64,000 nucleotides of DNA from Gloeobacter violaceus PCC 7421 (GTDB taxonomy: Bacteria; Cyanobacteriota; Cyanobacteriia; Gloeobacterales; Gloeobacteraceae), in NCBI RefSeq assembly GCF_000011385.1, contig NC_005125.1, positions 1,364,001 through 1,428,000 on the forward strand, written 5' to 3'. Numbering within the stretch: the stretch's first letter is position 1; each line of letters begins with the position of its first letter. Shown in pieces: positions 1-64,000 of the stretch. Below the pieces are notes generated by a model. The model did not search any database, was not told where the DNA came from, and saw only the letters and a list, made by a program, of their open reading frames with translations. Both the position numbers and the translations under genes were made by a program.

Positions 1-96
1 CCTGGTCGCACCGCCGGGCCATGATGGCGATCAAGGTTTTTGCGGCGGGCGCCGCGTCAATGTAGTGAGACTCCGTTATTGCGTCAGGAGAGCATC

Positions 97-735
97 ATGC
101 AGGTGATTTCGGTCAATGTCGGATTGCCCCGGCAAGTCGAATGGCGGGGCAGACAGGTACTTACCGGTATCTTCAAAGCACCGGTGGCCGGGCGGGTGGC
201 GGTGCGCCCGCTGAACCTGGATGGGGATGGCCAGGCGGATCTGAGTGTGCACGGGGGGGTGGATAAGGCGGTGTACGCCTATCCGGCAGAACACTACGAT
301 TACTGGCAGCACGAGCGCAACGGCCAGGTACTGACCTGGGGAATGTTCGGCGAGAACCTGACCACCAGCGGACTGTCGGAAGCGGATGTGCACGTGGGGG
401 ACCGTTTCCGCATCGGCACTGTTGAAGTCGTTGTAACCCAGCCGCGCCTACCCTGCTACAAGCTCGGCATCCGCTTCGCAGATCCGGGGATCATCGGGAA
501 ATTCCTGGCGAGCGGCCGGACAGGCTTTTACTTCGCGGTCGAAAAAGCGGGTGAGGTGGGTACGGGCGATGCCGTCGAGCGCGTGTACACGGACGAGCGG
601 CAGGTCAGCATTGCCGATTTTGTGCGGCTCTATGCCAAGGGCGAATCGGAAGCGCATCTGTTGGAGCGCCTGCTGCAGATCGAGGCTTTGCCTGAAAGCT
701 GGCGGGAGTATTTTGCTCGGCGATTTTCTGTCTAG
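97..735 (+). CDS. MOSC domain protein, YiiM-like
   Basis: The 212-residue protein starts at an ATG preceded by AGGAG; the open frame extends further upstream but without a comparable ribosome site. It has the MOSC beta-strand core: an HGGVDKAVYAYP stretch in the N-terminal third, a WGMFGENLTT segment, and QPRLPCYKLG carrying the Cys that in this family receives or binds sulfur or molybdenum cofactor. The C-terminal tail is helical, as in YiiM proteins, which reduce N-hydroxylated compounds with a molybdenum cofactor. No redox partner domain is fused. The 96 bases before it show no recognisable gene. The family call is firm; the substrate is unknown. Confidence 0.88.
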   Translation: MQVISVNVGLPRQVEWRGRQVLTGIFKAPVAGRVAVRPLNLDGDGQADLSVHGGVDKAVYAYPAEHYDYWQHERNGQVLTWGMFGENLTTSGLSEADVHVGDRFRIGTVEVVVTQPRLPCYKLGIRFADPGIIGKFLASGRTGFYFAVEKAGEVGTGDAVERVYTDERQVSIADFVRLYAKGESEAHLLERLLQIEALPESWREYFARRFSV

Positions 736-814
736 AGCGCATGGAGGGGAAAACCTCAACCTATTGAGTATCTATACCTGGACTCCTTGCCAGGACACCT
801 CCGAGGCTCTCAAA

Positions 815-1339
815 ATGTCCGGTCGGCAGAATGTGTTGGTTCTTGCGCTGGGGTGGGCCTGTGTGCATTTGCTGCTCTTTACGATGCCGTCCGTGGCAGG
901 GGCAAACCCACTTCCCGGTCCTGTCATCAAGATAGACAACTCCGCAAACCTCGCACGGCTTTACGACCACCTTGGGTCGCTCGTACGCCGTTTCGACGAA
1001 AGCAGGATCGTCTCCCGGTGGACGTTGGGGGGTGGCCCGGCTGTGCATCTGGCCGTATCCACCTGGCCATATGTAACGTTTGACTGCTACCTTGTCCGCC
1101 TCGATGTCGAGCGCAAGGGATGGGAAACGCTCGCGGGCACAGATCGCACTCGCCTGCTCGAAAATGTCCATTCGCAGCTATACAATTACGACAGCAGGCG
1201 GCCTGCCTACCAAAATGTCGCATTTGCCGTCTTGATCGCCGATCTGGAAACTGCGCAGGTCATAGCACAAATCGCCGACACTGAACAACGGACTCGCTGC
1301 GCGGGGGTGTGGGGCCAGTACCGGTTTTCGATTCCGTAG
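815..1339 (+). CDS. Hypothetical secreted protein
   Basis: This 174-residue protein begins with a hydrophobic signal-peptide-like segment (residues 5-28, ending near VAGANP), so it is probably exported to the periplasm. The ATG has a GAGG about nine bases upstream. The remainder mixes hydrophilic and beta-rich segments (SRWTLGGGPAVHLAVSTWPY) with two to three Cys residues that could form a disulfide. I do not recognise a family. It follows the MOSC gene by 79 bases on the same strand but need not be functionally linked. Confidence 0.55.
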   Translation: MSGRQNVLVLALGWACVHLLLFTMPSVAGANPLPGPVIKIDNSANLARLYDHLGSLVRRFDESRIVSRWTLGGGPAVHLAVSTWPYVTFDCYLVRLDVERKGWETLAGTDRTRLLENVHSQLYNYDSRRPAYQNVAFAVLIADLETAQVIAQIADTEQRTRCAGVWGQYRFSIP

Positions 1340-1459
1340 GCATCCTGTGCTGCACAATGCCCGACAGCGGAGCTTCCACCTGTGCCCGCCATACTGCCCC
1401 CTGCGAGCGCTCAGCCCCGCTAGGATTGGACCACGACGCCATTAGCAAGGATTCGATCG

Positions 1460-2116
1460 ATGAGCGTGACGCTGCAGCTAAAGCAGGTGCAGGTGCAACC
1501 GGGACAGCGGCTGGTGCTCGAAGAGGTGAGCTGGCAGCAGTTCGAGGACATTCTCGAAGAACTGGGAGATCACCGGGGTTCCAGGCTGACCTATAGCGAC
1601 GGGACGTTGGAGATTCGTATGCCGTTGCCGGAACACGAAAAAAACAAAGTTATCCTGGGCGATCTGGTCAAAGTGCTGTTGGACGAACTGGAAATCGATT
1701 ACGTCTCCTTCGGCTCTACCACGTTCAAGCGGCGGGATCTTGCCAAGGGCTTCGAGCCGGACGATTGTTTTTACATCCGCAACTTTGCTGCGATGGTCGG
1801 CAAACAGTGCCTGGACCTCGGGCGAGATCCGCCCCCCGAGCTCTCGATTGAAGTCGATGTCACCTCCCGCACCCAACTCGATGTGTACCGTGCCCTGGGG
1901 GTGCCCGAACTGTGGCGTCTGGAGGCGGGGCGGTTGCGCATCGACGTGCTACGGGAGGGCGAGTATATCGAGGTAGAACAAAGCCCCACTTTCCCGGACC
2001 TGCCGCTCAAGGAAAACCTGTCCCGGTTTTTGGCCATGGCCCAGAGTGAAGGACCGCGTCTGGCCCTCAAAGCCTTCCGCCAATGGGTGCGCGGGCAAAT
2101 CGCCGGTCAAGACTAA
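1460..2116 (+). CDS. Uma2 (DUF820) family endonuclease-like protein
   Basis: The 218-residue protein has the Uma2 fold pattern: N-terminal W(Q)QFEDIL and RLTYSDGTLEIRMP, then the PD-(D/E)XK-type core FEPDDCFYI followed by PPPELSIEVDVTSR and a YRALGVPELWRL segment. The Asp and Glu-x-Asp pair are the expected metal ligands. Uma2 proteins are strongly expanded in cyanobacteria, usually as single genes of unknown role. No partner gene is adjacent. Two more members lie in this window at 8168 and 58093. Confidence 0.9.
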   Translation: MSVTLQLKQVQVQPGQRLVLEEVSWQQFEDILEELGDHRGSRLTYSDGTLEIRMPLPEHEKNKVILGDLVKVLLDELEIDYVSFGSTTFKRRDLAKGFEPDDCFYIRNFAAMVGKQCLDLGRDPPPELSIEVDVTSRTQLDVYRALGVPELWRLEAGRLRIDVLREGEYIEVEQSPTFPDLPLKENLSRFLAMAQSEGPRLALKAFRQWVRGQIAGQD

Positions 2117-2174
2117 GTAAGCATTGCAAAACGCATAGCTAAATATTTCTAAATTTTGGGAAGCGTGCGCAACG

Positions 2175-2284
2175 AAAAGGGCCGACTTGAACCTGTCTGG
2201 GATGATTGCACCGGTGCCCCGTTCACCACGCGTGTACACGTTGACGGGGACCGGAGGCTCAAGTTTAATTAGAACGGCCCTTTT
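2175..2284 (+). promoter_or_regulatory. Long folded leader hairpin upstream of efp
   Basis: About 110 bases immediately before efp can fold into one extended hairpin. The base is a 10-bp perfect stem (2175-2184 with 2275-2284, AAAAGGGCCG/CGGCCCTTTT). The next stem is 2185-2194 with 2255-2264, broken by one A.C mismatch. The distal stem is 2211-2222 with 2244-2254, five plus six pairs around one bulged G. A self-complementary CGTGTACACG sits in the terminal loop. The structure ends 14 bases before the efp ATG. It could be a cis-regulatory leader, a processed small RNA or a palindromic mobile repeat. Confidence 0.6.
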
Positions 2285-2298
2285 ACCCCGGCGTATTC

Positions 2299-2862
2299 AT
2301 GATCTCAAGCAACGATTTTCGAACCGGCACCACCATCGAACTCGATGGCCAGGTCTGGCGGGTGATCGAATTCTTGCACGTCAAACCGGGCAAGGGATCG
2401 GCCTTCGTGCGCACCAAGCTCAAAAACGTCATGACCGGCAACGTCAACGAACGGACCTTCAGAGCCGGCGAGACGCTGCCCCAGGCGGTGGTCGAAAAGC
2501 GCGACATGCAGTTTGTCTACCCCCAGGGCGACAACGAGTACGTCTTCATGGACATGGAATCTTATGAGCAAGAAGCGCTCACCCGCGAGACGCTCGGCGA
2601 CGGCGCCAAATACCTCAAAGAGGGCATGAGCGTCTCGATTCTCAAGTGGCAGGAACGGGTGATCGGCGTCGATTTGCCCAACACGGTCGTCCTCCAAGTG
2701 GTCGAGACCGACCCGGGCGTCAAGGGCGACACCGCCCAGGGCGGCACCAAGCCCGCCAAAGTCGAGACCGGTGCTGAGGTTATGGTGCCTCTATTTATCA
2801 CCATTGGCGAGAAAATCAAAATCGACACCCGCGACAACTCTTACCTCGGCCGGGAAAACTGA
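2299..2862 (+). CDS. efp: Translation elongation factor P
   Basis: EF-P binds between the ribosomal P and E sites and relieves stalling at proline stretches. The 187-residue length and all three beta-barrel domains are as expected. The KOW-like N-terminal domain ends in the conserved loop VKPGKGSAF, with Lys32 at the tip that is modified in some bacteria. The C-terminal OB domain ends [18 protein letters not shown]. No EpmA/EpmB-type modification gene is seen nearby. The gene precedes accB with an eight-base gap, an arrangement conserved in cyanobacteria, and lies just after the folded leader. Confidence 0.98.
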
Positions 2863-2870
2863 GACCGCCT

Positions 2871-3344
2871 GTGAACATCGATCTTTCCGAAATCCGCGAG
2901 CTGCTCGCCATCCTCAACCAGACGGATGTGACCGAACTGACCATCGAAGCGGAGGGCTTTCGCCTGTCCATCCGCAAGGAAAGCGGCAAGACCGTCGTCC
3001 AGACCGGGGTGGGCAGTCCACCGGCCCCGGTCGCCCCGGCGGCACCCGTGGTAAACGAGGCGCCGGCCCCACCCCCTGCACCCCCCGCCACACCCGATCG
3101 ACCGACGATCGACGTGGTGTCCCCGATGGTCGGCACGTTCTACCGCGCTCCATCGCCGGACGCCGCCAACTTCGTGGAGGTGGGCGATGTCGTGCGCGTC
3201 GGTCAGACCGTCTGCATCATCGAGGCGATGAAGTTGATGAACACCATCGACAGCGAGGCCGCCGGCCGCGTGGTCGAGATTCTGGTCGAAAACGGCGAAC
3301 CGATCGAATACGGCCAGAAGCTGATGCGCCTGGAGCCGGTCTAG
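2871..3344 (+). CDS. accB: Biotin carboxyl carrier protein of acetyl-CoA carboxylase
   Basis: AccB carries biotin between the carboxylase and transferase halves of acetyl-CoA carboxylase in fatty acid synthesis. The start is a GTG eight bases after the efp stop. Residues 1-45 form the conserved N-terminal region, residues 48-78 a flexible Pro/Ala linker, and residues 80-157 the biotinyl domain, with the attachment site EAMKLMN at Lys121. The 157-residue length is typical. The 3' end overlaps the converging DUF6761 gene by four bases. Confidence 0.97.
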   Translation: MNIDLSEIRELLAILNQTDVTELTIEAEGFRLSIRKESGKTVVQTGVGSPPAPVAPAAPVVNEAPAPPPAPPATPDRPTIDVVSPMVGTFYRAPSPDAANFVEVGDVVRVGQTVCIIEAMKLMNTIDSEAAGRVVEILVENGEPIEYGQKLMRLEPV

Positions 3345-3595
3345 GATCGCTCCTCTTCGGGCTGGGGCCGCAGTTCCGGCGGCTCGAGATTGTCGGAGTT
3401 GGCCAGGAAGCCCCTTATCTCCTGCTCCAGCCGCATGATCTGCGTGGGATCGAGTTCTTGGCCGTAGCGCAGGGCAGTGATGAAGCCCTCGGAAAACAGG
3501 CGCAACTCCTCGCTGCGGTAGCGACGGCGCCACAGTTCTACCAGGGTGTCGGACAGCCGCTGGTAGTAGCGAATGGTTTTGGGGTCTTGCAACAT
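3341..3595 (-). CDS. DUF6761-like small cyanobacterial protein
   Basis: This 84-residue helical protein reads MLQDPKTIRYYQRLSDTLVE at its start, which matches my memory of the cyanobacterial DUF6761 family. It is rich in Arg/Glu with no membrane segment or signal peptide, and has an acidic Pro-rich tail (EPPELRPQPEEERS). Its function is unknown. Its stop overlaps the accB stop by four bases in convergent orientation. Confidence 0.7.
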   Translation of the reverse strand: MLQDPKTIRYYQRLSDTLVELWRRRYRSEELRLFSEGFITALRYGQELDPTQIMRLEQEIRGFLANSDNLEPPELRPQPEEERS

Positions 3596-3670
3596 GGTGA
3601 TTCCAGAAGATGCCGCTCACGACGATCGTTGCACCAAGCGGCACCGGCGGCAACCGGTTGTAAACAATTT

Positions 3671-4915
3671 CTAAGGCCCATCGAGTCGGGGAGGCCAGCT
3701 GCTGCGCGCTTCGACGACCCGCTCAGCCGGATACCAGCGCGAGCGCAACCGGCCCACCAGGTACAGCGAGCCGGTGACTACGACAATCTGGTCGGGTTGG
3801 CGCCGGTGCAGAGCGAATGCCAGGGCGGCTTCCGGGTTCGGGGCCGGTTCGACGCGCTCGAACCACTCCTGTGCCTGTCGGGTCAGTTCTGCGAGATCCG
3901 TGGGGAGTTTGCCGGGTACCTCGATCGGGCACAGTACGAGCGTGCGGGCCAACCGCGAGAGAATCTTGAGCATCGGGCGGTGCGACTTGCCTGCAAGGGC
4001 GCCGAACAGGACGACCGCCGGTCTGCCGTGCAGCTGACGAACCAGATAGGCCAGCTTCTCGGGGTTATGGGCGCCGTCCAGCCAGACCCACTGCTGCACC
4101 CCCATCGGCTCCAGCCTGCCGGGTAGGCGAACTGCCTGCGGGGGCAGGCGTGGGGCAGGCGTCCCCCGGCAAACTTCAAAAAGCGCCCCGGCAAGGGCGG
4201 CGTTGTCGGCGGGTGTGCAACGCACCGGCGCTCCGTAGCTGGCCGCCTCTCGTTGAATGATTTGTAAGGGTAAACCGCGGGCGGCGGTTACTACCGGCGC
4301 GGCGCTCTTGATGAGACCCGCTTTTTGCCAGGCGATATCTGCAAGGGTCGGCCCGAGTAACGCGACATGGTCGAGGCCCACGGTCGTAATGGCCACTGCC
4401 CGAGCTGCGAGGGCGTTGACCGGGTCGAAGCGACCGCCGCAACCCACCTCGAAGACGCCCACTTGCGCTCCGTGTCGCCGCATCGCCTCGGCCGCCAGTA
4501 CCAGCGAGACAGCCCCATAGCGCCGCCGCAGGTGGGCCGGATCGCGCCACGCTTCCAAATGGGGCCAGATCCATTCCACTAGTTCGGCAAATTCTGCCCC
4601 GCCGATGTATTGGCCGTCCAGGCGAATCTTTTCGGTGGCCACCTGCAGGTAGGGCGAGGTGTGCAGGCCGACGCGCACCCCCGCCCGCTCGCAATGGGCG
4701 GCGAGCCCGGTCGCCACCGAACCCTTGCCGCTGGTGCCCCCCACCAGCACGCACTCCATCGTCCGATCCGGAGCGCCGACCCTGTCGAGCAGGGCACGGG
4801 TCCCAGCGACCAGTTCGGCGCCCCCCACCGCCGCGGGCTGCAGGCGGCTATTGCCTACCAGCAGCGATTCGAGCCGCCGGTTCGCCTCGGCGTACAAAGC
4901 GAAAGTACCGGCCAA
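3671..4915 (-). CDS. folC: Folylpolyglutamate synthase / dihydrofolate synthase
   Basis: FolC adds glutamate to dihydropteroate or folate with ATP. The 414-residue protein has the Mur-ligase-like P-loop GGTSGKGSV, the folate-site stretch LHTSPYLQVATEKIRLDG, the central-domain GGRFDPVNA and TTVGLDHVALLG segments, and the C-terminal-domain LDGAHNPEK. I place the start at a TTG (4915) rather than the longer ATG-initiated frame, because GGAGG lies seven bases upstream and the preceding gene stops only two bases before it, implying coupled translation. The longer version would add 25 low-complexity residues. Confidence 0.93.
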   Translation of the reverse strand: MAGTFALYAEANRRLESLLVGNSRLQPAAVGGAELVAGTRALLDRVGAPDRTMECVLVGGTSGKGSVATGLAAHCERAGVRVGLHTSPYLQVATEKIRLDGQYIGGAEFAELVEWIWPHLEAWRDPAHLRRRYGAVSLVLAAEAMRRHGAQVGVFEVGCGGRFDPVNALAARAVAITTVGLDHVALLGPTLADIAWQKAGLIKSAAPVVTAARGLPLQIIQREAASYGAPVRCTPADNAALAGALFEVCRGTPAPRLPPQAVRLPGRLEPMGVQQWVWLDGAHNPEKLAYLVRQLHGRPAVVLFGALAGKSHRPMLKILSRLARTLVLCPIEVPGKLPTDLAELTRQAQEWFERVEPAPNPEAALAFALHRRQPDQIVVVTGSLYLVGRLRSRWYPAERVVEARSSWPPRLDGP

Positions 4916-4916
4916 A

Positions 4917-5423
4917 TTACGCCTCCTCGACGGCGCGGCTGAGGGCCAGATCCGACTCCCAGTAGCCGAAGCAGACTTTCTCGCTCGCAACAGCCAGAAA
5001 ATGGCGCTCGCACTGCAAGGTCAACTGCATCCAGAAGTGCATCAGTTCTTCTTCGCGCACGATGAGCGGGTAGAGCCCTTCTCCGACCATCACCTGCAAA
5101 TAGTTGTCCTCGGTGAGCAGATTCTCGAAGCGCACCAAGCCGCCGTAGCCGTGCTGGTCGACGTCCATTGCGAGCCTGCGGCCGTGTTCATCGAACTCGG
5201 GGGTGATCACCAGCCCAATGGCAGGGGGCTGCTCGCTCAGCACATGGAGCCTTTCGGCGCCGTCGCGCAGCTGCTGCGCCTCGGCGGGGGAGCAATAGAC
5301 GATCTCCGCCCACAGCAGCACCCCTTCGCGCCAGCGCGTGCGCGGCGGCAGGGTAGTCGCCTCACCGCGCTCGCGCCGGGAGCGCAACTCAAATTGCAGT
5401 TTTTGGGTGGCGGACGGGTGCAT
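4917..5423 (-). CDS. Conserved hypothetical protein upstream of folC
   Basis: A 168-residue soluble protein beginning MHPSATQKLQFELRSRRE. It contains TRWREGVLLWAEIVYCSPAE, a predicted beta-rich middle with FDEHGRRLAMDVDQHGYGG, and a C-terminal FWMQLTLQCERHFL helix. There is no signal peptide or membrane segment. I do not recognise a named domain. Its last codons contain the ribosome site for folC, so the two are probably co-translated. The frame stays open much further upstream on the minus strand, but there it lies antisense to the ABC gene and is spurious. Confidence 0.6.
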   Translation of the reverse strand: MHPSATQKLQFELRSRRERGEATTLPPRTRWREGVLLWAEIVYCSPAEAQQLRDGAERLHVLSEQPPAIGLVITPEFDEHGRRLAMDVDQHGYGGLVRFENLLTEDNYLQVMVGEGLYPLIVREEELMHFWMQLTLQCERHFLAVASEKVCFGYWESDLALSRAVEEA

Positions 5424-5501
5424 GGCGAGCCGGTCCTTCGGCTTTCTGGGATCTATGCTGTTTGAATTGGCCGAACATTTCCAGAAAATTCGGAGGGTCA
5501 G

Positions 5502-6590
5502 GTGGGTCAAGTAGAACTGTCCGGCGTCGGTAAGCGCTTCGAGCAGTACACGGCACTGCAACGGATCGATCTTGACATTGCCCCCGGCGAATTGTTGGTG
5601 CTGGTGGGACCGAGCGGCTGCGGCAAATCGACCCTGCTGCGCACGATCGCCGGACTGGAGACCATCGACGCAGGCGAGATGCGCATCGGCGGCCGACTGG
5701 TGGCCGGGGCAAAAGCCTTTGTGCCCGCCCGCGAACGCGACGTGGCCATGGTGTTTCAAAATTATGCGCTCTATCCGCACATGAGCGTTGCCGACAACCT
5801 CGCCTTCGGTCTGCGCATGCGTGGGGTAGCTTCCGAGGATCGCCGCCACAAAGTGCGGGAGATGGCCAAGTTGCTGGGCCTTGAAGCACTCCTGGACCGC
5901 AAGCCCGCCCAACTGTCGGGCGGTCAGCAGCAGCGCGTCGCGGTCGGTCGCGCGCTGGTGCGCGACCCGCAGGTGTTCTTGCTGGACGAACCGCTCTCGA
6001 ACCTGGATACCGAACTGCGAAACCAGACGCGCAGCGAACTGAAGCGCCTGCACCAGCGCCTGTCGACGACAATGATCTACGTCACTCACGATCAAGTGGA
6101 GGCGATGACCCTGGCGGACCGCATCGCCGTGATGGAAAAGGGCCACCTGCGGCAGGTGGGCACCCCCGAGCAGATCTACGCCGAGCCCGAAAACGTCATG
6201 GTCGCCCAGTTTTTGGGCCACCCGCCTATGAACCTGTTCGAAATCGTGCGCGGTGGGCACAGCTGGTTGTGGCAGGGAGAAGCGCTTGCCCTTCCCGAAG
6301 CCGCCCAGGCCCGGTTGAAGCAATGTACGAGCGAACAGGTTCGGCTTGGGGTGCGACCGGAGGCTATCTGTCCCCATCCAGAAGCGGCGATGCCTCGGGG
6401 AAAATTCACCGTCGAACTTATCGAGCCTCTCGGAAACGAAACGATCGTGTTCGGTTCACTAGGTGGCGTCCAGGCGAGCCTGCGCACCCCGGGTTCCGTT
6501 GATTGGCGCAGCGGCGATTCGATCCCCGTCGGTCTGGACCTTGCGGGGGCGGTGCTCTTCGACCCGGCAAGCGGCGAGCGGCTGCGCTGA
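5502..6590 (+). CDS. ABC transporter ATP-binding protein, MalK/UgpC type
   Basis: This 362-residue cytoplasmic ATPase would energise a sugar or glycerol-phosphate type importer. Walker A is GPSGCGKST (residues 36-44), the Q-loop lies in VFQNYALYPHMSV, the signature is LSGGQQQR, Walker B is VFLLDEPLSNLD and the switch is VTHDQ. After residue about 235 comes the MalK-type regulatory OB domain. The start is GTG with GGAGG upstream. No permease or binding-protein gene is adjacent, so it probably serves membrane components encoded elsewhere, as shared MalK/MsmK-like ATPases do. Confidence 0.92.
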   Translation: MGQVELSGVGKRFEQYTALQRIDLDIAPGELLVLVGPSGCGKSTLLRTIAGLETIDAGEMRIGGRLVAGAKAFVPARERDVAMVFQNYALYPHMSVADNLAFGLRMRGVASEDRRHKVREMAKLLGLEALLDRKPAQLSGGQQQRVAVGRALVRDPQVFLLDEPLSNLDTELRNQTRSELKRLHQRLSTTMIYVTHDQVEAMTLADRIAVMEKGHLRQVGTPEQIYAEPENVMVAQFLGHPPMNLFEIVRGGHSWLWQGEALALPEAAQARLKQCTSEQVRLGVRPEAICPHPEAAMPRGKFTVELIEPLGNETIVFGSLGGVQASLRTPGSVDWRSGDSIPVGLDLAGAVLFDPASGERLR

Positions 6591-6647
6591 TCCCGGTGCG
6601 CGGGCCGCGTAAGATAAATGGGTTCCGTAGCGCAAAGGATGTGAGCA

Positions 6648-8021
6648 ATGGCCGATGTGGTGCTCATCTACCCTTATGTTCACCGCGAGGCCACCGGCCG
6701 CAAACTCTGGCTCTTTCCGCCTTTGGGTCAGGGTTTCATCGCCGCCCATCTGCGCGCTCTGGGTCATAGCGTTCGGTTTCTCGACTGCACCTTTCGCGGT
6801 ATCGACTGGGCGATCGCCGAAGCGGCGGCCGAGCAACCGCTGGTGGTCGGCGTCTACTGCATGGTGACAATGCACGAGGACGCCCTTGCCATCGTCCGGG
6901 GGCTGCGATCGTCATTGGGTGATCGTGCGCTGTTAGTGGCTGGAGGGCCGATGCCCTCGGGTAAGCCTCAGACGTTTTTGCCCGCCTTCGACGCGGTGAT
7001 GCGCGGCGAGGGGGAGCTGGTGTGGGAAGCGCTGGTGGCCTGCCTCAAGGACCGTCGCCCGTACAAGCAACTTGAAGGGATCTGCACCCTCGATCCGACC
7101 GGTGCTTTGACGGGCAACACCAAAGCGCCTTTGATCCCCAAGGAGGTGCTCACCCGACTGCCGATGCCCGCCCGGGATCTGTTTGACCACGAGCGCTACC
7201 AGGCGTACTGGCGCTCCACCTTCGGCTACACCCAGACGCCGGTCTTCACCGCCCGGGGCTGTCCCTACGGCTGCGAGTACTGCGATCAGCCCATTTTTGG
7301 GGCGACCTACCGCGAGCACACCGTCGAGCAGGTCATGGAAGATATCGAAAATGCCCTCGCGGCCGGTTACAGCCACATCTGGTTTTCCGACGATATCTTC
7401 ATGCTCAACTGGCAGCGGGCGCTCAAAATTTGCGACGAGATCCACCGGCGCGGCCTCAAATTCAAGTGGGACTGCCTGGGACGGGTGGATGTGCAGCGCA
7501 AAGTCTTCGCCCGCATGGCCGCGGCCGGCTGCGAGCGGATCTTTTTTGGCATCGAGTCTGGAAGCCCCCGAGTGCTGAGACAGATGGGCAAGCGCTTCAG
7601 CCCCCAGGATGTGCGACAGGCCATTCAGGACGCCAACAGCGTCGGTATCCGGGCGGCGGCTTTTTTCCAGATAGGCTACCCGGGCGAGCGCACCGAGGAT
7701 ATCCTCGCCACACTCCAATTTATTCCGACACTGCCGCTCGATTACTTGAGCTTCACGATCACCTATCCGCTGCCGGGCACGAAGCTCTTTGACCGGGTAG
7801 TCTCGGAGGGACGGCTCAGCCCCGAGGAGCAGGCCGAGTGGAAGCGCGCCGGTCACAACGTGCTCACCTACAAAGCCGATCACTCCCAACTGAAATTGCG
7901 CTCAGCCATCTACGCCGCCCGCGCCCGCTTTCTGGCCGAAAAGCATCTGGGTTGGCTGGGCAAAACCCTGGGACCGGCCATCACCCACAGCGCCAGCCTC
8001 GCCATCGCCCGCATGGCTTGA
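6648..8021 (+). CDS. B12-binding domain radical SAM protein
   Basis: The 457-residue protein has an N-terminal cobalamin-binding-like Rossmann domain (residues 1-140; LFPPLGQGFIAAHLRALGH) and a radical SAM core with the 4Fe-4S cluster motif CPYGCEYC (Cys205, Cys209, Cys212). The core is followed by IWFSDDIFMLN, FFGIESGSPRVL and QIGYPGERTEDI. This layout is shared with BchE, HpnJ-like and methyltransferase members. There is no clear hopanoid or bacteriochlorophyll context, so the substrate is unknown. It lies 57 bases after the ABC ATPase gene. Confidence 0.88.
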   Translation: MADVVLIYPYVHREATGRKLWLFPPLGQGFIAAHLRALGHSVRFLDCTFRGIDWAIAEAAAEQPLVVGVYCMVTMHEDALAIVRGLRSSLGDRALLVAGGPMPSGKPQTFLPAFDAVMRGEGELVWEALVACLKDRRPYKQLEGICTLDPTGALTGNTKAPLIPKEVLTRLPMPARDLFDHERYQAYWRSTFGYTQTPVFTARGCPYGCEYCDQPIFGATYREHTVEQVMEDIENALAAGYSHIWFSDDIFMLNWQRALKICDEIHRRGLKFKWDCLGRVDVQRKVFARMAAAGCERIFFGIESGSPRVLRQMGKRFSPQDVRQAIQDANSVGIRAAAFFQIGYPGERTEDILATLQFIPTLPLDYLSFTITYPLPGTKLFDRVVSEGRLSPEEQAEWKRAGHNVLTYKADHSQLKLRSAIYAARARFLAEKHLGWLGKTLGPAITHSASLAIARMA

Positions 8022-8167
8022 ACTACGGCAGGATTGCCTGCAATGCAAGCCACCTTTTGTGTCAGTTCCAACTAGGGCAATGGGAAGACTTTGACGTTTG
8101 GCTGATTTTCGTGCACTTCTAGGCCATGTGTTACTATGTCCATATTCTGCGGCCGGGAGGTCTCTCC

Positions 8168-8926
8168 ATGGAAGCTTCAACAGATGAAATGATCGTTGAT
8201 ATCGAAAACCTGGTGACCGAGGATGATGCCCCGGTGGACAATCTTCCTTCCGAGAAGCAGCAACGTTTATTGACCGAACCGCTTTACAGCTGCTGGCATC
8301 CCCAGTTTTCCTTTCTTGCTGCTGCCAACGTCGGTTTGTTCTACGCGGTCCGCCAACCGCCCCTGGTCCCGGATGTCTTCTTGAGCTTGCACGTCGAAAT
8401 TGCTGAGGACTGGTGGCGAAAGCAAAACCGCTCCTATTTTTTCTGGGAATTCGGCAAGCCCCCGGAAGTGGTGATCGAGATAGTTTCCAACACCGTGGGC
8501 AACGAGCGCGGCAGCAAACTGGCTATTTACGCTCAGATGCGTGTGCCGTTTTACGCAATCTATGATCCGCTACAGCAGTTGGGCGGGTCGGTGCTGGAAG
8601 TGTTCGAGCTTTCCGGACTGCACTACCAAAGTCGGCAAAGTGCCTGGTTCGAGGAAGTTGGCCTGGGATTGACCCTCTGGCAGGGAAGGTTTGAAGGCAA
8701 GGAGGACACCTGGCTGCGCTGGTGCGACCGAGACCGGCAGGTGATTGCGACCGGAGCCGAACGCGCCGAGCAAGAACGGCAGCGGGCCGAGCAAGAACGG
8801 CAGCGGGCCGAGCAAGAACGGCAGCGGGCCGAGCGGGCCGAGCAGGAAGTCGCCCAGGAGCGGCGGCGGACTGAAGCGTTGGCCGAGCGGCTTAGGCAAC
8901 TGGGAATCGATCCCGATGCGATCTAG
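8168..8926 (+). CDS. Uma2 family protein with C-terminal coiled-coil repeats
   Basis: A 252-residue Uma2-type protein. Core elements are LVPDVFLSLHVEIAEDWWRK, GKPPEVVIEIVSNT (expected metal ligands) and MRVPFYAIYDP. The last 60 residues are a highly charged coiled coil built from seven-residue units of the form RAEQERQ. The chosen ATG (8168) has GGGAGG six bases upstream; an earlier in-frame ATG at 8126 lacks one. It may pair with partners through the coil; the target is unknown. Confidence 0.85.
   Translation: MEASTDEMIVDIENLVTEDDAPVDNLPSEKQQRLLTEPLYSCWHPQFSFLAAANVGLFYAVRQPPLVPDVFLSLHVEIAEDWWRKQNRSYFFWEFGKPPEVVIEIVSNTVGNERGSKLAIYAQMRVPFYAIYDPLQQLGGSVLEVFELSGLHYQSRQSAWFEEVGLGLTLWQGRFEGKEDTWLRWCDRDRQVIATGAERAEQERQRAEQERQRAEQERQRAERAEQEVAQERRRTEALAERLRQLGIDPDAI
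8768..8830 (+). repeat. Three tandem 21-bp repeats inside the Uma2 gene
   Basis: Three identical 21-bp units, each encoding the heptad EQERQRA, run back to back at 8768-8788, 8789-8809 and 8810-8830. Identity at the DNA level points to recent slippage expansion of the coiled-coil region. Confidence 0.95.
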
Positions 8927-8942
8927 GTGCGAAGGGTGTCTG

Positions 8943-8973
8943 TTCAGAGGGCGCCCACAGGCTCGGGTATAAT
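8943..8973 (+). promoter_or_regulatory. Possible sigma-70 promoter for the outer-membrane barrel gene
   Basis: A perfect TATAAT lies at 8968-8973, 26 bases before the TTG start. The best upstream hexamer is TTCAGA at 8943, with a long 19-base spacer, so the -35 element is weak. Confidence 0.4.
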
Positions 8974-8999
8974 GCCTCTGACCTGGCACTGGTGAAGCT

Positions 9000-11021
9000 T
9001 TGAACCGTTGGCTTTTCGGGTTGGCGCTTGGCCTATCGCTCGTATCACTTTTGCCGGATACCGCTCGGGCGCAGTTTTCCCAGGCCGGATCGCAGGTACT
9101 TACCGACCAGCCCACCGGGGCACGCGATCTCAAAGATCTCGAAAAACCGAGCACTGACAGTTCGTTACTACTTAACGACAACACCAGCCTCACCCTCGAA
9201 TCGGTACTCCAACAACGCAAAGTTCAACTTGAAAAACCAGTGTTCGTGCGATCGCCCATTGAAAAGGTGGATGGCCGCAGCTACAGCCTGGTCACCGCCA
9301 GCCACCTGCGCGACGGCGAACTTCAGCAGACGCAGATCGTACGGTTATTTCAGCCGGAAGCCGGGGTCAACGACGATTTATTTACCAACCAGTCCAGCCA
9401 GTACATCTGGGGCCTCAGCGACAACGTCGAGATGACGGTGGATCTGCAAGGGGCGAACGGCTCGGTGCCTGGCTTTCAGGGCGATTATCTGGTGGAGCGC
9501 CGCGTCGGCGTCAACAACGGTAATATCTTTCAGGATGTAACCGTCCAGGGCAAATTCCGCCTGGGCGAGATCCTGGGCGGCAAGACGAGTGCCGTGGCAA
9601 GCATCACCACGAGCCGCCCGCAATTTACCTTCCGGGGGGTGGCCGGGTCGAATTTGCCCACCGTCGAGCGGCGCCAGGACGGGCTGGTCTTCACACCCGC
9701 CCTCGAATTGCCCCTCACTTTTACTGCCTACGACGAGCGCTACGCCTTCACCGTCTCGCCGCGGCTGGTCTATTTTCCGGGCGACAACGCCATCTATACT
9801 CCCATCAACCCGGGGGTCAACCAGAGCTTCGGCCTCACCTTCGGCCTGGGCATCGGCGGCACCTTCAAGATTTCCAACCGCTTTCACATCCGCGGCGACG
9901 CCACGGCCATCCTGGCCGGCTCCAACACGGTCGATCGCTCCAGCGGCCTGCCCACCAAGGTAATTCCCTACAACGCCGGGGTGCGCTATCTGGTCAATCC
10001 CCGCCTCGCCCTCGACGTGTTCGTGAGCAACACCTACGGCAACACCGGCGGACCGGCGCTGGTGGCCGTCGACAACAACACCGGCGTCGGCGTCGGCCTC
10101 ACTTTTATGCAGGACCGGCTTTTTTACGTATTCGACCTGCCGGTCAATCGCCAATTTGCCGACACCTTCGACACCCAGGTTCCGGCAGAAATCCGCGCCG
10201 TCTACGTGCCGGCAAGCTTCGATTTGCTGGACGGCAGCACGATCGGTTCCGGACGCAACCAGATAAGCTTCATCGCGAGCACCGGCACGTTTTCGTTTGC
10301 CTACCGGGCAGGCACCCTCAACGACTTCGAGACGGGGGTGTTCGGCAACTTTGCCCCGGCGGGGCCGGACGAATCCGACGGCGGTCTGCACACCAAGCTG
10401 CGCTTTTTGCACCAACCGAGCGGCGACCCGTTCACCCTGAGCGGTGTGTTCACGCTCGGGCGCACCTCCAGCCGCGCCTGTAACTTCATCGACGGCACCC
10501 GCGATGGTCTCGAGCGGGCTTTGGACGGCCTGCCGACCGCCTGTCCGGGGGTGCCCGGTGTCATCCCGGCGGGCGACCGCGGCCCGATCCCACCCAATTT
10601 GATCGGTCTGGTCACCGAGAATATCGGCGAACTGTTCGTCTTTACCCTGTCATTTCCAGCCCAATTCACCCTCAAAGAGGGCCACAGCTTCTGGATCAAT
10701 CCCAAACTCGCCTACATCCAAAGAAGCGACGAGCGCTCCCCCTTGATTGGTGCGAGCCTCGGCGGTTCGATCAGGCTGTGGCCGGGGTTCGACCTGATCG
10801 CCCAGGTGACGCCGATGGTGCGGGGTGAAAATGCTTTTGTGGGCAACAGCCTCGCCCAACTGTTGCCCTGGCAGGCCGGGGTGCGCTTTTTGCCGGGTCT
10901 TGCGGCGCTGTCGGTAGATTTGTTCGCCACCAACGCCTTGGGCCTTTCGCCCTATCAGAGCCTGCGGGTGCGGGCCGACAACCAGGTCTCGGTGGCCCTC
11001 GGCTTTCAATTACCGTTCTGA
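9000..11021 (+). CDS. Probable outer-membrane beta-barrel protein
   Basis: The 673-residue product has a clear signal peptide (residues 1-24, ending DTARAQ). A short N-terminal linker is followed by many alternating beta strands with Gly/Asn-rich turns (for example FGLTFGLGIGGTFKISNRFHIRG). The chain ends VSVALGFQLPF, with the terminal aromatic residue typical of barrels assembled by the BAM machinery. I do not recognise a named family. The start is a TTG with only weak ribosome-site support. It is followed 84 bases later by the DUF187 hydrolase on the same strand. Confidence 0.7.
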   Translation: MNRWLFGLALGLSLVSLLPDTARAQFSQAGSQVLTDQPTGARDLKDLEKPSTDSSLLLNDNTSLTLESVLQQRKVQLEKPVFVRSPIEKVDGRSYSLVTASHLRDGELQQTQIVRLFQPEAGVNDDLFTNQSSQYIWGLSDNVEMTVDLQGANGSVPGFQGDYLVERRVGVNNGNIFQDVTVQGKFRLGEILGGKTSAVASITTSRPQFTFRGVAGSNLPTVERRQDGLVFTPALELPLTFTAYDERYAFTVSPRLVYFPGDNAIYTPINPGVNQSFGLTFGLGIGGTFKISNRFHIRGDATAILAGSNTVDRSSGLPTKVIPYNAGVRYLVNPRLALDVFVSNTYGNTGGPALVAVDNNTGVGVGLTFMQDRLFYVFDLPVNRQFADTFDTQVPAEIRAVYVPASFDLLDGSTIGSGRNQISFIASTGTFSFAYRAGTLNDFETGVFGNFAPAGPDESDGGLHTKLRFLHQPSGDPFTLSGVFTLGRTSSRACNFIDGTRDGLERALDGLPTACPGVPGVIPAGDRGPIPPNLIGLVTENIGELFVFTLSFPAQFTLKEGHSFWINPKLAYIQRSDERSPLIGASLGGSIRLWPGFDLIAQVTPMVRGENAFVGNSLAQLLPWQAGVRFLPGLAALSVDLFATNALGLSPYQSLRVRADNQVSVALGFQLPF

Positions 11022-11105
11022 TTCTCGATACAATCTTGAAGCGGCAATTTTGCCCATCAAACCCGCTTGATACTTTGTTAAACTTCCTACGTACTGGGGA
11101 TCGCG

Positions 11106-13496
11106 ATGGTGTGTGGAGTCCGCCGCTGGAAAGGAATTGTGCTCGCCCTTGTGCTGTGGTTGGCGTCGGCGCCGCTGATCCTGGCCGCCCAGGCCTATCC
11201 GATTGTGGTAGTCCAGCCCCCTGAGGCAGGAGCCTGGGATACGCTGCGGGGGCGTATCGAGCGGTTGAATCTGCGCTATCGGCCCCTGGCCCTCGCCGAT
11301 TTGAGCCTGGAGCGGCTCGCCGAGGCCAAGGTGCTGTTTTTGCCGAATCTGACCAAGCTCACCCTCGAGCAGGCAAACGCCATCCAGCAGTGGGTGGACC
11401 GGGGCGGCAAGCTCATCGTCAGCGGACCTTTCGGCACCGAATCGCCCCCTGAGGTGCGCGAAGCGCTCACCAACCTGGTGGGTGCCTACTGGATCGAACC
11501 GCTCAATATCGTCTCGCGCGCCGAGGTGCAGCTGGTCCAGCCCTGGACGAAGCTCGGCAACACCGCCAGCGCTGTGCGCGGCGGCAGCCTGGTGCGGCCC
11601 GTGGGCAGCACCGCCAACATCGCGGCTACCTGGATCGGTGGCCTGGGCAATCCGGCGGTGCTCGTCAACGAGGATGTGACCTACCTGGGCTGGCAGTGGG
11701 GGACGACTTCACCGACTTTTGACCGCGACTGGCTGGCGGCGGCGATCGAGCGCTTCTTGCCGGGGGCGGTGGGCAACCAGTTCAAAGTCGCGCCGGTCGA
11801 AGCGACCGCCATGTTCAAAGAACTGGAGGGGGTGCTGGGGCGCGTCGAGAGCGCTCTGCTCACCAGCGACGCGCGCTCGACAGCCCCCGAGCAGTTCCCG
11901 CCTGCCTACCGCGACGCCATCGCCCGCGCCCAGCGCACGCTCAAAGAATTGCCCGCCATGCTCAAAGACGGCCTCGACACCCAGGCGCGCGCCGCCTGGG
12001 AGGATGCCATCGAAGATCTGTGGGCGCACTATCCGACTTCGCAACTGGCGGCCCTGCCGGAGGTGCGCGCCATCTGGCTCGACCGGGGCACGATCGTCAA
12101 AGCCGGTTCTGAAGAGGGACTGACCCGCATCTTCGACCGCCTGGCCCAGTCGGGGATCAACACGGTCTTCTTTGAAACCGTCAACGCGGGCTACACGATT
12201 TACCCGAGTGCCGTCGCTCCTGCCCAAAATCCGCTCATTCGGGGCTGGGATCCGCTCGCGGCGGCGGTGCGCCTGGCCCACGAGCGCAAGATGGAACTGC
12301 ACGCCTGGACGTGGGCGTTCGCGGCGGGCAACACGCGCCACAACGCGCTTATCGGCAAATCCCAGGACTTTCCCGGACCGGTCCTCGCCGCCCACCCCGG
12401 TTGGGCACAAAGCGGCCGCAAGGGCAATCTGCGCCCGGCGGGCCAACCCGAGTACTGGATGGACCCAGCCAATCCGGAAGTGCGCGCCTACTTGCAGAGT
12501 CTCTACGAGGAGATCCTCACCAACTACGATGTCGACGGGTTGCAGTTCGATTACATCCGCTATCCGCTCCAAAAGAACGCCGGTCAGTACTTCGGCTACT
12601 CCCCGGCGGCGCGCCGGAGCTTTGCCCAATTGACCGGCGTCGACCCGATCGACATCGCTCCTGAAGAAAGCTCGCTCTGGGCGCTGTGGACCCGCTTCAA
12701 AGCCGAGCAAGTGAGCAGCTTCGTCGCCGAATCCGCCGAGAAGCTGCGTCGCATCAAGCCGCGGCTCATCGTTTCGGCGGCGGTCTTTCCCAACCCTCCC
12801 GGCGAGCGGCTACGCCTGTTGCAGCAGGACTGGGAAGCGTGGGCGATCCAGGGCAACATCGACCTGCTGGTGCCGATGACCTACGCCCTCAATACCCGCC
12901 GCCTGCAGCAGCTGGTGGAGCCCACCCTCCCCGGCGTCAAAGAAGCGCCCGTGCTGATTTTGCCCAGCCTCAACCTGATGTCGCTGCCGCAGGTCCAACT
13001 GCGCGATCAGCTCCAGGCGGTGCGCGATTTGCCCTCCGGCGGTTACTCGCTTTTTGCCGCCGCCCACCTGGCGGATAACCACCAGCAGATGCTTGCCCAG
13101 GCTTCTTCCGCCTCCAATCTTCTGCCCTATCGCGACCCGCTTTCGACCGCCCTAGAGCGATTCACGGCCCTCAAGCGCGAGTGGGATTTTTTGCTGGATC
13201 GTAAACAGATCTGGGTGGCTGAGTACAGCCTCAGCGAATGGCGCGCCCAGATTAAGCGCACCCAGGCCGCCCTCGAAACGTTGAGCAAGCAGCCGTCGGC
13301 CGGCTGGCTGCGCACCGCCCGCGAGCAGCTTCTGGCCATCCGCCAGGGTCTGGGCACCTGGCTGGGGCAAGAAAAAATCCTCAGACCCTATCGCCTGCAG
13401 ACCTGGGAGAACCGGATCGATTCGCTCGACACGCTTTTGCGCTATGCCGAGGGCCGCCTCGACCGCCAGGTGCGCGCCGCCAGAACCGGCCGATAG
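11106..13496 (+). CDS. Secreted GH10-like (DUF187) glycoside hydrolase
   Basis: The 796-residue protein has an N-terminal signal segment (to about residue 28, ALA-type site near ILAAQAYP) and a GATase-like N-terminal domain. A glycosyl hydrolase family-10-like TIM barrel covers roughly residues 320-640: FDRLAQSGINTVFFETVNAG, ELHAWTWAFAAGN, YWMDPANPEVR, NYDVDGLQFDYIRYP, IDLLVPMTYALN. The Asp/Tyr-rich DYIRYP strand is the family hallmark. A helical C-terminal region follows. It likely acts on a periplasmic or surface glycan; the substrate is not predictable. Confidence 0.85.
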   Translation: MVCGVRRWKGIVLALVLWLASAPLILAAQAYPIVVVQPPEAGAWDTLRGRIERLNLRYRPLALADLSLERLAEAKVLFLPNLTKLTLEQANAIQQWVDRGGKLIVSGPFGTESPPEVREALTNLVGAYWIEPLNIVSRAEVQLVQPWTKLGNTASAVRGGSLVRPVGSTANIAATWIGGLGNPAVLVNEDVTYLGWQWGTTSPTFDRDWLAAAIERFLPGAVGNQFKVAPVEATAMFKELEGVLGRVESALLTSDARSTAPEQFPPAYRDAIARAQRTLKELPAMLKDGLDTQARAAWEDAIEDLWAHYPTSQLAALPEVRAIWLDRGTIVKAGSEEGLTRIFDRLAQSGINTVFFETVNAGYTIYPSAVAPAQNPLIRGWDPLAAAVRLAHERKMELHAWTWAFAAGNTRHNALIGKSQDFPGPVLAAHPGWAQSGRKGNLRPAGQPEYWMDPANPEVRAYLQSLYEEILTNYDVDGLQFDYIRYPLQKNAGQYFGYSPAARRSFAQLTGVDPIDIAPEESSLWALWTRFKAEQVSSFVAESAEKLRRIKPRLIVSAAVFPNPPGERLRLLQQDWEAWAIQGNIDLLVPMTYALNTRRLQQLVEPTLPGVKEAPVLILPSLNLMSLPQVQLRDQLQAVRDLPSGGYSLFAAAHLADNHQQMLAQASSASNLLPYRDPLSTALERFTALKREWDFLLDRKQIWVAEYSLSEWRAQIKRTQAALETLSKQPSAGWLRTAREQLLAIRQGLGTWLGQEKILRPYRLQTWENRIDSLDTLLRYAEGRLDRQVRAARTGR

Positions 13497-13526
13497 GCTG
13501 GAAAGCCCCCAATCGCATGAGCCGCT

Positions 13527-14939
13527 GTGCCCGCCGCGCGTCTATTGAACTGGCTTGCCTTTGGCGCCGCCGCGGCTCTCTGGCTTGCTCTACAGGCGCA
13601 CCGCCAGAACCTGGGCATTGCCTGGGAGGATAGCTATCACCACTGGCTGATCGCCGCCCATCTGGCGCGGACTGGTATTCTCACCGACCCGCTCACCGGC
13701 ACCAGCAACGGCTGGCTACCCGTCTATCACTGGCTGGCGGGGGGATGGCTCGCGATCTTCGGTTGGCACAACTTGGCTGCCCTGCAGGCCCTGAGCGCCT
13801 TGTTTTCAATGGCTACAGCCGGGGTGCTTGCCTGGCGGTGGGGTGTCGGCGCCGCCTGCTTGTTTTTGTTCAACCCGATCACCGTGCTGGGCGGCAGCCT
13901 GAGCGTCGCCGAACCGCTCGCCGTACTGCTCGTCGTACTGGGAGTGGTGGCCTGGCAAAAAGATGGCACCGTTATCGGCGCAGGGTGTTGGAGCCTTGTG
14001 GCCCTCACCGACAGGGGTTGCTGGCCGCTGGTACTTTTGGCGATCGGCTGGCAAATATTCCAGCGCCGCCCGGTTCGACTCTCGGGTTGGGGGTGGCTTC
14101 TGCTCCCCGTCGCGGCCCTTGGCTTGGGATTGTTCCTCACCCAGGCGGAGGCCAGCCGCACCGCCGCGTGGGCCGCTGTCGATCAAGCCGCTTTGCCAAG
14201 CGCGGGCGACCGATGGCGCGAACTGGTCGCCTATTCGTGGAGACCCCTGGCGTTGCCCCTGCTTCTGGCGCTTGCCGGTACCCTTGCTGCCCGCCGCGAG
14301 GCACTCAGGCTGGGCCTGATGGCCTTTGGCTATCTCGCTACGCTCGTCGCCCTGGTGGCCGGGGGAGCGCTCACCGGCAGCAGCCGCTACTATCTGGTGC
14401 TGGTGGCATTGCTTGCGGCCCTCGCCTCGACCCGTCCCCTGCTGCGCCTGCTCCAACTACCTGCCGTGGCGGTGCTACTGCTTTTTAGTGTTCAGTACCT
14501 GCAACTGTGGCCGCGCTGGGTGGTCCTCAACCAACCGTCGGAAGTGGCAGGGCGATGGCTTGCCCGGCACTCGCCCTCGGGGATCCTGGTCACCGACAGT
14601 CCCGTGGTCGCTTATTTCAGCCGCCTGCCTCCCGAGCGGATCGCAGGCGGCAAAGTGCCCCTGCCCGCCGCAACGCGCTACGTTGCAGCAATCATCGATG
14701 GGCGCTACCGGAAAATCTATCCACTGCTGCGTAACTATCCCCAACTGGTCGGCGGCACCGTTCCCGCAGGCTGGCAACTTGTCTTCCAGGAGCGCCACTG
14801 GAGCGAGCGCTACGGCGCCAAACCTGTGCGCGTGTTCGCCGTCGGCGCGAAGCCCCACAAAGCCGCATTTGGGGTTTTGGGATCAACGGAACAGAAACGT
14901 ACGCCAAAGGACACCTGTCCATGTGGGAGCAGTGGTTGA
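13527..14939 (+). CDS. Multi-span membrane glycosyltransferase-like protein (copy A)
   Basis: The 470-residue integral membrane protein has about ten hydrophobic helices. Its first loop, AWEDSYHHWLIAAHLARTG, has acidic and His residues placed as in GT39/ArnT/PMT-type lipid-linked sugar transferases. The soluble C-terminal part contains ERHWSERYGAKPVRVFAVG. The start is GTG. Two stretches (13965-14054 and 14769-14843) reappear joined together at 31133-31290, on the far side of the accessory island. Donor and acceptor are unknown. Confidence 0.7.
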   Translation: MPAARLLNWLAFGAAAALWLALQAHRQNLGIAWEDSYHHWLIAAHLARTGILTDPLTGTSNGWLPVYHWLAGGWLAIFGWHNLAALQALSALFSMATAGVLAWRWGVGAACLFLFNPITVLGGSLSVAEPLAVLLVVLGVVAWQKDGTVIGAGCWSLVALTDRGCWPLVLLAIGWQIFQRRPVRLSGWGWLLLPVAALGLGLFLTQAEASRTAAWAAVDQAALPSAGDRWRELVAYSWRPLALPLLLALAGTLAARREALRLGLMAFGYLATLVALVAGGALTGSSRYYLVLVALLAALASTRPLLRLLQLPAVAVLLLFSVQYLQLWPRWVVLNQPSEVAGRWLARHSPSGILVTDSPVVAYFSRLPPERIAGGKVPLPAATRYVAAIIDGRYRKIYPLLRNYPQLVGGTVPAGWQLVFQERHWSERYGAKPVRVFAVGAKPHKAAFGVLGSTEQKRTPKDTCPCGSSG

Positions 14940-15029
14940 GTTCAAAGTCGTCCGAAAGTTCAAGCAAGGAATGGGATCGTTGTCTGTTAATTTGAGAAGC
15001 GACGCGGAGAGCCGAGACGCAAATCTGGA

Positions 15030-15872
15030 ATGCTCATGCAAGAACTTTCGGAAGCCGAATATTTCCTCAAGAAATTTCACAGCCTTTACCCTGGTGCGAC
15101 TTCATCATCTTTTGCTCATGGCCAAACTCTGTGTGGAATCTCTTCATATGAGCGGCTACTTAAAGTTATTCCAGAAAGTGAGCAGCCGATCACGGTGTTA
15201 GACCTTGCCTGTGGAGATGGTTTTTTGCTCCAAAGATTGGCCGAGCGTCAACAGGCACGTCTCTGCCTGGTCGGCGTCGATTTGAGCCCGGAGGAATTGG
15301 ACGCTGCCCAAGCACGCTTAGTTTCCGCTGCCGTGGTTCTGTACTGCGCCCGAGCGCAGGCGCTTCCTCTGTCGGATGCGTCGGTGGACTTTGTGCTTTG
15401 CCACTTGGCCTTGATGCTGATGGATGGCGTCCGTGAAGTCGTTGCCTCAGTGCACCGTGTTCTCAAGCCCGGAGGGGTGTTCTCTGCAGTCGTCGTGGGT
15501 GAGTTTCAACGAGGCGACGCCTACGAGGCGTTCGTGCAACTGCTGAAAAATTACCTCTCAGAGGTGAATACCCGCGGACCGCGCCTTGGAGATCCGCTTA
15601 CTTTCTCCGAGCAGGGACTGCGGAGCTTGTTCTCGGCAGGCACGGGATTCGTTGAGCCGATTTGGATAGAGGACTTTGTGATTCGGCTGGATGCCCCCAG
15701 AAACAAAGTCTGGGAAATGCTCTCGCTGATGTACGACGTTGTGCTGCTTTCAGACGAAGCAAAGGTGCGACTAGAAGCTGAATTCATCTCTGCCATGGGG
15801 ATGCTGGAAAGGGCCGACGGCTCAGTGCCCTGCTCGATGGGCCTGCGTCAGATTACCTGCACCAGGCTCTAA
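15030..15872 (+). CDS. Class I SAM-dependent methyltransferase
   Basis: A 280-residue protein (278 from the second ATG at 15036) with the SAM-binding motif VLDLACGDGFLL (about residues 55-66), the acidic end of strand 2 in VGVDLSPEELDAAQ, and the later DASVDFVLCHLALMLMDGV and VLKPGGVF motifs. It belongs to the broad small-molecule methyltransferase group. It sits at the left edge of the RiPP-type island, converging on the RND gene, so a tailoring role is possible but unsupported beyond proximity. Confidence 0.85.
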   Translation: MLMQELSEAEYFLKKFHSLYPGATSSSFAHGQTLCGISSYERLLKVIPESEQPITVLDLACGDGFLLQRLAERQQARLCLVGVDLSPEELDAAQARLVSAAVVLYCARAQALPLSDASVDFVLCHLALMLMDGVREVVASVHRVLKPGGVFSAVVVGEFQRGDAYEAFVQLLKNYLSEVNTRGPRLGDPLTFSEQGLRSLFSAGTGFVEPIWIEDFVIRLDAPRNKVWEMLSLMYDVVLLSDEAKVRLEAEFISAMGMLERADGSVPCSMGLRQITCTRL

Positions 15873-15917
15873 ACCTTCGATGGTGAATTTTCTAAGGACA
15901 GAAGAATTTGCCAATTG

Positions 15918-18900
15918 CTACTCCTGCTGAGTAGGAAGCGAGCGAGCAATTACCGGAAGATCCGGTTGGTTATCGGCCTGGATAGCTTGACGTCGATCTT
16001 GTTGAGACGTGCGATCCAAGTGAATAGATAGCCACTGCTCGAGATCGTCGATGTAGGTGAAGACCACCGGGACTACCACCAAAGTCAGCAGTGTCGAGGT
16101 GACCAGCCCGCCCACAACTGCGATCGCCATGGGAGAGCGCGTTTCGGCCCCGGCTCCAAGCGAGAGGGCGATGGGCAGCATGCCTGCGATCATCGCGACG
16201 GTGGTCATCAGGATCGGGCGCAGTCGGGTTTCGCCCGCACTCATGATCGCTTCCAATCTTGACCTGCCCCCCTTCATCGCCATCAGGCAGTATTCGACCA
16301 GAAGGATCGCATTTTTGGTCACCAATCCCATCAGCATCACAATGCCAATTAGGGCGTACATCCCCATCGACTTGCCCATTAGCAGCAGTCCTACCAGGGC
16401 ACCGCCCAAGGCCAAGGGTAGCGAGATCATGATGGTGAGCGGTTGCAAAAAGCCGCCAAACAACAGAACCAACACCGCGTAAACCAGCAGTACCGCCACG
16501 GCAATAGCGCCGCCAAAACCGTTGAAGACGTCTTTTTGCACCTCGGCATCGCCCGTGGCTTTCTCCCGGACACCGGCGGGTAAGTTGCGCAGGGCGGGCA
16601 ACTGGTGCACTCGCGCCAGGGCCGGTCCAAGTTCGCTGCCCGGTGCCAGGTTGGCTTCAACGGTGACCTTGCGGGAGCGGTCGTAGCGCTCGATCTGGGA
16701 GATCCCGGTGTTCAGGCGAATGTCGGCGACGGCTTTCAGGGGAACCAGCTGTCCGCTACCGTTGGTGAGCTGCAGATTTTCGATCGCCTGGAGGTCTTGG
16801 CGAAAACGCGGATCGAGCAGAACGCGGATGTTGATTTGCCGACCGGGCAGATTGAACTTTGCCAGGGAAGTGGGGTTGTCCCCGAGTGTGGCGACCAAAG
16901 CGGTGCGGGCAATCGCCTCTACCGACACTCCCTGATCGGCGGCCCGGGCCAGGTTGGGAACCACGCGCAGTTCGGGCCGGGCGAGTTCGGATGCGAGATT
17001 GACGTCGGTCAATCCTGGCACCGAGCGCATCTGATCCACCAGCAGCGAGCCGGAACGCTCAAGGGCAATCGAATCGTCGGATTGAAGGACAATTTGCAGT
17101 TCCTTGCCGCCGGTGAAGCTGCTGCCCGCGAAAGACAAACGCACCCCCGGCACCTGCTCAAGCTTGCTTCTCAATTCGGCTTCGACCTGTTTTTCGTTCA
17201 ACCGTCTCTGCTCTTTGGGTTTGAGGTAGATGAAGAACAGATTCTGGTTTTTCTTGTCGCCAAAAGTGCCCACCCCACTAAAAACCCGATCGACTGCCGG
17301 ATGGGCCTCCATCAGCGCGCTCATCTGCAAAGCGCTCTGCCGGGTCTGCTCGATAGGCGTGCCCGGCGGCATCAGGACATACAGATCGATCTCGCCGTCA
17401 TCGGCGGCATTCACCAGCGAAGTCGGTACCTGGGGCCACAGCCAGAGGCTCAAGGCAAACACCCCGGCAGCCAGCACGACCGTCAAGTTCCGATACTGCA
17501 GAGCCCTGATCAGCAGATAGTCGTAAGCACGCACCAGGAAACTTTTTTGCTCTGTGTGCGGCAACGGCTTCATCCAGTAAGCGGCCATCAACGGTGTGAG
17601 CATCCGTGCCACCAGCAGTGAAAAGAGCACCGCGGCCGCCACCGACCAGCCGAACTGCCGGAAGTACTGTCCTTGTATGCCCTCCATAAAGGCCACCGGC
17701 AAAAATACGGCCACGATCGTCATCGTGGTGGCGACGACCGCCAGACCGATCTCGTCGGCCGCGTCCAGGGCGGCCTGGAAAGGGGATTTGCCCATCGCGG
17801 TGTGGCGGATGATGTTTTCGATTTCGACGATGGCGTCGTCCACCAGAATACCGACCACCAGCGCCAGCGCCAGTAGCGTCATGTTGTTGAGCGTGAAGCC
17901 CGCCAGCTTCATCACTGCAAACGTCGGGATCACCGAGAGCGGTATAGCGAGACCTGCGATAAAAGTCGCCCGCCCATCGCGCAAGAAAAGCCAGATGACT
18001 ACCACCGCCAGCGACGCTCCCAATAGCAACGCCTCGACCGACGCGCTGTAGGATTCGCGCACAAAAGTGGCATTGGTCCAGCTTTTGCGGATCTCGACGC
18101 CGGCGGGTAGGCTACGCGCCAGCTCGCGCATCTTCGCATCGATGGCTTCCTCGACCGCCACCAAATTGCTGCCGCTGGAGCGGATGGCTCCAAGGTAGAC
18201 GACCGGCACCCGGTTCAAAAAAGCAAGATTATCGGGATCGCTCTCGCCGTCGGTAATGCGGCCCAGGGTATCGAGGCGGGCATGACGTCCATCCCCCAGT
18301 GAGATTTGGGTAGTGCGCAGTTGCTCGACAGTACTGGCCGAGCCGAGGGTGCGGATCGCCTGCTCGGTGGTACCCACTTCCCCCCGGCCACCGGGCAGGT
18401 TAGTGTTCAGTGAGCGGATCTGCGCATCGACATCCAGGGCAGTGATCCCCAGCGCCTGCAGCCGGTTTGGATCGAGCTGCACCCGAATTTCTCGTGTGAC
18501 CCCGCCCGAGCGCCAGACCCTGGCCACCCCGGGCACCGCGAGCATGGCGCGAGTCACATCGTTGTCGGCGATCCAGCTCAACTCCTTGACCGAGCGGCTT
18601 GCGGAGAGCACTTCGTACTCGACCAGGGTCTCGGCATCTCGGCTGGCCTCTACCCGACGGATCACCGGTTGGTCGATACTCTGGGGCAATGAGGAGCGAA
18701 TCTTGGCAACGGCATCGCGCACATCGTTGACGGCTCGGTCAAAGTTGGTGCCGAGCAGAAACTCGATCTCGGTCGAGGAGGATCCGTCTTTGATCTGCGA
18801 GGTGATGTGCCTAATGTTGCCGATGCCTGCCACAGCGTCCTCGATCTTGCGCGTCACCTGGGTCTCCAGTTCCGGCGGGGCTGCTCCCAGCTGGGTGACG

Positions 18901-19049
18901 GTGACGGAGACCTTCGGCACCTGCACGTCCGGGTCGATGGCGATCGGAAGCTGGACGAAGGCAGCCACCCCAGCCGCCGTCAACAGCAAAAACAAGGCGA
19001 TGGTGGGCACCGGGTTGCGGATGGACCAGGCAGAAAGATTCCAGGTCAT
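15918..19049 (-). CDS. RND efflux transporter, HAE1/AcrB family
   Basis: The 1043-residue inner-membrane pump has the duplicated RND layout: helix 1 at LFLLLTAAGVAAF, two large periplasmic domains, and transmembrane helices in two blocks. The proton-relay Asp pair is in VVGILVDDAIVEIENI. I choose the ATG at 19049 because GGAG lies six bases upstream and the protein then begins MTWNLSAWSIRNPVP, as HAE pumps do. Longer frames begin at 19085 or 19094. No membrane-fusion or TolC partner is adjacent. A Fur/Zur-like box lies 38 bases upstream. Confidence 0.95.
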   Translation of the reverse strand: MTWNLSAWSIRNPVPTIALFLLLTAAGVAAFVQLPIAIDPDVQVPKVSVTVTQLGAAPPELETQVTRKIEDAVAGIGNIRHITSQIKDGSSSTEIEFLLGTNFDRAVNDVRDAVAKIRSSLPQSIDQPVIRRVEASRDAETLVEYEVLSASRSVKELSWIADNDVTRAMLAVPGVARVWRSGGVTREIRVQLDPNRLQALGITALDVDAQIRSLNTNLPGGRGEVGTTEQAIRTLGSASTVEQLRTTQISLGDGRHARLDTLGRITDGESDPDNLAFLNRVPVVYLGAIRSSGSNLVAVEEAIDAKMRELARSLPAGVEIRKSWTNATFVRESYSASVEALLLGASLAVVVIWLFLRDGRATFIAGLAIPLSVIPTFAVMKLAGFTLNNMTLLALALVVGILVDDAIVEIENIIRHTAMGKSPFQAALDAADEIGLAVVATTMTIVAVFLPVAFMEGIQGQYFRQFGWSVAAAVLFSLLVARMLTPLMAAYWMKPLPHTEQKSFLVRAYDYLLIRALQYRNLTVVLAAGVFALSLWLWPQVPTSLVNAADDGEIDLYVLMPPGTPIEQTRQSALQMSALMEAHPAVDRVFSGVGTFGDKKNQNLFFIYLKPKEQRRLNEKQVEAELRSKLEQVPGVRLSFAGSSFTGGKELQIVLQSDDSIALERSGSLLVDQMRSVPGLTDVNLASELARPELRVVPNLARAADQGVSVEAIARTALVATLGDNPTSLAKFNLPGRQINIRVLLDPRFRQDLQAIENLQLTNGSGQLVPLKAVADIRLNTGISQIERYDRSRKVTVEANLAPGSELGPALARVHQLPALRNLPAGVREKATGDAEVQKDVFNGFGGAIAVAVLLVYAVLVLLFGGFLQPLTIMISLPLALGGALVGLLLMGKSMGMYALIGIVMLMGLVTKNAILLVEYCLMAMKGGRSRLEAIMSAGETRLRPILMTTVAMIAGMLPIALSLGAGAETRSPMAIAVVGGLVTSTLLTLVVVPVVFTYIDDLEQWLSIHLDRTSQQDRRQAIQADNQPDLPVIARSLPTQQE

Positions 19050-19086
19050 TTCAGCTCCTGGGCCACCGACCCGTGTTTCGGTCATA

Positions 19087-19105
19087 GAGAACAATAATCA
19101 TTATC
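19087..19105 (-). promoter_or_regulatory. Fur/Zur-like metalloregulator box upstream of the RND gene
   Basis: GAGAACAATAATCATTATC matches the classical 19-bp Fur consensus GATAATGATAATCATTATC at 16 of 19 positions, with the right 12 bases perfect. On the other strand TGATAATGATTATTG fits a 7-1-7 Zur-type box TGATAATNATTATCA except for its last two bases. It lies in the 88-base gap between tfuA and the RND start, where it could block transcription of the pump under metal-replete conditions. Which regulator binds cannot be told from sequence. Confidence 0.6.
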
Positions 19106-19137
19106 ATGCAAATTCTCTCAAGATACTCAAGTGGTAC

Positions 19138-19812
19138 TCAATCGCGCTTTTGCCAGGGTCTTTCCTGGAGGAACTTCCACAAATCCCAGGACTTGATTCG
19201 GAATGGCTCGAAGTTTGCCAGCCACGTGTCGACGATGCCCGTCTCCATCTGCGGCCGGCACTCTAGGACAAGCTGCCGCAACAGTGCCAGAGTCCGGTAA
19301 CCGAACCAGAGACGCGACAAGTGCTCCACGACAGCCGCCGCCTCGCGGCGGGAGAGTCCGCCCCGGGTCACCAGGTCGTCGAGCGCGAAGCGCATGTGAA
19401 TGAGCGGCTCAGTGATCGATGGGTAAGGGTGTGCCGGCCCGTGCAGGAGGGCGACCTCGTCGTCGGTAAAATCTTCGTCCTGCACGAAGCGCTCGTACAC
19501 CGTGCCGTAACCGCGCATTCCCAGATCGCGCATTTCACAGGCGCGGATAGCGCCCATTGAGCAGAGCCCCCAAACCCGCCATCCCTTTTTGAGGGCTGTG
19601 CGCAGCTCGATGTGCCCGACAGAGGGGAACTGGTGGAAGATGCCATCGACGATCACCAGATGGCCCGGAGGAGACTGGGAGGTCAAGGCTTCGACGTCGC
19701 CGCGGCGCACGGGCGGTAGACAGGTCACATCCAATCGCAGGTGTTTGAGCGGTTCGATGCCCTGCAGCGTCGGGCCGACGAAGAACGTGCAGTTATTCAT
19801 GAAATCGGGCAT
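19138..19812 (-). CDS. tfuA: TfuA-like protein, YcaO partner
   Basis: This 224-residue protein carries the TfuA core at about residues 52-125: IVDGIFHQFPSVGHIEL, then WGLCSMGAIRACEMRDLGM and GYGTVYERFVQDEDFTDDEV. TfuA proteins work with YcaO enzymes and are needed for thioamide installation, for example thioglycine in methyl-CoM reductase; they also occur in the trifolitoxin locus. The gene overlaps the end of the YcaO gene by 20 bases. The ATG at 19812 has GAGGG three bases upstream, so coupled translation is likely; an internal ATG at 19800 lacks a site. Confidence 0.9.
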   Translation of the reverse strand: MPDFMNNCTFFVGPTLQGIEPLKHLRLDVTCLPPVRRGDVEALTSQSPPGHLVIVDGIFHQFPSVGHIELRTALKKGWRVWGLCSMGAIRACEMRDLGMRGYGTVYERFVQDEDFTDDEVALLHGPAHPYPSITEPLIHMRFALDDLVTRGGLSRREAAAVVEHLSRLWFGYRTLALLRQLVLECRPQMETGIVDTWLANFEPFRIKSWDLWKFLQERPWQKRD

Positions 19813-21028
19813 GGTCCCTCAGCCTCGGTCCAATCCGTCTGGTGCTTCGGTCAAACATCTCCAGGCGAGGCACGATCAGCTTGAGTACCTGAACCGGATC
19901 GTGCGGCTGGGTGAAGACGACCCGGCAGACATGCGCGATCCCCACTTTCCGGATGGCGGCGACGAGCACCTCCCAGGCCGAGGACAGATCGCAAACTTCA
20001 CCTGATCGATCGCCAATCGCTTCAAAGCCAATCATTCCTTCGGGGCGTGAGACTTTAGCGGCCAGTTTTCGGCTGAAGGCCAACTCCTGCTCGCCGTTCA
20101 TCTGGGCAAGCAGCCGGTGGCGCTCGATTAGATCGTCCCGCCCGCCATGGATGAACGACAGGCGCCCCTGGACCGCTTCGCAGATAGCGCGCACCGCGGC
20201 GATCTCCTTGAAAGGGTGGCATCCAAAGCCGCCGCAAATGTAGACGGCATCGACCGGGTCCGGCTCCATGACGTAAGCGGCGAAGTACGGCAACTCGAAG
20301 ATGTTCTCGACGTAACGCAGCCGGAGGGTGAAACCGGCCTCGCCGATCTGCCGGGCCAGGGCGGCCGGCTGCGGCGGCAACGAGGCGATGTCCACCAGTA
20401 CCGAGGTGTCGTGCAGGAAACAAAATGACTGGATGTCCCGTTCGATCACCTCGGCCAGTCCGTGCACGCTTGCCTCCCAGACGGAGTTGCCGGAACACAG
20501 GCCATTCGAACTCGACCCGAAATGCCTCTGCACCCCCTCTACCGCCGGGGCAGGCACGTAGACGAGTTCTGCCGGCACCAGGCATCGCGTCGAACTGAGC
20601 AATTCCTCCGCTTCCACGCACGGCATCGGGTCATCGAGAGTAATCTGGGCACCGAAGACAGGACAAAAATCAAGAATAGCTTCTGGCCGACTCCTGCCGT
20701 CGAGGACGTCGCGCGGTGTGGCCATCACGTAATCGACGGCCGAACGCCCATACTCGGCCATGGCAAACTCAATGGCTTCCATGTATGCCCCGACGCGCGC
20801 CTCCTCAGGACGGAGCCCTTTGCCTGCATTGACGCACAGAGAACCAGGCAGCGCCGTGGGTCGGATACTAGCAAAAACAGGAATGCCGATGCAGTCTAAC
20901 CGGGTGGTGTCCGTCACGCGGATAATACCCAAGCGGCTTGCAAAAGCCCGCGCTCGCTGAAGAGTTTCCGCGAGCGCAACCACGCGCAAACTCGAACTCA
21001 TTCTATACAAATCTGTAGTCTCAGTCAT
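19793..21028 (-). CDS. YcaO-domain protein, RiPP backbone-modifying enzyme
   Basis: YcaO enzymes use ATP to activate peptide backbone amides. The 411-residue protein has all three ATP/Mg-binding regions: GKGLRPEEARVGAYMEAIE (residues 69-87), SSNGLCSGNSVWEASVHGL followed by AEVIERD (173-198), and GGFGCHPFKEIAAVRAICEA followed by VQGR (266-289). It lacks a Pro-rich C-terminus and no Ocin-ThiF or E1-like partner gene is present, so a TfuA-dependent thioamidation-type role fits better than azoline formation. It lies between the repeat peptide gene and tfuA on the same strand. Confidence 0.93.
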   Translation of the reverse strand: MTETTDLYRMSSSLRVVALAETLQRARAFASRLGIIRVTDTTRLDCIGIPVFASIRPTALPGSLCVNAGKGLRPEEARVGAYMEAIEFAMAEYGRSAVDYVMATPRDVLDGRSRPEAILDFCPVFGAQITLDDPMPCVEAEELLSSTRCLVPAELVYVPAPAVEGVQRHFGSSSNGLCSGNSVWEASVHGLAEVIERDIQSFCFLHDTSVLVDIASLPPQPAALARQIGEAGFTLRLRYVENIFELPYFAAYVMEPDPVDAVYICGGFGCHPFKEIAAVRAICEAVQGRLSFIHGGRDDLIERHRLLAQMNGEQELAFSRKLAAKVSRPEGMIGFEAIGDRSGEVCDLSSAWEVLVAAIRKVGIAHVCRVVFTQPHDPVQVLKLIVPRLEMFDRSTRRIGPRLRDHARFHE

Positions 21029-21106
21029 TTTTCAACTTGAAGTTATTTTCAACAAATTGCCGGCAAAGAGCACTGCGCAAAATGCCGGCTACTGACCCGC
21101 AGTGGA

Positions 21107-21165
21107 GTGAATAGCCATCGCGCCACATCGCGAACGAGCTTGAGCGCAATGGCTATACTGCTCAC
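21107..21165 (-). terminator. Hairpin between the precursor peptide and YcaO genes
   Basis: TAGCCAT (21112-21118) pairs with ATGGCTA (21149-21155). The stem can be extended inside by GCGC/GCGC after one mismatch, and outside by GTGA/TCAC. There is no strong U-run, so it is more likely an attenuator or mRNA-stabilising stem that sets a high peptide-to-enzyme ratio than a full terminator. Confidence 0.4.
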
Positions 21166-21203
21166 TTCAAAGTCGAGTTAAATTCGTGACGTACCAGCTC
21201 TGC

Positions 21204-21500
21204 TTAGTTGCGAGAGGCTTCAAGGAAACCACCGCCACCGTGGTGTGCGGAACTAACCTCTGTAAACCCACCACCGCTGTGGTGTGCGGCACTCGCTTCG
21301 CTGAAGCCACCACCGCTGTGATGTGCGGAGCCAGCCTCTGCAAACCCGCCGCCACTGTGGTGTGCAGAACTTGTGCCGAGCGAGCGAAGGCCAAGCAGCT
21401 CTTCAAAAAAGACACCGGATTTCCCATCGAGCTGCAGGGAAATCGTTTGGAATGCGGCAGTACCCGGCTTCACACTATTCGGATCGTAACAGTTAAGCAT
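21204..21500 (-). CDS. Candidate multi-core RiPP precursor peptide
   Basis: The 98-residue peptide has an N-terminal leader (about residues 1-44; MLNCYDPNSVKPG, SGVFFEELLGLRSLG). Four 13-residue repeats follow: SAHHSGGGFAEAG (45-57), SAHHSGGGFSEAS (58-70), AAHHSGGGFTEVS (71-83) and SAHHGGGGFLEAS (84-96), then RN. The invariant positions are AHH-x-GGGF-x-E. There is no Cys in the cores and only one in the leader (Cys4). The ATG at 21500 has GGAG twelve bases upstream; a TTG at 21518 in frame would add six residues. It is the first gene before ycaO-tfuA on the same strand. Leader and cleavage boundaries are inferred. Confidence 0.85.
   Translation of the reverse strand: MLNCYDPNSVKPGTAAFQTISLQLDGKSGVFFEELLGLRSLGTSSAHHSGGGFAEAGSAHHSGGGFSEASAAHHSGGGFTEVSSAHHGGGGFLEASRN
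21213..21368 (-). repeat. Four 39-bp tandem repeats encoding the core peptides
   Basis: Four in-frame 39-bp units with no length variation encode the HHxGGGF cores. The units differ at several silent and conservative positions, so the array is not a very recent expansion and appears to be under selection for the peptide sequence. Confidence 0.95.
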
Positions 21501-21773
21501 TGGCGTTTTCTTCTCCAATTATGTGTTGTAGCAGACGTCACCATTTGGATCGGCCTGGCGCAAGACTAACCAGGTGATTTGGTGCTGTCAAGCTGATAAA
21601 ACCGACGCTTACACAGAAGGAGTTCGGTTAGATATACCCCCCAGGGGGATGTCGCAAAAGCTCACATTTCGCTAAAAGTGTTGGAGCTACAATAGACTTT
21701 CTATGCTTAAGAGAAGCATTTATAGATTGGGTTTGACGCTGACGCTCCAGATGCCGACGGGGAGAGACGCTCG
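21501..21773. other. Divergent intergenic region between precursor and ABC genes
   Basis: These 273 bases must hold the promoters of the leftward precursor-ycaO-tfuA set and the rightward ABC pair. Visible items are a C5/G5 hairpin around 21645-21653, a small hairpin ATGCTT/AAGCAT at 21703-21719, a TACAAT hexamer near 21688 (plus strand) and CATAAT close before the precursor ribosome site (minus strand). No convincing -35 element and no second Fur-like box is visible. Confidence 0.5.
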
Positions 21774-23507
21774 ATGATGTTGCAACGCCGTCTGCTGGCT
21801 CTGACCCGGGGAGCGCGCGTTCGGCTTGCGGCGACGGCGGCGCTGGGACTGGCAGCCACAGGAACGTATATCGTCCAGGGTTTACTGACTGCGCGAGCGG
21901 TGGACCAGATCTTGCGAACGGGCTCCTGGTCTTCGATTCTGGACAGTCTTGGTGGGATTGCAGCCTGTATCGTCCTGCGGATCGCTCTTGTGTGGCTGCG
22001 CGAGGTGAGTGCGGTGGAGGTGGCGTCGGCTGTGAAACAGATGCTGCGCACGCGGCTTTTCAACCGGCTGCTGTTGCTGGGGCCGGGCTATCTCGAAACC
22101 AAGCGTACCGGGGCGGTACAGGCAACGGTGGTAGACAGTGTGGAAGCCCTGGAAGGCTATATGGGCTACTACCTTCCGCAGGTGTGTATCGCCCTGTGTG
22201 CCCCGGCGCTGATTGTAAGCGGACTGTTCGCCCTGGATCCGGTGGTGGGTGCGCTGACGCTCGGCTGCGTACTCGTCGCTCCTTTCGGTCCCACACTCTA
22301 CGACTGGTTGCTGGGGGACTATGGCCGCCGCCACTGGCAGGCCTATAGCCGTCTGGGTGCTCAGTTCCTCGACAGCATGCAGGGGATGACGACCCTGAAG
22401 GCATTCAATGCGAGCGGACGCCGGGGGTTGACTTTGCAGCGCGAGGCGACGGACTTGTACCGGGCGACCATGGCACAGATGTCTTTGTCGCTGGTCGGTT
22501 CGGGTATCGCGGGCTTGGCCCTCAGTGCCGGTACGGCGCTCGCGGTCGGAGTGGGGGCGCTGCATCTGGCTGAGGGCAGCTTGAACATTCCGGGTTTGCT
22601 GACCATTTTGTTTCTCTCAGCCGAATGCTTTCGTCCCCTGGCCGATCTCAATATGTATTGGCACCTGGGTTACAGAGGGATTTCCGCTTCCCCCGCCATC
22701 TTTGAGTTGTTGGAAGCACAGCCGATGGTGAGCGAACCGGCAGACTCGGCGTCAGTCGGCTCAGAGTCCGGCAGTCTGGCCGTTGCCTTCGAGAACGTCA
22801 CTTTTGCCTACACCGATGGGGAGCGTCCAGCCCTGGGTGGGCTCTCGTTTGAGGTGGGACCCGGTGAGACCGTCGCCCTGGTCGGGCGATCGGGAGCGGG
22901 CAAATCCACGGTGGTCTCGTTGCTGTTCCGCTTTTTCGACCCGCAGAGCGGACGGATTACACTCGCCGGCCGAGAGATAAGGGAGTATTCACTCGAAAGC
23001 TTGCGCAGCTTGATCGCGGTGGTACCGCAGGAGACGTACCTTTTTCACGGCACGGTGGCTGAGAACCTGCGGTTTGGTAGACGCGATGCGACACCCGCCC
23101 AACTGGAAGCGGCGGCGAGGACGGCAAACGCCCACGACTTTATTGCCGAAATGCCCGAGGGCTATCAGACCATCGTGGGTGAACGGGGATTGAAGCTTTC
23201 CGGCGGGCAGCGCCAGCGCATCGCGATTGCCCGAGCACTGTTGAAAGATGCCCCCCTACTGATCCTGGATGAAGCAACGTCCAGCGTGGATGCGGCCAAC
23301 GAGGCGCAAATCCAGCAAGCGCTCGAACGCCTGCGCTCCGGCCGCACCACACTGGTGATTGCCCACCGGCTCTCGACGGTGGTGAATGCCGATCACATTG
23401 TGGTACTCGAACAAGGACAGGCCGTTCAAGCAGGACGCCATCGAGACTTGCTCTTGCAGCCGGGGGCTTACGCGCGATTGGTAACGGCACAGCAAGGAAC
23501 TTTATGA
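21774..23507 (+). CDS. ABC transporter, fused membrane and ATPase domains (subunit 1)
   Basis: The 577-residue protein has six transmembrane helices (about residues 15-310) and a C-terminal ATPase: Walker A GRSGAGKST, Q-loop VPQETYLFHG, signature LSGGQRQR, Walker B LLILDEATSSVD and switch AHRLST. It resembles CydD-like exporter-fold half transporters. Its stop overlaps the start of the next gene (ATGA), so the two are translated together, probably as a heterodimer. Exporter-fold heterodimers include siderophore importers (IrtAB, YbtPQ) as well as peptide exporters; direction is not decided by sequence. No peptidase C39 domain is present. Confidence 0.92.
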   Translation: MMLQRRLLALTRGARVRLAATAALGLAATGTYIVQGLLTARAVDQILRTGSWSSILDSLGGIAACIVLRIALVWLREVSAVEVASAVKQMLRTRLFNRLLLLGPGYLETKRTGAVQATVVDSVEALEGYMGYYLPQVCIALCAPALIVSGLFALDPVVGALTLGCVLVAPFGPTLYDWLLGDYGRRHWQAYSRLGAQFLDSMQGMTTLKAFNASGRRGLTLQREATDLYRATMAQMSLSLVGSGIAGLALSAGTALAVGVGALHLAEGSLNIPGLLTILFLSAECFRPLADLNMYWHLGYRGISASPAIFELLEAQPMVSEPADSASVGSESGSLAVAFENVTFAYTDGERPALGGLSFEVGPGETVALVGRSGAGKSTVVSLLFRFFDPQSGRITLAGREIREYSLESLRSLIAVVPQETYLFHGTVAENLRFGRRDATPAQLEAAARTANAHDFIAEMPEGYQTIVGERGLKLSGGQRQRIAIARALLKDAPLLILDEATSSVDAANEAQIQQALERLRSGRTTLVIAHRLSTVVNADHIVVLEQGQAVQAGRHRDLLLQPGAYARLVTAQQGTL

Positions 23508-25291
23508 CACTTGAACAGGTACCGGCTCCGGAAGGAATCCCATGGGACAGCCAAACCATCCCGCCCCACCCGTCCGGGTTCTGGAAGCTCCTGGCGATGT
23601 TGAAGAGCCACTTTTGGCTCATGGGGCTGACCATCGCTTCTGGGATTACCAACCAGGCCATGGCGATTGCCGCCACTTGCCTCGGGGCTTATCTGGTCGG
23701 TACAGCGGTAACCGGCAGCAACGTCGAGGCGCTCGTACCCCTGCTGTGGCTTCTGGGCGGTACCGTGCTGCTGCGAGCACTGATGGCCTGGCTTGAGATG
23801 TGGCTTGCCCACGATCTGGCCTACCGCATCCTGGCCGATGTGCGCGGTGCACTGTATCGGGCACTCGAACGGCTGGCGCCGAGTTATCTGCTCGATCGCC
23901 GCAGCGGGGATCTCGCTTCCTCCGTGATGTCCGACGTCGAGATGCTGGAGTGGTTCTACGCCCACACGGTGGGAACTTTTGTCGTGGCCGTGGTCGTGCC
24001 GGCCGGCGCACTGATTGCCCTGGCGACGCTGCATGGACTGCTGGTGCTCTCGTTGTTGCCGGCCCTCGTCCTGGTGGTGAGTATTCCTCTGTGGTTTGGC
24101 CGACGTGCCTCCGGCGAAGGCAAGGCGTTGCGTCGGCAGTTGGGCGAAGTCAACGCGGAGGTCGTGGATGCGGTGCAGGGATTGCGAGAGATCGTCGCTT
24201 TCGGCCAGGGCGGGTATTTCGGCGAAAGGCTTGCCCGTCGCGACCGGGAGCTGCGCAAAAGCCAGATGGCCCACGGCAGCCGGGCTGGTCTTGAGGGTGC
24301 TCTCACCAATGGGGCGGTTTCCCTGGGTATGCTGTGCGTGCTCGCGGCGGCCGCCTACCTGGTGGCACGTGGGTCGCTCGGCTTCGCTTTTTTCCCGTTG
24401 AGTATTGTGCTTGCCGCTTACACCTTTGAGCCCGTCGTGGCGCTCACCCGAATCACTCAGAACCTCGGCGTGATTTTCGCAGCGGCAGAGCGGGTCTTCG
24501 CGGTGCTCGATGCGCCGGCTTTGGTCGAGGACAAAGTGGCAGCGCCCCCTACCGGACAGATAGTGCCCCACGTGCGATTCCATCAAGTCAGCTTCCGCTA
24601 CGGTCCGGCGCTCCCCAATGCCCTGGAGAATGTCTCGTTCGAGGTGGCACTGGGAGAAACGGTTGCTTTGGTCGGGCACTCCGGTGCGGGTAAATCCACC
24701 TGCATTCACCTGCTGCTGCGCTTTTGGGATACCACGGCCGGATCGGTCACGATCGGGGGCCATGATTTGCGCAATTTTCCGCAAGCCACGCTACGGGAGC
24801 TGATTGCACTGGTGCCGCAAGATATTTATTTATTCAATATGAGCATCCGGGACAACATTCGCCTGGGTCGGCCCGCCGCTTGCGATGAAGAAGTCAAAGC
24901 AGCCGCCCGCCTGGCCTTGGCAGACGAATTCGTCTGCTGCTTGCCCCAGGGCTATGACACGAATGCCGGTGAGCGTGGCCTGCAATTATCAGGTGGGCAG
25001 CGCCAGCGCATTGCCATCGCGCGAGCGTTGCTCAAAAATTCACCCATCCTCGTGATGGACGAGGCGGTTTCCAACCTGGACACCGAGAATGAACTGGCAC
25101 TCCAGACGGCCATGGACCGTCTGCGCTCCGGACGGACCACGCTGGTGATTGCCCATCGGCTTTCGACCATTCGCAGCGCCGATCGGATTGTCGTCCTCCA
25201 AGCCGGACAGGTAGTCGAGACAGGAACCCACGCGGAACTGATGCGGCGTGGGGGGCGCTACGCCGAACTGCTTGCCGCGCAGCACAACTGA
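23504..25291 (+). CDS. ABC transporter, fused membrane and ATPase domains (subunit 2)
   Basis: The 595-residue partner of the preceding gene has a membrane domain in residues 25-320 and then an ATPase with Walker A GHSGAGKST, Q-loop VPQDIYLFNM, signature LSGGQRQR, Walker B ILVMDEAVSNLD and switch AHRLST. Both subunits keep catalytic Glu and signature residues, so both ATP sites look competent. It begins four bases inside the previous stop codon. The context (peptide precursor to the left, TonB receptor to the right) fits transport of the modified peptide or of its metal complex. Confidence 0.92.
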   Translation: MTLEQVPAPEGIPWDSQTIPPHPSGFWKLLAMLKSHFWLMGLTIASGITNQAMAIAATCLGAYLVGTAVTGSNVEALVPLLWLLGGTVLLRALMAWLEMWLAHDLAYRILADVRGALYRALERLAPSYLLDRRSGDLASSVMSDVEMLEWFYAHTVGTFVVAVVVPAGALIALATLHGLLVLSLLPALVLVVSIPLWFGRRASGEGKALRRQLGEVNAEVVDAVQGLREIVAFGQGGYFGERLARRDRELRKSQMAHGSRAGLEGALTNGAVSLGMLCVLAAAAYLVARGSLGFAFFPLSIVLAAYTFEPVVALTRITQNLGVIFAAAERVFAVLDAPALVEDKVAAPPTGQIVPHVRFHQVSFRYGPALPNALENVSFEVALGETVALVGHSGAGKSTCIHLLLRFWDTTAGSVTIGGHDLRNFPQATLRELIALVPQDIYLFNMSIRDNIRLGRPAACDEEVKAAARLALADEFVCCLPQGYDTNAGERGLQLSGGQRQRIAIARALLKNSPILVMDEAVSNLDTENELALQTAMDRLRSGRTTLVIAHRLSTIRSADRIVVLQAGQVVETGTHAELMRRGGRYAELLAAQHN

Positions 25292-25300
25292 AGCGCGCCT

Positions 25301-26743
25301 CTAGCCGGTGATTGGATAGCGGCGCAAGGCTGAGAGGCCGACTAGACCAATGAGCAAAGCAGGAGCAATCAACCCCAGCAGACTGCCAAGGACGCGCTCG
25401 GTGAGCGGGCCGGGAGCTTCTTCAGAGAACCTAAAGTGCGGCAGCTCTTGCAGGTCATTCGCGCTGAAACGCTGCTTATTCATCGTGTCGGCGCGAAAGA
25501 ATTTCTGCCAGTCGCGGTGGTACGCCTCTACCTGTCCCAGGAAGTGGCGGTAGCGGGCCACACCGGTACCGGCCAGGTCGTTGAGCGCTTCTTGGGTGAC
25601 CACGGCCGGCGAGAGGTAGCGATAGCGGTCCACCCATTCCTGCTGGCGCAAGAGCTGTGCGTCGAAGCGTTCGAGCACCGGCCGGACGCGCCGGTCAACT
25701 TCCGCCTGGACGAGCGTGTAGCGGACGCCGTAATCGGTGTAGTTAAAACCACCCTTACCCTCGGCGGCCAATTCCGGATGGTCCGCCTGGTACTTGCTCA
25801 GGAACTGGTCGCTTTGGTCGCTGGCGGCGCTGGACGCTTCGCGCAGGGACTGGATCATCTCAAGCCGCGAGGGCATCGGATCGACAGCGCTGATCGTGAT
25901 GTTGACCAGGGCCGGGATCAGCACCACAAAGGCCAGCCACAGGCCCATCAGGGCGACGGCATTGGTCGCAGAACTGCCGCCCAGGGCGTTTACCGCCACC
26001 GCGGCTGCAAACCAGAAAGCTCCGTAGGCTCCAACGACCAACAGCCACAACCCCAAGCGCAGGGCGGTGTCCGGTGCCCCCAGTTCAGCACCGCTGAGAA
26101 CGACCCCGGCCAGGGAAAAAGCGACGGCCAGCGCCAGGACGATCAAAGCCCGAAACGCGATTTTGCCGAGTACGAAAGTCCCGAGGGCCACCGGCTGCGA
26201 CAGCAACATCGAGAGCGTGCCCTCGTCGCGTTCCTGGGAGATGAGGTTGTAGCTCAAAGCCAGGATCAACAGCGGGTAGAGGTAAACGATCACGAAGGCC
26301 AGATCGAAGTGCCCCGCCAGCAAGTTGGTCGGGTTCTCGATCTCGTTGTTGTTGATGAAAGCCTGCTTGCTGGCGGTGGTCACTTTGAAATAGTACGGGT
26401 AGAGGTCGCTTTGACCGACCGAAAGGGAGGCCAGGGGACCGGGCGGCATCACCGCGTAACGCCCCGCAAGCGAGTAGCCAACCCACCAGGCACTGGCCTG
26501 CGGGGCCTCTTTCAACTCGGCCGTCGGTCCGCGCTCAAGGGACACCAACTGCTTACCCAGCAAGGCCAACCGTGTTGCCTCGTCCTGTCTGGCGGTTTGG
26601 ATAGCCTCCTGCTGAAACTGCACCCAGGCGGCCCCGTTGTAGACCCCGTAGCCAATCAGGAGCGCAAATAGACCGACAATTGGCCAAAGGGTGCTTTGGG
26701 CAACCAGGTTGCGCCACTCGTGCTTGATAATTGGCCCTAACAT
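25301..26743 (-). CDS. ABC-2 type permease with DUF3526-like extracytoplasmic domain (1)
   Basis: The 480-residue protein starts MLGPIIKHEWRNLVA, has a first membrane helix, a long extracytoplasmic region of about 140 residues, a five-helix ABC-2 block (LYPLLILALSYNLISQERDE, GTLSMLLSQPVALGTFVLGK), a second loop region and a final helix. This matches the DUF3526 group often encoded in pairs next to TonB receptors. An upstream ATG at 26785 is in frame, but GGAAG precedes the chosen one. Its 3' end meets the ABC pair tail to tail. No separate ATPase gene is adjacent. Confidence 0.82.
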   Translation of the reverse strand: MLGPIIKHEWRNLVAQSTLWPIVGLFALLIGYGVYNGAAWVQFQQEAIQTARQDEATRLALLGKQLVSLERGPTAELKEAPQASAWWVGYSLAGRYAVMPPGPLASLSVGQSDLYPYYFKVTTASKQAFINNNEIENPTNLLAGHFDLAFVIVYLYPLLILALSYNLISQERDEGTLSMLLSQPVALGTFVLGKIAFRALIVLALAVAFSLAGVVLSGAELGAPDTALRLGLWLLVVGAYGAFWFAAAVAVNALGGSSATNAVALMGLWLAFVVLIPALVNITISAVDPMPSRLEMIQSLREASSAASDQSDQFLSKYQADHPELAAEGKGGFNYTDYGVRYTLVQAEVDRRVRPVLERFDAQLLRQQEWVDRYRYLSPAVVTQEALNDLAGTGVARYRHFLGQVEAYHRDWQKFFRADTMNKQRFSANDLQELPHFRFSEEAPGPLTERVLGSLLGLIAPALLIGLVGLSALRRYPITG

Positions 26744-26788
26744 CTGCGCTTCCTGTTCAAGTTGGCTCGACTCGACACAAAACATTCC

Positions 26789-28207
26789 TCAATCGACGCG
26801 CAGCCTGATCGTGGCCTGGAAAGCAGCGATCACACCGACAACCAACCAGCCCAGGGCAAAGACGATGCTCCAGGAGTAATTGGCCAGTACCCAGCCGACC
26901 GATGGCATCCGGTAAGTAAAAGCCGGCACCTTTGCCCACGTCTCGGCGCCGACCGTATCCTCCCAATTGCCCGCTTCCGTGTGGAGCATCTCCTCGTTCA
27001 TCGTCTTGATCAAACCGCGGCGGTAGCCCTCGGCCGCACTGGCAAAGTCGCGATGCTGGGCAAAATCCGTGCCGGACAGGCCCATCGAAAGCGTCCGCAC
27101 GGCCAGCAAGGGTGCGAAGAGTGCCCCCCACTGATAAACGTTGTTCTGGCGCTCGAAAGTTTGCCAGAGGGAGCCGTAGTGCTTGTCAAAAACTTTGTTG
27201 CCGTAGTTCTCGCCCTCCTGCAAGGCGATGGCATCGAAGTTGATCGGCAGATCTTCGACCCGCTTGACTCCATACTGCTTGAGGGTCTGGGCCTTCAAAA
27301 CGGCCAGGCGGGCGTCGGCGGCGTTGTGGCCGTTGACGCCGTTGTCGATGTCCTGCTTGACGGCCTGACCGAAAGCGAGTGCGGAGGGGCCGGGGTAAAC
27401 GCGTCTTGCCAGATCGGCAACGGCGCGCGGCGCCACCAGGCCGTTGCCGATCCAGAAAGCAAGCAGCACCACGAGGGCCAATTGGGAGGAGCGTACCGCG
27501 GCCGATACAGCGAGCGACAGGCCGACGAATATGCCGAAGTAGACAAGATAACTGGCACCCATCAGCAACATGCGCGCCGCGCTTGTGATCATCGCGTCCG
27601 GCCCGGCAGAGAGGGCGAGGGCGATCACGCCGAGAATCGTCGCCGGGACCAGCAGCAGCGAAAGGGCAAAGCTGATGCCCAGGGCTTTGCCGAGGGCCAG
27701 ATCCCGCCTGGGTACCCCCAGACTCAACACCTGCCTGAGCGTGCCCCTCTCGCGTTCGTCCGCGAAAGCACCAAACGTCAACAGCACGATGAGCAGGGGC
27801 AGCAACTGCTGCAGCACCGTAGCGGCGGTCAGCTCGCTGAAGCGCTGCACGGCGGTGGCGTCCTGGGCTGGGCGATAGCGAAAGTCGTTTTGCTTGTGCG
27901 CCTCCAGCCATACCGCCACACCGACGTACTTCTCCACTCCCACGTCCACCGACGCGAGCGGCAGTTGGGGCCGAAAGGCATAAACGCCGTAGTGCGCCGC
28001 CGAATGCGGATTTTTGCGGCCCTGGGCGAGCCACTGCGCGCGGGTGACCCGTTCCGCCGCCGCCCGCTCTGTGGCGCTATCGCTGTAGTGCTTCCAACCG
28101 GCGGCCAGTGACGCCAGAAGCAGGCACCCGACGATGAGCGCCGCAAGCCGGAAGCGGCCGTCGCGCACGATCTCTGTGGTCTCTTTGCGTGCGATCCGGA
28201 TAATCAT
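26789..28207 (-). CDS. ABC-2 type permease with DUF3526-like extracytoplasmic domain (2)
   Basis: A 472-residue paralogue of the following gene: MIIRIARKETTEIVRDGRFR, then a membrane helix, a long extracytoplasmic loop, the ABC-2 helices with FGAFADERERGTLRQVLSLG, and a last helix near the C-terminus. It is four or forty-five bases upstream of permease 1, depending on that start, so the two form one transcription unit. It is divergent from the TonB receptor, with a shared 210-base intergenic region. The partner ATPase is not in the cluster. Confidence 0.82.
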   Translation of the reverse strand: MIIRIARKETTEIVRDGRFRLAALIVGCLLLASLAAGWKHYSDSATERAAAERVTRAQWLAQGRKNPHSAAHYGVYAFRPQLPLASVDVGVEKYVGVAVWLEAHKQNDFRYRPAQDATAVQRFSELTAATVLQQLLPLLIVLLTFGAFADERERGTLRQVLSLGVPRRDLALGKALGISFALSLLLVPATILGVIALALSAGPDAMITSAARMLLMGASYLVYFGIFVGLSLAVSAAVRSSQLALVVLLAFWIGNGLVAPRAVADLARRVYPGPSALAFGQAVKQDIDNGVNGHNAADARLAVLKAQTLKQYGVKRVEDLPINFDAIALQEGENYGNKVFDKHYGSLWQTFERQNNVYQWGALFAPLLAVRTLSMGLSGTDFAQHRDFASAAEGYRRGLIKTMNEEMLHTEAGNWEDTVGAETWAKVPAFTYRMPSVGWVLANYSWSIVFALGWLVVGVIAAFQATIRLRVD

Positions 28208-28417
28208 GATGCCCTTGTTGCAATAGTATTTTTTCTCGCCTCAGTCCCGCCTATGCTCCGAACACGCTGGGCTGCCTGGATTTCGGCAAAATTTGGCACT
28301 GTCGGCCCACATAGCCTAATCGCCGCGGTCGCGGCAGTCCATCCTGGCCAGGGGGATACAGGGATTCGGTCACTTCCGATACTGTGAAGATTGCCGGTGG
28401 AAGGGAGTGAACGCGTC

Positions 28418-31117
28418 ATGAACACTAAGTGCGGACCCAGGCCGTGTCTATGGCTGATGGTGCCAATCGCTCTCGGTTTCAGCTTGTCGGACACGGCGGT
28501 AACCGCACAACCGACGGTGCGGACGGCAATCGCCCCACAGAGTACCAGTGCCCAGATCGGTGGCGAGGGGGCAAAGGCTTTGCTGCGGTCAGCAGCCGGC
28601 ACCGCCGCCGACCTGGAACACCGCCCGGCCCTATGGGATTGGACCCGGCCGCTCAGCGCACCCGCCAAAGTCAGCCAGGCGGGGGGAGCGGCGTCGACTG
28701 CACCTGCCGCTGTGTCTCAAGGAGCTGCCGCCCCGGGGGAGAGCGCCGATATCCTCGATGAAGTCTCGGTCACCGCCACCCGCCGCCCCACCCGGCAACG
28801 CGACACGACGGCGACGACCTATACGGTCAAAAGAGCAGACTTCCAGGTTCAAGGGGCCAGAACGGTCACAGACGCGCTGGTGCTGATTCCCGGCTTCGAG
28901 GGGCCGCCCTCTTTGGGTGGGGTGCGCAACTCGGGGTTCAATTTCTTGCGGGGCTTCGACGACCAGCGGTTTCTGGTGCTCAGGGACGGAGTGTCGCTGC
29001 AGCGCTCCGGCAACAACCGCTCCGACATCACACGCTTCAACGTCGATGAGCTGGAAAGCATCGAGGTGGTGACCGGCGGTGCAACGCTGCGCTACGGTTC
29101 TGGAGCCGTGGGCGGTGTGATCAACTTAATTACCGAGACACCCAGGGGACTGCCGAAGTTGACTCTCGCCTACGAAGCGGGCAGCTACGGCTTTAGCCGC
29201 TACCTGGCCAAGTACGGCGGCGGCGACGACACGCTCAGCTACAACTTGATCTTCGCGAGCCTGGTCGCCTTCAACAACTATCCTTACAGTTTCACCCTGC
29301 CCAACCAGGCGCGCTTCTACGGTCCCACGGTCAATCCAAATGCGGCGGCCTCGGGCCTCGCCTTCGATGCGGACGGCAACCCGATTAGCTCCTTCGGCCA
29401 GCCCAATCCCGACCCTGAGAACAGCGGCGACATCGACCTGTACGGCTACCTCAAGCCGGAGGTCGGCCCGCCCATCACCGTCAAAGGTGTTGCAGACAAT
29501 GCTTTTAACGCCAACGACAGCTACGCGGGCAAGCTCGTCTTCAAGCCCGATCCCGCCAACAAACTGACCCTGAGCCTCCACCAGCAAAATTCAAAGTTCA
29601 GCAACGACGGCCCCGGCGCTTACGGTTTTATTCCGTGTTTTGGCGGCGCTCTGCCTCCAGGGGTCGACAACGGGACTTTGAGTTTCTCCCGCTTCTTGCC
29701 CCTCAATCCAGACGGCAGCGAATCGGCCTGCACCGTGACGCCCTACATCGTCAACACCGCGAGCGTGAATTTGGGCATCAACTCGCTGCTGGGCAACTAC
29801 GCCGCTCCCTACACCACCTCGCTCGATGGAAGGGTGAACTTCCCGGCCGGGAGCGCCTACCCGAACGCAGAACCGGCCACCGGTACCCAAGTCAGCTACC
29901 GGGTCGACAACCAGACACAGACCGAGGCCGCTTTGTTCTGGGACTACACGCTCACGCCCACCGCCTCCATCAACAGCTACATTTCCTACTACCGATTGAC
30001 ATCCACCGCCTTCATCGCGCCGCTCTTCTTTAATACCAACTTCTTCGGAGCGGGCGAGTCGCCCTTTGCCGTCTTCCAACCGTCGCAGCCCTACAACGAG
30101 GGCAACAAGCTCGAAATCCAGAGCGCACTGAACACCCAACTCTCCGCCGGACAGACCCTCTCCTTCGGGATTAACTTCGTGCAGGACCGCAGCTATGCCC
30201 AGGTCGGGGGGGGCACCAGGTTCGTCGACAGCGCCATCTCGCGCACGTCCGCCTTTTTAATCGACGACATCAGCTTTAGCGACCAACTCAAGGCAAACCT
30301 CGGTTTTCGCTATACCTACAGCACCCAGTTCGGCAGCGTCGGCACTCCCGCAGTCGGCATCCGCTACACCCCGACGAACTTCCTCTCGCTGCGGGCCAAC
30401 GGCTCCTACGTGTTCAACGCGCCAAGCATCGCCGACCTCACCGTTACGGGAGGCTTTCTCCTGGCGAATCCCGGGCTGCGCCCCGAATCGGGCGTCACCT
30501 ACGATGTCGGCGTCGATATTACCCCGGCGCAAAACCTGGGTGTGCAGGTCACCTACTTCAACACCTATCTGGACGGATTCATCGGTTTTGCAGCGCTCAT
30601 TCAAGATGGCAACCTGCGCTTTCAACGGCAGAATCAGAACACCCGGATTGCCTCGGGCATTGAGGTGGCAGCCAACTGGCAGCTCACCGACCAGCTGCGG
30701 CTGAGAGTCGCCTACACGAACACCGACGCACGCAATGTGGGTGCAGTCGACAGCGTGGAACAGTCCACTTACCCGTATTTCTTCCAGTTTCAAGACCAGA
30801 GCATCCCTTTCAACAAAATTGCCGCTGCCCTTTCCTACGCAAATCAGAGGCTGAATGCCTCGCTGCTTTTTCGCTACGACGACGGCAAGCGGCGCGGGGT
30901 GACCGGCCTGGGAGGCTCGACCGATTTCACCCCATCCTTTGCAACCCTGGACCTCAATGTCGAAGTTCCCATTGCACAGAACTTTACTTTGACCGGTAGT
31001 GTCTTCAACTTGACCGATACGCAGTACGAGTACCTCAGCGGCATCCCGGCTCCGGGCACCACCTTTCGTATAGGCGGCAGGATTGAATTTGGAGGGGGTG
31101 CTCAGGGGAGCAATTAA
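28418..31117 (+). CDS. TonB-dependent outer-membrane receptor
   Basis: The 899-residue receptor imports ligands across the outer membrane using TonB energy. It has a signal peptide to about residue 30, an unusually long Ala-rich linker to about residue 118, the TonB box DEVSVTATRR, a plug domain (YTVKRADFQVQGARTVTDAL, then LRYGSGAVGGVINLITETPRG) and a 22-strand-type barrel with large loops. The end RIGGRIEFGGGAQGSN lacks the usual terminal aromatic. The ATG at 28418 is preceded by GGGAG; an upstream TTG is in frame. It resembles siderophore receptors; the ligand is inferred from context only. Confidence 0.93.
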   Translation: MNTKCGPRPCLWLMVPIALGFSLSDTAVTAQPTVRTAIAPQSTSAQIGGEGAKALLRSAAGTAADLEHRPALWDWTRPLSAPAKVSQAGGAASTAPAAVSQGAAAPGESADILDEVSVTATRRPTRQRDTTATTYTVKRADFQVQGARTVTDALVLIPGFEGPPSLGGVRNSGFNFLRGFDDQRFLVLRDGVSLQRSGNNRSDITRFNVDELESIEVVTGGATLRYGSGAVGGVINLITETPRGLPKLTLAYEAGSYGFSRYLAKYGGGDDTLSYNLIFASLVAFNNYPYSFTLPNQARFYGPTVNPNAAASGLAFDADGNPISSFGQPNPDPENSGDIDLYGYLKPEVGPPITVKGVADNAFNANDSYAGKLVFKPDPANKLTLSLHQQNSKFSNDGPGAYGFIPCFGGALPPGVDNGTLSFSRFLPLNPDGSESACTVTPYIVNTASVNLGINSLLGNYAAPYTTSLDGRVNFPAGSAYPNAEPATGTQVSYRVDNQTQTEAALFWDYTLTPTASINSYISYYRLTSTAFIAPLFFNTNFFGAGESPFAVFQPSQPYNEGNKLEIQSALNTQLSAGQTLSFGINFVQDRSYAQVGGGTRFVDSAISRTSAFLIDDISFSDQLKANLGFRYTYSTQFGSVGTPAVGIRYTPTNFLSLRANGSYVFNAPSIADLTVTGGFLLANPGLRPESGVTYDVGVDITPAQNLGVQVTYFNTYLDGFIGFAALIQDGNLRFQRQNQNTRIASGIEVAANWQLTDQLRLRVAYTNTDARNVGAVDSVEQSTYPYFFQFQDQSIPFNKIAAALSYANQRLNASLLFRYDDGKRRGVTGLGGSTDFTPSFATLDLNVEVPIAQNFTLTGSVFNLTDTQYEYLSGIPAPGTTFRIGGRIEFGGGAQGSN

Positions 31118-31132
31118 CTGCGGGTCTGTTTT

Positions 31133-31312
31133 GGCACCGTCATCGGCGCAGGGTGTTGGAGCCTTGTGGCCCTCACCAACAGGGGTTGCTGGCCGCTGGT
31201 ACTTTTGGCTATCGGCTGGCAACTAGTCTACGAGCCAGGGCACTGGAGCACGCGCTACGGCGCCAAGCCGATTCGCATCTTCTCGGTCACGGCGCCCTGG
31301 CCCAGCGGGTGA
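31133..31312 (+). pseudogene. Remnant of the membrane glycosyltransferase (copy B, mosaic)
   Basis: Bases 31133-31222 match 13965-14054 of copy A at 87 of 90 positions. At the shared 9-mer GGCTGGCAA (31214-31222) the match jumps 723 bases ahead to the C-terminal part of copy A, where identity falls to about 73%. The reading frame stays open across the junction (GTVIGAGCWSLVALTNRGCW, AIGWQLVYEPGHWSTRYGAK) to a TGA at 31310. There is no start codon, and the frame begins directly after the TonB receptor stop. The rest of the 353-base gap to 31470 shows nothing else except TGAGG before the next gene. Confidence 0.85.
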
Positions 31313-31470
31313 TCACCATCCGCTGAACACCCAAGCAAAAATTGGACGGCATTTGAGCAGCATCCGGTCTGGAAAGTGGCAGCTTCTGTCGAGGAGCATG
31401 CAGACAACTACCTGGGTAAAGTCTCGGCAAATCCAAACTACTGAGACCGTGCCCTTCCCCTGAGGTCAAC

Positions 31471-33093
31471 ATGAAAAAAACGACGACTCTCCATCCCCTC
31501 CGAGTGGCCCGATGCAGGCAATCTATTGCAGTTTTGAGCGCGTTACTTGTGAGCTGTAGCTTTCTGCCCGCACCGCTGTTTGCGGCAGAAAGCGGCTCGA
31601 AATCGGATATTCGCACTGCCCAGTCGACAAAATCGGTAAAGCTTGCGGCGGACGCACCGGTGGCGGAGGTACCGATTGCTTTTGCCCCCAAAAGTGCTCT
31701 GGGAGAATTGCACGTCGATGGCGGCACCGTCGTCTTCAACACGAGCACCGGCACTTACGCGATCAACGGCAGCATCCAACCCGGTGTCGCCCGCGGGGTG
31801 TCCCTCGGTGTGCCGGTGGAGGGCCTTGAGGACGGGGAGGCGCCCGGGGTCATGGTATTCGACTTTTTGAGCATTCACCTCGGGCCCGGCGTCGTGGTGA
31901 GTGTCGAGGGCGACGGGGCGCTGATTCTCACCTCGGGCGACTCGGCCTATCTGGGGGCCACCGTCGATCTCAAAGGAGGCTCCGGCGAAGCGGGGGCCGT
32001 CGATGCGGGCGGCGGCGGCGGCGGCGGCGGCGGCTTCCACATCTTCGCCGGCGGCGACCTGCAATTTGCCGGCAGCATCGATGTGGGCGGTGGCGATGGT
32101 GGTACCGGTGCTCAAGTGGCGGGGATTCCCTTCGGCGGTGGCGGTGGCTTAGCCCGGGGCGGCGGCAGTCGCGGGGGCAAGGGCAGCTACGCCTTTGCGG
32201 GCGGCAACGGCGGCAACGGCGGGGACGGCAATCCGGTTTTAAACAGACTCGGACGCAAAGTCGGTAACTTGCGCGGCGGCGGCGGTGGCGGCGGCGGTGG
32301 CTACAGCGGCCTCGGCGGCAACGGTGCCGCCGCCGGGGGGGCAGCAGGTGGCAACGGGGCAGCGGGAAAATGCCCCGCTGCTGCCGCGGGCGGCGTGGGC
32401 GGCCAGGGCGGCAGGTTGGGAGTCGTGTTCGGCGGTAAGGGCGGCAACGGCGGAGCGGCCCCCAACGGTGGCGTCGGCGGCAACGGTGGCAACGGTTCTC
32501 CGAACGGCGGCGGTGGGGGCGGCGGTGGGGGCGGCGGCGACAGGTGTGTGCGCCTCCCGTTCTTTGGTCCCGTTCCGATCCCCGCCAAGGGTGGCCAGGG
32601 CGGTCGGGGTGGCGGTGGTGGGAGTACGGGTGAACCCGGCACTCCCCAACCCAAAAAAGCGGCGGCTCCCCAGGTGCGCATGGCACTGTCGTCCGACGAA
32701 CCCCCGGCCATGGTCGGCGGCGGCGGCGGGGGAGGTTCAGTGGTGCTTGGCTCGCAAACCGGACTGCTCACTTTGAGCGGCACGATCCGCACCGAGGGCG
32801 GTGCCGGGGCTGAAGAAGCGGGGAGCAGCGGTGCATTGACTCTCATCGCCGCCGAAGGTCGCCTGCTCATCGAACCCAATGCCAGCTTCAACGGCTCGGA
32901 GCCCCTGGCGGGCGGTGCCGAGGTGACGGCCCAATTCCCCTACTCTGAGTACCTGCCCACCGGCGGCGGCGGCGGCGGCGGAGCGGGCGGACCCGGCCAG
33001 GTCATCTTCTACGAAGAGGAACCCTGCCCTCCGGGGACTGCGACCGACGGCCTCATCCCCATTTGCATCATTGAGGGACCTGTGGAGTTCTAG
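31471..33093 (+). CDS. Secreted glycine-rich repeat protein
   Basis: The 540-residue protein has a signal peptide (to about residue 37, LFAAESG), a beta-rich N-terminal domain (residues 60-165: LGELHVDGGTVVFNTSTGTY, VMVFDFLSIHLGPGVVVSV), and a long Gly-rich region with runs of 6-12 Gly and GGNGGNGG units, like plant or PE-PGRS low-complexity domains. A beta-helix-like end follows (LTLSGTIRTEGGAGAEEAGS, YSEYLPTGGGGGG), with a Cys-containing tail. It is probably a surface or matrix protein. The Gly runs are encoded mostly by GGC/GGT, so the DNA is extremely GC-rich. Confidence 0.75.
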   Translation: MKKTTTLHPLRVARCRQSIAVLSALLVSCSFLPAPLFAAESGSKSDIRTAQSTKSVKLAADAPVAEVPIAFAPKSALGELHVDGGTVVFNTSTGTYAINGSIQPGVARGVSLGVPVEGLEDGEAPGVMVFDFLSIHLGPGVVVSVEGDGALILTSGDSAYLGATVDLKGGSGEAGAVDAGGGGGGGGGFHIFAGGDLQFAGSIDVGGGDGGTGAQVAGIPFGGGGGLARGGGSRGGKGSYAFAGGNGGNGGDGNPVLNRLGRKVGNLRGGGGGGGGGYSGLGGNGAAAGGAAGGNGAAGKCPAAAAGGVGGQGGRLGVVFGGKGGNGGAAPNGGVGGNGGNGSPNGGGGGGGGGGGDRCVRLPFFGPVPIPAKGGQGGRGGGGGSTGEPGTPQPKKAAAPQVRMALSSDEPPAMVGGGGGGGSVVLGSQTGLLTLSGTIRTEGGAGAEEAGSSGALTLIAAEGRLLIEPNASFNGSEPLAGGAEVTAQFPYSEYLPTGGGGGGGAGGPGQVIFYEEEPCPPGTATDGLIPICIIEGPVEF

Positions 33094-33113
33094 AGCATGT
33101 GTCAGGCGTAAGG

Positions 33114-33139
33114 GAAAACCGGAGCCTGCTCCGGTTTTC
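33114..33139. terminator. Bidirectional intrinsic terminator-like hairpin
   Basis: GAAAACCGGAGC and GCTCCGGTTTTC form a perfect 12-bp inverted repeat separated by two bases, 20 bases after the stop of the glycine-rich gene. The A-run and T-run at the two ends suit termination in both directions. Confidence 0.75.
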
Positions 33140-33275
33140 AGACTCACTACCCGGCGCCTTGCACACTCGGATCTGTGCCGCAGTCGACACGCGTCGTGCA
33201 GGCCCTGGAAGCATAAGCCCAGCCCACCCACCAAGCCTCGCTCCCAACCATGCCGCTAAGTCCGGGGGGTGTCGG

Positions 33276-33350
33276 GGGGGTGGCACCCCCTCGACGCGGG
33301 GAGGAGGAGAGCGCGAGAGGGGAACCCGAAGGGGGTTCCACCTCTCGCTC
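33276..33350. repeat. Palindromic element in the gap before glgB
   Basis: Two adjacent hairpins occupy this part of the 422-base gap between 33094 and 33515. One is GGGGGT/ACCCCC (33276-33290). The other is a 17-bp stem in three parts (33309-33327 with 33333-33350: GAGCG/CGCTC, AGAGG/CCTCT, GGAACCC/GGGTTCC). It looks like a REP-type dispersed palindrome; the copy number in the genome cannot be seen here. The remaining bases to glgB are AT-richer and may hold its promoter. Confidence 0.55.
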
Positions 33351-33515
33351 CACAGATCGTCGTGCTGCACCAACTGCCAAAACTACCGTACCGAAAACCC
33401 GCCAGCCCCCCAGGCGCTCGACAGGATCGTTTCAAAAGGTGTATTTAATTTAAGTATAAGTAATGAACCGGTTGGCGGCGTTGTCGACCGGGGGAGTCGA
33501 TTTGAGAAATAATTA

Positions 33516-35717
33516 ATGAATCCAACTGTGGAGCTGCGGGATATCGAAGCGCTGGTGACCAATTTGCACGCCGATCCCTTTGCCATTCTCGGTCCGCACC
33601 GAGCAGAGGACGGTGGGGCCTGGGTGGTGCGGACTTACCAGCCGGGTGCTTCCCGGGTGGTTCTGCTCGGCGAATCCGGCGAGCTTGCTATGGAGAATCG
33701 TCGGCACCCGGATCTGTTCGAGTGCGCCGTGCCCACGGCTCCAGGGGCCTACCGGCTGCGGGTGGAAGACGCTTGGGGCGAGCGTTTGATCGAGGACGCC
33801 TATCGGTTTCGCGGCTCGCTCTTGAGCGATCTCGACGGCCACCTGTTTGCCGAGGGCAACCATCACCGCATCTACGAGAAATTGGGTGCCCACCCGGCCG
33901 TCTTCGAGGGGGTGGCGGGGGTCTATTTTGCGGTGTGGGCGCCCAGTGCCCGCAATGTGAGTGTGCTGGGCGACTTCAATCGCTGGGACGGCCGCTTCCA
34001 CCAGATGCGCAGAGTCGAGCGTTCCACCGGCATCTGGGAGCTATTCATACCTGAACTGGGCGAGGGGACGGTCTACAAATTCGAGATCAAAAACGGCTTC
34101 GGCCATATTTATGAAAAGTCCGACCCCTACGCTTTCCAGCAGGAATTGCGCCCCAAGAGCGGTTCGGTGGTAGCCGATCTCGACCGCTACAGCTGGAACG
34201 ACGGTGAATGGCTCAAGCGGCGCGCACTCTCCAACCCGCTCAAGCAGCCACTTGCCATTTACGAGGTGCACCTGGGCTCCTGGATGCGGGTGCCCGAGGA
34301 AGGCGACCGCTTCTTGAGCTACACAGAACTGGCGGACAAGCTTATTCCTTACGTCAAGGATCTGGGCTTTACCCACATCGAACTGCTGCCGATCCTGGAG
34401 CACCCCTTCGACGGCAGTTGGGGCTATCAGGTGCTGGGCTACTACGCCCCCACTTCGCGCTTCGGAAACCCGACGGAGTTCATGGCCTTTGTCGATCGCT
34501 GCCACCAGTCAGGGATCGGCGTCATCCTCGACTGGGTACCGGCCCACTTTCCTAAAGACGGCCACGGCCTCGCCCTTTTCGACGGCACCCATCTGTATGA
34601 GCACGCCGACTCGCGCCAGGGCGAACACAAAGAGTGGGGCACCCTCGTGTTCAACTACGGGCGCAACGAGGTGCGCAACTTCTTGATTGCCAACGCCCTA
34701 TTTTGGTTCGAGCGCTACCACATCGACGGCATCCGGGTGGACGCGGTAGCGGCGATGCTCTATCTCGATTACTCGCGCCACGACGGCGAGTGGGTGGCCA
34801 ACCGCTACGGCGGGCGCGAGAACCTCGAAGCGATCGGTTTTTTGCGCCAGCTCAATGAACTGATTTTTCTTTACTATCCCGGGGCACTCTCGATCGCCGA
34901 GGAGTCCACCGCCTGGCCCCTGGTCACGCGACCCCCCTATCTCGGGGGCCTGGGCTTCAACCTCAAGTGGCACATGGGCTGGATGCACGATACCCTCGCC
35001 TACTTCCGGACCGATCCGCTCTTTCGCCGCTACCGGCACAACGACATCACCTTCTCGATTACTTACACGTTCTACGAGAACTTTGTGCTGGCCCTTTCCC
35101 ACGACGAAGTCGTGCACATGAAAGGCTCGATCATCGGCAAGATGCCGGGGGACGGCTGGCAAAAATTCGCCAATTTGCGGGCGCTCTTCACTTTTATGTA
35201 CGGGCATCCGGGCAAGAAGACGCTGTTTATGGGCATGGAATTTGCCCACGGCCGCGAGTGGAACGCCTACCAATCGCTCGACTGGCACCTGCTCGACTAC
35301 CCGCAGCACCGGCAGATGCAGCAGTTCGTGCGCGCTCTCAACCGGCTTTACACCGGCCAGCCCGCCCTGTACGAAGAAGATTGCAACCCGGCGGGCTTTT
35401 TCTGGGTCGACTGCCACGACGTGCTCAACAGCGTCTTCACCTTCGTGCGCCGCGGCAAAGACCCGAGCGAACAACTGCTGTTCGTCTGCAACTTTACCCC
35501 GACCTATCACCCTCACTACCGGGTGGGTGTACTGGAGACGGGTTTCTGGCAGGAAATTTTCAACAGCGACTCGGGTATCTACGGGGGCAGCAACAAAGGC
35601 AACCTCGGCGGCCTGTGGAGCGAGAACTGGGCCATCCACGGCCAGCCTTATTCGCTGGGTCTGCAACTGCCTCCTCTGGGCTGCCTGGTCTTCAAGCGGC
35701 GCAAGGAACAGGACTAA
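33516..35717 (+). CDS. glgB: 1,4-alpha-glucan (glycogen) branching enzyme
   Basis: GlgB cuts alpha-1,4 chains and re-attaches them by alpha-1,6 bonds in glycogen synthesis. The 733-residue GH13 protein has the N1 and CBM48 domains (residues 1-220; VWAPSARNVSVLGDFNRWDG), the TIM barrel with catalytic Asp409 (GIRVDAVAAMLY), Glu462 (SIAEEST) and Asp530 (LSHDEVVH), and the C-terminal beta domain. Spacing matches E. coli Asp405/Glu458/Asp526. A GH57 hydrolase that may act on similar glucans lies at 54364. The gene stands alone. Confidence 0.98.
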   Translation: MNPTVELRDIEALVTNLHADPFAILGPHRAEDGGAWVVRTYQPGASRVVLLGESGELAMENRRHPDLFECAVPTAPGAYRLRVEDAWGERLIEDAYRFRGSLLSDLDGHLFAEGNHHRIYEKLGAHPAVFEGVAGVYFAVWAPSARNVSVLGDFNRWDGRFHQMRRVERSTGIWELFIPELGEGTVYKFEIKNGFGHIYEKSDPYAFQQELRPKSGSVVADLDRYSWNDGEWLKRRALSNPLKQPLAIYEVHLGSWMRVPEEGDRFLSYTELADKLIPYVKDLGFTHIELLPILEHPFDGSWGYQVLGYYAPTSRFGNPTEFMAFVDRCHQSGIGVILDWVPAHFPKDGHGLALFDGTHLYEHADSRQGEHKEWGTLVFNYGRNEVRNFLIANALFWFERYHIDGIRVDAVAAMLYLDYSRHDGEWVANRYGGRENLEAIGFLRQLNELIFLYYPGALSIAEESTAWPLVTRPPYLGGLGFNLKWHMGWMHDTLAYFRTDPLFRRYRHNDITFSITYTFYENFVLALSHDEVVHMKGSIIGKMPGDGWQKFANLRALFTFMYGHPGKKTLFMGMEFAHGREWNAYQSLDWHLLDYPQHRQMQQFVRALNRLYTGQPALYEEDCNPAGFFWVDCHDVLNSVFTFVRRGKDPSEQLLFVCNFTPTYHPHYRVGVLETGFWQEIFNSDSGIYGGSNKGNLGGLWSENWAIHGQPYSLGLQLPPLGCLVFKRRKEQD

Positions 35718-35833
35718 CGATCGCGGGGCTTGTCCTCACCCGACATCGCCCGCGCACCCGAAAAGACCATCACCAGGCCGCCTGCCACGATCCCGGCGGC
35801 CAGCAGCACCATCACCACACTCAACCAGTCCAC
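35714..35833 (-). CDS. Possible small membrane protein (39 aa)
   Basis: A short minus-strand frame begins at GTG and encodes one hydrophobic helix (LSVVMVLLAAGIVAGGLVMV) followed by a charged tail (GARAMSGEDKPRDR), a layout typical of small cyanobacterial membrane proteins. It overlaps the glgB stop tail to tail. The start is uncertain: a GGAG sits too close to the GTG, and no other start is clear. Confidence 0.4.
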   Translation of the reverse strand: MDWLSVVMVLLAAGIVAGGLVMVFSGARAMSGEDKPRDR

Positions 35834-35873
35834 ACTCCGCCCCCGAAAGCCACCCCCGCATCATAGCGGAGCT

Positions 35874-37397
35874 TCAGCTTCCCGGCCGCCGCAGCACCCT
35901 CCCCGGCCGCTTGCCCGTGACTTGGCCTCCATCGACGACCCATTCGCCATTGACCATCACCGCTTCGATGCCTACCGGGGGGGCTGCGGGTGCCTCGATG
36001 GTGGCCCGATCGGCGACGCGCGCCGGGTCGAAGACCACCAGATCCGCGTGAAAACCCGGGGCGATCCGGCCCCGGTCGGTGAGTTTCAGCCGGCTTGCCG
36101 GCAGAGCCGTCATTTTGTAGATGGCCGCAGCCAGGGGCAGCACTTTTTCCTCGCGCACGTATTTTCCGAGGATGCGCGCGAAGGAACCGGCCCCGCGCGG
36201 GTGGGCGCCGTTGAGTTCCCCGTCGGTACAGAACATTGTCCAGGGAGCGGCGATGAACCAGCGCAGATCGTCCTCGCTCACCGAAGTGCCGATTACTCCT
36301 TCCTCGGGCCGGCGGTCGCCTACGGGCTCCGTCTCGCGCACGATACGCATGAACGCTGCACCAGGCGTTACCTTCCAGATCCGGGCAATTTCATCGAGGG
36401 TCTTGCCCGCAAGGGCCGCATCCGGTTCGTAGCGGACGATGCGCAGGTGCGTGGGTCCGCCGTTGTCAGCGATCGCCTTTTCGACTTTGGCGGCGTTGAA
36501 GTAATCGCGATCGGGCACGATCACCCGCAGCGTCGACTGCCAGAACGTATAGGGATAGACGTCTGCTTTGAGATCGACGCCTTGAAGGCGGGCCGATTCG
36601 ATCACCGGCGGCACCCGTAGGGCGGCCTGGTGCCAGACGGGGGTGGTGGCGAGCTTGATATGGCTGGCCTGCACCGGCAGCTTGGCGCGCGAGCCGATTT
36701 CGACAAGCTCGGCCAGGGCTTCGAAGACCGCGTTGCCCTCGTCGCGCATGTGGCTGATATAAAAGCCTCCCGAGCGCGCCGCCACCGTGGCCAGTGCCAC
36801 TACCTCCTCGGTGGTGGCCGAAAAGCTGTCCGGGTACTCCAGACCGGTCGAGAGCCCAAAGGCCCCGGCGGCCATTTCCTGCTCCACGAGGGCGCCCATA
36901 CGCACCAGTTCCGCCGGTGCGGAGGCCCGCAGCGCATTGGGCTTCATCGCCTCGCGGCGCAAAGTGGCATGTCCGACCATACTCGCCACGTTGAGGGCGG
37001 CGGGCTGCTTGTCCAGGCGGGCAAAAAAGGCGGCGAGCGGATAGTTCGACTCACCGTCCTGGCCGACAAAGACGGTCGCGATGCCCTGACGGATGGCCGC
37101 GTCGGCGGTGGGGTTCTCGAAGATGGCACCGTCGGCGTGGCTGTGCATGTCGACAAATCCGGGAGCAAGGGCCAAACCGCCCAGGTTCCGTGTCCGCTCA
37201 CCCGGCCTGGCCGATAGCGCCGGGGCCACCGCCGCGATCCGACCCGCTTCGACCCTGACACTGCCTGCAAAGGGCGCCCCACCGCCGCCGTCATAGATAA
37301 GGGCATTGGTAATGAGCACGTCCTCCGCCCAGACCGGAACTGCTCCCACCAACAGCAACAGTGTGCCGATACCGACAATTTTTTCCAATCCGCTCAA
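35874..37397 (-). CDS. Secreted N-acyl-D-amino-acid deacylase-like amidohydrolase
   Basis: The 507-residue protein has a signal peptide (GIGTLLLLVGAVPVWAED) and an amidohydrolase barrel with the metal-binding HxH in FVDMHSHAD, then GHATLR, SHMRDEGN, QASHIK and the family-specific FCTDGELNGAHPRGAGSF. Such enzymes hydrolyse N-acyl-D-amino acids or D-glutamate derivatives, and export implies use on periplasmic or external substrates. The start is TTG with GAGGGG seven bases upstream. It overlaps no neighbour. Confidence 0.88.
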   Translation of the reverse strand: MSGLEKIVGIGTLLLLVGAVPVWAEDVLITNALIYDGGGGAPFAGSVRVEAGRIAAVAPALSARPGERTRNLGGLALAPGFVDMHSHADGAIFENPTADAAIRQGIATVFVGQDGESNYPLAAFFARLDKQPAALNVASMVGHATLRREAMKPNALRASAPAELVRMGALVEQEMAAGAFGLSTGLEYPDSFSATTEEVVALATVAARSGGFYISHMRDEGNAVFEALAELVEIGSRAKLPVQASHIKLATTPVWHQAALRVPPVIESARLQGVDLKADVYPYTFWQSTLRVIVPDRDYFNAAKVEKAIADNGGPTHLRIVRYEPDAALAGKTLDEIARIWKVTPGAAFMRIVRETEPVGDRRPEEGVIGTSVSEDDLRWFIAAPWTMFCTDGELNGAHPRGAGSFARILGKYVREEKVLPLAAAIYKMTALPASRLKLTDRGRIAPGFHADLVVFDPARVADRATIEAPAAPPVGIEAVMVNGEWVVDGGQVTGKRPGRVLRRPGS

Positions 37398-37472
37398 CGC
37401 ACCCCTCGCACGCCCGAACCGCCTTATCCTACGCGAGGCACCAGGTGCCGGATGTGACGGGTAGTACCGGCC

Positions 37473-38003
37473 CTAACTTTGTCCTATGCTCTCGCTGTAG
37501 GGGCAGAAGGTCGGGCAGCTGTCTTCGTAGCGGGGATTGTACTTGCCGCAAATGTAACAGCGCGTGACCTCGCTGCTGCGGTTGGCGGCACTCTGGTAGA
37601 TGCGCTTTGCAAGATCGTGCAGGGGCAGATTCTTCGTGTCTACCGCCTTGGATCGCTCAATGGCATCGACGGCGGTGTAGATTTCGTCGAGGCTTTTGCC
37701 CTCGCCGTAGCCGGCAAGCACCACCTGACGAAATTTGACCCGAAAGTCACGCTCTTCTTCGTCTTCTTGGTCATTGAGAAAGTCGAGGGGCAAAAATTCG
37801 AGGTCCGGAGCCTGGGTGTCGGCGAACTTGGCGATGGCTTCCTCTTCCTTCGCCTCCTCGCGGGCGATGATCTCGGGAGAAACATTCGGTTGCGCCGTCT
37901 CAGTGCCGCTGAGATCAAGGTCGATCTTGTCGAGATCCGGCGTGTACTTCTCGGGATTTTCCTGGGGATCCCTTGCCCCTTTGGGCTGCGGTTCGGCGCT
38001 CAT
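37473..38003 (-). CDS. Cyanobacterial conserved hypothetical protein with C-terminal Cys cluster
   Basis: This 176-residue acidic protein begins MSAEPQPKGARDP at an ATG with GAGGAG upstream. The N-terminal half is disordered and Glu/Asp-rich. Residues 95-150 look helical (RVKFRQVVLAGYGEGKSLDE). The end has four Cys in CYICGKYNPRYEDSCPTFC, a zinc-ribbon-like arrangement, followed by PYSESIGQS. Its function is unknown. Confidence 0.7.
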   Translation of the reverse strand: MSAEPQPKGARDPQENPEKYTPDLDKIDLDLSGTETAQPNVSPEIIAREEAKEEEAIAKFADTQAPDLEFLPLDFLNDQEDEEERDFRVKFRQVVLAGYGEGKSLDEIYTAVDAIERSKAVDTKNLPLHDLAKRIYQSAANRSSEVTRCYICGKYNPRYEDSCPTFCPYSESIGQS

Positions 38004-38139
38004 GGGTTCTCTCCTCGTCTTTGTACGCACGGTAACCCCCCTGCCGCCTGGAGCGCCTCTACCCGGGGAAGGACAGGCCAATACACCACGTGTCTGCTGT
38101 GTGGGCGGCCGGCCCTTCTAGCGAGACGGGGGGCAAAGC

Positions 38140-38286
38140 TCACGGGCGACTTTGCGAATCGTCGGGGACAGCGTATACGTCGTAATTCTCGATACCGCCG
38201 CCGTGGAGAACCAGGTCGGCCCTCTGGATTTCTTCCTTGCGATTGCCCTCGACTATCACCAGATAGCCCCCCGCCTGGGCATGCAT
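38140..38286 (-). pseudogene. C-terminal fragment of a general-stress-type protein
   Basis: A 48-codon frame (MHAQAGGYLVIVEGNRKEEI then QRADLVLHGGGIENYDVYAV) strongly resembles the last third of a cyanobacterial stress-protein family that reads GDYLVVVDGT...A..IL...GI..W.VYD. A TGA directly precedes its ATG, and only about 65 bases separate it from the ctp stop, so the N-terminal domain is missing. A short LGLIPS stretch in another frame just upstream may be part of the eroded N-terminal portion. The rest of the 348-base gap 38004-38351 shows no gene. Confidence 0.55.
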
Positions 38287-38351
38287 TCAGGCTCGCGCCC
38301 CATGGACCTGGAGGGTATCAATCCCAGGAAGTACAGTGTCCGATCGGACGC

Positions 38352-39653
38352 TCAGCCGTCCGGCACCTCGAGGCCGATGGTCTTTTGCAGCTGTTCGGTG
38401 AGCACCGCTGCCGCCCGGCGGTACTGCTCGTCGGCCTCGCTGCCCCACTGCCCGGAGGCGGTGAGCTTCTGGCGCACTCCCTCCGGGATGCTCACCAGGA
38501 CATCCGGGGAGATCCCTTTTTTATGGATTTCCCGGCCGGAGGGGGTCCGGTAGCGGGCGATGGTGACGTTGAGACCCGAGCCGTCCGATAGGCCGTTGAT
38601 CTGCTGGATGACCCCTTTGCCAAACGTCGGCATGCCCACCAGGGTGGCGCGGCGGTGATCTTGCAGCGCACCGGCGACGATTTCGCTGGCGGAGGCGGAG
38701 CCGCGGTCCACCATGACCACCAGCGGCAGGTCGGTGCGGGCACGGCCGGTGGCGCGGATCGTCTCGCGCTCACCGGTGCGATCGACCACCGAGACGATTG
38801 CGCCTTCGGCCAGCAGCAGACTGGTCACCTCGGTGGCGGCATCCACCCGGCCACCGGGGTTGTTGCGCAGATCCAAAATCCATCCCCGGGCACCCTCGCC
38901 CCCGAGGACGTCGAGGGCGGCGCGCACTTCCCGACCGGCCTTGGCGTTGAATTGCTGCAACTGGATGTAGCCCAGCTTGAAACCGCCCTCTTGCTTCAGC
39001 CGGGCCTTGATCGCCGGCAATTCGATGGCGGCGCGCGTCAGGGTGACGGTGAGCAGCTTGCCGCTCCCGCGCCGCAGCGTCAGGGTGAGCACGGCGCCCT
39101 TCTCGCCGCGGACGCGCCGGCTGACCGTGTCGAGGCTCAACCCCGCCACCGACTGGCGATCAACCGCAACGATCTGGTCTTTGACTTGGAGTCCTGCCCG
39201 GGCCGCGGGGCCGTCCGGAAAAATCCGGACGATCACCGGCACCCCGCTGCCTTCGACCGTGCCCAGGTTCATCCCCACCCCGATCGACTCGCCGCTGGTC
39301 TGCTCCAGCAGGTTTTGATACTCGCGGGGGGTCAAAAAGCGGGTGTAGGGATCACCGAGCTTTTTGAGCGCCGTGCGGACGGCCCGATAGGCATCGTCTT
39401 TGGAGGCGTACTCGCGGCCGAGCAGTTCGCTGCGCACCTGCAGCCAGTCGATTCGGTTGAAGGCCGGGTCATAAAATTCGCGCCCGACCGTCTGCCAAAC
39501 TTCGTCTACCAGAGCCTTGGGCGAATCCGCCAGGCGCGACTTAATGGGTGCCTCAGCGGCAGCCTGTCGGGCAAGGATGGTCGGCACACCCGGCCCCCAA
39601 AGCACCCCGAGCCAGACCAAAAGCGGTAGCACCCGGCGAAGCCGCTGCGCCAT
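38352..39653 (-). CDS. Carboxyl-terminal processing protease, S41 (CtpA/CtpB type)
   Basis: Ctp proteases cleave C-terminal extensions of exported proteins; cyanobacterial CtpA matures the D1 protein of photosystem II. The 433-residue protein has a signal or anchor helix (VLPLLVWLGVLWGPG), a PDZ domain (IGVGMNLGTVEGSGVPVIVR) and the S41 core with WILDLRNNPGG, the nucleophile in DRGSASASE and the catalytic Lys in FGKGVIQ. I chose the ATG (39653) preceded by GGGAGG. Which Ctp paralogue this is cannot be told here. Confidence 0.93.
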   Translation of the reverse strand: MAQRLRRVLPLLVWLGVLWGPGVPTILARQAAAEAPIKSRLADSPKALVDEVWQTVGREFYDPAFNRIDWLQVRSELLGREYASKDDAYRAVRTALKKLGDPYTRFLTPREYQNLLEQTSGESIGVGMNLGTVEGSGVPVIVRIFPDGPAARAGLQVKDQIVAVDRQSVAGLSLDTVSRRVRGEKGAVLTLTLRRGSGKLLTVTLTRAAIELPAIKARLKQEGGFKLGYIQLQQFNAKAGREVRAALDVLGGEGARGWILDLRNNPGGRVDAATEVTSLLLAEGAIVSVVDRTGERETIRATGRARTDLPLVVMVDRGSASASEIVAGALQDHRRATLVGMPTFGKGVIQQINGLSDGSGLNVTIARYRTPSGREIHKKGISPDVLVSIPEGVRQKLTASGQWGSEADEQYRRAAAVLTEQLQKTIGLEVPDG

Positions 39654-39728
39654 GGTTTTTCCTCCCGTCTCAAAGACCGACAACCCATTCGAGCGGCTGC
39701 CGGCTCGGTTGCGAACGCGACGCAGTCA

Positions 39729-40754
39729 TTATCGCCCGACCCGTTTGCGCGCTTTGAGATAGACCGAGCGAATCGCCGCCACGACCGCCTCGGGCCGCTC
39801 CAGCGAAACGTAGTTGCCGCAGTCGGGCAGAACGCTCTGGTGGCTATCGCTGGAGAGGGCGGCCAGTTCCGCCTGCAACTCCAACCAGATGCGCCGGCTC
39901 GCTTCGATCGGAAAATCTTGGCGGTAGTCGGCCGGATCGAGGTGATTGGCGGCAGTGAGCACCGCGAGAGGCAGATCCCTCAGGGAGCCCGCCGCCCGGA
40001 CCTGATCGGCGCTCTCGTCGAAATGCCGGTACTCACTGTAGAGGGTGCTGCAGTAGAGCGAGCGGAAAATCCCGGCCCGGGCGGCATCCTGGCGCTGTGC
40101 GGGCAGCTTTTCGATCGTCCCCAGCTTGGGGAGAATTTCCCACCACCCGGCGAAACGGATGAGCCCGATCGGGGCGAGCAGCCGCAACCAGCCCAGCCGG
40201 TTTAAATTGCGCTCACCCGCGGCGCGCAACTGCGGCAGGATGCGGCGATTTTCGTCCTCGTGGCTGGCATCCACCAGCACGACCCCGGCCACCTCCTGTG
40301 GATACAGATGGGCGAACATGCGCATGTGCAGTCCGCCTAGAGAGCGGCCCACCAGGATATAGGGTCCGGCGATCTCCGCCTTTTCAAGCAGGGCGTGCAA
40401 CTCCTCGCTTACCTGGCGGCTGGTCGGATTTTTGAGACCCGCATCGCTCCAGCCGTAACCGGCTCGGTCGTAACTGACGGTGCGGGTGAATTTGGCCACC
40501 TCCGCCTGTACCCGGCACCACTCCAGCGACCAGGCCCCACCGCCCGCCTCCAGGATCACCGTCGGCCCGCCCGTTCCCACCTCGAGCAAATGCAGCCGGT
40601 GGCCTCCCACGTCCACAAGCCGACCCGGCGGCGGCCATTTGCGGCGATCGGCGATCGAAGCGACGGCCTGGTAGATAGCCCCAACATCGATCGCCACAAA
40701 AATGAACAGGGCCAGATTGCCCAGCGCTTCGACAAACCCCATCAATCCCAGCAC
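39729..40754 (-). CDS. Alpha/beta hydrolase with membrane anchor
   Basis: The 341-residue protein has an N-terminal hydrophobic helix (LGNLALFIFVAIDVGA) and a hydrolase fold: oxyanion region VILEAGGGAWSLEW, nucleophile GRSLGG, acid region VLVDASHED. The usual C-terminal GH motif appears as DCGNYVSLERPE, with Asn (AAC) where the catalytic His is expected. The start at 40754 is GTG; an ATG at 40742 is an alternative. It lies back to back with the phosphoribosyltransferase gene. Confidence 0.82.
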   Translation of the reverse strand: MLGLMGFVEALGNLALFIFVAIDVGAIYQAVASIADRRKWPPPGRLVDVGGHRLHLLEVGTGGPTVILEAGGGAWSLEWCRVQAEVAKFTRTVSYDRAGYGWSDAGLKNPTSRQVSEELHALLEKAEIAGPYILVGRSLGGLHMRMFAHLYPQEVAGVVLVDASHEDENRRILPQLRAAGERNLNRLGWLRLLAPIGLIRFAGWWEILPKLGTIEKLPAQRQDAARAGIFRSLYCSTLYSEYRHFDESADQVRAAGSLRDLPLAVLTAANHLDPADYRQDFPIEASRRIWLELQAELAALSSDSHQSVLPDCGNYVSLERPEAVVAAIRSVYLKARKRVGR

Positions 40755-40852
40755 CGTTGCTGATCTCGATCGTAAAAGGCTTTTGCACCACTGACCAGGA
40801 ACTGGTGTACCCGGGCGCAGGACTGTACTCTGGAGCCAGGAAGGGATGCACG

Positions 40853-41530
40853 ATGAGCCACCGGCCTTTTTTCAACCGCCGCGACGCGGGCCGGCAACTG
40901 GCGGCACACCTGTGGGACTACCGCGAAGTGCCTGGCCTGCTCGTACTTGGGCTGGCCCGCGGCGGCGTACCGGTCGCCTACGAGGTGGCCGCCGCCCTGG
41001 GGGCCGACCTCGATGTGCTTGTTGTGCGCAAACTCGGCGTGCCGGGCCAGGATGAACTGGCCTTGGGGGCGATCGCTCCTGGCGGAGTGCGGGTGCTCAA
41101 CGAGCCGATCGTCCGCTCCTGCGGTGTAAGCGAAGCGCAAATCGCCGCGGTGGTCGCAGTTGAGGAGCGCGAACTGCAAAGGCGCGAGGTGCTCTACCGC
41201 GGCGAGCGCCCTCGCACTCCTGTCTGCCGTCGGTCGGTGCTCCTCATCGATGACGGTTTGGCCACGGGTGCCACGATGCACGCCGCCGTCGAGTGGGTGC
41301 GCACCCAACAACCCGTCCGGTTGATCGCCGCGGTACCCGTGGCCGCTCCCTCTGCCTTGATTGCCCTACAACCTCTGGTCGACGAACTGGTCTGCCCCCT
41401 TGCACCGGGAAACTTTACTTCGGTCGGACTCTGGTACGCAGATTTTTCACAGACCTCCGACAGCGAAGTGCAGCAACTGCTCGCCACCGCCGTTCGACAT
41501 CCCTCGGACTCCCCGGGAACGCCCCGGTGA
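40853..41530 (+). CDS. Phosphoribosyltransferase family protein
   Basis: This 225-residue PRTase-fold protein has the 5-phosphoribosyl-binding loop SVLLIDDGLATGATM. Upstream lie LVLGLARGGVPVAYEVAAAL and VVRKLGVPGQDELALGAIAP, the form found in stand-alone predicted phosphoribosyltransferases often fused to dienelactone hydrolases. The ATG has GGAAGGG upstream. The base specificity is unknown. The 288 bases after it, to 41818, hold no gene I can support. Confidence 0.88.
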   Translation: MSHRPFFNRRDAGRQLAAHLWDYREVPGLLVLGLARGGVPVAYEVAAALGADLDVLVVRKLGVPGQDELALGAIAPGGVRVLNEPIVRSCGVSEAQIAAVVAVEERELQRREVLYRGERPRTPVCRRSVLLIDDGLATGATMHAAVEWVRTQQPVRLIAAVPVAAPSALIALQPLVDELVCPLAPGNFTSVGLWYADFSQTSDSEVQQLLATAVRHPSDSPGTPR

Positions 41531-41818
41531 ACCGCGTGAATACGTAGATCTACTTAACCAATGCGGGGGATTTTGACCGATAAACATGCACCTGCTGCTG
41601 CGAGCCGCCAAAGCAGCGGTTCAAAGATCATTCTTTTCACGCAATTTCATTGGGGCTATTGGCAGATATTCTTATCAAAAAGGTGTACATGTCCTCTGTT
41701 GTCTTAGGGGTAGCAGGCGGAGCAGATTTTGCCGTTTGCCGTTTTCAGGAAAGTAAATGACCTGCAGGTGAATCCTAACAACGCTTTATGAACACTCAGA
41801 CTTGGATGTCGTAATGCC

Positions 41819-42721
41819 ATGGCACTGATAAGACGCACCCGCGACCTGATTATACGAGAAATAAATACTCTGCCGCCAGCCCGTCTATCCTCCCAGTTTG
41901 CCCAGGCCCTGGCGGCGGAGATCCACCGTCAGGAACTGCCGCAATTGTCTGAAAGGCAGCGCGACTGCGTCTACGCCCTGGAGCGCGAAGGTGTCTATGT
42001 GACCCACCTCGAAGACCTTGCACTCGCTTCGACGGCAGCCATGCTGCAAGCTGCCCGGCGATGGATTCCCACCCTCGACGACACCCAGCCCGAGATCACC
42101 GCAAAGCAGGATCTCAAGCTTGACGACGCATCGATCTTGCATTCACCGGTCCTCTATCGGTGGGGCCTGGAGGAATCTTTGCTCAATATTGTTGAAACTT
42201 ATCTTGGCTTGCCTGCGCGGTATATGGGAACGGCCCTCAGGCGTTCGACCCTGCATAGTGCCCAGGTCAAAACGCGCGACTGGCATACCGACCACGAGGA
42301 TCTGCGCATGGTCAAAGTGATCGTCTACTTGAGCGACGTGGACACCCACTCCGGACCTTTTCAGTACATCTCCAAACGCCTGAGCGCCTACCTGCGCGAT
42401 AAACTCGGCTATCGGCACGGCAGGATCCCCTCCAAGACCGTGGCGTCGATTGTGCCTGAAAGCTTCTGGCAGAGGTGTCTGGGCCGCGCCGGCACCGTGA
42501 TTCTCGCCGACACGGCAACGATCTTTCACCGGGGGGAGATGCCAACCCAGCGCGAGCGACTGGCGCTTTTTTATACCTACACCTCTTGCCAGCCGCTCAA
42601 TTCCCATATCTGCAACGGCAGTTTCAAACCGTGGGAGCTTGAATATTTGACAGCGTCCCTCAACCATCGACAGCAGCAATGTTCGCTGCGGCGCTTCACC
42701 TTGCCGGAGTTGGTGGGCTGA
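41819..42721 (+). CDS. Phytanoyl-CoA dioxygenase (PhyH)-like Fe(II)/2-oxoglutarate enzyme
   Basis: A 300-residue protein with the Fe-binding HxD in DWHTDHEDLRM, VKVIVYLSDVD and SGPFQYISKRLS, and the distal His in TIFHRGEMPTQRERLALFY. This is the layout of PhyH-like dioxygenases, which hydroxylate small molecules using oxygen and 2-oxoglutarate. It converges on the MnmC-like remnant with seven bases between. The substrate is unknown. Confidence 0.8.
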   Translation: MALIRRTRDLIIREINTLPPARLSSQFAQALAAEIHRQELPQLSERQRDCVYALEREGVYVTHLEDLALASTAAMLQAARRWIPTLDDTQPEITAKQDLKLDDASILHSPVLYRWGLEESLLNIVETYLGLPARYMGTALRRSTLHSAQVKTRDWHTDHEDLRMVKVIVYLSDVDTHSGPFQYISKRLSAYLRDKLGYRHGRIPSKTVASIVPESFWQRCLGRAGTVILADTATIFHRGEMPTQRERLALFYTYTSCQPLNSHICNGSFKPWELEYLTASLNHRQQQCSLRRFTLPELVG

Positions 42722-42728
42722 GGGCAGG

Positions 42729-43118
42729 CTACCGCCCGGTCCACCGTTTTTTCCAGTGCGAACTCGGCGCGAGGTTGCTGCACTGCTGCTCCTCGCGCCG
42801 CCGCCGGTACAGAGTCGGGGCATCGTCTGTGAGGGTGGGATCGCGGTAGGGAATCGCGGCGCGTGTTTGAAGAACGCGGGCCGTAGGGCGGACCCGCCAC
42901 AATGTATCGAGCAGCGCGGCACTGTTATAGCCGAGGCCGTAGCAGACATCGAGCACCCGAATGGGTTCGGGCCGGTACAATAGGCCGCTGGGGCGGACGA
43001 ACTTGCCCAGCGCTTCGCGGTACGCTCCTGTGCGGCTGTGAAACGCCCGTCCAGTCTTCGTACAGGCGAAGGTGAACGAGCCGTCCGCCGTCGGTTGAAC
43101 CGACCAGTCGCTCTCCAT
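42729..43118 (-). pseudogene. MnmC/MnmD-like methyltransferase lacking its central part
   Basis: The 129-codon frame joins two recognisable ends. Residues 1-80 (ADGSFTFACTKTGRAFHSRTG, RVLDVCYGLGYNSAALLDTL) are the N-terminal part with SAM motif I. Residues 88-129 (AIPYRDPTLTDD, SSHWKKRWTGR) are the usual extreme C-terminus of the cyanobacterial family. The catalytic middle, roughly half of a normal protein by my memory of the family, is absent, with the frame kept. It is probably non-functional as a tRNA wobble-uridine methyltransferase. Confidence 0.75.
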
Positions 43119-43236
43119 GGCCACCCTCGGGTGCACTCTTGCTGCTTGGCGCGAACAGACGTCGGATAATAGCACAAATGCAAATTGCCCTTACCCAATT
43201 TGTAATTGCACCAAAAACCCGTCGCCACCGCCGCTG

Positions 43237-43752
43237 CTAGCTGCTGCCGCTACCGCCGGCAAAGAACTCCAACCGGCCGAAGCCGAGAAAGTAGGTAAAC
43301 GGGTTGGTGCCGGCGGGTTGGGCGTTGATTTCAAACAAGTACGTGCCGCCGCCGCGGGGGTTGCGCATCGTCGAAAGTTCGATAGTAACCGCCTGGCCCG
43401 GGCTGACCGGCTTTTGCAGGTTCAACCGCAGGCGCTGCCCGCTTAGGCTCTCGACTTGCAGCGGTACCGAAGTGCCCCCGCTCAACACCCGGATCTGGCC
43501 GGGGTCAGGAACGCGCACGCGCCGGGGAATGCCCACGATCAGGCCGCCGAGGGGTTCGCCGCTGTCGGAGGGGACAGCGACGTCGAAGGTGTAGGTCGCG
43601 GTGTTGTACGAGGCGCTGACGTTGGTCGTCATGGCGCGGGTGAGCTTGGGCACGACGCTGAAGAAAGTTTCCCCGTTGGCGACGATGGCGCTCAACGGAG
43701 CGGCAGACAACAGCACTAGGGCACACGCACTCAAGGCCAAAGACAGTTTCAT
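43237..43752 (-). CDS. DUF2808 secreted protein
   Basis: The 171-residue protein has a signal peptide (LSLALSACALVLLSAAPLSA) and a beta-sandwich body matching the cyanobacterial DUF2808 family: ATYTFDVAVPSDSGEPLGGL, VEIDPxRS-like QVESLSGQRLRLNLQKPVSP, AVTIELSTMRNPRGGGTYLF. The ATG has GGAG upstream. Its function is unknown; members are predicted periplasmic or cell-surface proteins. Confidence 0.88.
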   Translation of the reverse strand: MKLSLALSACALVLLSAAPLSAIVANGETFFSVVPKLTRAMTTNVSASYNTATYTFDVAVPSDSGEPLGGLIVGIPRRVRVPDPGQIRVLSGGTSVPLQVESLSGQRLRLNLQKPVSPGQAVTIELSTMRNPRGGGTYLFEINAQPAGTNPFTYFLGFGRLEFFAGGSGSS

Positions 43753-43948
43753 GCAGAAAGCTCCCTGGATCCAGCAAACTTACTCGTATACCCAAAGCGC
43801 TCTGCTGTCCATCCCTGAGCATGATTTGTAACACTAGATACAATGCTCCGGCAGCCAAAATCCGGTTGGAGAGCGGATCTTGGCTAAATGTCCAGCCCAT
43901 AGGCATTCTACACGGTGCATAAACAAGCATCTATGCCAAAAAGAGTAT

Positions 43949-44425
43949 CTATAGATAGGCAATCAGGCGACCGCAGACGAGGACCGCACCCCAAAGGAGC
44001 AAAGAGAGTACGGCCATCGAGCGTGCCGCCGGAGGCACCTTGGTCCACTGCTCGACGGTGCGTAGCGGCCCGGCGTGCAGGAGCGCCGCGTTGGCGCCGG
44101 CCAGCGCAATCAAGGTGAGTTTGACCCGAAAGGCCGGATTGGCGGCGAGGGCCGCGGCGTCGGCGGCAAACAGCATCAAGCCGGAGAGGGCTGCGGCGGC
44201 AAAGCTGCTGTGGGCCACCGGCAGCAGGAAACGGGCGAGAGGAGCCACCGGCAGCGCCCGGGCCAGCCCCACCAGCCGCAGATCAAAAAGGGCGACAGCG
44301 CCCACTGCCAGCACAAAAGCGGCGATGTGGACGATCTCCACCGCCGGGTAGAGCCACACCCCCTGGCGCAGGGCGACGGCCGGGGCGGTCTGCTCCAGTT
44401 GCCGCAGCCAGTTTTCCGGGAGCAT
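43949..44425 (-). CDS. DUF6644-like four-helix membrane protein
   Basis: A 158-residue integral membrane protein with about four helices (VEIVHIAAFVLAVGAVALFD, HSSFAAAALSGLMLFAADAA, VKLTLIALAGANAALLHAG, SMAVLSLLLWGAVLVCGRL). His residues in helices 1 and 2 could bind haem or metal. The start ATG overlaps the upstream DUF6152 stop (TGATG), so the two are translationally coupled. Confidence 0.7.
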   Translation of the reverse strand: MLPENWLRQLEQTAPAVALRQGVWLYPAVEIVHIAAFVLAVGAVALFDLRLVGLARALPVAPLARFLLPVAHSSFAAAALSGLMLFAADAAALAANPAFRVKLTLIALAGANAALLHAGPLRTVEQWTKVPPAARSMAVLSLLLWGAVLVCGRLIAYL

Positions 44426-44781
44426 CAGCGTAGCTCGACGGTTTTCTCGCCCAGGACAATCCGCTCGGCGCGCAGTTCGTTCGGTTCGCTGCGGTGCGCG
44501 TAGCCTTCGACGCGCACGCCCATGCCCGGCTGCAGAGCCGTCTTCGGCAGTCCCCGGCTTTCCATGCGGGCGGGCGGAGCAAGGACGGCGAGCCAGACTT
44601 TGTCGGTGCTCTGCAGTTGGATGGTCACGTGGGGCGATTCGTAGCGCACCGATTGCACCTTGCCGCTGATATCGAGCGTCTCGGCATTGTTGTAGTTGCT
44701 CCAGCCGTGGTGGGCCAGGGCGCCGGGCGCTCCGGCCAGGGCCGCCAGGGCCGCCAATGTCACAACCGTTCGCCTGGTCAT
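44425..44781 (-). CDS. DUF6152-like periplasmic protein
   Basis: A 118-residue exported protein: signal peptide TVVTLAALAALAGAPGALA, then HHGWSNYNNAETLDISGKVQ and a small beta barrel (PHVTIQLQSTDKVWLAVLAP, MGVRVEGYAHRSEPNELRAE). This matches the DUF6152 family. The mature N-terminal His-His may bind metal. AGGAG precedes the ATG. It is coupled to the following membrane protein, suggesting a joint, unknown function. Confidence 0.75.
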   Translation of the reverse strand: MTRRTVVTLAALAALAGAPGALAHHGWSNYNNAETLDISGKVQSVRYESPHVTIQLQSTDKVWLAVLAPPARMESRGLPKTALQPGMGVRVEGYAHRSEPNELRAERIVLGEKTVELR

Positions 44782-44887
44782 GGTTCTCTCCTGGATGGAC
44801 CGACACCGCCATTGTGACGGTCCCCGGCTCCCGCAGGTGCCCGGGGGTGGACGGTAGGCGGCCTGGGCGTCGTACACTGAGAAGACC

Positions 44888-45793
44888 ATGACTGCGTCCA
44901 GCTTTCAGATTGCCCTGCTCAAAGTGTTGGTTGCCGTCGGTTGGGCGGACGGTGTGTTGACCGACGCCGAGCGCCGGCTGATCGGCCGGTGGATGGGTGA
45001 ATTTTATGTCAGCGAGCAGCAGCGCAATTATTTGCAGTACTACCTGGAGCAGCCCACCACCCGCCGGCAAGCGGAGGATTTCAGCAAGGGGCTCATCGAG
45101 GCGGCCCACAGTGGGCGCGAGCGCGAGGAAGCGCTTACCAAGCTTCAGCAACTCGCCGGTGCCGACGAGCACCTTGACGAGGCGGAGCGGTTGTTTCTGG
45201 AACGCGTGCGGGAGCTTTTCGAGAGCACCGGCGATCTGGGTTTATTTGCCAACCGTCTGCGCGGCTTTTTCTCGGCGCGGCCCTTCAGCGGCCGTTCGAG
45301 CGACGCGCTTCTGGCTGCGCTGGAGGCGGAACTGGTGAAACTTTGGCGCGAGCGCGACTACCCGGGCGACCCCTACGTCGCCGCCTTCAAAGCCGGCGAA
45401 GCGCCCACCCCCGAGCAGCGGGCGCTTTTGTTTGTCAGTGCTCTGGCCGGGTGTACCTGGGGGGAACTCAAACGCGAGATGCCCGACCCGCTCCCGTGCA
45501 TCCGCCGCTGCCTGCGGCTCGACGAGGCGCAGACGCGCTTTGTCGCCCAGACGCTGGTGGACCCTTACGTGCGAAGCCTCGATCGCTCGCGGCTGGTGCG
45601 CGGGGTCGAAAATTACGCCGAGCGCCCGCTGGCGCTGGGATTGGTGGACATACTTTTTTGCCTGGCGGCGGCCGACGGGCTCATCAGCGACGCCGAGACA
45701 GAAACCATCCGGGGGGTGGCCCTCGGGCTCAAGGTCACCCACCGCCTGTTCATCGGCAGCAAATTGCGCTTCAGCGGCGAGCAATCTGGATAG
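44888..45793 (+). CDS. TerB-like domain protein
   Basis: The 301-residue cytoplasmic helical protein has two TerB/DjlA-type acidic helical modules: LLKVLVAVGWADGVLTDAER near the N-terminus and LVDILFCLAAADGLISDAET near the C-terminus. The conserved (W/A)ADG-x-x-(T/S)DAE motif is a probable metal site. It is divergent from the DUF6152 gene with a 106-base gap. Its precise role is unknown. Confidence 0.8.
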   Translation: MTASSFQIALLKVLVAVGWADGVLTDAERRLIGRWMGEFYVSEQQRNYLQYYLEQPTTRRQAEDFSKGLIEAAHSGREREEALTKLQQLAGADEHLDEAERLFLERVRELFESTGDLGLFANRLRGFFSARPFSGRSSDALLAALEAELVKLWRERDYPGDPYVAAFKAGEAPTPEQRALLFVSALAGCTWGELKREMPDPLPCIRRCLRLDEAQTRFVAQTLVDPYVRSLDRSRLVRGVENYAERPLALGLVDILFCLAAADGLISDAETETIRGVALGLKVTHRLFIGSKLRFSGEQSG

Positions 45794-45799
45794 GCCCAA

Positions 45800-45832
45800 G
45801 GTGCCAGGTGTCAGTCAGTGCGTCCTGGCACC
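45800..45832. terminator. Convergent-gene terminator hairpin with the GGTGCCAGG motif
   Basis: A perfect 9-bp inverted repeat GGTGCCAGG/CCTGGCACC with a 15-base loop lies between the TerB-like and PhoD genes, which converge. The left arm and its GTCAG continuation recur at 54330. Confidence 0.6.
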
Positions 45833-45842
45833 CGAGACCTTG

Positions 45843-47405
45843 TTACACGGGACTGAGCGTCTTCTCGTAGACCACCTCGCCGGTGATCTTGTAGATACGG
45901 GCGGTCAAGGCGCCGCGCGCGTCGATATCGATGGCGCCGAAGTACTGGTTGTTCGGGGGCGGCAGGTTGGCCTCCGCCGGAAAGATATTGAACTCGTAGC
46001 GCGGGCCGAAGCTCCCATCGAGGGGAAAGTCGCTGGAAGGACCGAAGGCCCCGGCGTGGATGGGACCGATCACAAATTCCCAGAAGGGATTGAAGTCTTG
46101 GTAGACCGCCCGGGCGGGATCGTAGTGGATGGCGGCTGGAAAGTGCACATCGGCGGTGATCCACACGACGTTGCGGATGTCCTCGTCTTTGATGAACTTG
46201 AGCAAGTCGGCCAGTTCCTGTTCGCGGCCGAGCACTTGGCTGTTGTTTTGCGACCAGGCGTCGTAGTCGCCCTCGCCGCCGGTGACGATCGACAGCGGGT
46301 CGTGGGTGGCGATCACCTTCCAGGTAGAGCGCGAGGCTTTCAGGCGCTCCTTGAGCCACTGCAATTGCTCAGGACCCAACATTGCCAGCAACTCCGGCTG
46401 GGTGTTCCTGTCGTTGCCGCCCCGGAAGGAGCGTTCGTCGAGCAAGAACATCTCCATCAGCTTGCCCCAGCCGTAGGCGCGGTAGATGCGCTCGCCCCGG
46501 ATCGGGTTGTACTCGAAGAACGCCTGGCGCGAACGCTCTGCCAACGCATCCGCGCCGATGCCGTTGTACGGCTCGGCGGTGAGCACCTCGCCCGGATACC
46601 AGTTGTTGGTGACTTCGTGGTCGTCCCACTGCACGTAGATGGGTGTCTGGGCCAAAAAGGCCCGAAACTTCTCATCGCCCAGGTTGTACTTCCAGTTCTC
46701 GCGGAACTCCTCGAGGCTGACCGCCACAAAGTCCTTGGGTGGGTCGTTGATCCAGGTGCCGCCCCCGACGACGGCGGGGATCTCCTGGGTGGGCGGGCAA
46801 GCGTTGTCGGAGTAGACCATGTCGCCGCAGAAGATGGCAAAGTCGGGCTTGAGGGGACGAATCACATCGAAGATCACGTAGCCGCCTTTGACCGTGCGAC
46901 CGTCCACAGTCGCAATCTCCAGCTCAGGGTTGCGGCCCCAGCCCTGGCCACACATATCGGCCACCCAGACAAAGCGCAAAGGAGCGGCATTCTCGGCGCG
47001 CGGCGCAGTCCGGAAGCGACCCGTGGCCCGCGGCCGGGCAGGCGGCAGGACCGGTTTGCCCGTCGGCACGAAGCGCACCTGATAGTAGTACTCGGTCCCG
47101 GGCTGCAATCCCGCCAGATCGAGGCTGCCGGTATAGTCGGTGGCAGCATTCACCAGCGGGCCGCGGCGGGTCTGTACCCGCTCGAAGCGCGGCGAGGTTG
47201 AATAATCGACCACCAGACGCCCATCGCTCTGGCCGCGCGCCCAGACCACCGCGCGCGTCGGGGTGACATCGCCCACCTGGGCGCCATAGGAGGGCGCTTC
47301 CGCCGCCACCGTAGCGGTGCCGCGCCAGGAGCCCATCAGTACGGCCGATGCGCTCAAGGTGGTGCTGAGGGCCAAAAAGGTTCGTCTTGAAAATAGTTTT
47401 GCCAT
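45843..47405 (-). CDS. phoD: PhoD-like alkaline phosphatase, Tat-exported
   Basis: PhoD hydrolyses phosphomono- and diesters outside the cytoplasm using Fe and Ca. The 520-residue protein starts MAKLFSRRTFLALSTTL, a twin-arginine signal. A Fn3-like N-domain follows (VGDVTPTRAVVWARGQ, LQPGTEYYYQVRF), then the PhoD core with FVWVADMCGQ, FAIFCGDMVYSDN, VQWDDHEVTNNW, IATHDPLSI and WITADVHFPAAIHY. A longer upstream frame exists, but the Tat signal fixes this start. A Pho box was not identified. Confidence 0.92.
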   Translation of the reverse strand: MAKLFSRRTFLALSTTLSASAVLMGSWRGTATVAAEAPSYGAQVGDVTPTRAVVWARGQSDGRLVVDYSTSPRFERVQTRRGPLVNAATDYTGSLDLAGLQPGTEYYYQVRFVPTGKPVLPPARPRATGRFRTAPRAENAAPLRFVWVADMCGQGWGRNPELEIATVDGRTVKGGYVIFDVIRPLKPDFAIFCGDMVYSDNACPPTQEIPAVVGGGTWINDPPKDFVAVSLEEFRENWKYNLGDEKFRAFLAQTPIYVQWDDHEVTNNWYPGEVLTAEPYNGIGADALAERSRQAFFEYNPIRGERIYRAYGWGKLMEMFLLDERSFRGGNDRNTQPELLAMLGPEQLQWLKERLKASRSTWKVIATHDPLSIVTGGEGDYDAWSQNNSQVLGREQELADLLKFIKDEDIRNVVWITADVHFPAAIHYDPARAVYQDFNPFWEFVIGPIHAGAFGPSSDFPLDGSFGPRYEFNIFPAEANLPPPNNQYFGAIDIDARGALTARIYKITGEVVYEKTLSPV

Positions 47406-47538
47406 TCGCCACGTGCTCCGATCCACAGCGTGCCGAGTGTAAAGGTTCGACGTAAACCTTTTGCTAAGACCAGCTTGTCGGGACTTTAATCCGCACTGCC
47501 CGGCCGGTTTTATCGGGATCATTTTTGAAAGATCGCGC

Positions 47539-47572
47539 TGATCCGGTGCGGGGGGAGCCCCGCACCGGATCA
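47539..47572 (-). terminator. Perfect 15-bp terminator stem starting at a stop codon
   Basis: TGATCCGGTGCGGGG (47539-47553) and its exact complement (47558-47572) flank a four-base loop. The outermost TGA on the minus strand is the stop codon of the 47570-48718 gene. The stem insulates that gene from phoD. Confidence 0.75.
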
Positions 47573-48718
47573 CTGGGCCGGGCCGAGGCCGGGATCCGAC
47601 CGGTAGATTACGTTCGGCCGGAGGGCCGAGTAGTAGATATAGGGGCCGTTGGCGGTAAAGAAAACTTCCGGATCTTTGCGCACCTTCACAGACGGATCGC
47701 TGACTTGCTTATAAAACGGCGCTTCCGGGTCGATGCCCGCCATCCAGACGTCGGTCGGGACGGTCGTACTTTTTTGGTCGTCGCTGGTCGAGGTGGTCAT
47801 AATCAGATAGGACTTGCCGTTATGCACAAAGGGTTCGGGCGACCAGAGGTAATTGCCCACCGAAGGCGGCTTGACGGTGTTGATCCGGGTCCAAGCTCCG
47901 TCGACTTTGCGGTATACGCCAATGCTTGTTTCGTCGATAAGGGCAAGAAAGATGTACTCATTGTTATACTCCGGAGCTTTCCACATAAAGACGTGGGCTT
48001 TGTCTCCGGCGTCAAAGGTCAGTTGCTCCAGTTCGCCAGTCTCGATGTTGTAGAAAAAGGCCTGCCGGTTGGTGCTTTTGGCGCGCTGGGGCAGGACGAT
48101 GGCGGGCAATCCCTCCACCCAACGCCCCCCCGGCGGGATCGAACCGGGAATCTCCGCTTCGCTGTCCGGTTGATCGAGATAGCGCCATTCGACGACCTGC
48201 TTGCCCGCGGCGTCGCGACCGACGTAGGAAATGCGCGGCTTCGGGTCGAAGCGGTCGAGGCTGCCGTAGGGACCGTAGCGGGCACTCGCTTTTTGCAGCA
48301 GTGCCCCCCCCCAGGTATCGCCGGTTTGGCGGCCCCGGGCGATGGCAAAGCGCCCGTTGTTGTCATATTTGGTATAGACAATCTGGGGGCCGGAGCTGGT
48401 GTAGACCCACTCCGGGCCATTGCCCACTTCCAGGACGGAGACTGCACCAGTATCGACCAGGATGGCTTTGCCGTTGGGGGGCAAAAAGTCTCCAGTCTGC
48501 GGATCGACGTTTCCGAGCCAGACGTTGCCCTGGCCGTCGACCCAGGTAAAGCGTCCAAAGTACTGATCAAACTCCGGATCGGCTATCCCTTCGCTCGGAT
48601 CGGAGACCAGGACATCCTCAGGTGCCGTCTGGGCGGAGGCCTGCGGTGGAAGCTGGGTGCTTCCGGCAATTGTCGTCGCAAATGCTAGCAACGTTGCAAA
48701 TTTAATAGCGTTTTGCAT
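47570..48718 (-). CDS. Hypothetical secreted beta-propeller-like protein
   Basis: The 382-residue protein has a signal peptide (residues 1-30, QASAQTAP). Its body is built of repeated short beta segments with W/Y and G-N motifs (GPEWVYTSSGPQIVYTKYDN, NYLWSPEPFVHNGKSYLIMT, GPYIYYSALRPNVIYRSDPG), reminiscent of five-bladed propellers such as GH43-like folds. No catalytic signature can be assigned. It stands alone, upstream of phoD on the same strand. Confidence 0.6.
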   Translation of the reverse strand: MQNAIKFATLLAFATTIAGSTQLPPQASAQTAPEDVLVSDPSEGIADPEFDQYFGRFTWVDGQGNVWLGNVDPQTGDFLPPNGKAILVDTGAVSVLEVGNGPEWVYTSSGPQIVYTKYDNNGRFAIARGRQTGDTWGGALLQKASARYGPYGSLDRFDPKPRISYVGRDAAGKQVVEWRYLDQPDSEAEIPGSIPPGGRWVEGLPAIVLPQRAKSTNRQAFFYNIETGELEQLTFDAGDKAHVFMWKAPEYNNEYIFLALIDETSIGVYRKVDGAWTRINTVKPPSVGNYLWSPEPFVHNGKSYLIMTTSTSDDQKSTTVPTDVWMAGIDPEAPFYKQVSDPSVKVRKDPEVFFTANGPYIYYSALRPNVIYRSDPGLGPAQ

Positions 48719-48926
48719 CTTGAATACTCACCAATATGGAAGGGCTTTAAGGCATGGAATCGCAACGAAAGGTGCCCGTTCAGCGTACGCACGTTCTTTG
48801 TCTACACAGCCGACCCAAGGAACCTATCACAACCGCTATTCTTCTGACTAGACCGGCTGGACAGAGGCAACAGACTGGTGGCTGCATCTGCGCAAACACT
48901 TACACGATGCCTTGCGTGGCTTCAAA

Positions 48927-48997
48927 GCTGCTAGCGAGATTCGAACTCGCGACCTTCCCCTTACCAAGGGGATGCGCTACCACTGCGCCATAGCAGC
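48927..48997 (-). tRNA. trnT-GGU: tRNA-Thr (anticodon GGT)
   Basis: The acceptor stem GCTGCTA/TAGCAGC is perfect. The anticodon arm is TCCCC-TTGGTAA-GGGGA with anticodon GGT, and the T-arm is GCGAG-TTCGAAT-CTCGC. The gene is 71 nt long and CCA is not encoded. Confidence 0.95.
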
Positions 48998-49009
48998 ATA
49001 TACAAATGT

Positions 49010-49090
49010 GGGCCGGGTTGGATTTGAACCAACGTAGGCAGAGCCAACGGATTTACAGTCCGTCTCCTTTAACCACTCGGACACCGACCC
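49010..49090 (-). tRNA. trnY-GUA: tRNA-Tyr (anticodon GTA)
   Basis: The acceptor stem is GGGTCGG/CCGGCCC with one G-U pair, the anticodon loop is CTGTAAA (anticodon GTA), there is a long variable arm typical of tRNA-Tyr, and the T-loop is TTCAAAT. It is 81 nt, 12 bases upstream of tRNA-Thr on the same strand, and probably co-transcribed with it. Confidence 0.95.
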
Positions 49091-49159
49091 AACTTTCGGC
49101 TTCAACAGGCTAACATACGCCCCCCGGTGGGTTGCCAGGGGGTAAGCCAAGAAAATTGC

Positions 49160-49372
49160 TCAAACGCCTTCGTTGCCTTGCCGTTGCTCAAGGCTGCGCA
49201 TGAGATCTGCCATAAACTGCTCCTCTTCACCGTCACGGTACACCCGGCTCCAGGTCCGCTCTTTGCGGGAACGTTCCATGTAGGTGTGAAAAGCTTCGTC
49301 GTCAGCGCGATGGTCAAGGATGTAGCGTTTGAACTCATTGAGCGGCATATTCTGGAAGTCGGGTTTATCCAT
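49160..49372 (-). CDS. DUF6887-like small protein
   Basis: The 70-residue protein MDKPDFQNMPLNEFKRYILD... matches the cyanobacterial DUF6887 pattern (PDF..M...E...Y.L.HR.DDEAF..YM). It is all-helical and charged. It is normally the second gene of a pair with DUF6888; here the upstream DUF6888 frame runs into it because of a frameshift, so it may also be made as a fusion of 129 residues starting at 49549. Confidence 0.75.
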   Translation of the reverse strand: MDKPDFQNMPLNEFKRYILDHRADDEAFHTYMERSRKERTWSRVYRDGEEEQFMADLMRSLEQRQGNEGV

Positions 49373-49374
49373 GG

Positions 49375-49549
49375 CTAGAAGCTCCAGGAACCGTCGGGGT
49401 ACACTTCGATCTCGATATTCTTCGCCCGCGAGGATGACCACAAATCGGGTCCGCCTGTCCAATCTAACCAGGTCGATGGTGCGGTAAAACCGGGTGAGGT
49501 TGCAGGCGAGGATGTATGTCTTAACCAGTTGTGGCAGGGTGGGTTGCAT
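49375..49549 (-). pseudogene. DUF6888-like gene with a +1 frameshift near its end
   Basis: The frame from 49549 reads MQPTLPQLVKTYILACNLTR and RTRFVVILAGEE, typical of DUF6888. Around 49418-49424 it leaves the expected ending: the other frame reads NIEIEVYPDGSWSF and then TAG at 49375-49377, which is the normal family C-terminus. Removing one base at GGCGAAGAATATC restores it. As it stands, the frame fuses in frame to DUF6887. It could be a mutation, a sequencing error or a genuine fusion. Confidence 0.7.
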
Positions 49550-49572
49550 AGTTTCAGTATCCGCCTGGCAGT

Positions 49573-50223
49573 TCAAACATCCGTGGAGATGTCGTCCCAC
49601 TCCTGATCGAGGTGACAGGTGAGCCAGTTGAGGGCGTAGTGCCGCTCGTAGACGATGCTCGCATCGAGGTCGCCAGGTGGGTCTTCGCCCCTTAGACGCG
49701 CGTCGACGGCCGCCCAATGACAGCGGTAGGTCAGATCCGCCGCGTCGAGGATTTCTCCTGCCGAACGCAGCGCAGCCATTTCGACGAGCACTTCTACCGG
49801 AGTGCGCCAGGCGATCAAAGTGACGCGCTCGATGTCGCAGATGGATCCCGGCCAACCCAAATTTTCGAGGTGCCCAAGCGCCCAGAGCAGTACCCACAGG
49901 CTCTCGTAGCGCCAGACGAACTGGAGCCGGTCTTGCTCGTCGGGTTCAGGGTCCAACAAAAAAGTTTGCTCCTCGCGGGTGGTGGCCATCCAGAGCGCGC
50001 GCTCCTCGAGAAACCGGATGGCGGCTATCTGGTCGAGCCCCTCGGCGCGGGCGGCCACAGCAAACAGTGCCAGGGCGCGTTCGGCCACCTCCCGATCTAG
50101 GCGCAGACGCACCGTCCGCTCGTCGGGCAGGGGGGGCAACTCGGAATCGACGGCGATCCCCCGCCGATGGAGCAGCTGCTCCGAACGGGTTTTGCGGGCC
50201 TGGGCAGGCTGGAAGATCATCAT
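49573..50223 (-). CDS. DUF4272 domain protein
   Basis: The 216-residue protein matches DUF4272: RSEQLLHRRGIAVDSELPPL, RALALFAVAARAEG, RYESLWVLLWALGHLENLGW, and a C-terminal RHYALNWLTCHLDQEWDD. It has no signal peptide or membrane helix. Its function is unknown; DUF4272 genes are frequently next to small unknown genes. It is 23 bases upstream of the DUF6888 start on the same strand. Confidence 0.8.
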   Translation of the reverse strand: MMIFQPAQARKTRSEQLLHRRGIAVDSELPPLPDERTVRLRLDREVAERALALFAVAARAEGLDQIAAIRFLEERALWMATTREEQTFLLDPEPDEQDRLQFVWRYESLWVLLWALGHLENLGWPGSICDIERVTLIAWRTPVEVLVEMAALRSAGEILDAADLTYRCHWAAVDARLRGEDPPGDLDASIVYERHYALNWLTCHLDQEWDDISTDV

Positions 50224-50297
50224 GGCGGCTGGGCGCGACGGGCTGTACGGTTCCAGCCTCTGCGGTTAGCCTGAGAGAAGGCAAAAGGAGGCGGGCG

Positions 50298-51101
50298 ATG
50301 GAGCGGTTTTTGGATATCGCCTGTGTGGCGGCGCGGGCGGCGGGGGCAGTGCTGTTGGGCTATCTGGGCAAGCTCGCGGATTTCGACGAGAAGACCCCCG
50401 GCAATCTGGTCACCGACGCCGATCGCGCCGCGGAGGCGGTGATCCTCGCTACCCTCAAGCGCCACTACCCCGACCACGGCATCCTCGCAGAGGAATCGGG
50501 GCTGGCCGGTATCGAGGAGAGCCCCTTTTTGTGGGCCGTGGATCCGCTGGATGGCACGACGAACTTTGCCCACCGCTACCCGGTTTTTTGCGTATCGATC
50601 GGCCTGCTCATCGACGGCACCCCGGTGGTGGGGGCGGTTTTTGACCCGGTGTCAGGTGAACTGTTCTCGGCCGCGCGGGGATTGGGGGCATTTTGCAACC
50701 ACCGGCCGATTGCCGTCTCGACTACCGAAAAGCTGGGTCGCAGCCTGCTTGCCACCGGGTTCGCCTACGACCGGCGCGAGACGCCCGACAATAACTACGC
50801 CGAATTTTGCCAGTTCACCCACCTCACCCAGGGGGTGCGCCGGGGCGGCTCAGCGGCGCTGGATCTGGCCTACGTGGCGGCAGGACGCTTCGACGGCTTC
50901 TGGGAGCGGGGCCTCTCGCCCTGGGACATGGTGGCCGGGATCGTGCTGGTGAGGGAGGCGGGCGGCACGGTGAGCGCCTACGACGGCTCGCCGCTGGATC
51001 TGCGCTCGGGCCGGGTGCTCGCCACCAACGGCGCTGTGCACGCGGCGATGGTCGAGCAACTCGGCCGGGTCCAACCGCTGACTACCGCATTTCCGGTGTA
51101 A
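50298..51101 (+). CDS. Inositol monophosphatase family protein
   Basis: The 267-residue Mg-dependent sugar-phosphate phosphatase carries the metal ligands in GILAEESG and WAVDPLDGTTNFAHRY, and the C-terminal WERGLSPWDMVAGIVLVREA. Candidate substrates are inositol phosphate, fructose-1,6-bisphosphate or histidinol phosphate. It is adjacent to hisC-hisD and tail-to-tail with hisC (20-base overlap), so a histidinol-phosphatase role is possible. The ATG has AGGAGG upstream. Confidence 0.92.
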   Translation: MERFLDIACVAARAAGAVLLGYLGKLADFDEKTPGNLVTDADRAAEAVILATLKRHYPDHGILAEESGLAGIEESPFLWAVDPLDGTTNFAHRYPVFCVSIGLLIDGTPVVGAVFDPVSGELFSAARGLGAFCNHRPIAVSTTEKLGRSLLATGFAYDRRETPDNNYAEFCQFTHLTQGVRRGGSAALDLAYVAAGRFDGFWERGLSPWDMVAGIVLVREAGGTVSAYDGSPLDLRSGRVLATNGAVHAAMVEQLGRVQPLTTAFPV

Positions 51102-52140
51102 AGAGCGCCGCGACGTTGGCGATGAGTCGGTCGTTCTGCTCGGGGGTACCCACGGTGACGCGCAGACCACCGGCCGCGCCGCGCACCAGCGAGCCGCGCC
51201 CGGCCAGGGCAACCCGCACCGCCTCGGGATCGGCGATGCGGGGCCGGACAAACAAAAAATTGGCGTCACTCGGAAATAGCTCGAGCTGCTCGAAATCCGC
51301 CAGAAAGCGCTCGATGCGCCGTCGCTCCGCCAGGATCTCGGGGATGGCCGCAAGGAGGACATCGCGATGTTCGAGGGCAGCAAAAGCGGCCAGCTGCGAC
51401 AGACCCGGCAGATTGTAGGGCAGGCGCACCTTTTCGAGTACTGCGGCAATCTCGGGGTTGGCGAGGGCGTAGCCCACCCGGAAATTGGCGAGGCGAAAGG
51501 CTTTGGAAAACGTGCGCAGGATGACCAGGTTCGGCCGCTCCCACAGCAAAGGTACGGCGCTGAAGCGGCTGAATTCGTAGTAGGCCTCGTCGAGAACCAC
51601 CAACACCGGCAGGGATCCGAGGCGCTCGATGATCTCGTCAGAAAGCAGGTTGCCGGTCGGGCTGTTGGGATTGGCCAGAAACAGCACCCGCACGCCGTTC
51701 GCCCCGACGGCGGCCTCCAGGACGTCCGCATCGACGCCGTAATTGGCCGTACGCGCGACGCCGATGTAGGGCACCGCCAGGGTCTCAGCCAGGATGCGGT
51801 ACATCGAGAAGGTGGGTTCGGCGCTTGCCACCGTCCCCCGCCCACCCAGGCAAGTCGCCGTGATCAGCGAGCGAATCAACTCGTCTGAGCCGTTGCCCAC
51901 ACAGACCATCTCCGAGGTGACCCCGCAGTACTCGGCGATTGCCGCCTTCAGGGCCAACGGATCGCCCTCGGGGTAGCGGTTCGTTCGCACGCCCTGCTCC
52001 AGCAAAAAGGCGAGCTTGTTCTTGAGCCACTCGGGCAGATCGTGGGGCAGTTCGTTGGCGTCGAGCTTGTCGGCCTCTGGAAAGTGCGGCGCGTGGTAAG
52101 CCTGCAAGCGGTCCAGATCGGGGCGTAGATAGGGTTGCAT
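51082..52140 (-). CDS. hisC: Histidinol-phosphate aminotransferase
   Basis: HisC makes histidinol phosphate from imidazole-acetol phosphate with PLP. The 352-residue class I/II aminotransferase has LDANELPHDLP, VGNGSDELI, the NPNSPTGN motif, the DEAYYEF Asp/Tyr and the PLP-Lys region RTFSKAFRLANFRVGYA. The ATG overlaps the hisD stop (TGATG), giving coupled translation. The overlap with the inositol phosphatase is at the 3' ends. Confidence 0.93.
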   Translation of the reverse strand: MQPYLRPDLDRLQAYHAPHFPEADKLDANELPHDLPEWLKNKLAFLLEQGVRTNRYPEGDPLALKAAIAEYCGVTSEMVCVGNGSDELIRSLITATCLGGRGTVASAEPTFSMYRILAETLAVPYIGVARTANYGVDADVLEAAVGANGVRVLFLANPNSPTGNLLSDEIIERLGSLPVLVVLDEAYYEFSRFSAVPLLWERPNLVILRTFSKAFRLANFRVGYALANPEIAAVLEKVRLPYNLPGLSQLAAFAALEHRDVLLAAIPEILAERRRIERFLADFEQLELFPSDANFLFVRPRIADPEAVRVALAGRGSLVRGAAGGLRVTVGTPEQNDRLIANVAALFTPEMR

Positions 52141-53477
52141 CACTCCTCCTGCTGCTGTTGAGTCGGGGAGTGGGGGTTTTCGTACTGCTGCAACCGCAGG
52201 CGCACCGAATCGCCGTGGGAAGGCAGTCCCTCGGCGGCAGTCAACGCATCGATCGCTTCTCCCACCTCGGCCAGGGCCTGGGGGGTGTACTGCACCAGGC
52301 TGGAGCACTTCTGGAATGTCTCGACCCCGACCCCCGAGGCGTAGCGCGCCGTGCCGGAGGTGGGCAGAATGTGGCTGGGTCCGGCCAGATAGTCGCCCAC
52401 CGCTTCCGGGGTGGCGTGGCCCAAGAAGATTGCCCCGGCGTGACGTACCTTCTCGAGCAACTCCCAGGGATCTTCGACCTCCAGTTCGAGGTGTTCGGGG
52501 GCGAACAGGTTCGATAGGGCCGCCGCCTCGGCCAGATCGGCGGTGACGATCACCAGTCCGTAGTTGGCGAGGGATTTTTCGGTGAGCGTGCGGCGTGGGT
52601 GGTTTTCGAGTTGGCGGTCGACCGCTTCGATGGTGCGCTCGGCAAGGCGGCCGTCAGGGGTGATCAAGATGGCCGAGGCAAGCGAGTCGTGCTCGGCCTG
52701 GGCGAGCATATCCGCCGCCAGGAACACCGGATTGGCGGTGCTGTCGGCGATGATGAGCACCTCGGACGGACCGGCCAGCGAGTCGATGCCCACCTCGCCG
52801 TAAACCAGTTTTTTGGCCAGGGTGACGTAGATATTGCCGGGGCCGGCGATGACGCTCACCGGGGCGATCGTGCGTGTACCGTAGGTGAGGGCTCCGATCG
52901 CCTGGGCGCCGCCGATGCGGTAAATCTCGTGCACTCCCGATTCTTGGGCGGCCACCAGCACCGCCGGGTTGATCTTGCCCTCGGGATTGGGCGGGGTGAC
53001 CAGCACGATGCGGGGAACTCCCGCCACCACAGCCGGGATAGCACTCATCAGCACCGAACTGGGGTAACTTGCCCGCCCGCCCGGAATGTAGAGCCCGGCC
53101 GCATCGACGGGCGTGTAGCGCCGACCCAGCACAATCCCGCGATCTTGAAACTGCACCCAGGATTTGCAGATGCGCTCGCGGTGAAATTGCTCGATGCGCT
53201 GCTTGGCGAGGCGAATCGCCTTGAGCAGACTGGTGGAGACCCGCTGATAGGCGGCGTCCAGTTCGGCGGCGCCCACCACCAGATCCCCTGGGGCAAGGCG
53301 CACCTGATCAAATTCGAGGGTGTAGCGCAACAGCGCTTCGTCCCCCTGGCGGCGAACGTTCTGCAGGATTTCGCGGACGGTCGCTTCTTGGTGTTGCACC
53401 TGCTCGGAGTGCGTTCGCGCGGCAATCCGCTTGATTTCGGTTTGCGCTTCGGACAACTGGGTGATCAGTCGCAACAT
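52140..53477 (-). CDS. hisD: Histidinol dehydrogenase
   Basis: HisD oxidises histidinol to histidine with two NAD. The 445-residue protein has the GLYIPGGRASYPSSVLM loop, GPGNIYVTLAK, AGPSEVLIIAD, the zinc-site QAEHD, and LFAPEHLEL with the catalytic Glu-His. I start at the ATG in MLRLITQLSEA; the longer frame adds 85 unlikely residues that overlap the divergent purQ region. It forms a two-gene unit with hisC. Confidence 0.95.
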   Translation of the reverse strand: MLRLITQLSEAQTEIKRIAARTHSEQVQHQEATVREILQNVRRQGDEALLRYTLEFDQVRLAPGDLVVGAAELDAAYQRVSTSLLKAIRLAKQRIEQFHRERICKSWVQFQDRGIVLGRRYTPVDAAGLYIPGGRASYPSSVLMSAIPAVVAGVPRIVLVTPPNPEGKINPAVLVAAQESGVHEIYRIGGAQAIGALTYGTRTIAPVSVIAGPGNIYVTLAKKLVYGEVGIDSLAGPSEVLIIADSTANPVFLAADMLAQAEHDSLASAILITPDGRLAERTIEAVDRQLENHPRRTLTEKSLANYGLVIVTADLAEAAALSNLFAPEHLELEVEDPWELLEKVRHAGAIFLGHATPEAVGDYLAGPSHILPTSGTARYASGVGVETFQKCSSLVQYTPQALAEVGEAIDALTAAEGLPSHGDSVRLRLQQYENPHSPTQQQQEE

Positions 53478-53628
53478 ACGCTTTGCTTCAGGGGTGCGCT
53501 GCCAACCAGTCTCGCTGATCTGTCCGGCATCATCAAGGCCAGATACCGGCAGGTCCCGGTTGCCGCGCCTGCTCCAGCCCTCGAGGGTCCGGATCTGGCA
53601 CAATGGTCGCGTAGCCCTGGGGCCTGCC

Positions 53629-54327
<699 letters not shown>

Positions 54328-54329
54328 GC

Positions 54330-54373
54330 GGTGCCAGGCGTCAGGGGCTTACTGACGCCTGATCTATGGCACC
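54330..54373. terminator. Convergent-gene terminator hairpin, GGTGCCAGGCGTCAG type
   Basis: A perfect 10-bp stem CAGGCGTCAG/CTGACGCCTG (54335-54344 and 54352-54361) has a seven-base loop and an outer GGTGC/GCACC pair. It lies between purQ and the converging GH57 gene and shares its left arm with the hairpin at 45800. Confidence 0.7.
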
Positions 54374-56553
54374 TGCACTTCGAGGGTTTCCCCTTCGGGA
54401 ATCGCCGCTTCAAAACGGCCGTCGCGGGCGAGCACGACGATAAATTGCGGCTGAACGCCCGAACTCATCTCCAGATCTTCCCAGGGCACGGCCAATTCCA
54501 GGCACTCCTGCACAGCGAAGCGGGTGGAGGTGGGCACATCGTGCCAATGGTCATACTCGCCTGCCGCCTTCAACTGGCAGTGGCGATGCTGCAGGTGCAA
54601 CTCCAGGCCGTGGCGAAACTGGTAGCTGGCCGTTCCCTGCGCCGGGCGTTCCCTGAGCGGCAGGACACTGTTGTGGTGAACCTGGTGGGGGTAGTACCAG
54701 TAGAGGTGCACCGCCTGGGGCCGCTCGCCGCCGAAGTCAAGGCGCAGATAAAAATGGCGGTGATCGGTGCCGTACCAGACGCGCTGGACACTAGCCGCCC
54801 GGTGCATCGTGCCGCGCGCCCCGCCCACCTCGTAACAACCGGCCTCCCTCCACTCCTGCTCAAAGCCGTATCCGGTAATCTGCGGTTGGATGAAGGCCCT
54901 GGGCACCCGGCTTCCGGGCGCATCGTGGCGCTCCAGGGCCGAACGGAGGGCCTTGGGGATCGCTTCGCCGAGCGAGACGTACAGCGCCTGCAGATGCTCG
55001 CGAAAGAGTTGGTCGAATAAAGCGTCCTGGGCGGAGCTGTGGCCGTAGCCGAACCACCAGAACCAGTCGGACCCCTGCGCCGCCCAGAGCGCCTCCCAGG
55101 AGGCATCGGTGGCGCGCGGGTGGCCTTCGATCACCTGGCGGGCCTGGGCGAGCAGTTCCCAGGCGCGGTTTTTGACCGGATCGCCTATCCAGGTGGTGAA
55201 ATCGGCGTTGATCCACGAGCCGCTGTGGAGGCGCTCGAGCGGGATCGAACGCTCGGCACCGAAGCGGTCGAGGTATTCGCTGACGGTGACGAGTTTGATC
55301 GAGCGGTGGCGCGAGAGGCGGGAGTAGAGCGCTTCGAGGAAGGGTTTGCCGTCCTGGTTGTAGTACTCCCAGCAGTTCTCGCCGTCGAGGGCCACCGTCA
55401 CCAAATGCGGCCCGGGGGCTTTCTGGGCCTTGATGAGGCGGCCGATGGCCTCCAGTTGTTCGATAAAGTCGCGGGCGGCCTCCTCCGCCGGGCGACCGGC
55501 GTACTCGAAGCCGATCAAATCCGACAGGCGGGTGTCGCGAAAGACCACCGAGACCGGCCCGGCGGGCGTCTCCACCAGATAGGGCCGGTAGAGCAAGTCC
55601 GGCGCCTGGACATGGCCGTAGTCGTCGCGGTTGAAAAAGTGGTCGATCGAACAGCCGAGCACGCCCTCGTCGGAGACCAGCCACTTGAAACCCGCCTTCA
55701 CCACCTCAGGCAAGACCGCCGGGCTCACCGACTCTTCCGAAGGCCACAGCCCGCGCGGATCGCAGTCGAAGCGGGTCTGATAATTTTCTTTGCCCTTGAG
55801 CAGTTGCGTGCGCACATCCTGGGGCCAGTGGAAGCGCGAGCGCGGCAGCGCCATCTGGGGCCGTGCCGCCCGGCCGCTGTCGGTGTTGGCGAGCAAAGGC
55901 AAAATCGGGTGGGTGTAGGGGGTGGTCGTCACCTCGATCTGCCCGCGCTCCTGCATGATTTTGTGCTGGCCGACGATGCGGCTCATGATCTCGCGCTGTT
56001 TGGCGTAGATGGCCTCGCGATCGGCGAGGGTGAAGCCGCTGTCTCGGGCGATCCAGGAGCGCACCTGCGGGTCTTCTTCCTGAAAAATGGGGTCGAACCA
56101 ACAGAGGTTGTGCCAGGCGAGCAAATCTTCGTACTCCGCCGCCTGCCAGTGCTCCAGGCACCAGTTGGTGCCGTGCTGCTGGCGCATCTCCAATAGTTGG
56201 CTGTAGCGCGGGTAAGGATAGATGAGATTTTCCCAGTTGGCGTCGAAGAACCGCTCGATGATAAAGCGCCGGTCGCCGGCTGTGAGTTGCGCCACCGGTT
56301 TGAGCAGCACCTCCAGCCACGGGTCCATGGCCGTCCCGGCGATATAGTCTTCGATCTGCATCAACAGCGACGGCACCAGGTTAAAAGTCTGGTGCAGCTT
56401 CGGATAGCGCTCCAGAATCAAAGCCAGATCCAGATAATCCTTGGTGCCGTGCAGCCGCACCCAGGGCATCAGATAGCGGCCCGACAGGGCACTTCTGTAG
56501 AGCGGTTGGTGCTGGTGCCAGATAAAGGCCACGTAAAGCGGATGGCTTGTCAC
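54364..56553 (-). CDS. Glycoside hydrolase family 57 (alpha-amylase/branching type)
   Basis: The 729-residue GH57 protein starts with the HQHQPLY motif, continues with LHGTKDYLDLALIL and FNLVPSLLMQIEDY, and has the nucleophile region GLWPSEESVSPAVLPEVVKA and later WFWWFGYGHSSAQDALFDQL. The C-terminal domain is beta-rich. GH57 enzymes act on alpha-glucans as amylases, 4-alpha-glucanotransferases or branching enzymes. With glgB in the same region, glycogen metabolism is likely. The start is GTG with GGGG upstream. Confidence 0.92.
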   Translation of the reverse strand: MTSHPLYVAFIWHQHQPLYRSALSGRYLMPWVRLHGTKDYLDLALILERYPKLHQTFNLVPSLLMQIEDYIAGTAMDPWLEVLLKPVAQLTAGDRRFIIERFFDANWENLIYPYPRYSQLLEMRQQHGTNWCLEHWQAAEYEDLLAWHNLCWFDPIFQEEDPQVRSWIARDSGFTLADREAIYAKQREIMSRIVGQHKIMQERGQIEVTTTPYTHPILPLLANTDSGRAARPQMALPRSRFHWPQDVRTQLLKGKENYQTRFDCDPRGLWPSEESVSPAVLPEVVKAGFKWLVSDEGVLGCSIDHFFNRDDYGHVQAPDLLYRPYLVETPAGPVSVVFRDTRLSDLIGFEYAGRPAEEAARDFIEQLEAIGRLIKAQKAPGPHLVTVALDGENCWEYYNQDGKPFLEALYSRLSRHRSIKLVTVSEYLDRFGAERSIPLERLHSGSWINADFTTWIGDPVKNRAWELLAQARQVIEGHPRATDASWEALWAAQGSDWFWWFGYGHSSAQDALFDQLFREHLQALYVSLGEAIPKALRSALERHDAPGSRVPRAFIQPQITGYGFEQEWREAGCYEVGGARGTMHRAASVQRVWYGTDHRHFYLRLDFGGERPQAVHLYWYYPHQVHHNSVLPLRERPAQGTASYQFRHGLELHLQHRHCQLKAAGEYDHWHDVPTSTRFAVQECLELAVPWEDLEMSSGVQPQFIVVLARDGRFEAAIPEGETLEVQVP

Positions 56554-56631
56554 AAAGACCCCTGCCCAAAATTTCTTTCAGGGTATCAAGGGGATCACAA
56601 AAAAGGTGTCGGCGGACAAGCCGAAATGCCC

Positions 56632-57630
56632 TCAGGCTTCCTCCGCTTCAGGCGGCAGTTCCTCTTCGTATTGCTCTTCGGGCAGCGGCTCTTCGGCAGC
56701 TTCCATACCGGGCTCCGCCTGGGCTACTGCCTCCTCGGAGACCTCCGGCTCCACTTCGCTATCGGTGAGGTTGCCCCAGAGATCCTGCACCCCTTCCACC
56801 ACGTTCGAGCCGACTTCGCCGAAGAAACCGGTGACCTCGTTTAAGGTTTCGCCGGGATTTTCGACCCACTCGGCGGCCCCTTCGCCGATGGCCGAGCCGA
56901 CGGCGACGGTCGTATCGACGGCAAAATCGGCAGCGCGCGCCCAGGTTTCCCCGGTAAATAGCCCAGCGACATTGCCGCCGATGTTGTCGATGCCCTCGGA
57001 CAGATCCGTCGTCACCTCGCCCCAACCCTCTGCCAGTTCTTCGCCGGCATTGCCCAGTCCTTCGCCGATATCTGCAAACCCACCGCCAAAATCGCCCTGC
57101 AAAAAGTTGTCCGCCGAAGCGAAGGCACCATCGGCCGCGTCGTAGGCACTCTCCAGCAGGCCGCCGCCGGTGTGCACCACCGCCTCGGTCAGTTCCCCTT
57201 CGGCAAAACCGTCCGCCACCGCGTAGGCGAGCATGGCGTTGGAGGCCAGACTGGCACCGCCCGAGGCCGTCTCGGCCGCCACCGCCCTACCTGCAAGATC
57301 GTCGGCCTGGGCAGTCATCGACGCGATTTTCTCCTGGGCAAAGGCAATCCCTTCGTCGTAGATCTGCGCGGTGGATTGTGCAGCTTCGTCGCTAAATTCG
57401 GCGGCCTTGTAGGCGACTTGCTGAGGGCCTTCGACATTCAGCCGATCGAGAAAGGCCTCTTGACTGCCTCTTTCCCACAAAATATCGTCCGCTTGATTTG
57501 CAAGATCTGCGCTGTAGGCTCCCAGTTTTTCCGAGGCGACGCCCAGTCTTTCGGATCCCGCCACCGCCGCAGGAACCGTTGCTCCTGCCAATACATTTTC
57601 GTCTTCGCGCTCCGTCTGCTGGCTTGTCAT
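56632..57630 (-). CDS. Hypothetical acidic Gly/Ala-rich repeat-like protein
   Basis: A 332-residue, strongly acidic protein without Cys, signal peptide or clear membrane helix. The N-terminal half is amphipathic helical (LGAYSADLANQADDILWERG). The middle has irregular Gly-rich repeats of about 15-20 residues (NFLQGDFGGGFADIGEGLGN, ITTDLSEGIDNIGGN-like, VGSAIGEGAAEWVENPGETL). The C-terminus is a Glu/Pro tail (EEPLPEEQYEEELPPEAEEA). Its function is unknown; the pattern recalls structural or secreted repeat proteins. Confidence 0.6.
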   Translation of the reverse strand: MTSQQTEREDENVLAGATVPAAVAGSERLGVASEKLGAYSADLANQADDILWERGSQEAFLDRLNVEGPQQVAYKAAEFSDEAAQSTAQIYDEGIAFAQEKIASMTAQADDLAGRAVAAETASGGASLASNAMLAYAVADGFAEGELTEAVVHTGGGLLESAYDAADGAFASADNFLQGDFGGGFADIGEGLGNAGEELAEGWGEVTTDLSEGIDNIGGNVAGLFTGETWARAADFAVDTTVAVGSAIGEGAAEWVENPGETLNEVTGFFGEVGSNVVEGVQDLWGNLTDSEVEPEVSEEAVAQAEPGMEAAEEPLPEEQYEEELPPEAEEA

Positions 57631-57679
57631 GGCCGGTCAATCTCCACGCTTCCACTCCTTCTGTAGGGACAAAGCCAAA

Positions 57680-57707
57680 GGCTCCCCTTCCTGGCCGAAG
57701 GGGAGCC
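57680..57707. terminator. Perfect 11-bp terminator-like hairpin
   Basis: GGCTCCCCTTC and GAAGGGGAGCC flank a six-base loop just after the nitroreductase-fragment stop on the minus strand, followed by TTTGGCTTTG. Confidence 0.65.
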
Positions 57708-57722
57708 CACCGGCAAATCGTC

Positions 57723-57890
57723 CTACGGCCGGTACGGAGTTCCCAGCGTTTCGCTAAACACGTTGTACTCGAAGGGCAGCCTGCCAGGATTCGGCCCGGG
57801 CTCGGCGGCGTAACCGATCGGCACCACCACGGCGATGGCGGTATTCGGCTCGTCCGCAGCACCGATTACCGCTTTGACAGCAGTCTGCAT
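57723..57890 (-). pseudogene. C-terminal fragment of a nitroreductase-family protein
   Basis: The 55-codon frame contains AVKAVIGAADEPNTAIAVVV then PIGYAAEPGPNPGRLPFEYN, which resembles the end of flavin nitroreductases (ALLPIGYPAE.P...R). The FMN-binding body is absent upstream. A GGAG lies about ten bases before the ATG, so a short peptide could still be made. It ends at a good terminator hairpin. Confidence 0.5.
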
Positions 57891-57991
57891 AGGCTGGCTC
57901 CTTGAGGTGTCACAGAATCCTGAATGGTCCCATGCCGGCATGTACAAGACTATTGATTAAAGTCAATTTCCAGCTCCGCCATGTTGCCGAG

Positions 57992-58096
57992 ATGCCCCGA
58001 CCGACAACCTGGATGCTGGTCTTGATTGCACTCTTGATGAATCTACTATGGGATATGGTCTACTGGCAGATCTCGCCAGATAAAGAGGCGCCATGA
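57992..58096 (+). CDS. Possible small membrane protein coupled to Uma2
   Basis: A 34-residue frame, MPRPTTWMLVLIALLMNLLW..., is a single hydrophobic helix with a charged end (SPDKEAP). Its TGA overlaps the ATG of the following Uma2 gene. The ribosome site is weak, so it could be a leader peptide that couples translation. Confidence 0.35.
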   Translation: MPRPTTWMLVLIALLMNLLWDMVYWQISPDKEAP

Positions 58097-58875
58097 CGAG
58101 CTTCAGGCCTTTTGTCGCATCACAGTCGGAGCCGCCGCTGCCGACAATGTACGATCTGCCGAGCGAAAATCCGGAGGAACCCGGTTTGCCGGATGAGTTT
58201 CACGATTGGCAGCCGCAGTTGCTGTCTCAGACCTTTCAGCCGCCGGCTTATCCCTGCGATCGGGTCTTCACCGCCTCGGATTTGAATCTATATTACGATT
58301 CGCTCAACACCGGTCTTTTCAAGCGTCCGGACTGGTTTGCCGTGGTGGGCGTGCCCCGCCTGGTGGGTTCCGGCCGCCTCAGCTACGTGGCCTGGAAGGA
58401 AGGACGATCGCCGATTGTGGTTGTCGAACTGCTTTCGCCCAGTACCCAGGAAGCAGATCAAGGCCAGACCCTGCGCGGTCAACAACCGCCATCCAAGTGG
58501 GAAGTGTACGAAAATATCCTTCGAGTACCATACTACGTGCTGTTCAATCGGGAGGCCAACATTTTCCGGATTTTTCAGTTGGAGGGTGCCAGCTACCAGG
58601 AGCTGTCCGAGCCAAATCTGTGGATCAAAGAGTTGCAAATTGGCCTGGGGCTGTGGCAGGGAAGGTTTTCCGGGGTGGAGCGGCAGTGGCTTCGCTGGCA
58701 TGCAGCAAACGGCGAATGGATTATGACCGCCGAAGAGGATGCTTTGCAACTGGCCCAACGCGAGCGCAAGGCAAGGGAACAAGCCGAGCAACGGGCAGCG
58801 CAGGCGGAGCAAAAAGCTGCTGCTCTGGCGAAGCGCTTGCAGGCATTGGGCCTGGATCCAGACACAGAAATTTGA
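58093..58875 (+). CDS. Uma2 family protein with coiled-coil tail
   Basis: The 260-residue third Uma2 member has FKRPDWFAVVGVPRLVG and GRSPIVVVELLSPSTQE (predicted metal ligands), then PYYVLFNREANIFRIFQLEG. A C-terminal coiled coil (AQRERKAREQAEQRAAQAEQ) is like that of the protein at 8168. Its last nine residues (LQALGLDPD) parallel LRQLGIDPD there, showing common ancestry. Confidence 0.87.
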   Translation: MTSFRPFVASQSEPPLPTMYDLPSENPEEPGLPDEFHDWQPQLLSQTFQPPAYPCDRVFTASDLNLYYDSLNTGLFKRPDWFAVVGVPRLVGSGRLSYVAWKEGRSPIVVVELLSPSTQEADQGQTLRGQQPPSKWEVYENILRVPYYVLFNREANIFRIFQLEGASYQELSEPNLWIKELQIGLGLWQGRFSGVERQWLRWHAANGEWIMTAEEDALQLAQRERKAREQAEQRAAQAEQKAAALAKRLQALGLDPDTEI

Positions 58876-58877
58876 GT

Positions 58878-59831
58878 TTACAACCGCTCCCAGCCATGCG
58901 GCGCATAGCTGAAGGCGAACAAACCCGGGTGCAGAATCTCGGCCAGGATTTCGAGCGAATCGACCAATCGCGGTCCCGGCCGGTTGAAGTACTGGTTGCC
59001 GTCGACAATGAAAACTTCGCCCTTGCGCACGGCAGTGAGCGAAGTCCATTCGGGTTGACTTTCGGCCAGGGCAAGGGCCGCTTTGCGGGTGGCAGCCAGG
59101 TCGTAGCCGCAGGGCATAAAAATAATCACCTCCGGATCAGAGGCTGCCAGGGCCGTCCACTCCAGCCACGGGGAGTGCTTGCCGGTCACGCCGAAAAGGT
59201 TCACCCCGCCCGCCATCTCCACTAGTTCCGGTACCCAGTTGCCCGCCGCCATCAGCGGATCGGTCCACTCGATACAGGCCACCCGGCGACCGGTGCCTGC
59301 CGATTGCGCTTTTTCATAGCAAGCTTTTACCCGCGCCCGCAGCGACTGGACGACGTGTGCGGACGGTACACCCAGGGCCGTTCCCACCCGCGCGATGTCC
59401 TCCCAAAGGTCACCCAGCACATTCGGCTGCAGCGAGAGGATATGGGGCTGCCCACCCGTTAGGCCCGCCACCGCCGCCTCAACTTCAGACAGACTCACAG
59501 CACAGACTTCGCACTGGGCCTGGGTGAGGATGTGGGTAGGCGCCAGTTGCTCAAGCATGGCCAGATCCACTTCGTAAACACTCAGGGCGGTGGCGAGCAG
59601 CTTGCTCACCCGCTCGTGCACCTCGCGGCTGGTGCCTACCGGATCAAATTTGGGCCGCGTGCAGACGGGCAGTACGCGCACCGATTCGGGATAGTCGCAC
59701 TCGTGGGAGCGGCCTACCAGCCGAGAAGCAAGCCCCAGCACCGCCACGATCTCAGTGGCGCTGGGTATCAATGTTACAATCCGTTGTTCAAGGTCAGGCG
59801 ACAGAGAGCCCAGAGGCGATGCTGCAGTCAT
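58878..59831 (-). CDS. BtuF-like cobalamin/metal-chelate binding protein
   Basis: This 317-residue periplasmic-binding-fold protein has IVTLIPSATEIVAVLGLASR, GRSHECDYP and a helical backbone, then LVEMAGGVNLFG and VFIVDGNQYFNRPGPRLVDS. It resembles the cobalamin-binding BtuF group, but no signal peptide is visible. It may be cytoplasmic, as some bacterial homologues are. Its 5' end overlaps that of the divergent GT39 gene by 13 bases or more. Confidence 0.85.
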   Translation of the reverse strand: MTAASPLGSLSPDLEQRIVTLIPSATEIVAVLGLASRLVGRSHECDYPESVRVLPVCTRPKFDPVGTSREVHERVSKLLATALSVYEVDLAMLEQLAPTHILTQAQCEVCAVSLSEVEAAVAGLTGGQPHILSLQPNVLGDLWEDIARVGTALGVPSAHVVQSLRARVKACYEKAQSAGTGRRVACIEWTDPLMAAGNWVPELVEMAGGVNLFGVTGKHSPWLEWTALAASDPEVIIFMPCGYDLAATRKAALALAESQPEWTSLTAVRKGEVFIVDGNQYFNRPGPRLVDSLEILAEILHPGLFAFSYAPHGWERL

Positions 59832-61603
59832 CGAAGCGCGCTCCTTCCTTTGCGGATGTTCTTACCAGCTTAGGTCTGATGGTCTACACCGCGCCGCTGC
59901 TGCTGCTGCACGCGGGCCGCCAGAGCCTGATCGGCACCGACGAGGGCTACTACGCCCAGATGGCGCGCGAAATGATCCGTGGCGGCCAGTGGCTCGCCCC
60001 GAGCTTTCTGGGAGAACCCTGGTTCGAGAAGCCCCCCCTCAACCCCTGGCTGATTGCCATCAGCTTTCAGACGTTCGGAATTAGCGAATGGAGCGCCAGG
60101 CTGCCGAGCGTGATTGCCGGGGTGGCGGGAGTCTTGCTCACCTACTGGATTGGCCGGACGCTGGTGGGGCCGCGCCGGGCGCTACTTGGGGCACTGGTGC
60201 TGCCCACGATGTACCTGTGGTTGTTCTACGGGCGTGTGGCCGTCACCGACGTCATCCTCACTACGCTCGAACTGGCGGGCCTGGGCTGTCTGCTGCTGGC
60301 CGTCCGGCCCGGCTGGAGAGCGCTCGCCGCCGGGTGGGGTATCGCCGTCGGGCTCGGATTGCTCCTCAAGACAACGATGATCCTGCTGCCGGCCGTCGCC
60401 ACCTTGCCCTGGCTCATCTGGCGCAACCGCGAGCACCGTTTGCTCACCAACCCGTATCTTTATGCCGGACTCGCGGCCGGGGTGGGGCTGTTCGGCTCCT
60501 GGTACGCGACGGCCACGAACGTCTACGGCGCGCTCGTCTACGAACAGCTGTTCGGGCATCTGTTTAAGCTCGGCAACAAAGAATTTCATCCGGTGGGGCC
60601 GTTCTACTATTTCTGGAACTTACCGGCCAATACTTTCCCGTGGACCTTTCTGGCCCTGGGCGGAGTCTGGGCGCTCCAGCGCGAAAAAAAGGCGCCGTTG
60701 CTGCTCTGGAGCTATCCGCTGGTACTGCTGTCGCTGTTGCAGCTGTTTTCTACCAAAGAACCGTACTACTTGATCCAAGCTTGCCCGTTTATTGCCCTGC
60801 TGGCCGGGGTGTGGATCGACCATTGTTGGCAGCGCAGGCGCGGACGCTCCCTGGCCGCCACCAGCTTCCTGGTGGGAATGGTGGGTCTATTGCTGGTTGT
60901 TGCGGCCCCAGTGCTTGCCTTCAACCCCACCTGGATAGACGGGGTGCAGCTTTATTTGCCCCTGGGCCTGGCTCTGGGGATTCTCTGGCTGGGGGTGCCG
61001 GTCTTCTTCCGGGTTCGGCGCAGCCTGCCCTCCGCCCAGACGCTCTGGACGGTTTCGCTCATCGGCGGTCCGTACTTCGCCCTGCTGCTCGCGGTCCTCA
61101 CCACCTTCCTGGGCGACTTCTATCCCGACTTCAAAGCCTTTTCCCAGCAGCGCCTCGCAGGCTACATCGATCCGGACGCTCCGATTGCCATGGTCTACGA
61201 AAAGAATGGCGAGCGGGTCTCAGAATTTATCGCCTTGACGTTCTACACTCCCAACCCGAGCGTGCAACTCGATGCGGCCGGGGTGCGCGCAGACGATACC
61301 CAGCGCCACTGGTGGCTCTCCCCCGAATCGCGCCAATTGCTCGACAAGTCGGGCTTTATCTACAAGCCGCTCGTCGAAGTCTTTGGCTGGACCCTTGCTC
61401 GGCGCGTCAATGCCGACAACTCCAGTTCCTCAGGTGTAAGTCTTCATGCAATGGCTGCAAAACGGGGGGAGCCGAACCGCGTCTCAATAAGTAATGGTCA
61501 TGTTGTTGGTGTTGGCCGCCTCCAGGATGTGTGGGCGCAGCCTGGGATCGTTCAGGGCGAAGGAGCGCTCATGAACCAAAGCGTTCGCAGCCCGCTCGTA
61601 TAA
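59819..61603 (+). CDS. Glycosyltransferase family 39 (ArnT/PMT-like) membrane protein
   Basis: The 594-residue multi-span protein has the catalytic first-loop Asp-Glu in IGTDEGYYAQMAREMIRGGQ, then PWFEKPPLNPWLIA and about a dozen helices, as in ArnT-like transferases that move sugars from polyprenyl phosphate to lipids or proteins. An upstream ATG at 59771 is in frame. The last 40 residues, after about FGWTLARRVNADN, lie antisense to the RES toxin gene and look unlike the family. Confidence 0.88.
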   Translation: MLQSSKRAPSFADVLTSLGLMVYTAPLLLLHAGRQSLIGTDEGYYAQMAREMIRGGQWLAPSFLGEPWFEKPPLNPWLIAISFQTFGISEWSARLPSVIAGVAGVLLTYWIGRTLVGPRRALLGALVLPTMYLWLFYGRVAVTDVILTTLELAGLGCLLLAVRPGWRALAAGWGIAVGLGLLLKTTMILLPAVATLPWLIWRNREHRLLTNPYLYAGLAAGVGLFGSWYATATNVYGALVYEQLFGHLFKLGNKEFHPVGPFYYFWNLPANTFPWTFLALGGVWALQREKKAPLLLWSYPLVLLSLLQLFSTKEPYYLIQACPFIALLAGVWIDHCWQRRRGRSLAATSFLVGMVGLLLVVAAPVLAFNPTWIDGVQLYLPLGLALGILWLGVPVFFRVRRSLPSAQTLWTVSLIGGPYFALLLAVLTTFLGDFYPDFKAFSQQRLAGYIDPDAPIAMVYEKNGERVSEFIALTFYTPNPSVQLDAAGVRADDTQRHWWLSPESRQLLDKSGFIYKPLVEVFGWTLARRVNADNSSSSGVSLHAMAAKRGEPNRVSISNGHVVGVGRLQDVWAQPGIVQGEGALMNQSVRSPLV

Positions 61604-62089
61604 CGCGATAGATTCCTCGTCGTTGTGCGCGTTGTAGCAAAGAAGGCCGTCGATGTTGGGGTATGCATCGTAAAAGTAGCGCGACCAGGACTGGCTTAAC
61701 CCCCGATCGGGCACCTTCGCGAGGGCCGCCACTGAGCCTGCCTTCATGGCGCCGGGGCCACGCAGGTCCAATAACTGCAACGTCTTGCGCGACTGGATGA
61801 AGGCCAGCTGTTGTGATTCGATTTTGACCTTGCCGGTGTCTCCAAAAGTTTCGACCAGGCAACGCGAAAGGGTAAATGCGCAGTAGTAGATAGCGCGTTG
61901 CGAATCCTCCGCCTGCCCCGGACCCCGGTGGTGCTCGAAGCGATGGATAGGGCCGAAGGATCGAAACGTCAGTGCCTGACTATTAAATCGGGATGGATCG
62001 AAAATACGCCAAAGGGGCGTACCCGCCGGCAGAGCATAGAACAGGGGATCAACCGGCCGCCTGGGTGGGGGCGGATCAATTCTGACCAC
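61484..62089 (-). CDS. RES-domain toxin
   Basis: RES toxins are NAD-degrading enzymes. The 201-residue protein has the family pattern LWRIFDPSRF, FGPIHRFEHHRG, AIYYCAFTLSRCLVETFGDT and GLSQSWSRYFYDAYPNIDGL. The GTG at 62089 lies 14 bases inside the antitoxin stop. A longer frame to 62215 runs through the antitoxin gene and is unlikely. Antitoxin first, toxin second with overlapping ends is the normal Xre/RES order. Confidence 0.85.
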   Translation of the reverse strand: MVRIDPPPPRRPVDPLFYALPAGTPLWRIFDPSRFNSQALTFRSFGPIHRFEHHRGPGQAEDSQRAIYYCAFTLSRCLVETFGDTGKVKIESQQLAFIQSRKTLQLLDLRGPGAMKAGSVAALAKVPDRGLSQSWSRYFYDAYPNIDGLLCYNAHNDEESIALYERAANALVHERSFALNDPRLRPHILEAANTNNMTITY

Positions 62090-62642
62090 GCCCGACCGCT
62101 GCGGCTTCTTCCAGTACCCGGTCGAGCATACCCTTCTTGAGTGCGTCCGCGGGTGAGAGCCCATCGAGCACTGGGTTGGGGCGCACGAACCAGGAAGCTT
62201 TGGCAAAGTCAGCAACCTGCAAAGCCTTCAGCACCGCCGACAGACCCGCGAGCACCCCATCCAGTCCCTGCGGATCGAACTGCCACAGCGGAAAACGCAG
62301 GATGCCATTGTCCATGACTGCCAGGAGCGTACGGGCCTTCACCCGATCGTGCGGTGTCTGACGCGAAGTACCCAGCAGTTTGGCGACCTCCGGCGCGGAA
62401 ATGGTCGCAGTCAGGATCTCACGGCGGTGTGCAAAGGCTCTTGCCAGAGACTCCAACTCCAGTTGCGCGCGATCCTGCAGACTATAGCGGCGTCCGAGCA
62501 ACGCATCGATCTCCCCAGAGCCGTTCTCGAGTGAACGGTGCACCTGCTCTTTCAGGATTTGGGCAAAGGTCTGCACCTCTTGGACGCTGAGATCCTTCAA
62601 CAGCTCCAGCTTCTGAGCTTCTTCCCGAGAGACGACAGCCAT
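62076..62642 (-). CDS. Xre/ParS-type antitoxin of the RES toxin
   Basis: A 188-residue protein with a helix-turn-helix in ISAPEVAKLLGTSRQTPHDR and a C-terminal MbcA/ParS/Xre toxin-binding-like domain (WQFDPQGLDGVLAGLSAVLK, WFVRPNPVLDGLSPADALKK). These antitoxins bind RES toxins and repress their own operon. The ATG at 62642 is chosen; a TTG at 62672 would add ten residues. Two near-identical 17-bp sites lie just upstream. Confidence 0.85.
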   Translation of the reverse strand: MAVVSREEAQKLELLKDLSVQEVQTFAQILKEQVHRSLENGSGEIDALLGRRYSLQDRAQLELESLARAFAHRREILTATISAPEVAKLLGTSRQTPHDRVKARTLLAVMDNGILRFPLWQFDPQGLDGVLAGLSAVLKALQVADFAKASWFVRPNPVLDGLSPADALKKGMLDRVLEEAAAVGRGQN

Positions 62643-62644
62643 AG

Positions 62645-62700
62645 ATGTCAGCAATGTCAAGTTGCACGCCAAGCATAACTTTTATGTAAGCGATGTCAAG
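62645..62700 (-). promoter_or_regulatory. Promoter and paired operator sites of the RES/Xre operon
   Basis: On the minus strand a consensus TTGACA (62699-62694) is 16 bases from TATGCT (62677-62672), giving a promoter that ends about 30 bases before the antitoxin ATG. CTTGACATCGCTTACAT (62700-62684) and CTTGACATTGCTGACAT (62661-62645) are 17-bp direct repeats matching at 15 positions and flanking the -10 region. They are well placed for antitoxin autorepression. Confidence 0.65.
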
Positions 62701-62807
62701 GCTGTCGGAAGTCTGGGTGCGCCGAGCGATGAGAGATTGGGCTTATCAACTTAACTGACGTAGCAATTGCTGAGCACAGTAAAAACGCACACATTTGGAG
62801 AAGTAAA

Positions 62808-63860
62808 TTACGTATTCTCGATGCCTTCGAGATACTCGCGCACGCGCTGGAGCCTTTGCGGGTGGCGCAGTTTGCGCAGCGCCCGCGCCTCGATCTGACG
62901 GATGCGCTCGCGGGTGAGCCCGAATTGCTGGCCAACTTCATCCAGGGTGCGCGAGCGGCCGTCGATGAGGCCGTAGCGCAACCGGAGCACGTCGCGCTCG
63001 CGGGGTGTCAGAGTCTGGAGCAGCGATTCGAGATCCTGGTTCATCAAATCGCGCACCACACCGTGCTCGGGCTCGTTGCCCTTCGCCTGGATGAGATCGC
63101 CCAGGGCGGTATCTTCCTCGCGCCCAACGGGGGTTTCCAGCGACACCGGCAACTGGATGGCCTTGCGCACAAAGCGCAGTTGATCCGCGTCCATCTCCAC
63201 CGCCTGGGCAATCTCATCCTCCGAAGGCGAGCGGCCCAACTGCTGCGAGAGTTGGCGGGTAGCCTTTTTGATGCGGTTGACCTTCTCGACGATGTGGACC
63301 GGCAAGCGGATCGTGCGCGCCTGCATGGCGATGGCGCGGGTGATACCCTGGCGGATCCACCAGGTCGCGTAGGTCGAAAACTTGAAACCGCGGGTGTAAT
63401 CGAACTTTTCGGCGGCGCGGATCAGGCCGAGGGTGCCTTCCTGGATGAGATCGAGCAGATGCAGGCCGCGCCCCTGGTATTTTTTGGCCACCGAGACCAC
63501 CAGACGCAGGTTGGCCTTGACCAGATGGGCCTTGGCGCGCTCGCCCTCGCGGACGATGGTGGACCACTGCTGGGGCGTCAGATTCGCAGATTCGAGCCAC
63601 GATTCGGCAGCGACGGCCTGAAATTTGCTGCGCTTTTCTTCGAGTGAAAGCCAGGTGGCAATGCGGCGGGCCAGTTCGATTTCTTCGGCAGGCTTCAATA
63701 GCGCCACCCGGCCGATTTCTTGTAGATACAGCCGCACCAGATCGTCGGTGCTACCGCGGACGACGGTAAATTCCTCGGGGGCGAGGACCTCGGTCTCCGC
63801 TTCCGCTTCTACCAGCACTTCGTCGGACCAGAGGTCGTCGCTCGGCATCGGCTGTCTCAT
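62808..63860 (-). CDS. RNA polymerase sigma-70 factor, group 1/2
   Basis: The 350-residue sigma factor has region 1.2 (DDLVRLYLQEIGRVALLKPA), region 2 (LIQEGTLGLIRAAEKFDYTR, GFKFSTYATWWIRQGITRAI), region 3, and region 4 with RERDVLRLRYGLIDGRSRTL and the DNA-binding LTRERIRQIEARALRKLRHP. The N-terminal region is short, as in cyanobacterial group 1 (SigA) and group 2 (SigB-E) factors; the two cannot be separated here. The ATG is at 63860; the in-frame ATG at 63848 is an alternative. Confidence 0.93.
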   Translation of the reverse strand: MRQPMPSDDLWSDEVLVEAEAETEVLAPEEFTVVRGSTDDLVRLYLQEIGRVALLKPAEEIELARRIATWLSLEEKRSKFQAVAAESWLESANLTPQQWSTIVREGERAKAHLVKANLRLVVSVAKKYQGRGLHLLDLIQEGTLGLIRAAEKFDYTRGFKFSTYATWWIRQGITRAIAMQARTIRLPVHIVEKVNRIKKATRQLSQQLGRSPSEDEIAQAVEMDADQLRFVRKAIQLPVSLETPVGREEDTALGDLIQAKGNEPEHGVVRDLMNQDLESLLQTLTPRERDVLRLRYGLIDGRSRTLDEVGQQFGLTRERIRQIEARALRKLRHPQRLQRVREYLEGIENT

Positions 63861-63951
63861 CCCCTTTCACACTGCAAGAAGTGCGATTACACCCCAGTAT
63901 GGGGTAGAGAGGATCCGCGCCAGGTTTGTTTAACGTTTTCTTTAGCTGATG

Positions 63952-63989
63952 ACTCCACCGCCCGGTAGGCATCCGCGCAGCGGTGGAGT
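63952..63989. terminator. Ten-base-pair hairpin upstream of the sigma factor gene
   Basis: ACTCCACCGC pairs with GCGGTGGAGT around an 18-base loop. It may end an upstream minus-strand transcript beyond the window or structure the sigma factor leader. A smaller ACCCCA/TGGGGT hairpin sits nearer the gene at about 63891-63905. Confidence 0.45.
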
Positions 63990-64000
63990 TGTCCTGACGG

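Follow-up and report, generated by a model that had tools for sequence, protein, structure and literature searches.

Among described systems, the thiovarsolins of Streptomyces varsoviensis are one of the closest to the locus analyzed here. The var cluster (PMC6511847) and the cassette in Gloeobacter violaceus PCC 7421 both combine a YcaO-TfuA pair with a precursor that carries imperfect core repeats in tandem, and a dedicated protease is absent from both. Yet the thiovarsolins are actinobacterial peptides with an APR core that is thioamidated at the Pro-Arg bond (PMC6511847), and their cluster includes heme-oxygenase-like, ATP-grasp, and amidinotransferase genes. The Gloeobacter cassette instead encodes an AHH-x-GGGF-x-E core, together with ABC, RND, and TonB genes and a candidate CsoR-type operator; neither the APR/GPR core nor the var accessory genes occur in it. 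Another parallel is the methanogen system that modifies McrA (PMC5589413), which supplies, for each of the two enzymes, the nearest NCBIfam model and solved structure (PDB 6pe3 and 6xp8). There, however, the substrate is a large enzyme and not a peptide. Clusters in Vibrio ostreicida, Paraburkholderia megapolitana, and Pantoea ananatis differ in having single-core precursors of 50 to 54 aa, a ThiF of their own, and MFS in place of ABC exporters.

TfuA clusters in Gloeobacteria were counted in a 2021 survey (PMC8120280). They probably correspond to the locus described here or to its sister, and the main text of that survey gives no description of this precursor, of its repeats, or of its regulation. 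We analyzed a 64,000-nucleotide stretch of the G. violaceus genome (the window), whose relevant features are given in Table 1. With a probability of roughly 0.55, the whole is best explained as a multi-core RiPP cassette whose product would be thioamidated, would bind a soft metal, and would be regulated by a member of the CsoR family.

Table 1. Features of the cassette, in window coordinates
Feature	Position	Strand	Basis
SAM methyltransferase, cassette edge	15030..15872	+	PF08241
RND efflux permease	15918..19094	-	PF00873, E 4e-242; best PDB sequence match MdtB
TfuA, 224 aa	19138..19812	-	PF07812, E 1.6e-36; NF033432
YcaO, 411 aa, ATP-dependent backbone-activating enzyme	19793..21028	-	PF02624, E 6.5e-60
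Precursor-ycaO intergenic region, hairpin of 14-16 bp	21060..21203	-	kept in sister species
Precursor peptide gene, 98 aa	21204..21500	-	ORF; GGAGAAG ahead of ATG; sister-species ortholog 88% identical
Four 13-aa core units, [SG][SA]AHH[SG]GGGFxE[AV]	21216..21371	-	units at 21333-21371, 21294-21332, 21255-21293, 21216-21254
Candidate CsoR-type operator, ATATACCCCCCAGGGGGATGT	21632..21652		match to ATATACCCCTNAGGGGTATAT; identical in sister species
ABC exporter half-transporter 1 (CydD-like), divergent from precursor	21774..23507	+	PF00664, PF00005
ABC exporter half-transporter 2	23504..25291	+	profile search, which reported no C39 peptidase domain
Two ABC-2 permeases with DUF3526	25301..28207	-	PF12040, PF12679
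TonB-dependent outer-membrane receptor	28391..31117	+	PF00593, PF07715

The precursor gene and its repeats

The open reading frame that holds the repeats was listed on the minus strand at 21204-21518, with a TTG start at 21518. The ATG at 21500 is probably the true start, since GGAGAAG stands just before it. In the precursor, a leader of some 43 aa (MLNCYDPNSVKPGTAAFQTISLQLDGKSGVFFEELLGLRSLGT) precedes the four tandem core units (SSAHHSGGGFAEA, GSAHHSGGGFSEA, SAAHHSGGGFTEV, and SSAHHGGGGFLEA), and SRN forms the tail. At the nucleotide level, the array has a period of 39 nt, with 3.7 copies and 72% matches (TRF), and the gene is present in a single copy in the genome. The original prediction had taken the repeats to be real and their cores to be free of Cys, and both statements hold: none of the four units contains Cys, and the sole Cys of the precursor sits in the leader. 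It had also named HH, GGGF, and E as invariant, to which the Ala preceding HH can be added, and had observed that the Ser after HH is replaced by Gly in the fourth repeat. This replacement is found in unit 4 only (residue 94 in the numbering of the TTG-started frame), the other units having Ser.

When the units were aligned in the precursor reading frame, codon positions 1, 2, and 3 varied in 4, 2, and 11 of 13 columns, respectively, and among the eight invariant residues, six were encoded by different synonymous codons in different units. Relative to the ortholog in the sister species (G003), the repeat region contains 5 amino acid and 6 synonymous codon differences. All five amino acid differences miss the invariant A, H, H, G, G, G, F, and E, an outcome with a chance probability of (20/52)^5 = 0.008. 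Judged by this codon evidence, the precursor is a real gene in which selection keeps AHH-x-GGGF-x-E, and its 98-aa product is very likely a genuine RiPP precursor. The codon-position test also led us to set aside open reading frames in the alternative frames of the repeat region. When viral contigs, phage records, and plasmids were searched for the precursor or the enzymes, nothing close to the precursor was recovered.

The YcaO-TfuA pair and its relatives

The ycaO and tfuA genes are adjacent and overlap by 20 bases, the start of TfuA lying on the end of YcaO. YcaO scored 185.6 bits against TIGR03266, the model for McrA-glycine thioamidation, versus 86.3 bits against the SagD azoline model, and TfuA scored 125.2 bits against the thioglycine TfuA model; both proteins lie above the Pfam cut-offs and below the equivalog cut-offs, a further difference from the methanogen system. 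Their solved relatives are PDB 6pe3 (MJ1094) for YcaO (E = 4.8e-25) and PDB 6xp8, a TfuA domain protein, for TfuA (E = 3.5e-18). In the alignment to 6pe3, the ATP-binding motifs of YcaO are intact, with the MEAIE, EVIERD, and RAxxEAxQxR regions retained. Azoline-forming YcaOs typically carry a C-terminal PxPxP, and this motif is not present at the C-terminus of the Gloeobacter enzyme (RRIGPRLRDHARFHE).

Both enzymes fall in a clade with the Vibrio ostreicida, Paraburkholderia, and Pantoea pairs (support of 100/99 for YcaO and 100/100 for TfuA), outside of which the other cyanobacterial YcaO-TfuA pairs are placed. The trees comprise 13 and 14 sequences, and the contrast with azoline YcaOs is drawn by model score. 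V. ostreicida, P. megapolitana, and P. ananatis, which hold the nearest kin of both enzymes, have proteins of 37 to 45% identity, encoded in operons with the order precursor, YcaO, TfuA, unknown protein, ThiS-like protein, ThiF, MFS, and cupin. For V. ostreicida, ThiF and a rhodanese were confirmed and the ThiS-like open reading frame has no Pfam match; in Paraburkholderia, ThiS is annotated. A scan of genome contigs with YcaO found only one kin. The sulfide source of bacterial TfuA systems has been described as a thiocarboxylated ThiS homolog (PMC13063428). The Gloeobacter cassette has neither a ThiS nor a ThiF of its own, and four ThiS-family genes are found elsewhere in the genome.

We rejected the kin precursors as a guide to the modification site. 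A His plus a small residue can be aligned, but when the window precursor is scored with a profile built from the three kin precursors, it reaches -0.9 bits, which 35% of shuffles also attain, and because the precursors are not detectably homologous, no site is transferable. A plasmid of P. megapolitana also carries, near the first cluster, a second YcaO-TfuA pair by an MFS gene (L023:16112-19146). Likewise, TfuA is found at another locus of V. ostreicida (L061:5866-12697), together with ThiF, a ThiS-like protein, a candidate precursor of 48 aa, and a distant YcaO.

The accessory cassette and its divergent promoter

The RND permease gene shares the strand of TfuA, lies 43 bases downstream of it, and is possibly co-transcribed with it. 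ABC half-transporter 1 scores 425.3 bits with the CydD model, below the cut-off of 435. No ATPase gene stands beside the DUF3526 permeases in the cassette, whereas their paralogs at a second locus (L106; see below) have one. Among solved sequences, the TonB receptor comes closest to vitamin B12 receptors, in the plug region only. Solved relatives were rejected as a route to its ligand: the likeness to B12, heme, and siderophore receptors is confined to the plug, and no ligand is assigned. The hairpin between precursor and ycaO, which is weak by its z of about -1.6 in each species, may raise expression of the precursor over that of the enzymes; an Rfam search over the region gave no match. The methyltransferase gene has a GC content of 0.547, below that of its neighbors, and might modify the peptide or have arrived separately.

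In one congener (G001), a glycosyltransferase-like gene that extends to 14898 in the window is joined directly to sequence matching 31334-31437; its contig stops soon past the join, and the far side is covered over about 100 bases only. On this comparison, the roughly 16 kb from the methyltransferase through the TonB receptor, absent at the congener site, is an accessory cassette. A second glycosyltransferase-like fragment lies on its far flank (31132-31288), with 95% and 76% identity to 13964-14060 and 14769-14843, and is possibly a trace of the cassette arriving between two copies. Directly downstream of the cassette is a gene for a very glycine-rich protein of 540 aa (31471-33093). TfuA occurs in 10 of the 390 genomes of the class that were surveyed, with the window type found only in G. 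violaceus and the sister species, and the precursor and YcaO-TfuA are present or absent together, as one cassette.

The candidate operator sits between the precursor and ABC half-transporter 1, 132 bases from the ATG of the former and 122 from that of the latter. It has the layout of a 21-nt type 2 G-tract pseudopalindrome and agrees at 17/20 with the CsoR consensus, which comes from Streptomyces (PMC3902906). Such sites are expected 0.04 times per 4.66-Mb genome and 0.0006 times per window, and 12 Mb of simulated sequence contained none of at least 16/20. The search was prompted by a palindrome that had been seen first: the idea is post hoc, the consensus is not. The TAC/GTA dyad of the site is incomplete, with TAC kept and GGA in place of GTA, and CsoR of S. 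lividans needs this dyad (PMC3902906). Because the GTA arm is absent, a different CsoR-family protein may act as the sensor. That family also includes sensors of nickel, formaldehyde, and persulfide. The csoR//copA sites of the same genome reach only 12/20 against the consensus.

An exact 17-mer, TATACCCCCCNGGGGGA, which was defined with both sites already known, occurs at two places in G. violaceus and at two matching places in the sister species, with zero matches in the reversed-sequence control of both genomes. The second G. violaceus place (L106:7372-7392, genome position about 3307871) is located between a TonB receptor gene and an ATPase-DUF3526-DUF3526 operon, the permeases of which are 54 to 64% identical to those of the cassette. 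This near-identical operator hints that Gloeobacter has a small regulon of metal type. In another congener (G002), from which the cassette is absent, related sites occur ahead of a TonB receptor gene. A broad CsoR pattern with 3 mismatches was discarded, its 15 genome-wide matches versus 9 in the control being not significant; the only discriminating patterns are the 21-nt consensus and the exact 17-mer. The TonB//DUF3526 promoter of the cassette itself (28340-28365) contains CATCCTGGCCAGGGGGATACAG, where the sister species has ATCCGGCCCCGGGGGATATA; the element may represent a degraded version of the same operator.

Three PF02583 (CsoR-family) repressors are encoded in the genome. Two of them have Cys...His-x3-Cys, which we take to be the pattern of copper-type CsoR, and the third has Cys...His-x3-His. 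The third repressor adjoins genes resembling copZ and copA, which are accompanied by two G-tract sites (L075:3362-6296), and this csoR-family/copZ-like/copA-like divergon is a candidate copper control. Control of the cassette promoter by a CsoR-family repressor is fairly probable.

Predicted chemistry and function

Backbone thioamidation of the core is likely, and much likelier than azoline formation, because YcaO and TfuA are intact and share a clade with proteobacterial pairs whose operons hold ThiF and ThiS-like proteins. The original prediction had proposed thioglycine. Its preference for a thioamide over an azoline stands, but its choice of glycine does not carry over as firmly, since known TfuA-YcaO pairs differ in the residue that they thioamidate: Gly in McrA (PMC5589413), Pro in the thiovarsolins (PMC6511847), and Asn in the std peptide (PMC13174530). 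One of the three Gly is still the likeliest single site, at somewhat less than even odds; we favor it because Gly is small and the commonest invariant residue. His and Ala would share most of the remaining probability. Across the eight units of the two species, the GGG glycines are kept in 24/24 cases, and A, H, H, F, and E are equally invariant, so that conservation does not discriminate for Gly.

An azoline RiPP, in which YcaO would cyclodehydrate the Ser after HH (or the unit-start Ser) to an oxazoline, is very improbable. What speaks for it is the retention of serine: Ser follows HH in seven of the eight units, and in the sister species it does so in all four, where the first residue of every unit is Ser too, giving two invariant Ser per unit. 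The earlier argument from this Ser applies to G. violaceus, through the Gly of unit 4, but is weak in the sister species. Because the sister species keeps Ser, the case against an azoline is mainly enzymatic: TfuA takes the place of a cyclodehydratase partner, neither such a partner (E1-like or ocin-ThiF) nor an azoline dehydrogenase is found in the cassette, and YcaO ends without PxPxP. A second line is that Ser/Thr positions drift between units and species while AHH-x-GGGF-x-E stays constant. Alternatively, the repeats could form an unmodified, His-rich, metal-binding protein, with YcaO-TfuA acting on another protein. The methanogen pair, whose substrate is McrA and not a RiPP, offers a precedent, and 175 bases and a hairpin separate the precursor from ycaO. 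Nevertheless, the genes are immediate neighbors on the same strand, the precursor has a leader-plus-repeats layout, and its presence or absence goes with that of the enzymes in one cassette, all of which makes this alternative improbable.

A thioamidated, thiovarsolin-like multi-core RiPP with a signaling or antibiotic role, and with no metal, is unlikely. Here, His-His would be just one element of a motif for recognition or receptor binding, with the TonB and RND genes serving uptake and immunity for a bacteriocin-like peptide. TfuA-YcaO precursors with repeated cores are known (PMC6511847), genes for export or immunity commonly encode ABC exporters and RND pumps, and peptide uptake is frequent among TonB receptors. 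Against this stand the CsoR-type operator in the promoter and its twin at the TonB//ABC-2 locus. The operator makes a link to copper or another metal more likely, and the His-His pairs are compatible with predicted metal binding, a function for the peptide to which we would give even odds. The narrower proposal, that the product is a repeat-core metallopeptide free of Cys that uses TfuA-YcaO thioamides together with His-His to bind copper or another soft metal and is made under CsoR-type control, is a tentative possibility.

If the multi-core RiPP cassette that we favor operates as envisaged, the leader would present four equivalent cores to YcaO-TfuA. YcaO would use ATP to activate a backbone carbonyl in each AHH-x-GGGF unit, and TfuA would deliver sulfide, converting the amide to a thioamide (O to S). 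The sulfur would come from housekeeping ThiS-like carriers, which we propose because the cassette has none. Units would then be released by cutting, probably by host peptidases, and exported through the divergent ABC pair, the RND pump, or both. The imidazole and sulfur of the His-His/thioamide units could bind a soft metal, with copper the most likely. A shared metal-responsive promoter would drive the precursor and YcaO-TfuA (perhaps with the RND pump) on one side and the ABC pair on the other, with a CsoR-family repressor conveying the metal response, and the TonB receptor and DUF3526 permeases could be involved in re-uptake or related traffic. CsoR-type repressors usually lift under metal excess. 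For this reason, export or buffering would fit better than uptake, and the TonB receptor is awkward.

Our search of the literature found no characterized cyanobacterial TfuA-YcaO RiPP, and among the TfuA-YcaO RiPP classes named in PMC13174530, a metal role is stated there for none. With four equivalent sites in a compact substrate, the site rule of TfuA-YcaO thioamidation should be directly readable from this precursor, and the operator offers a simple entry to testing the metal hypothesis. Should the metallopeptide reading be true, the cassette would represent a chemically new kind of metal-binding RiPP, from a basal cyanobacterium. Among its closest known counterparts would be the methanobactins and bufferins, copper-binding RiPPs made by MNIO enzymes, which likewise are modified peptides that offer soft sulfur donors to copper and, in the case of methanobactin, also use a TonB receptor. 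The Gloeobacter cassette differs from these in its chemistry, with no MNIO enzyme by profile search and no Cys in its cores, and if it does bind copper, it would provide a route to a copper peptide that needs neither.
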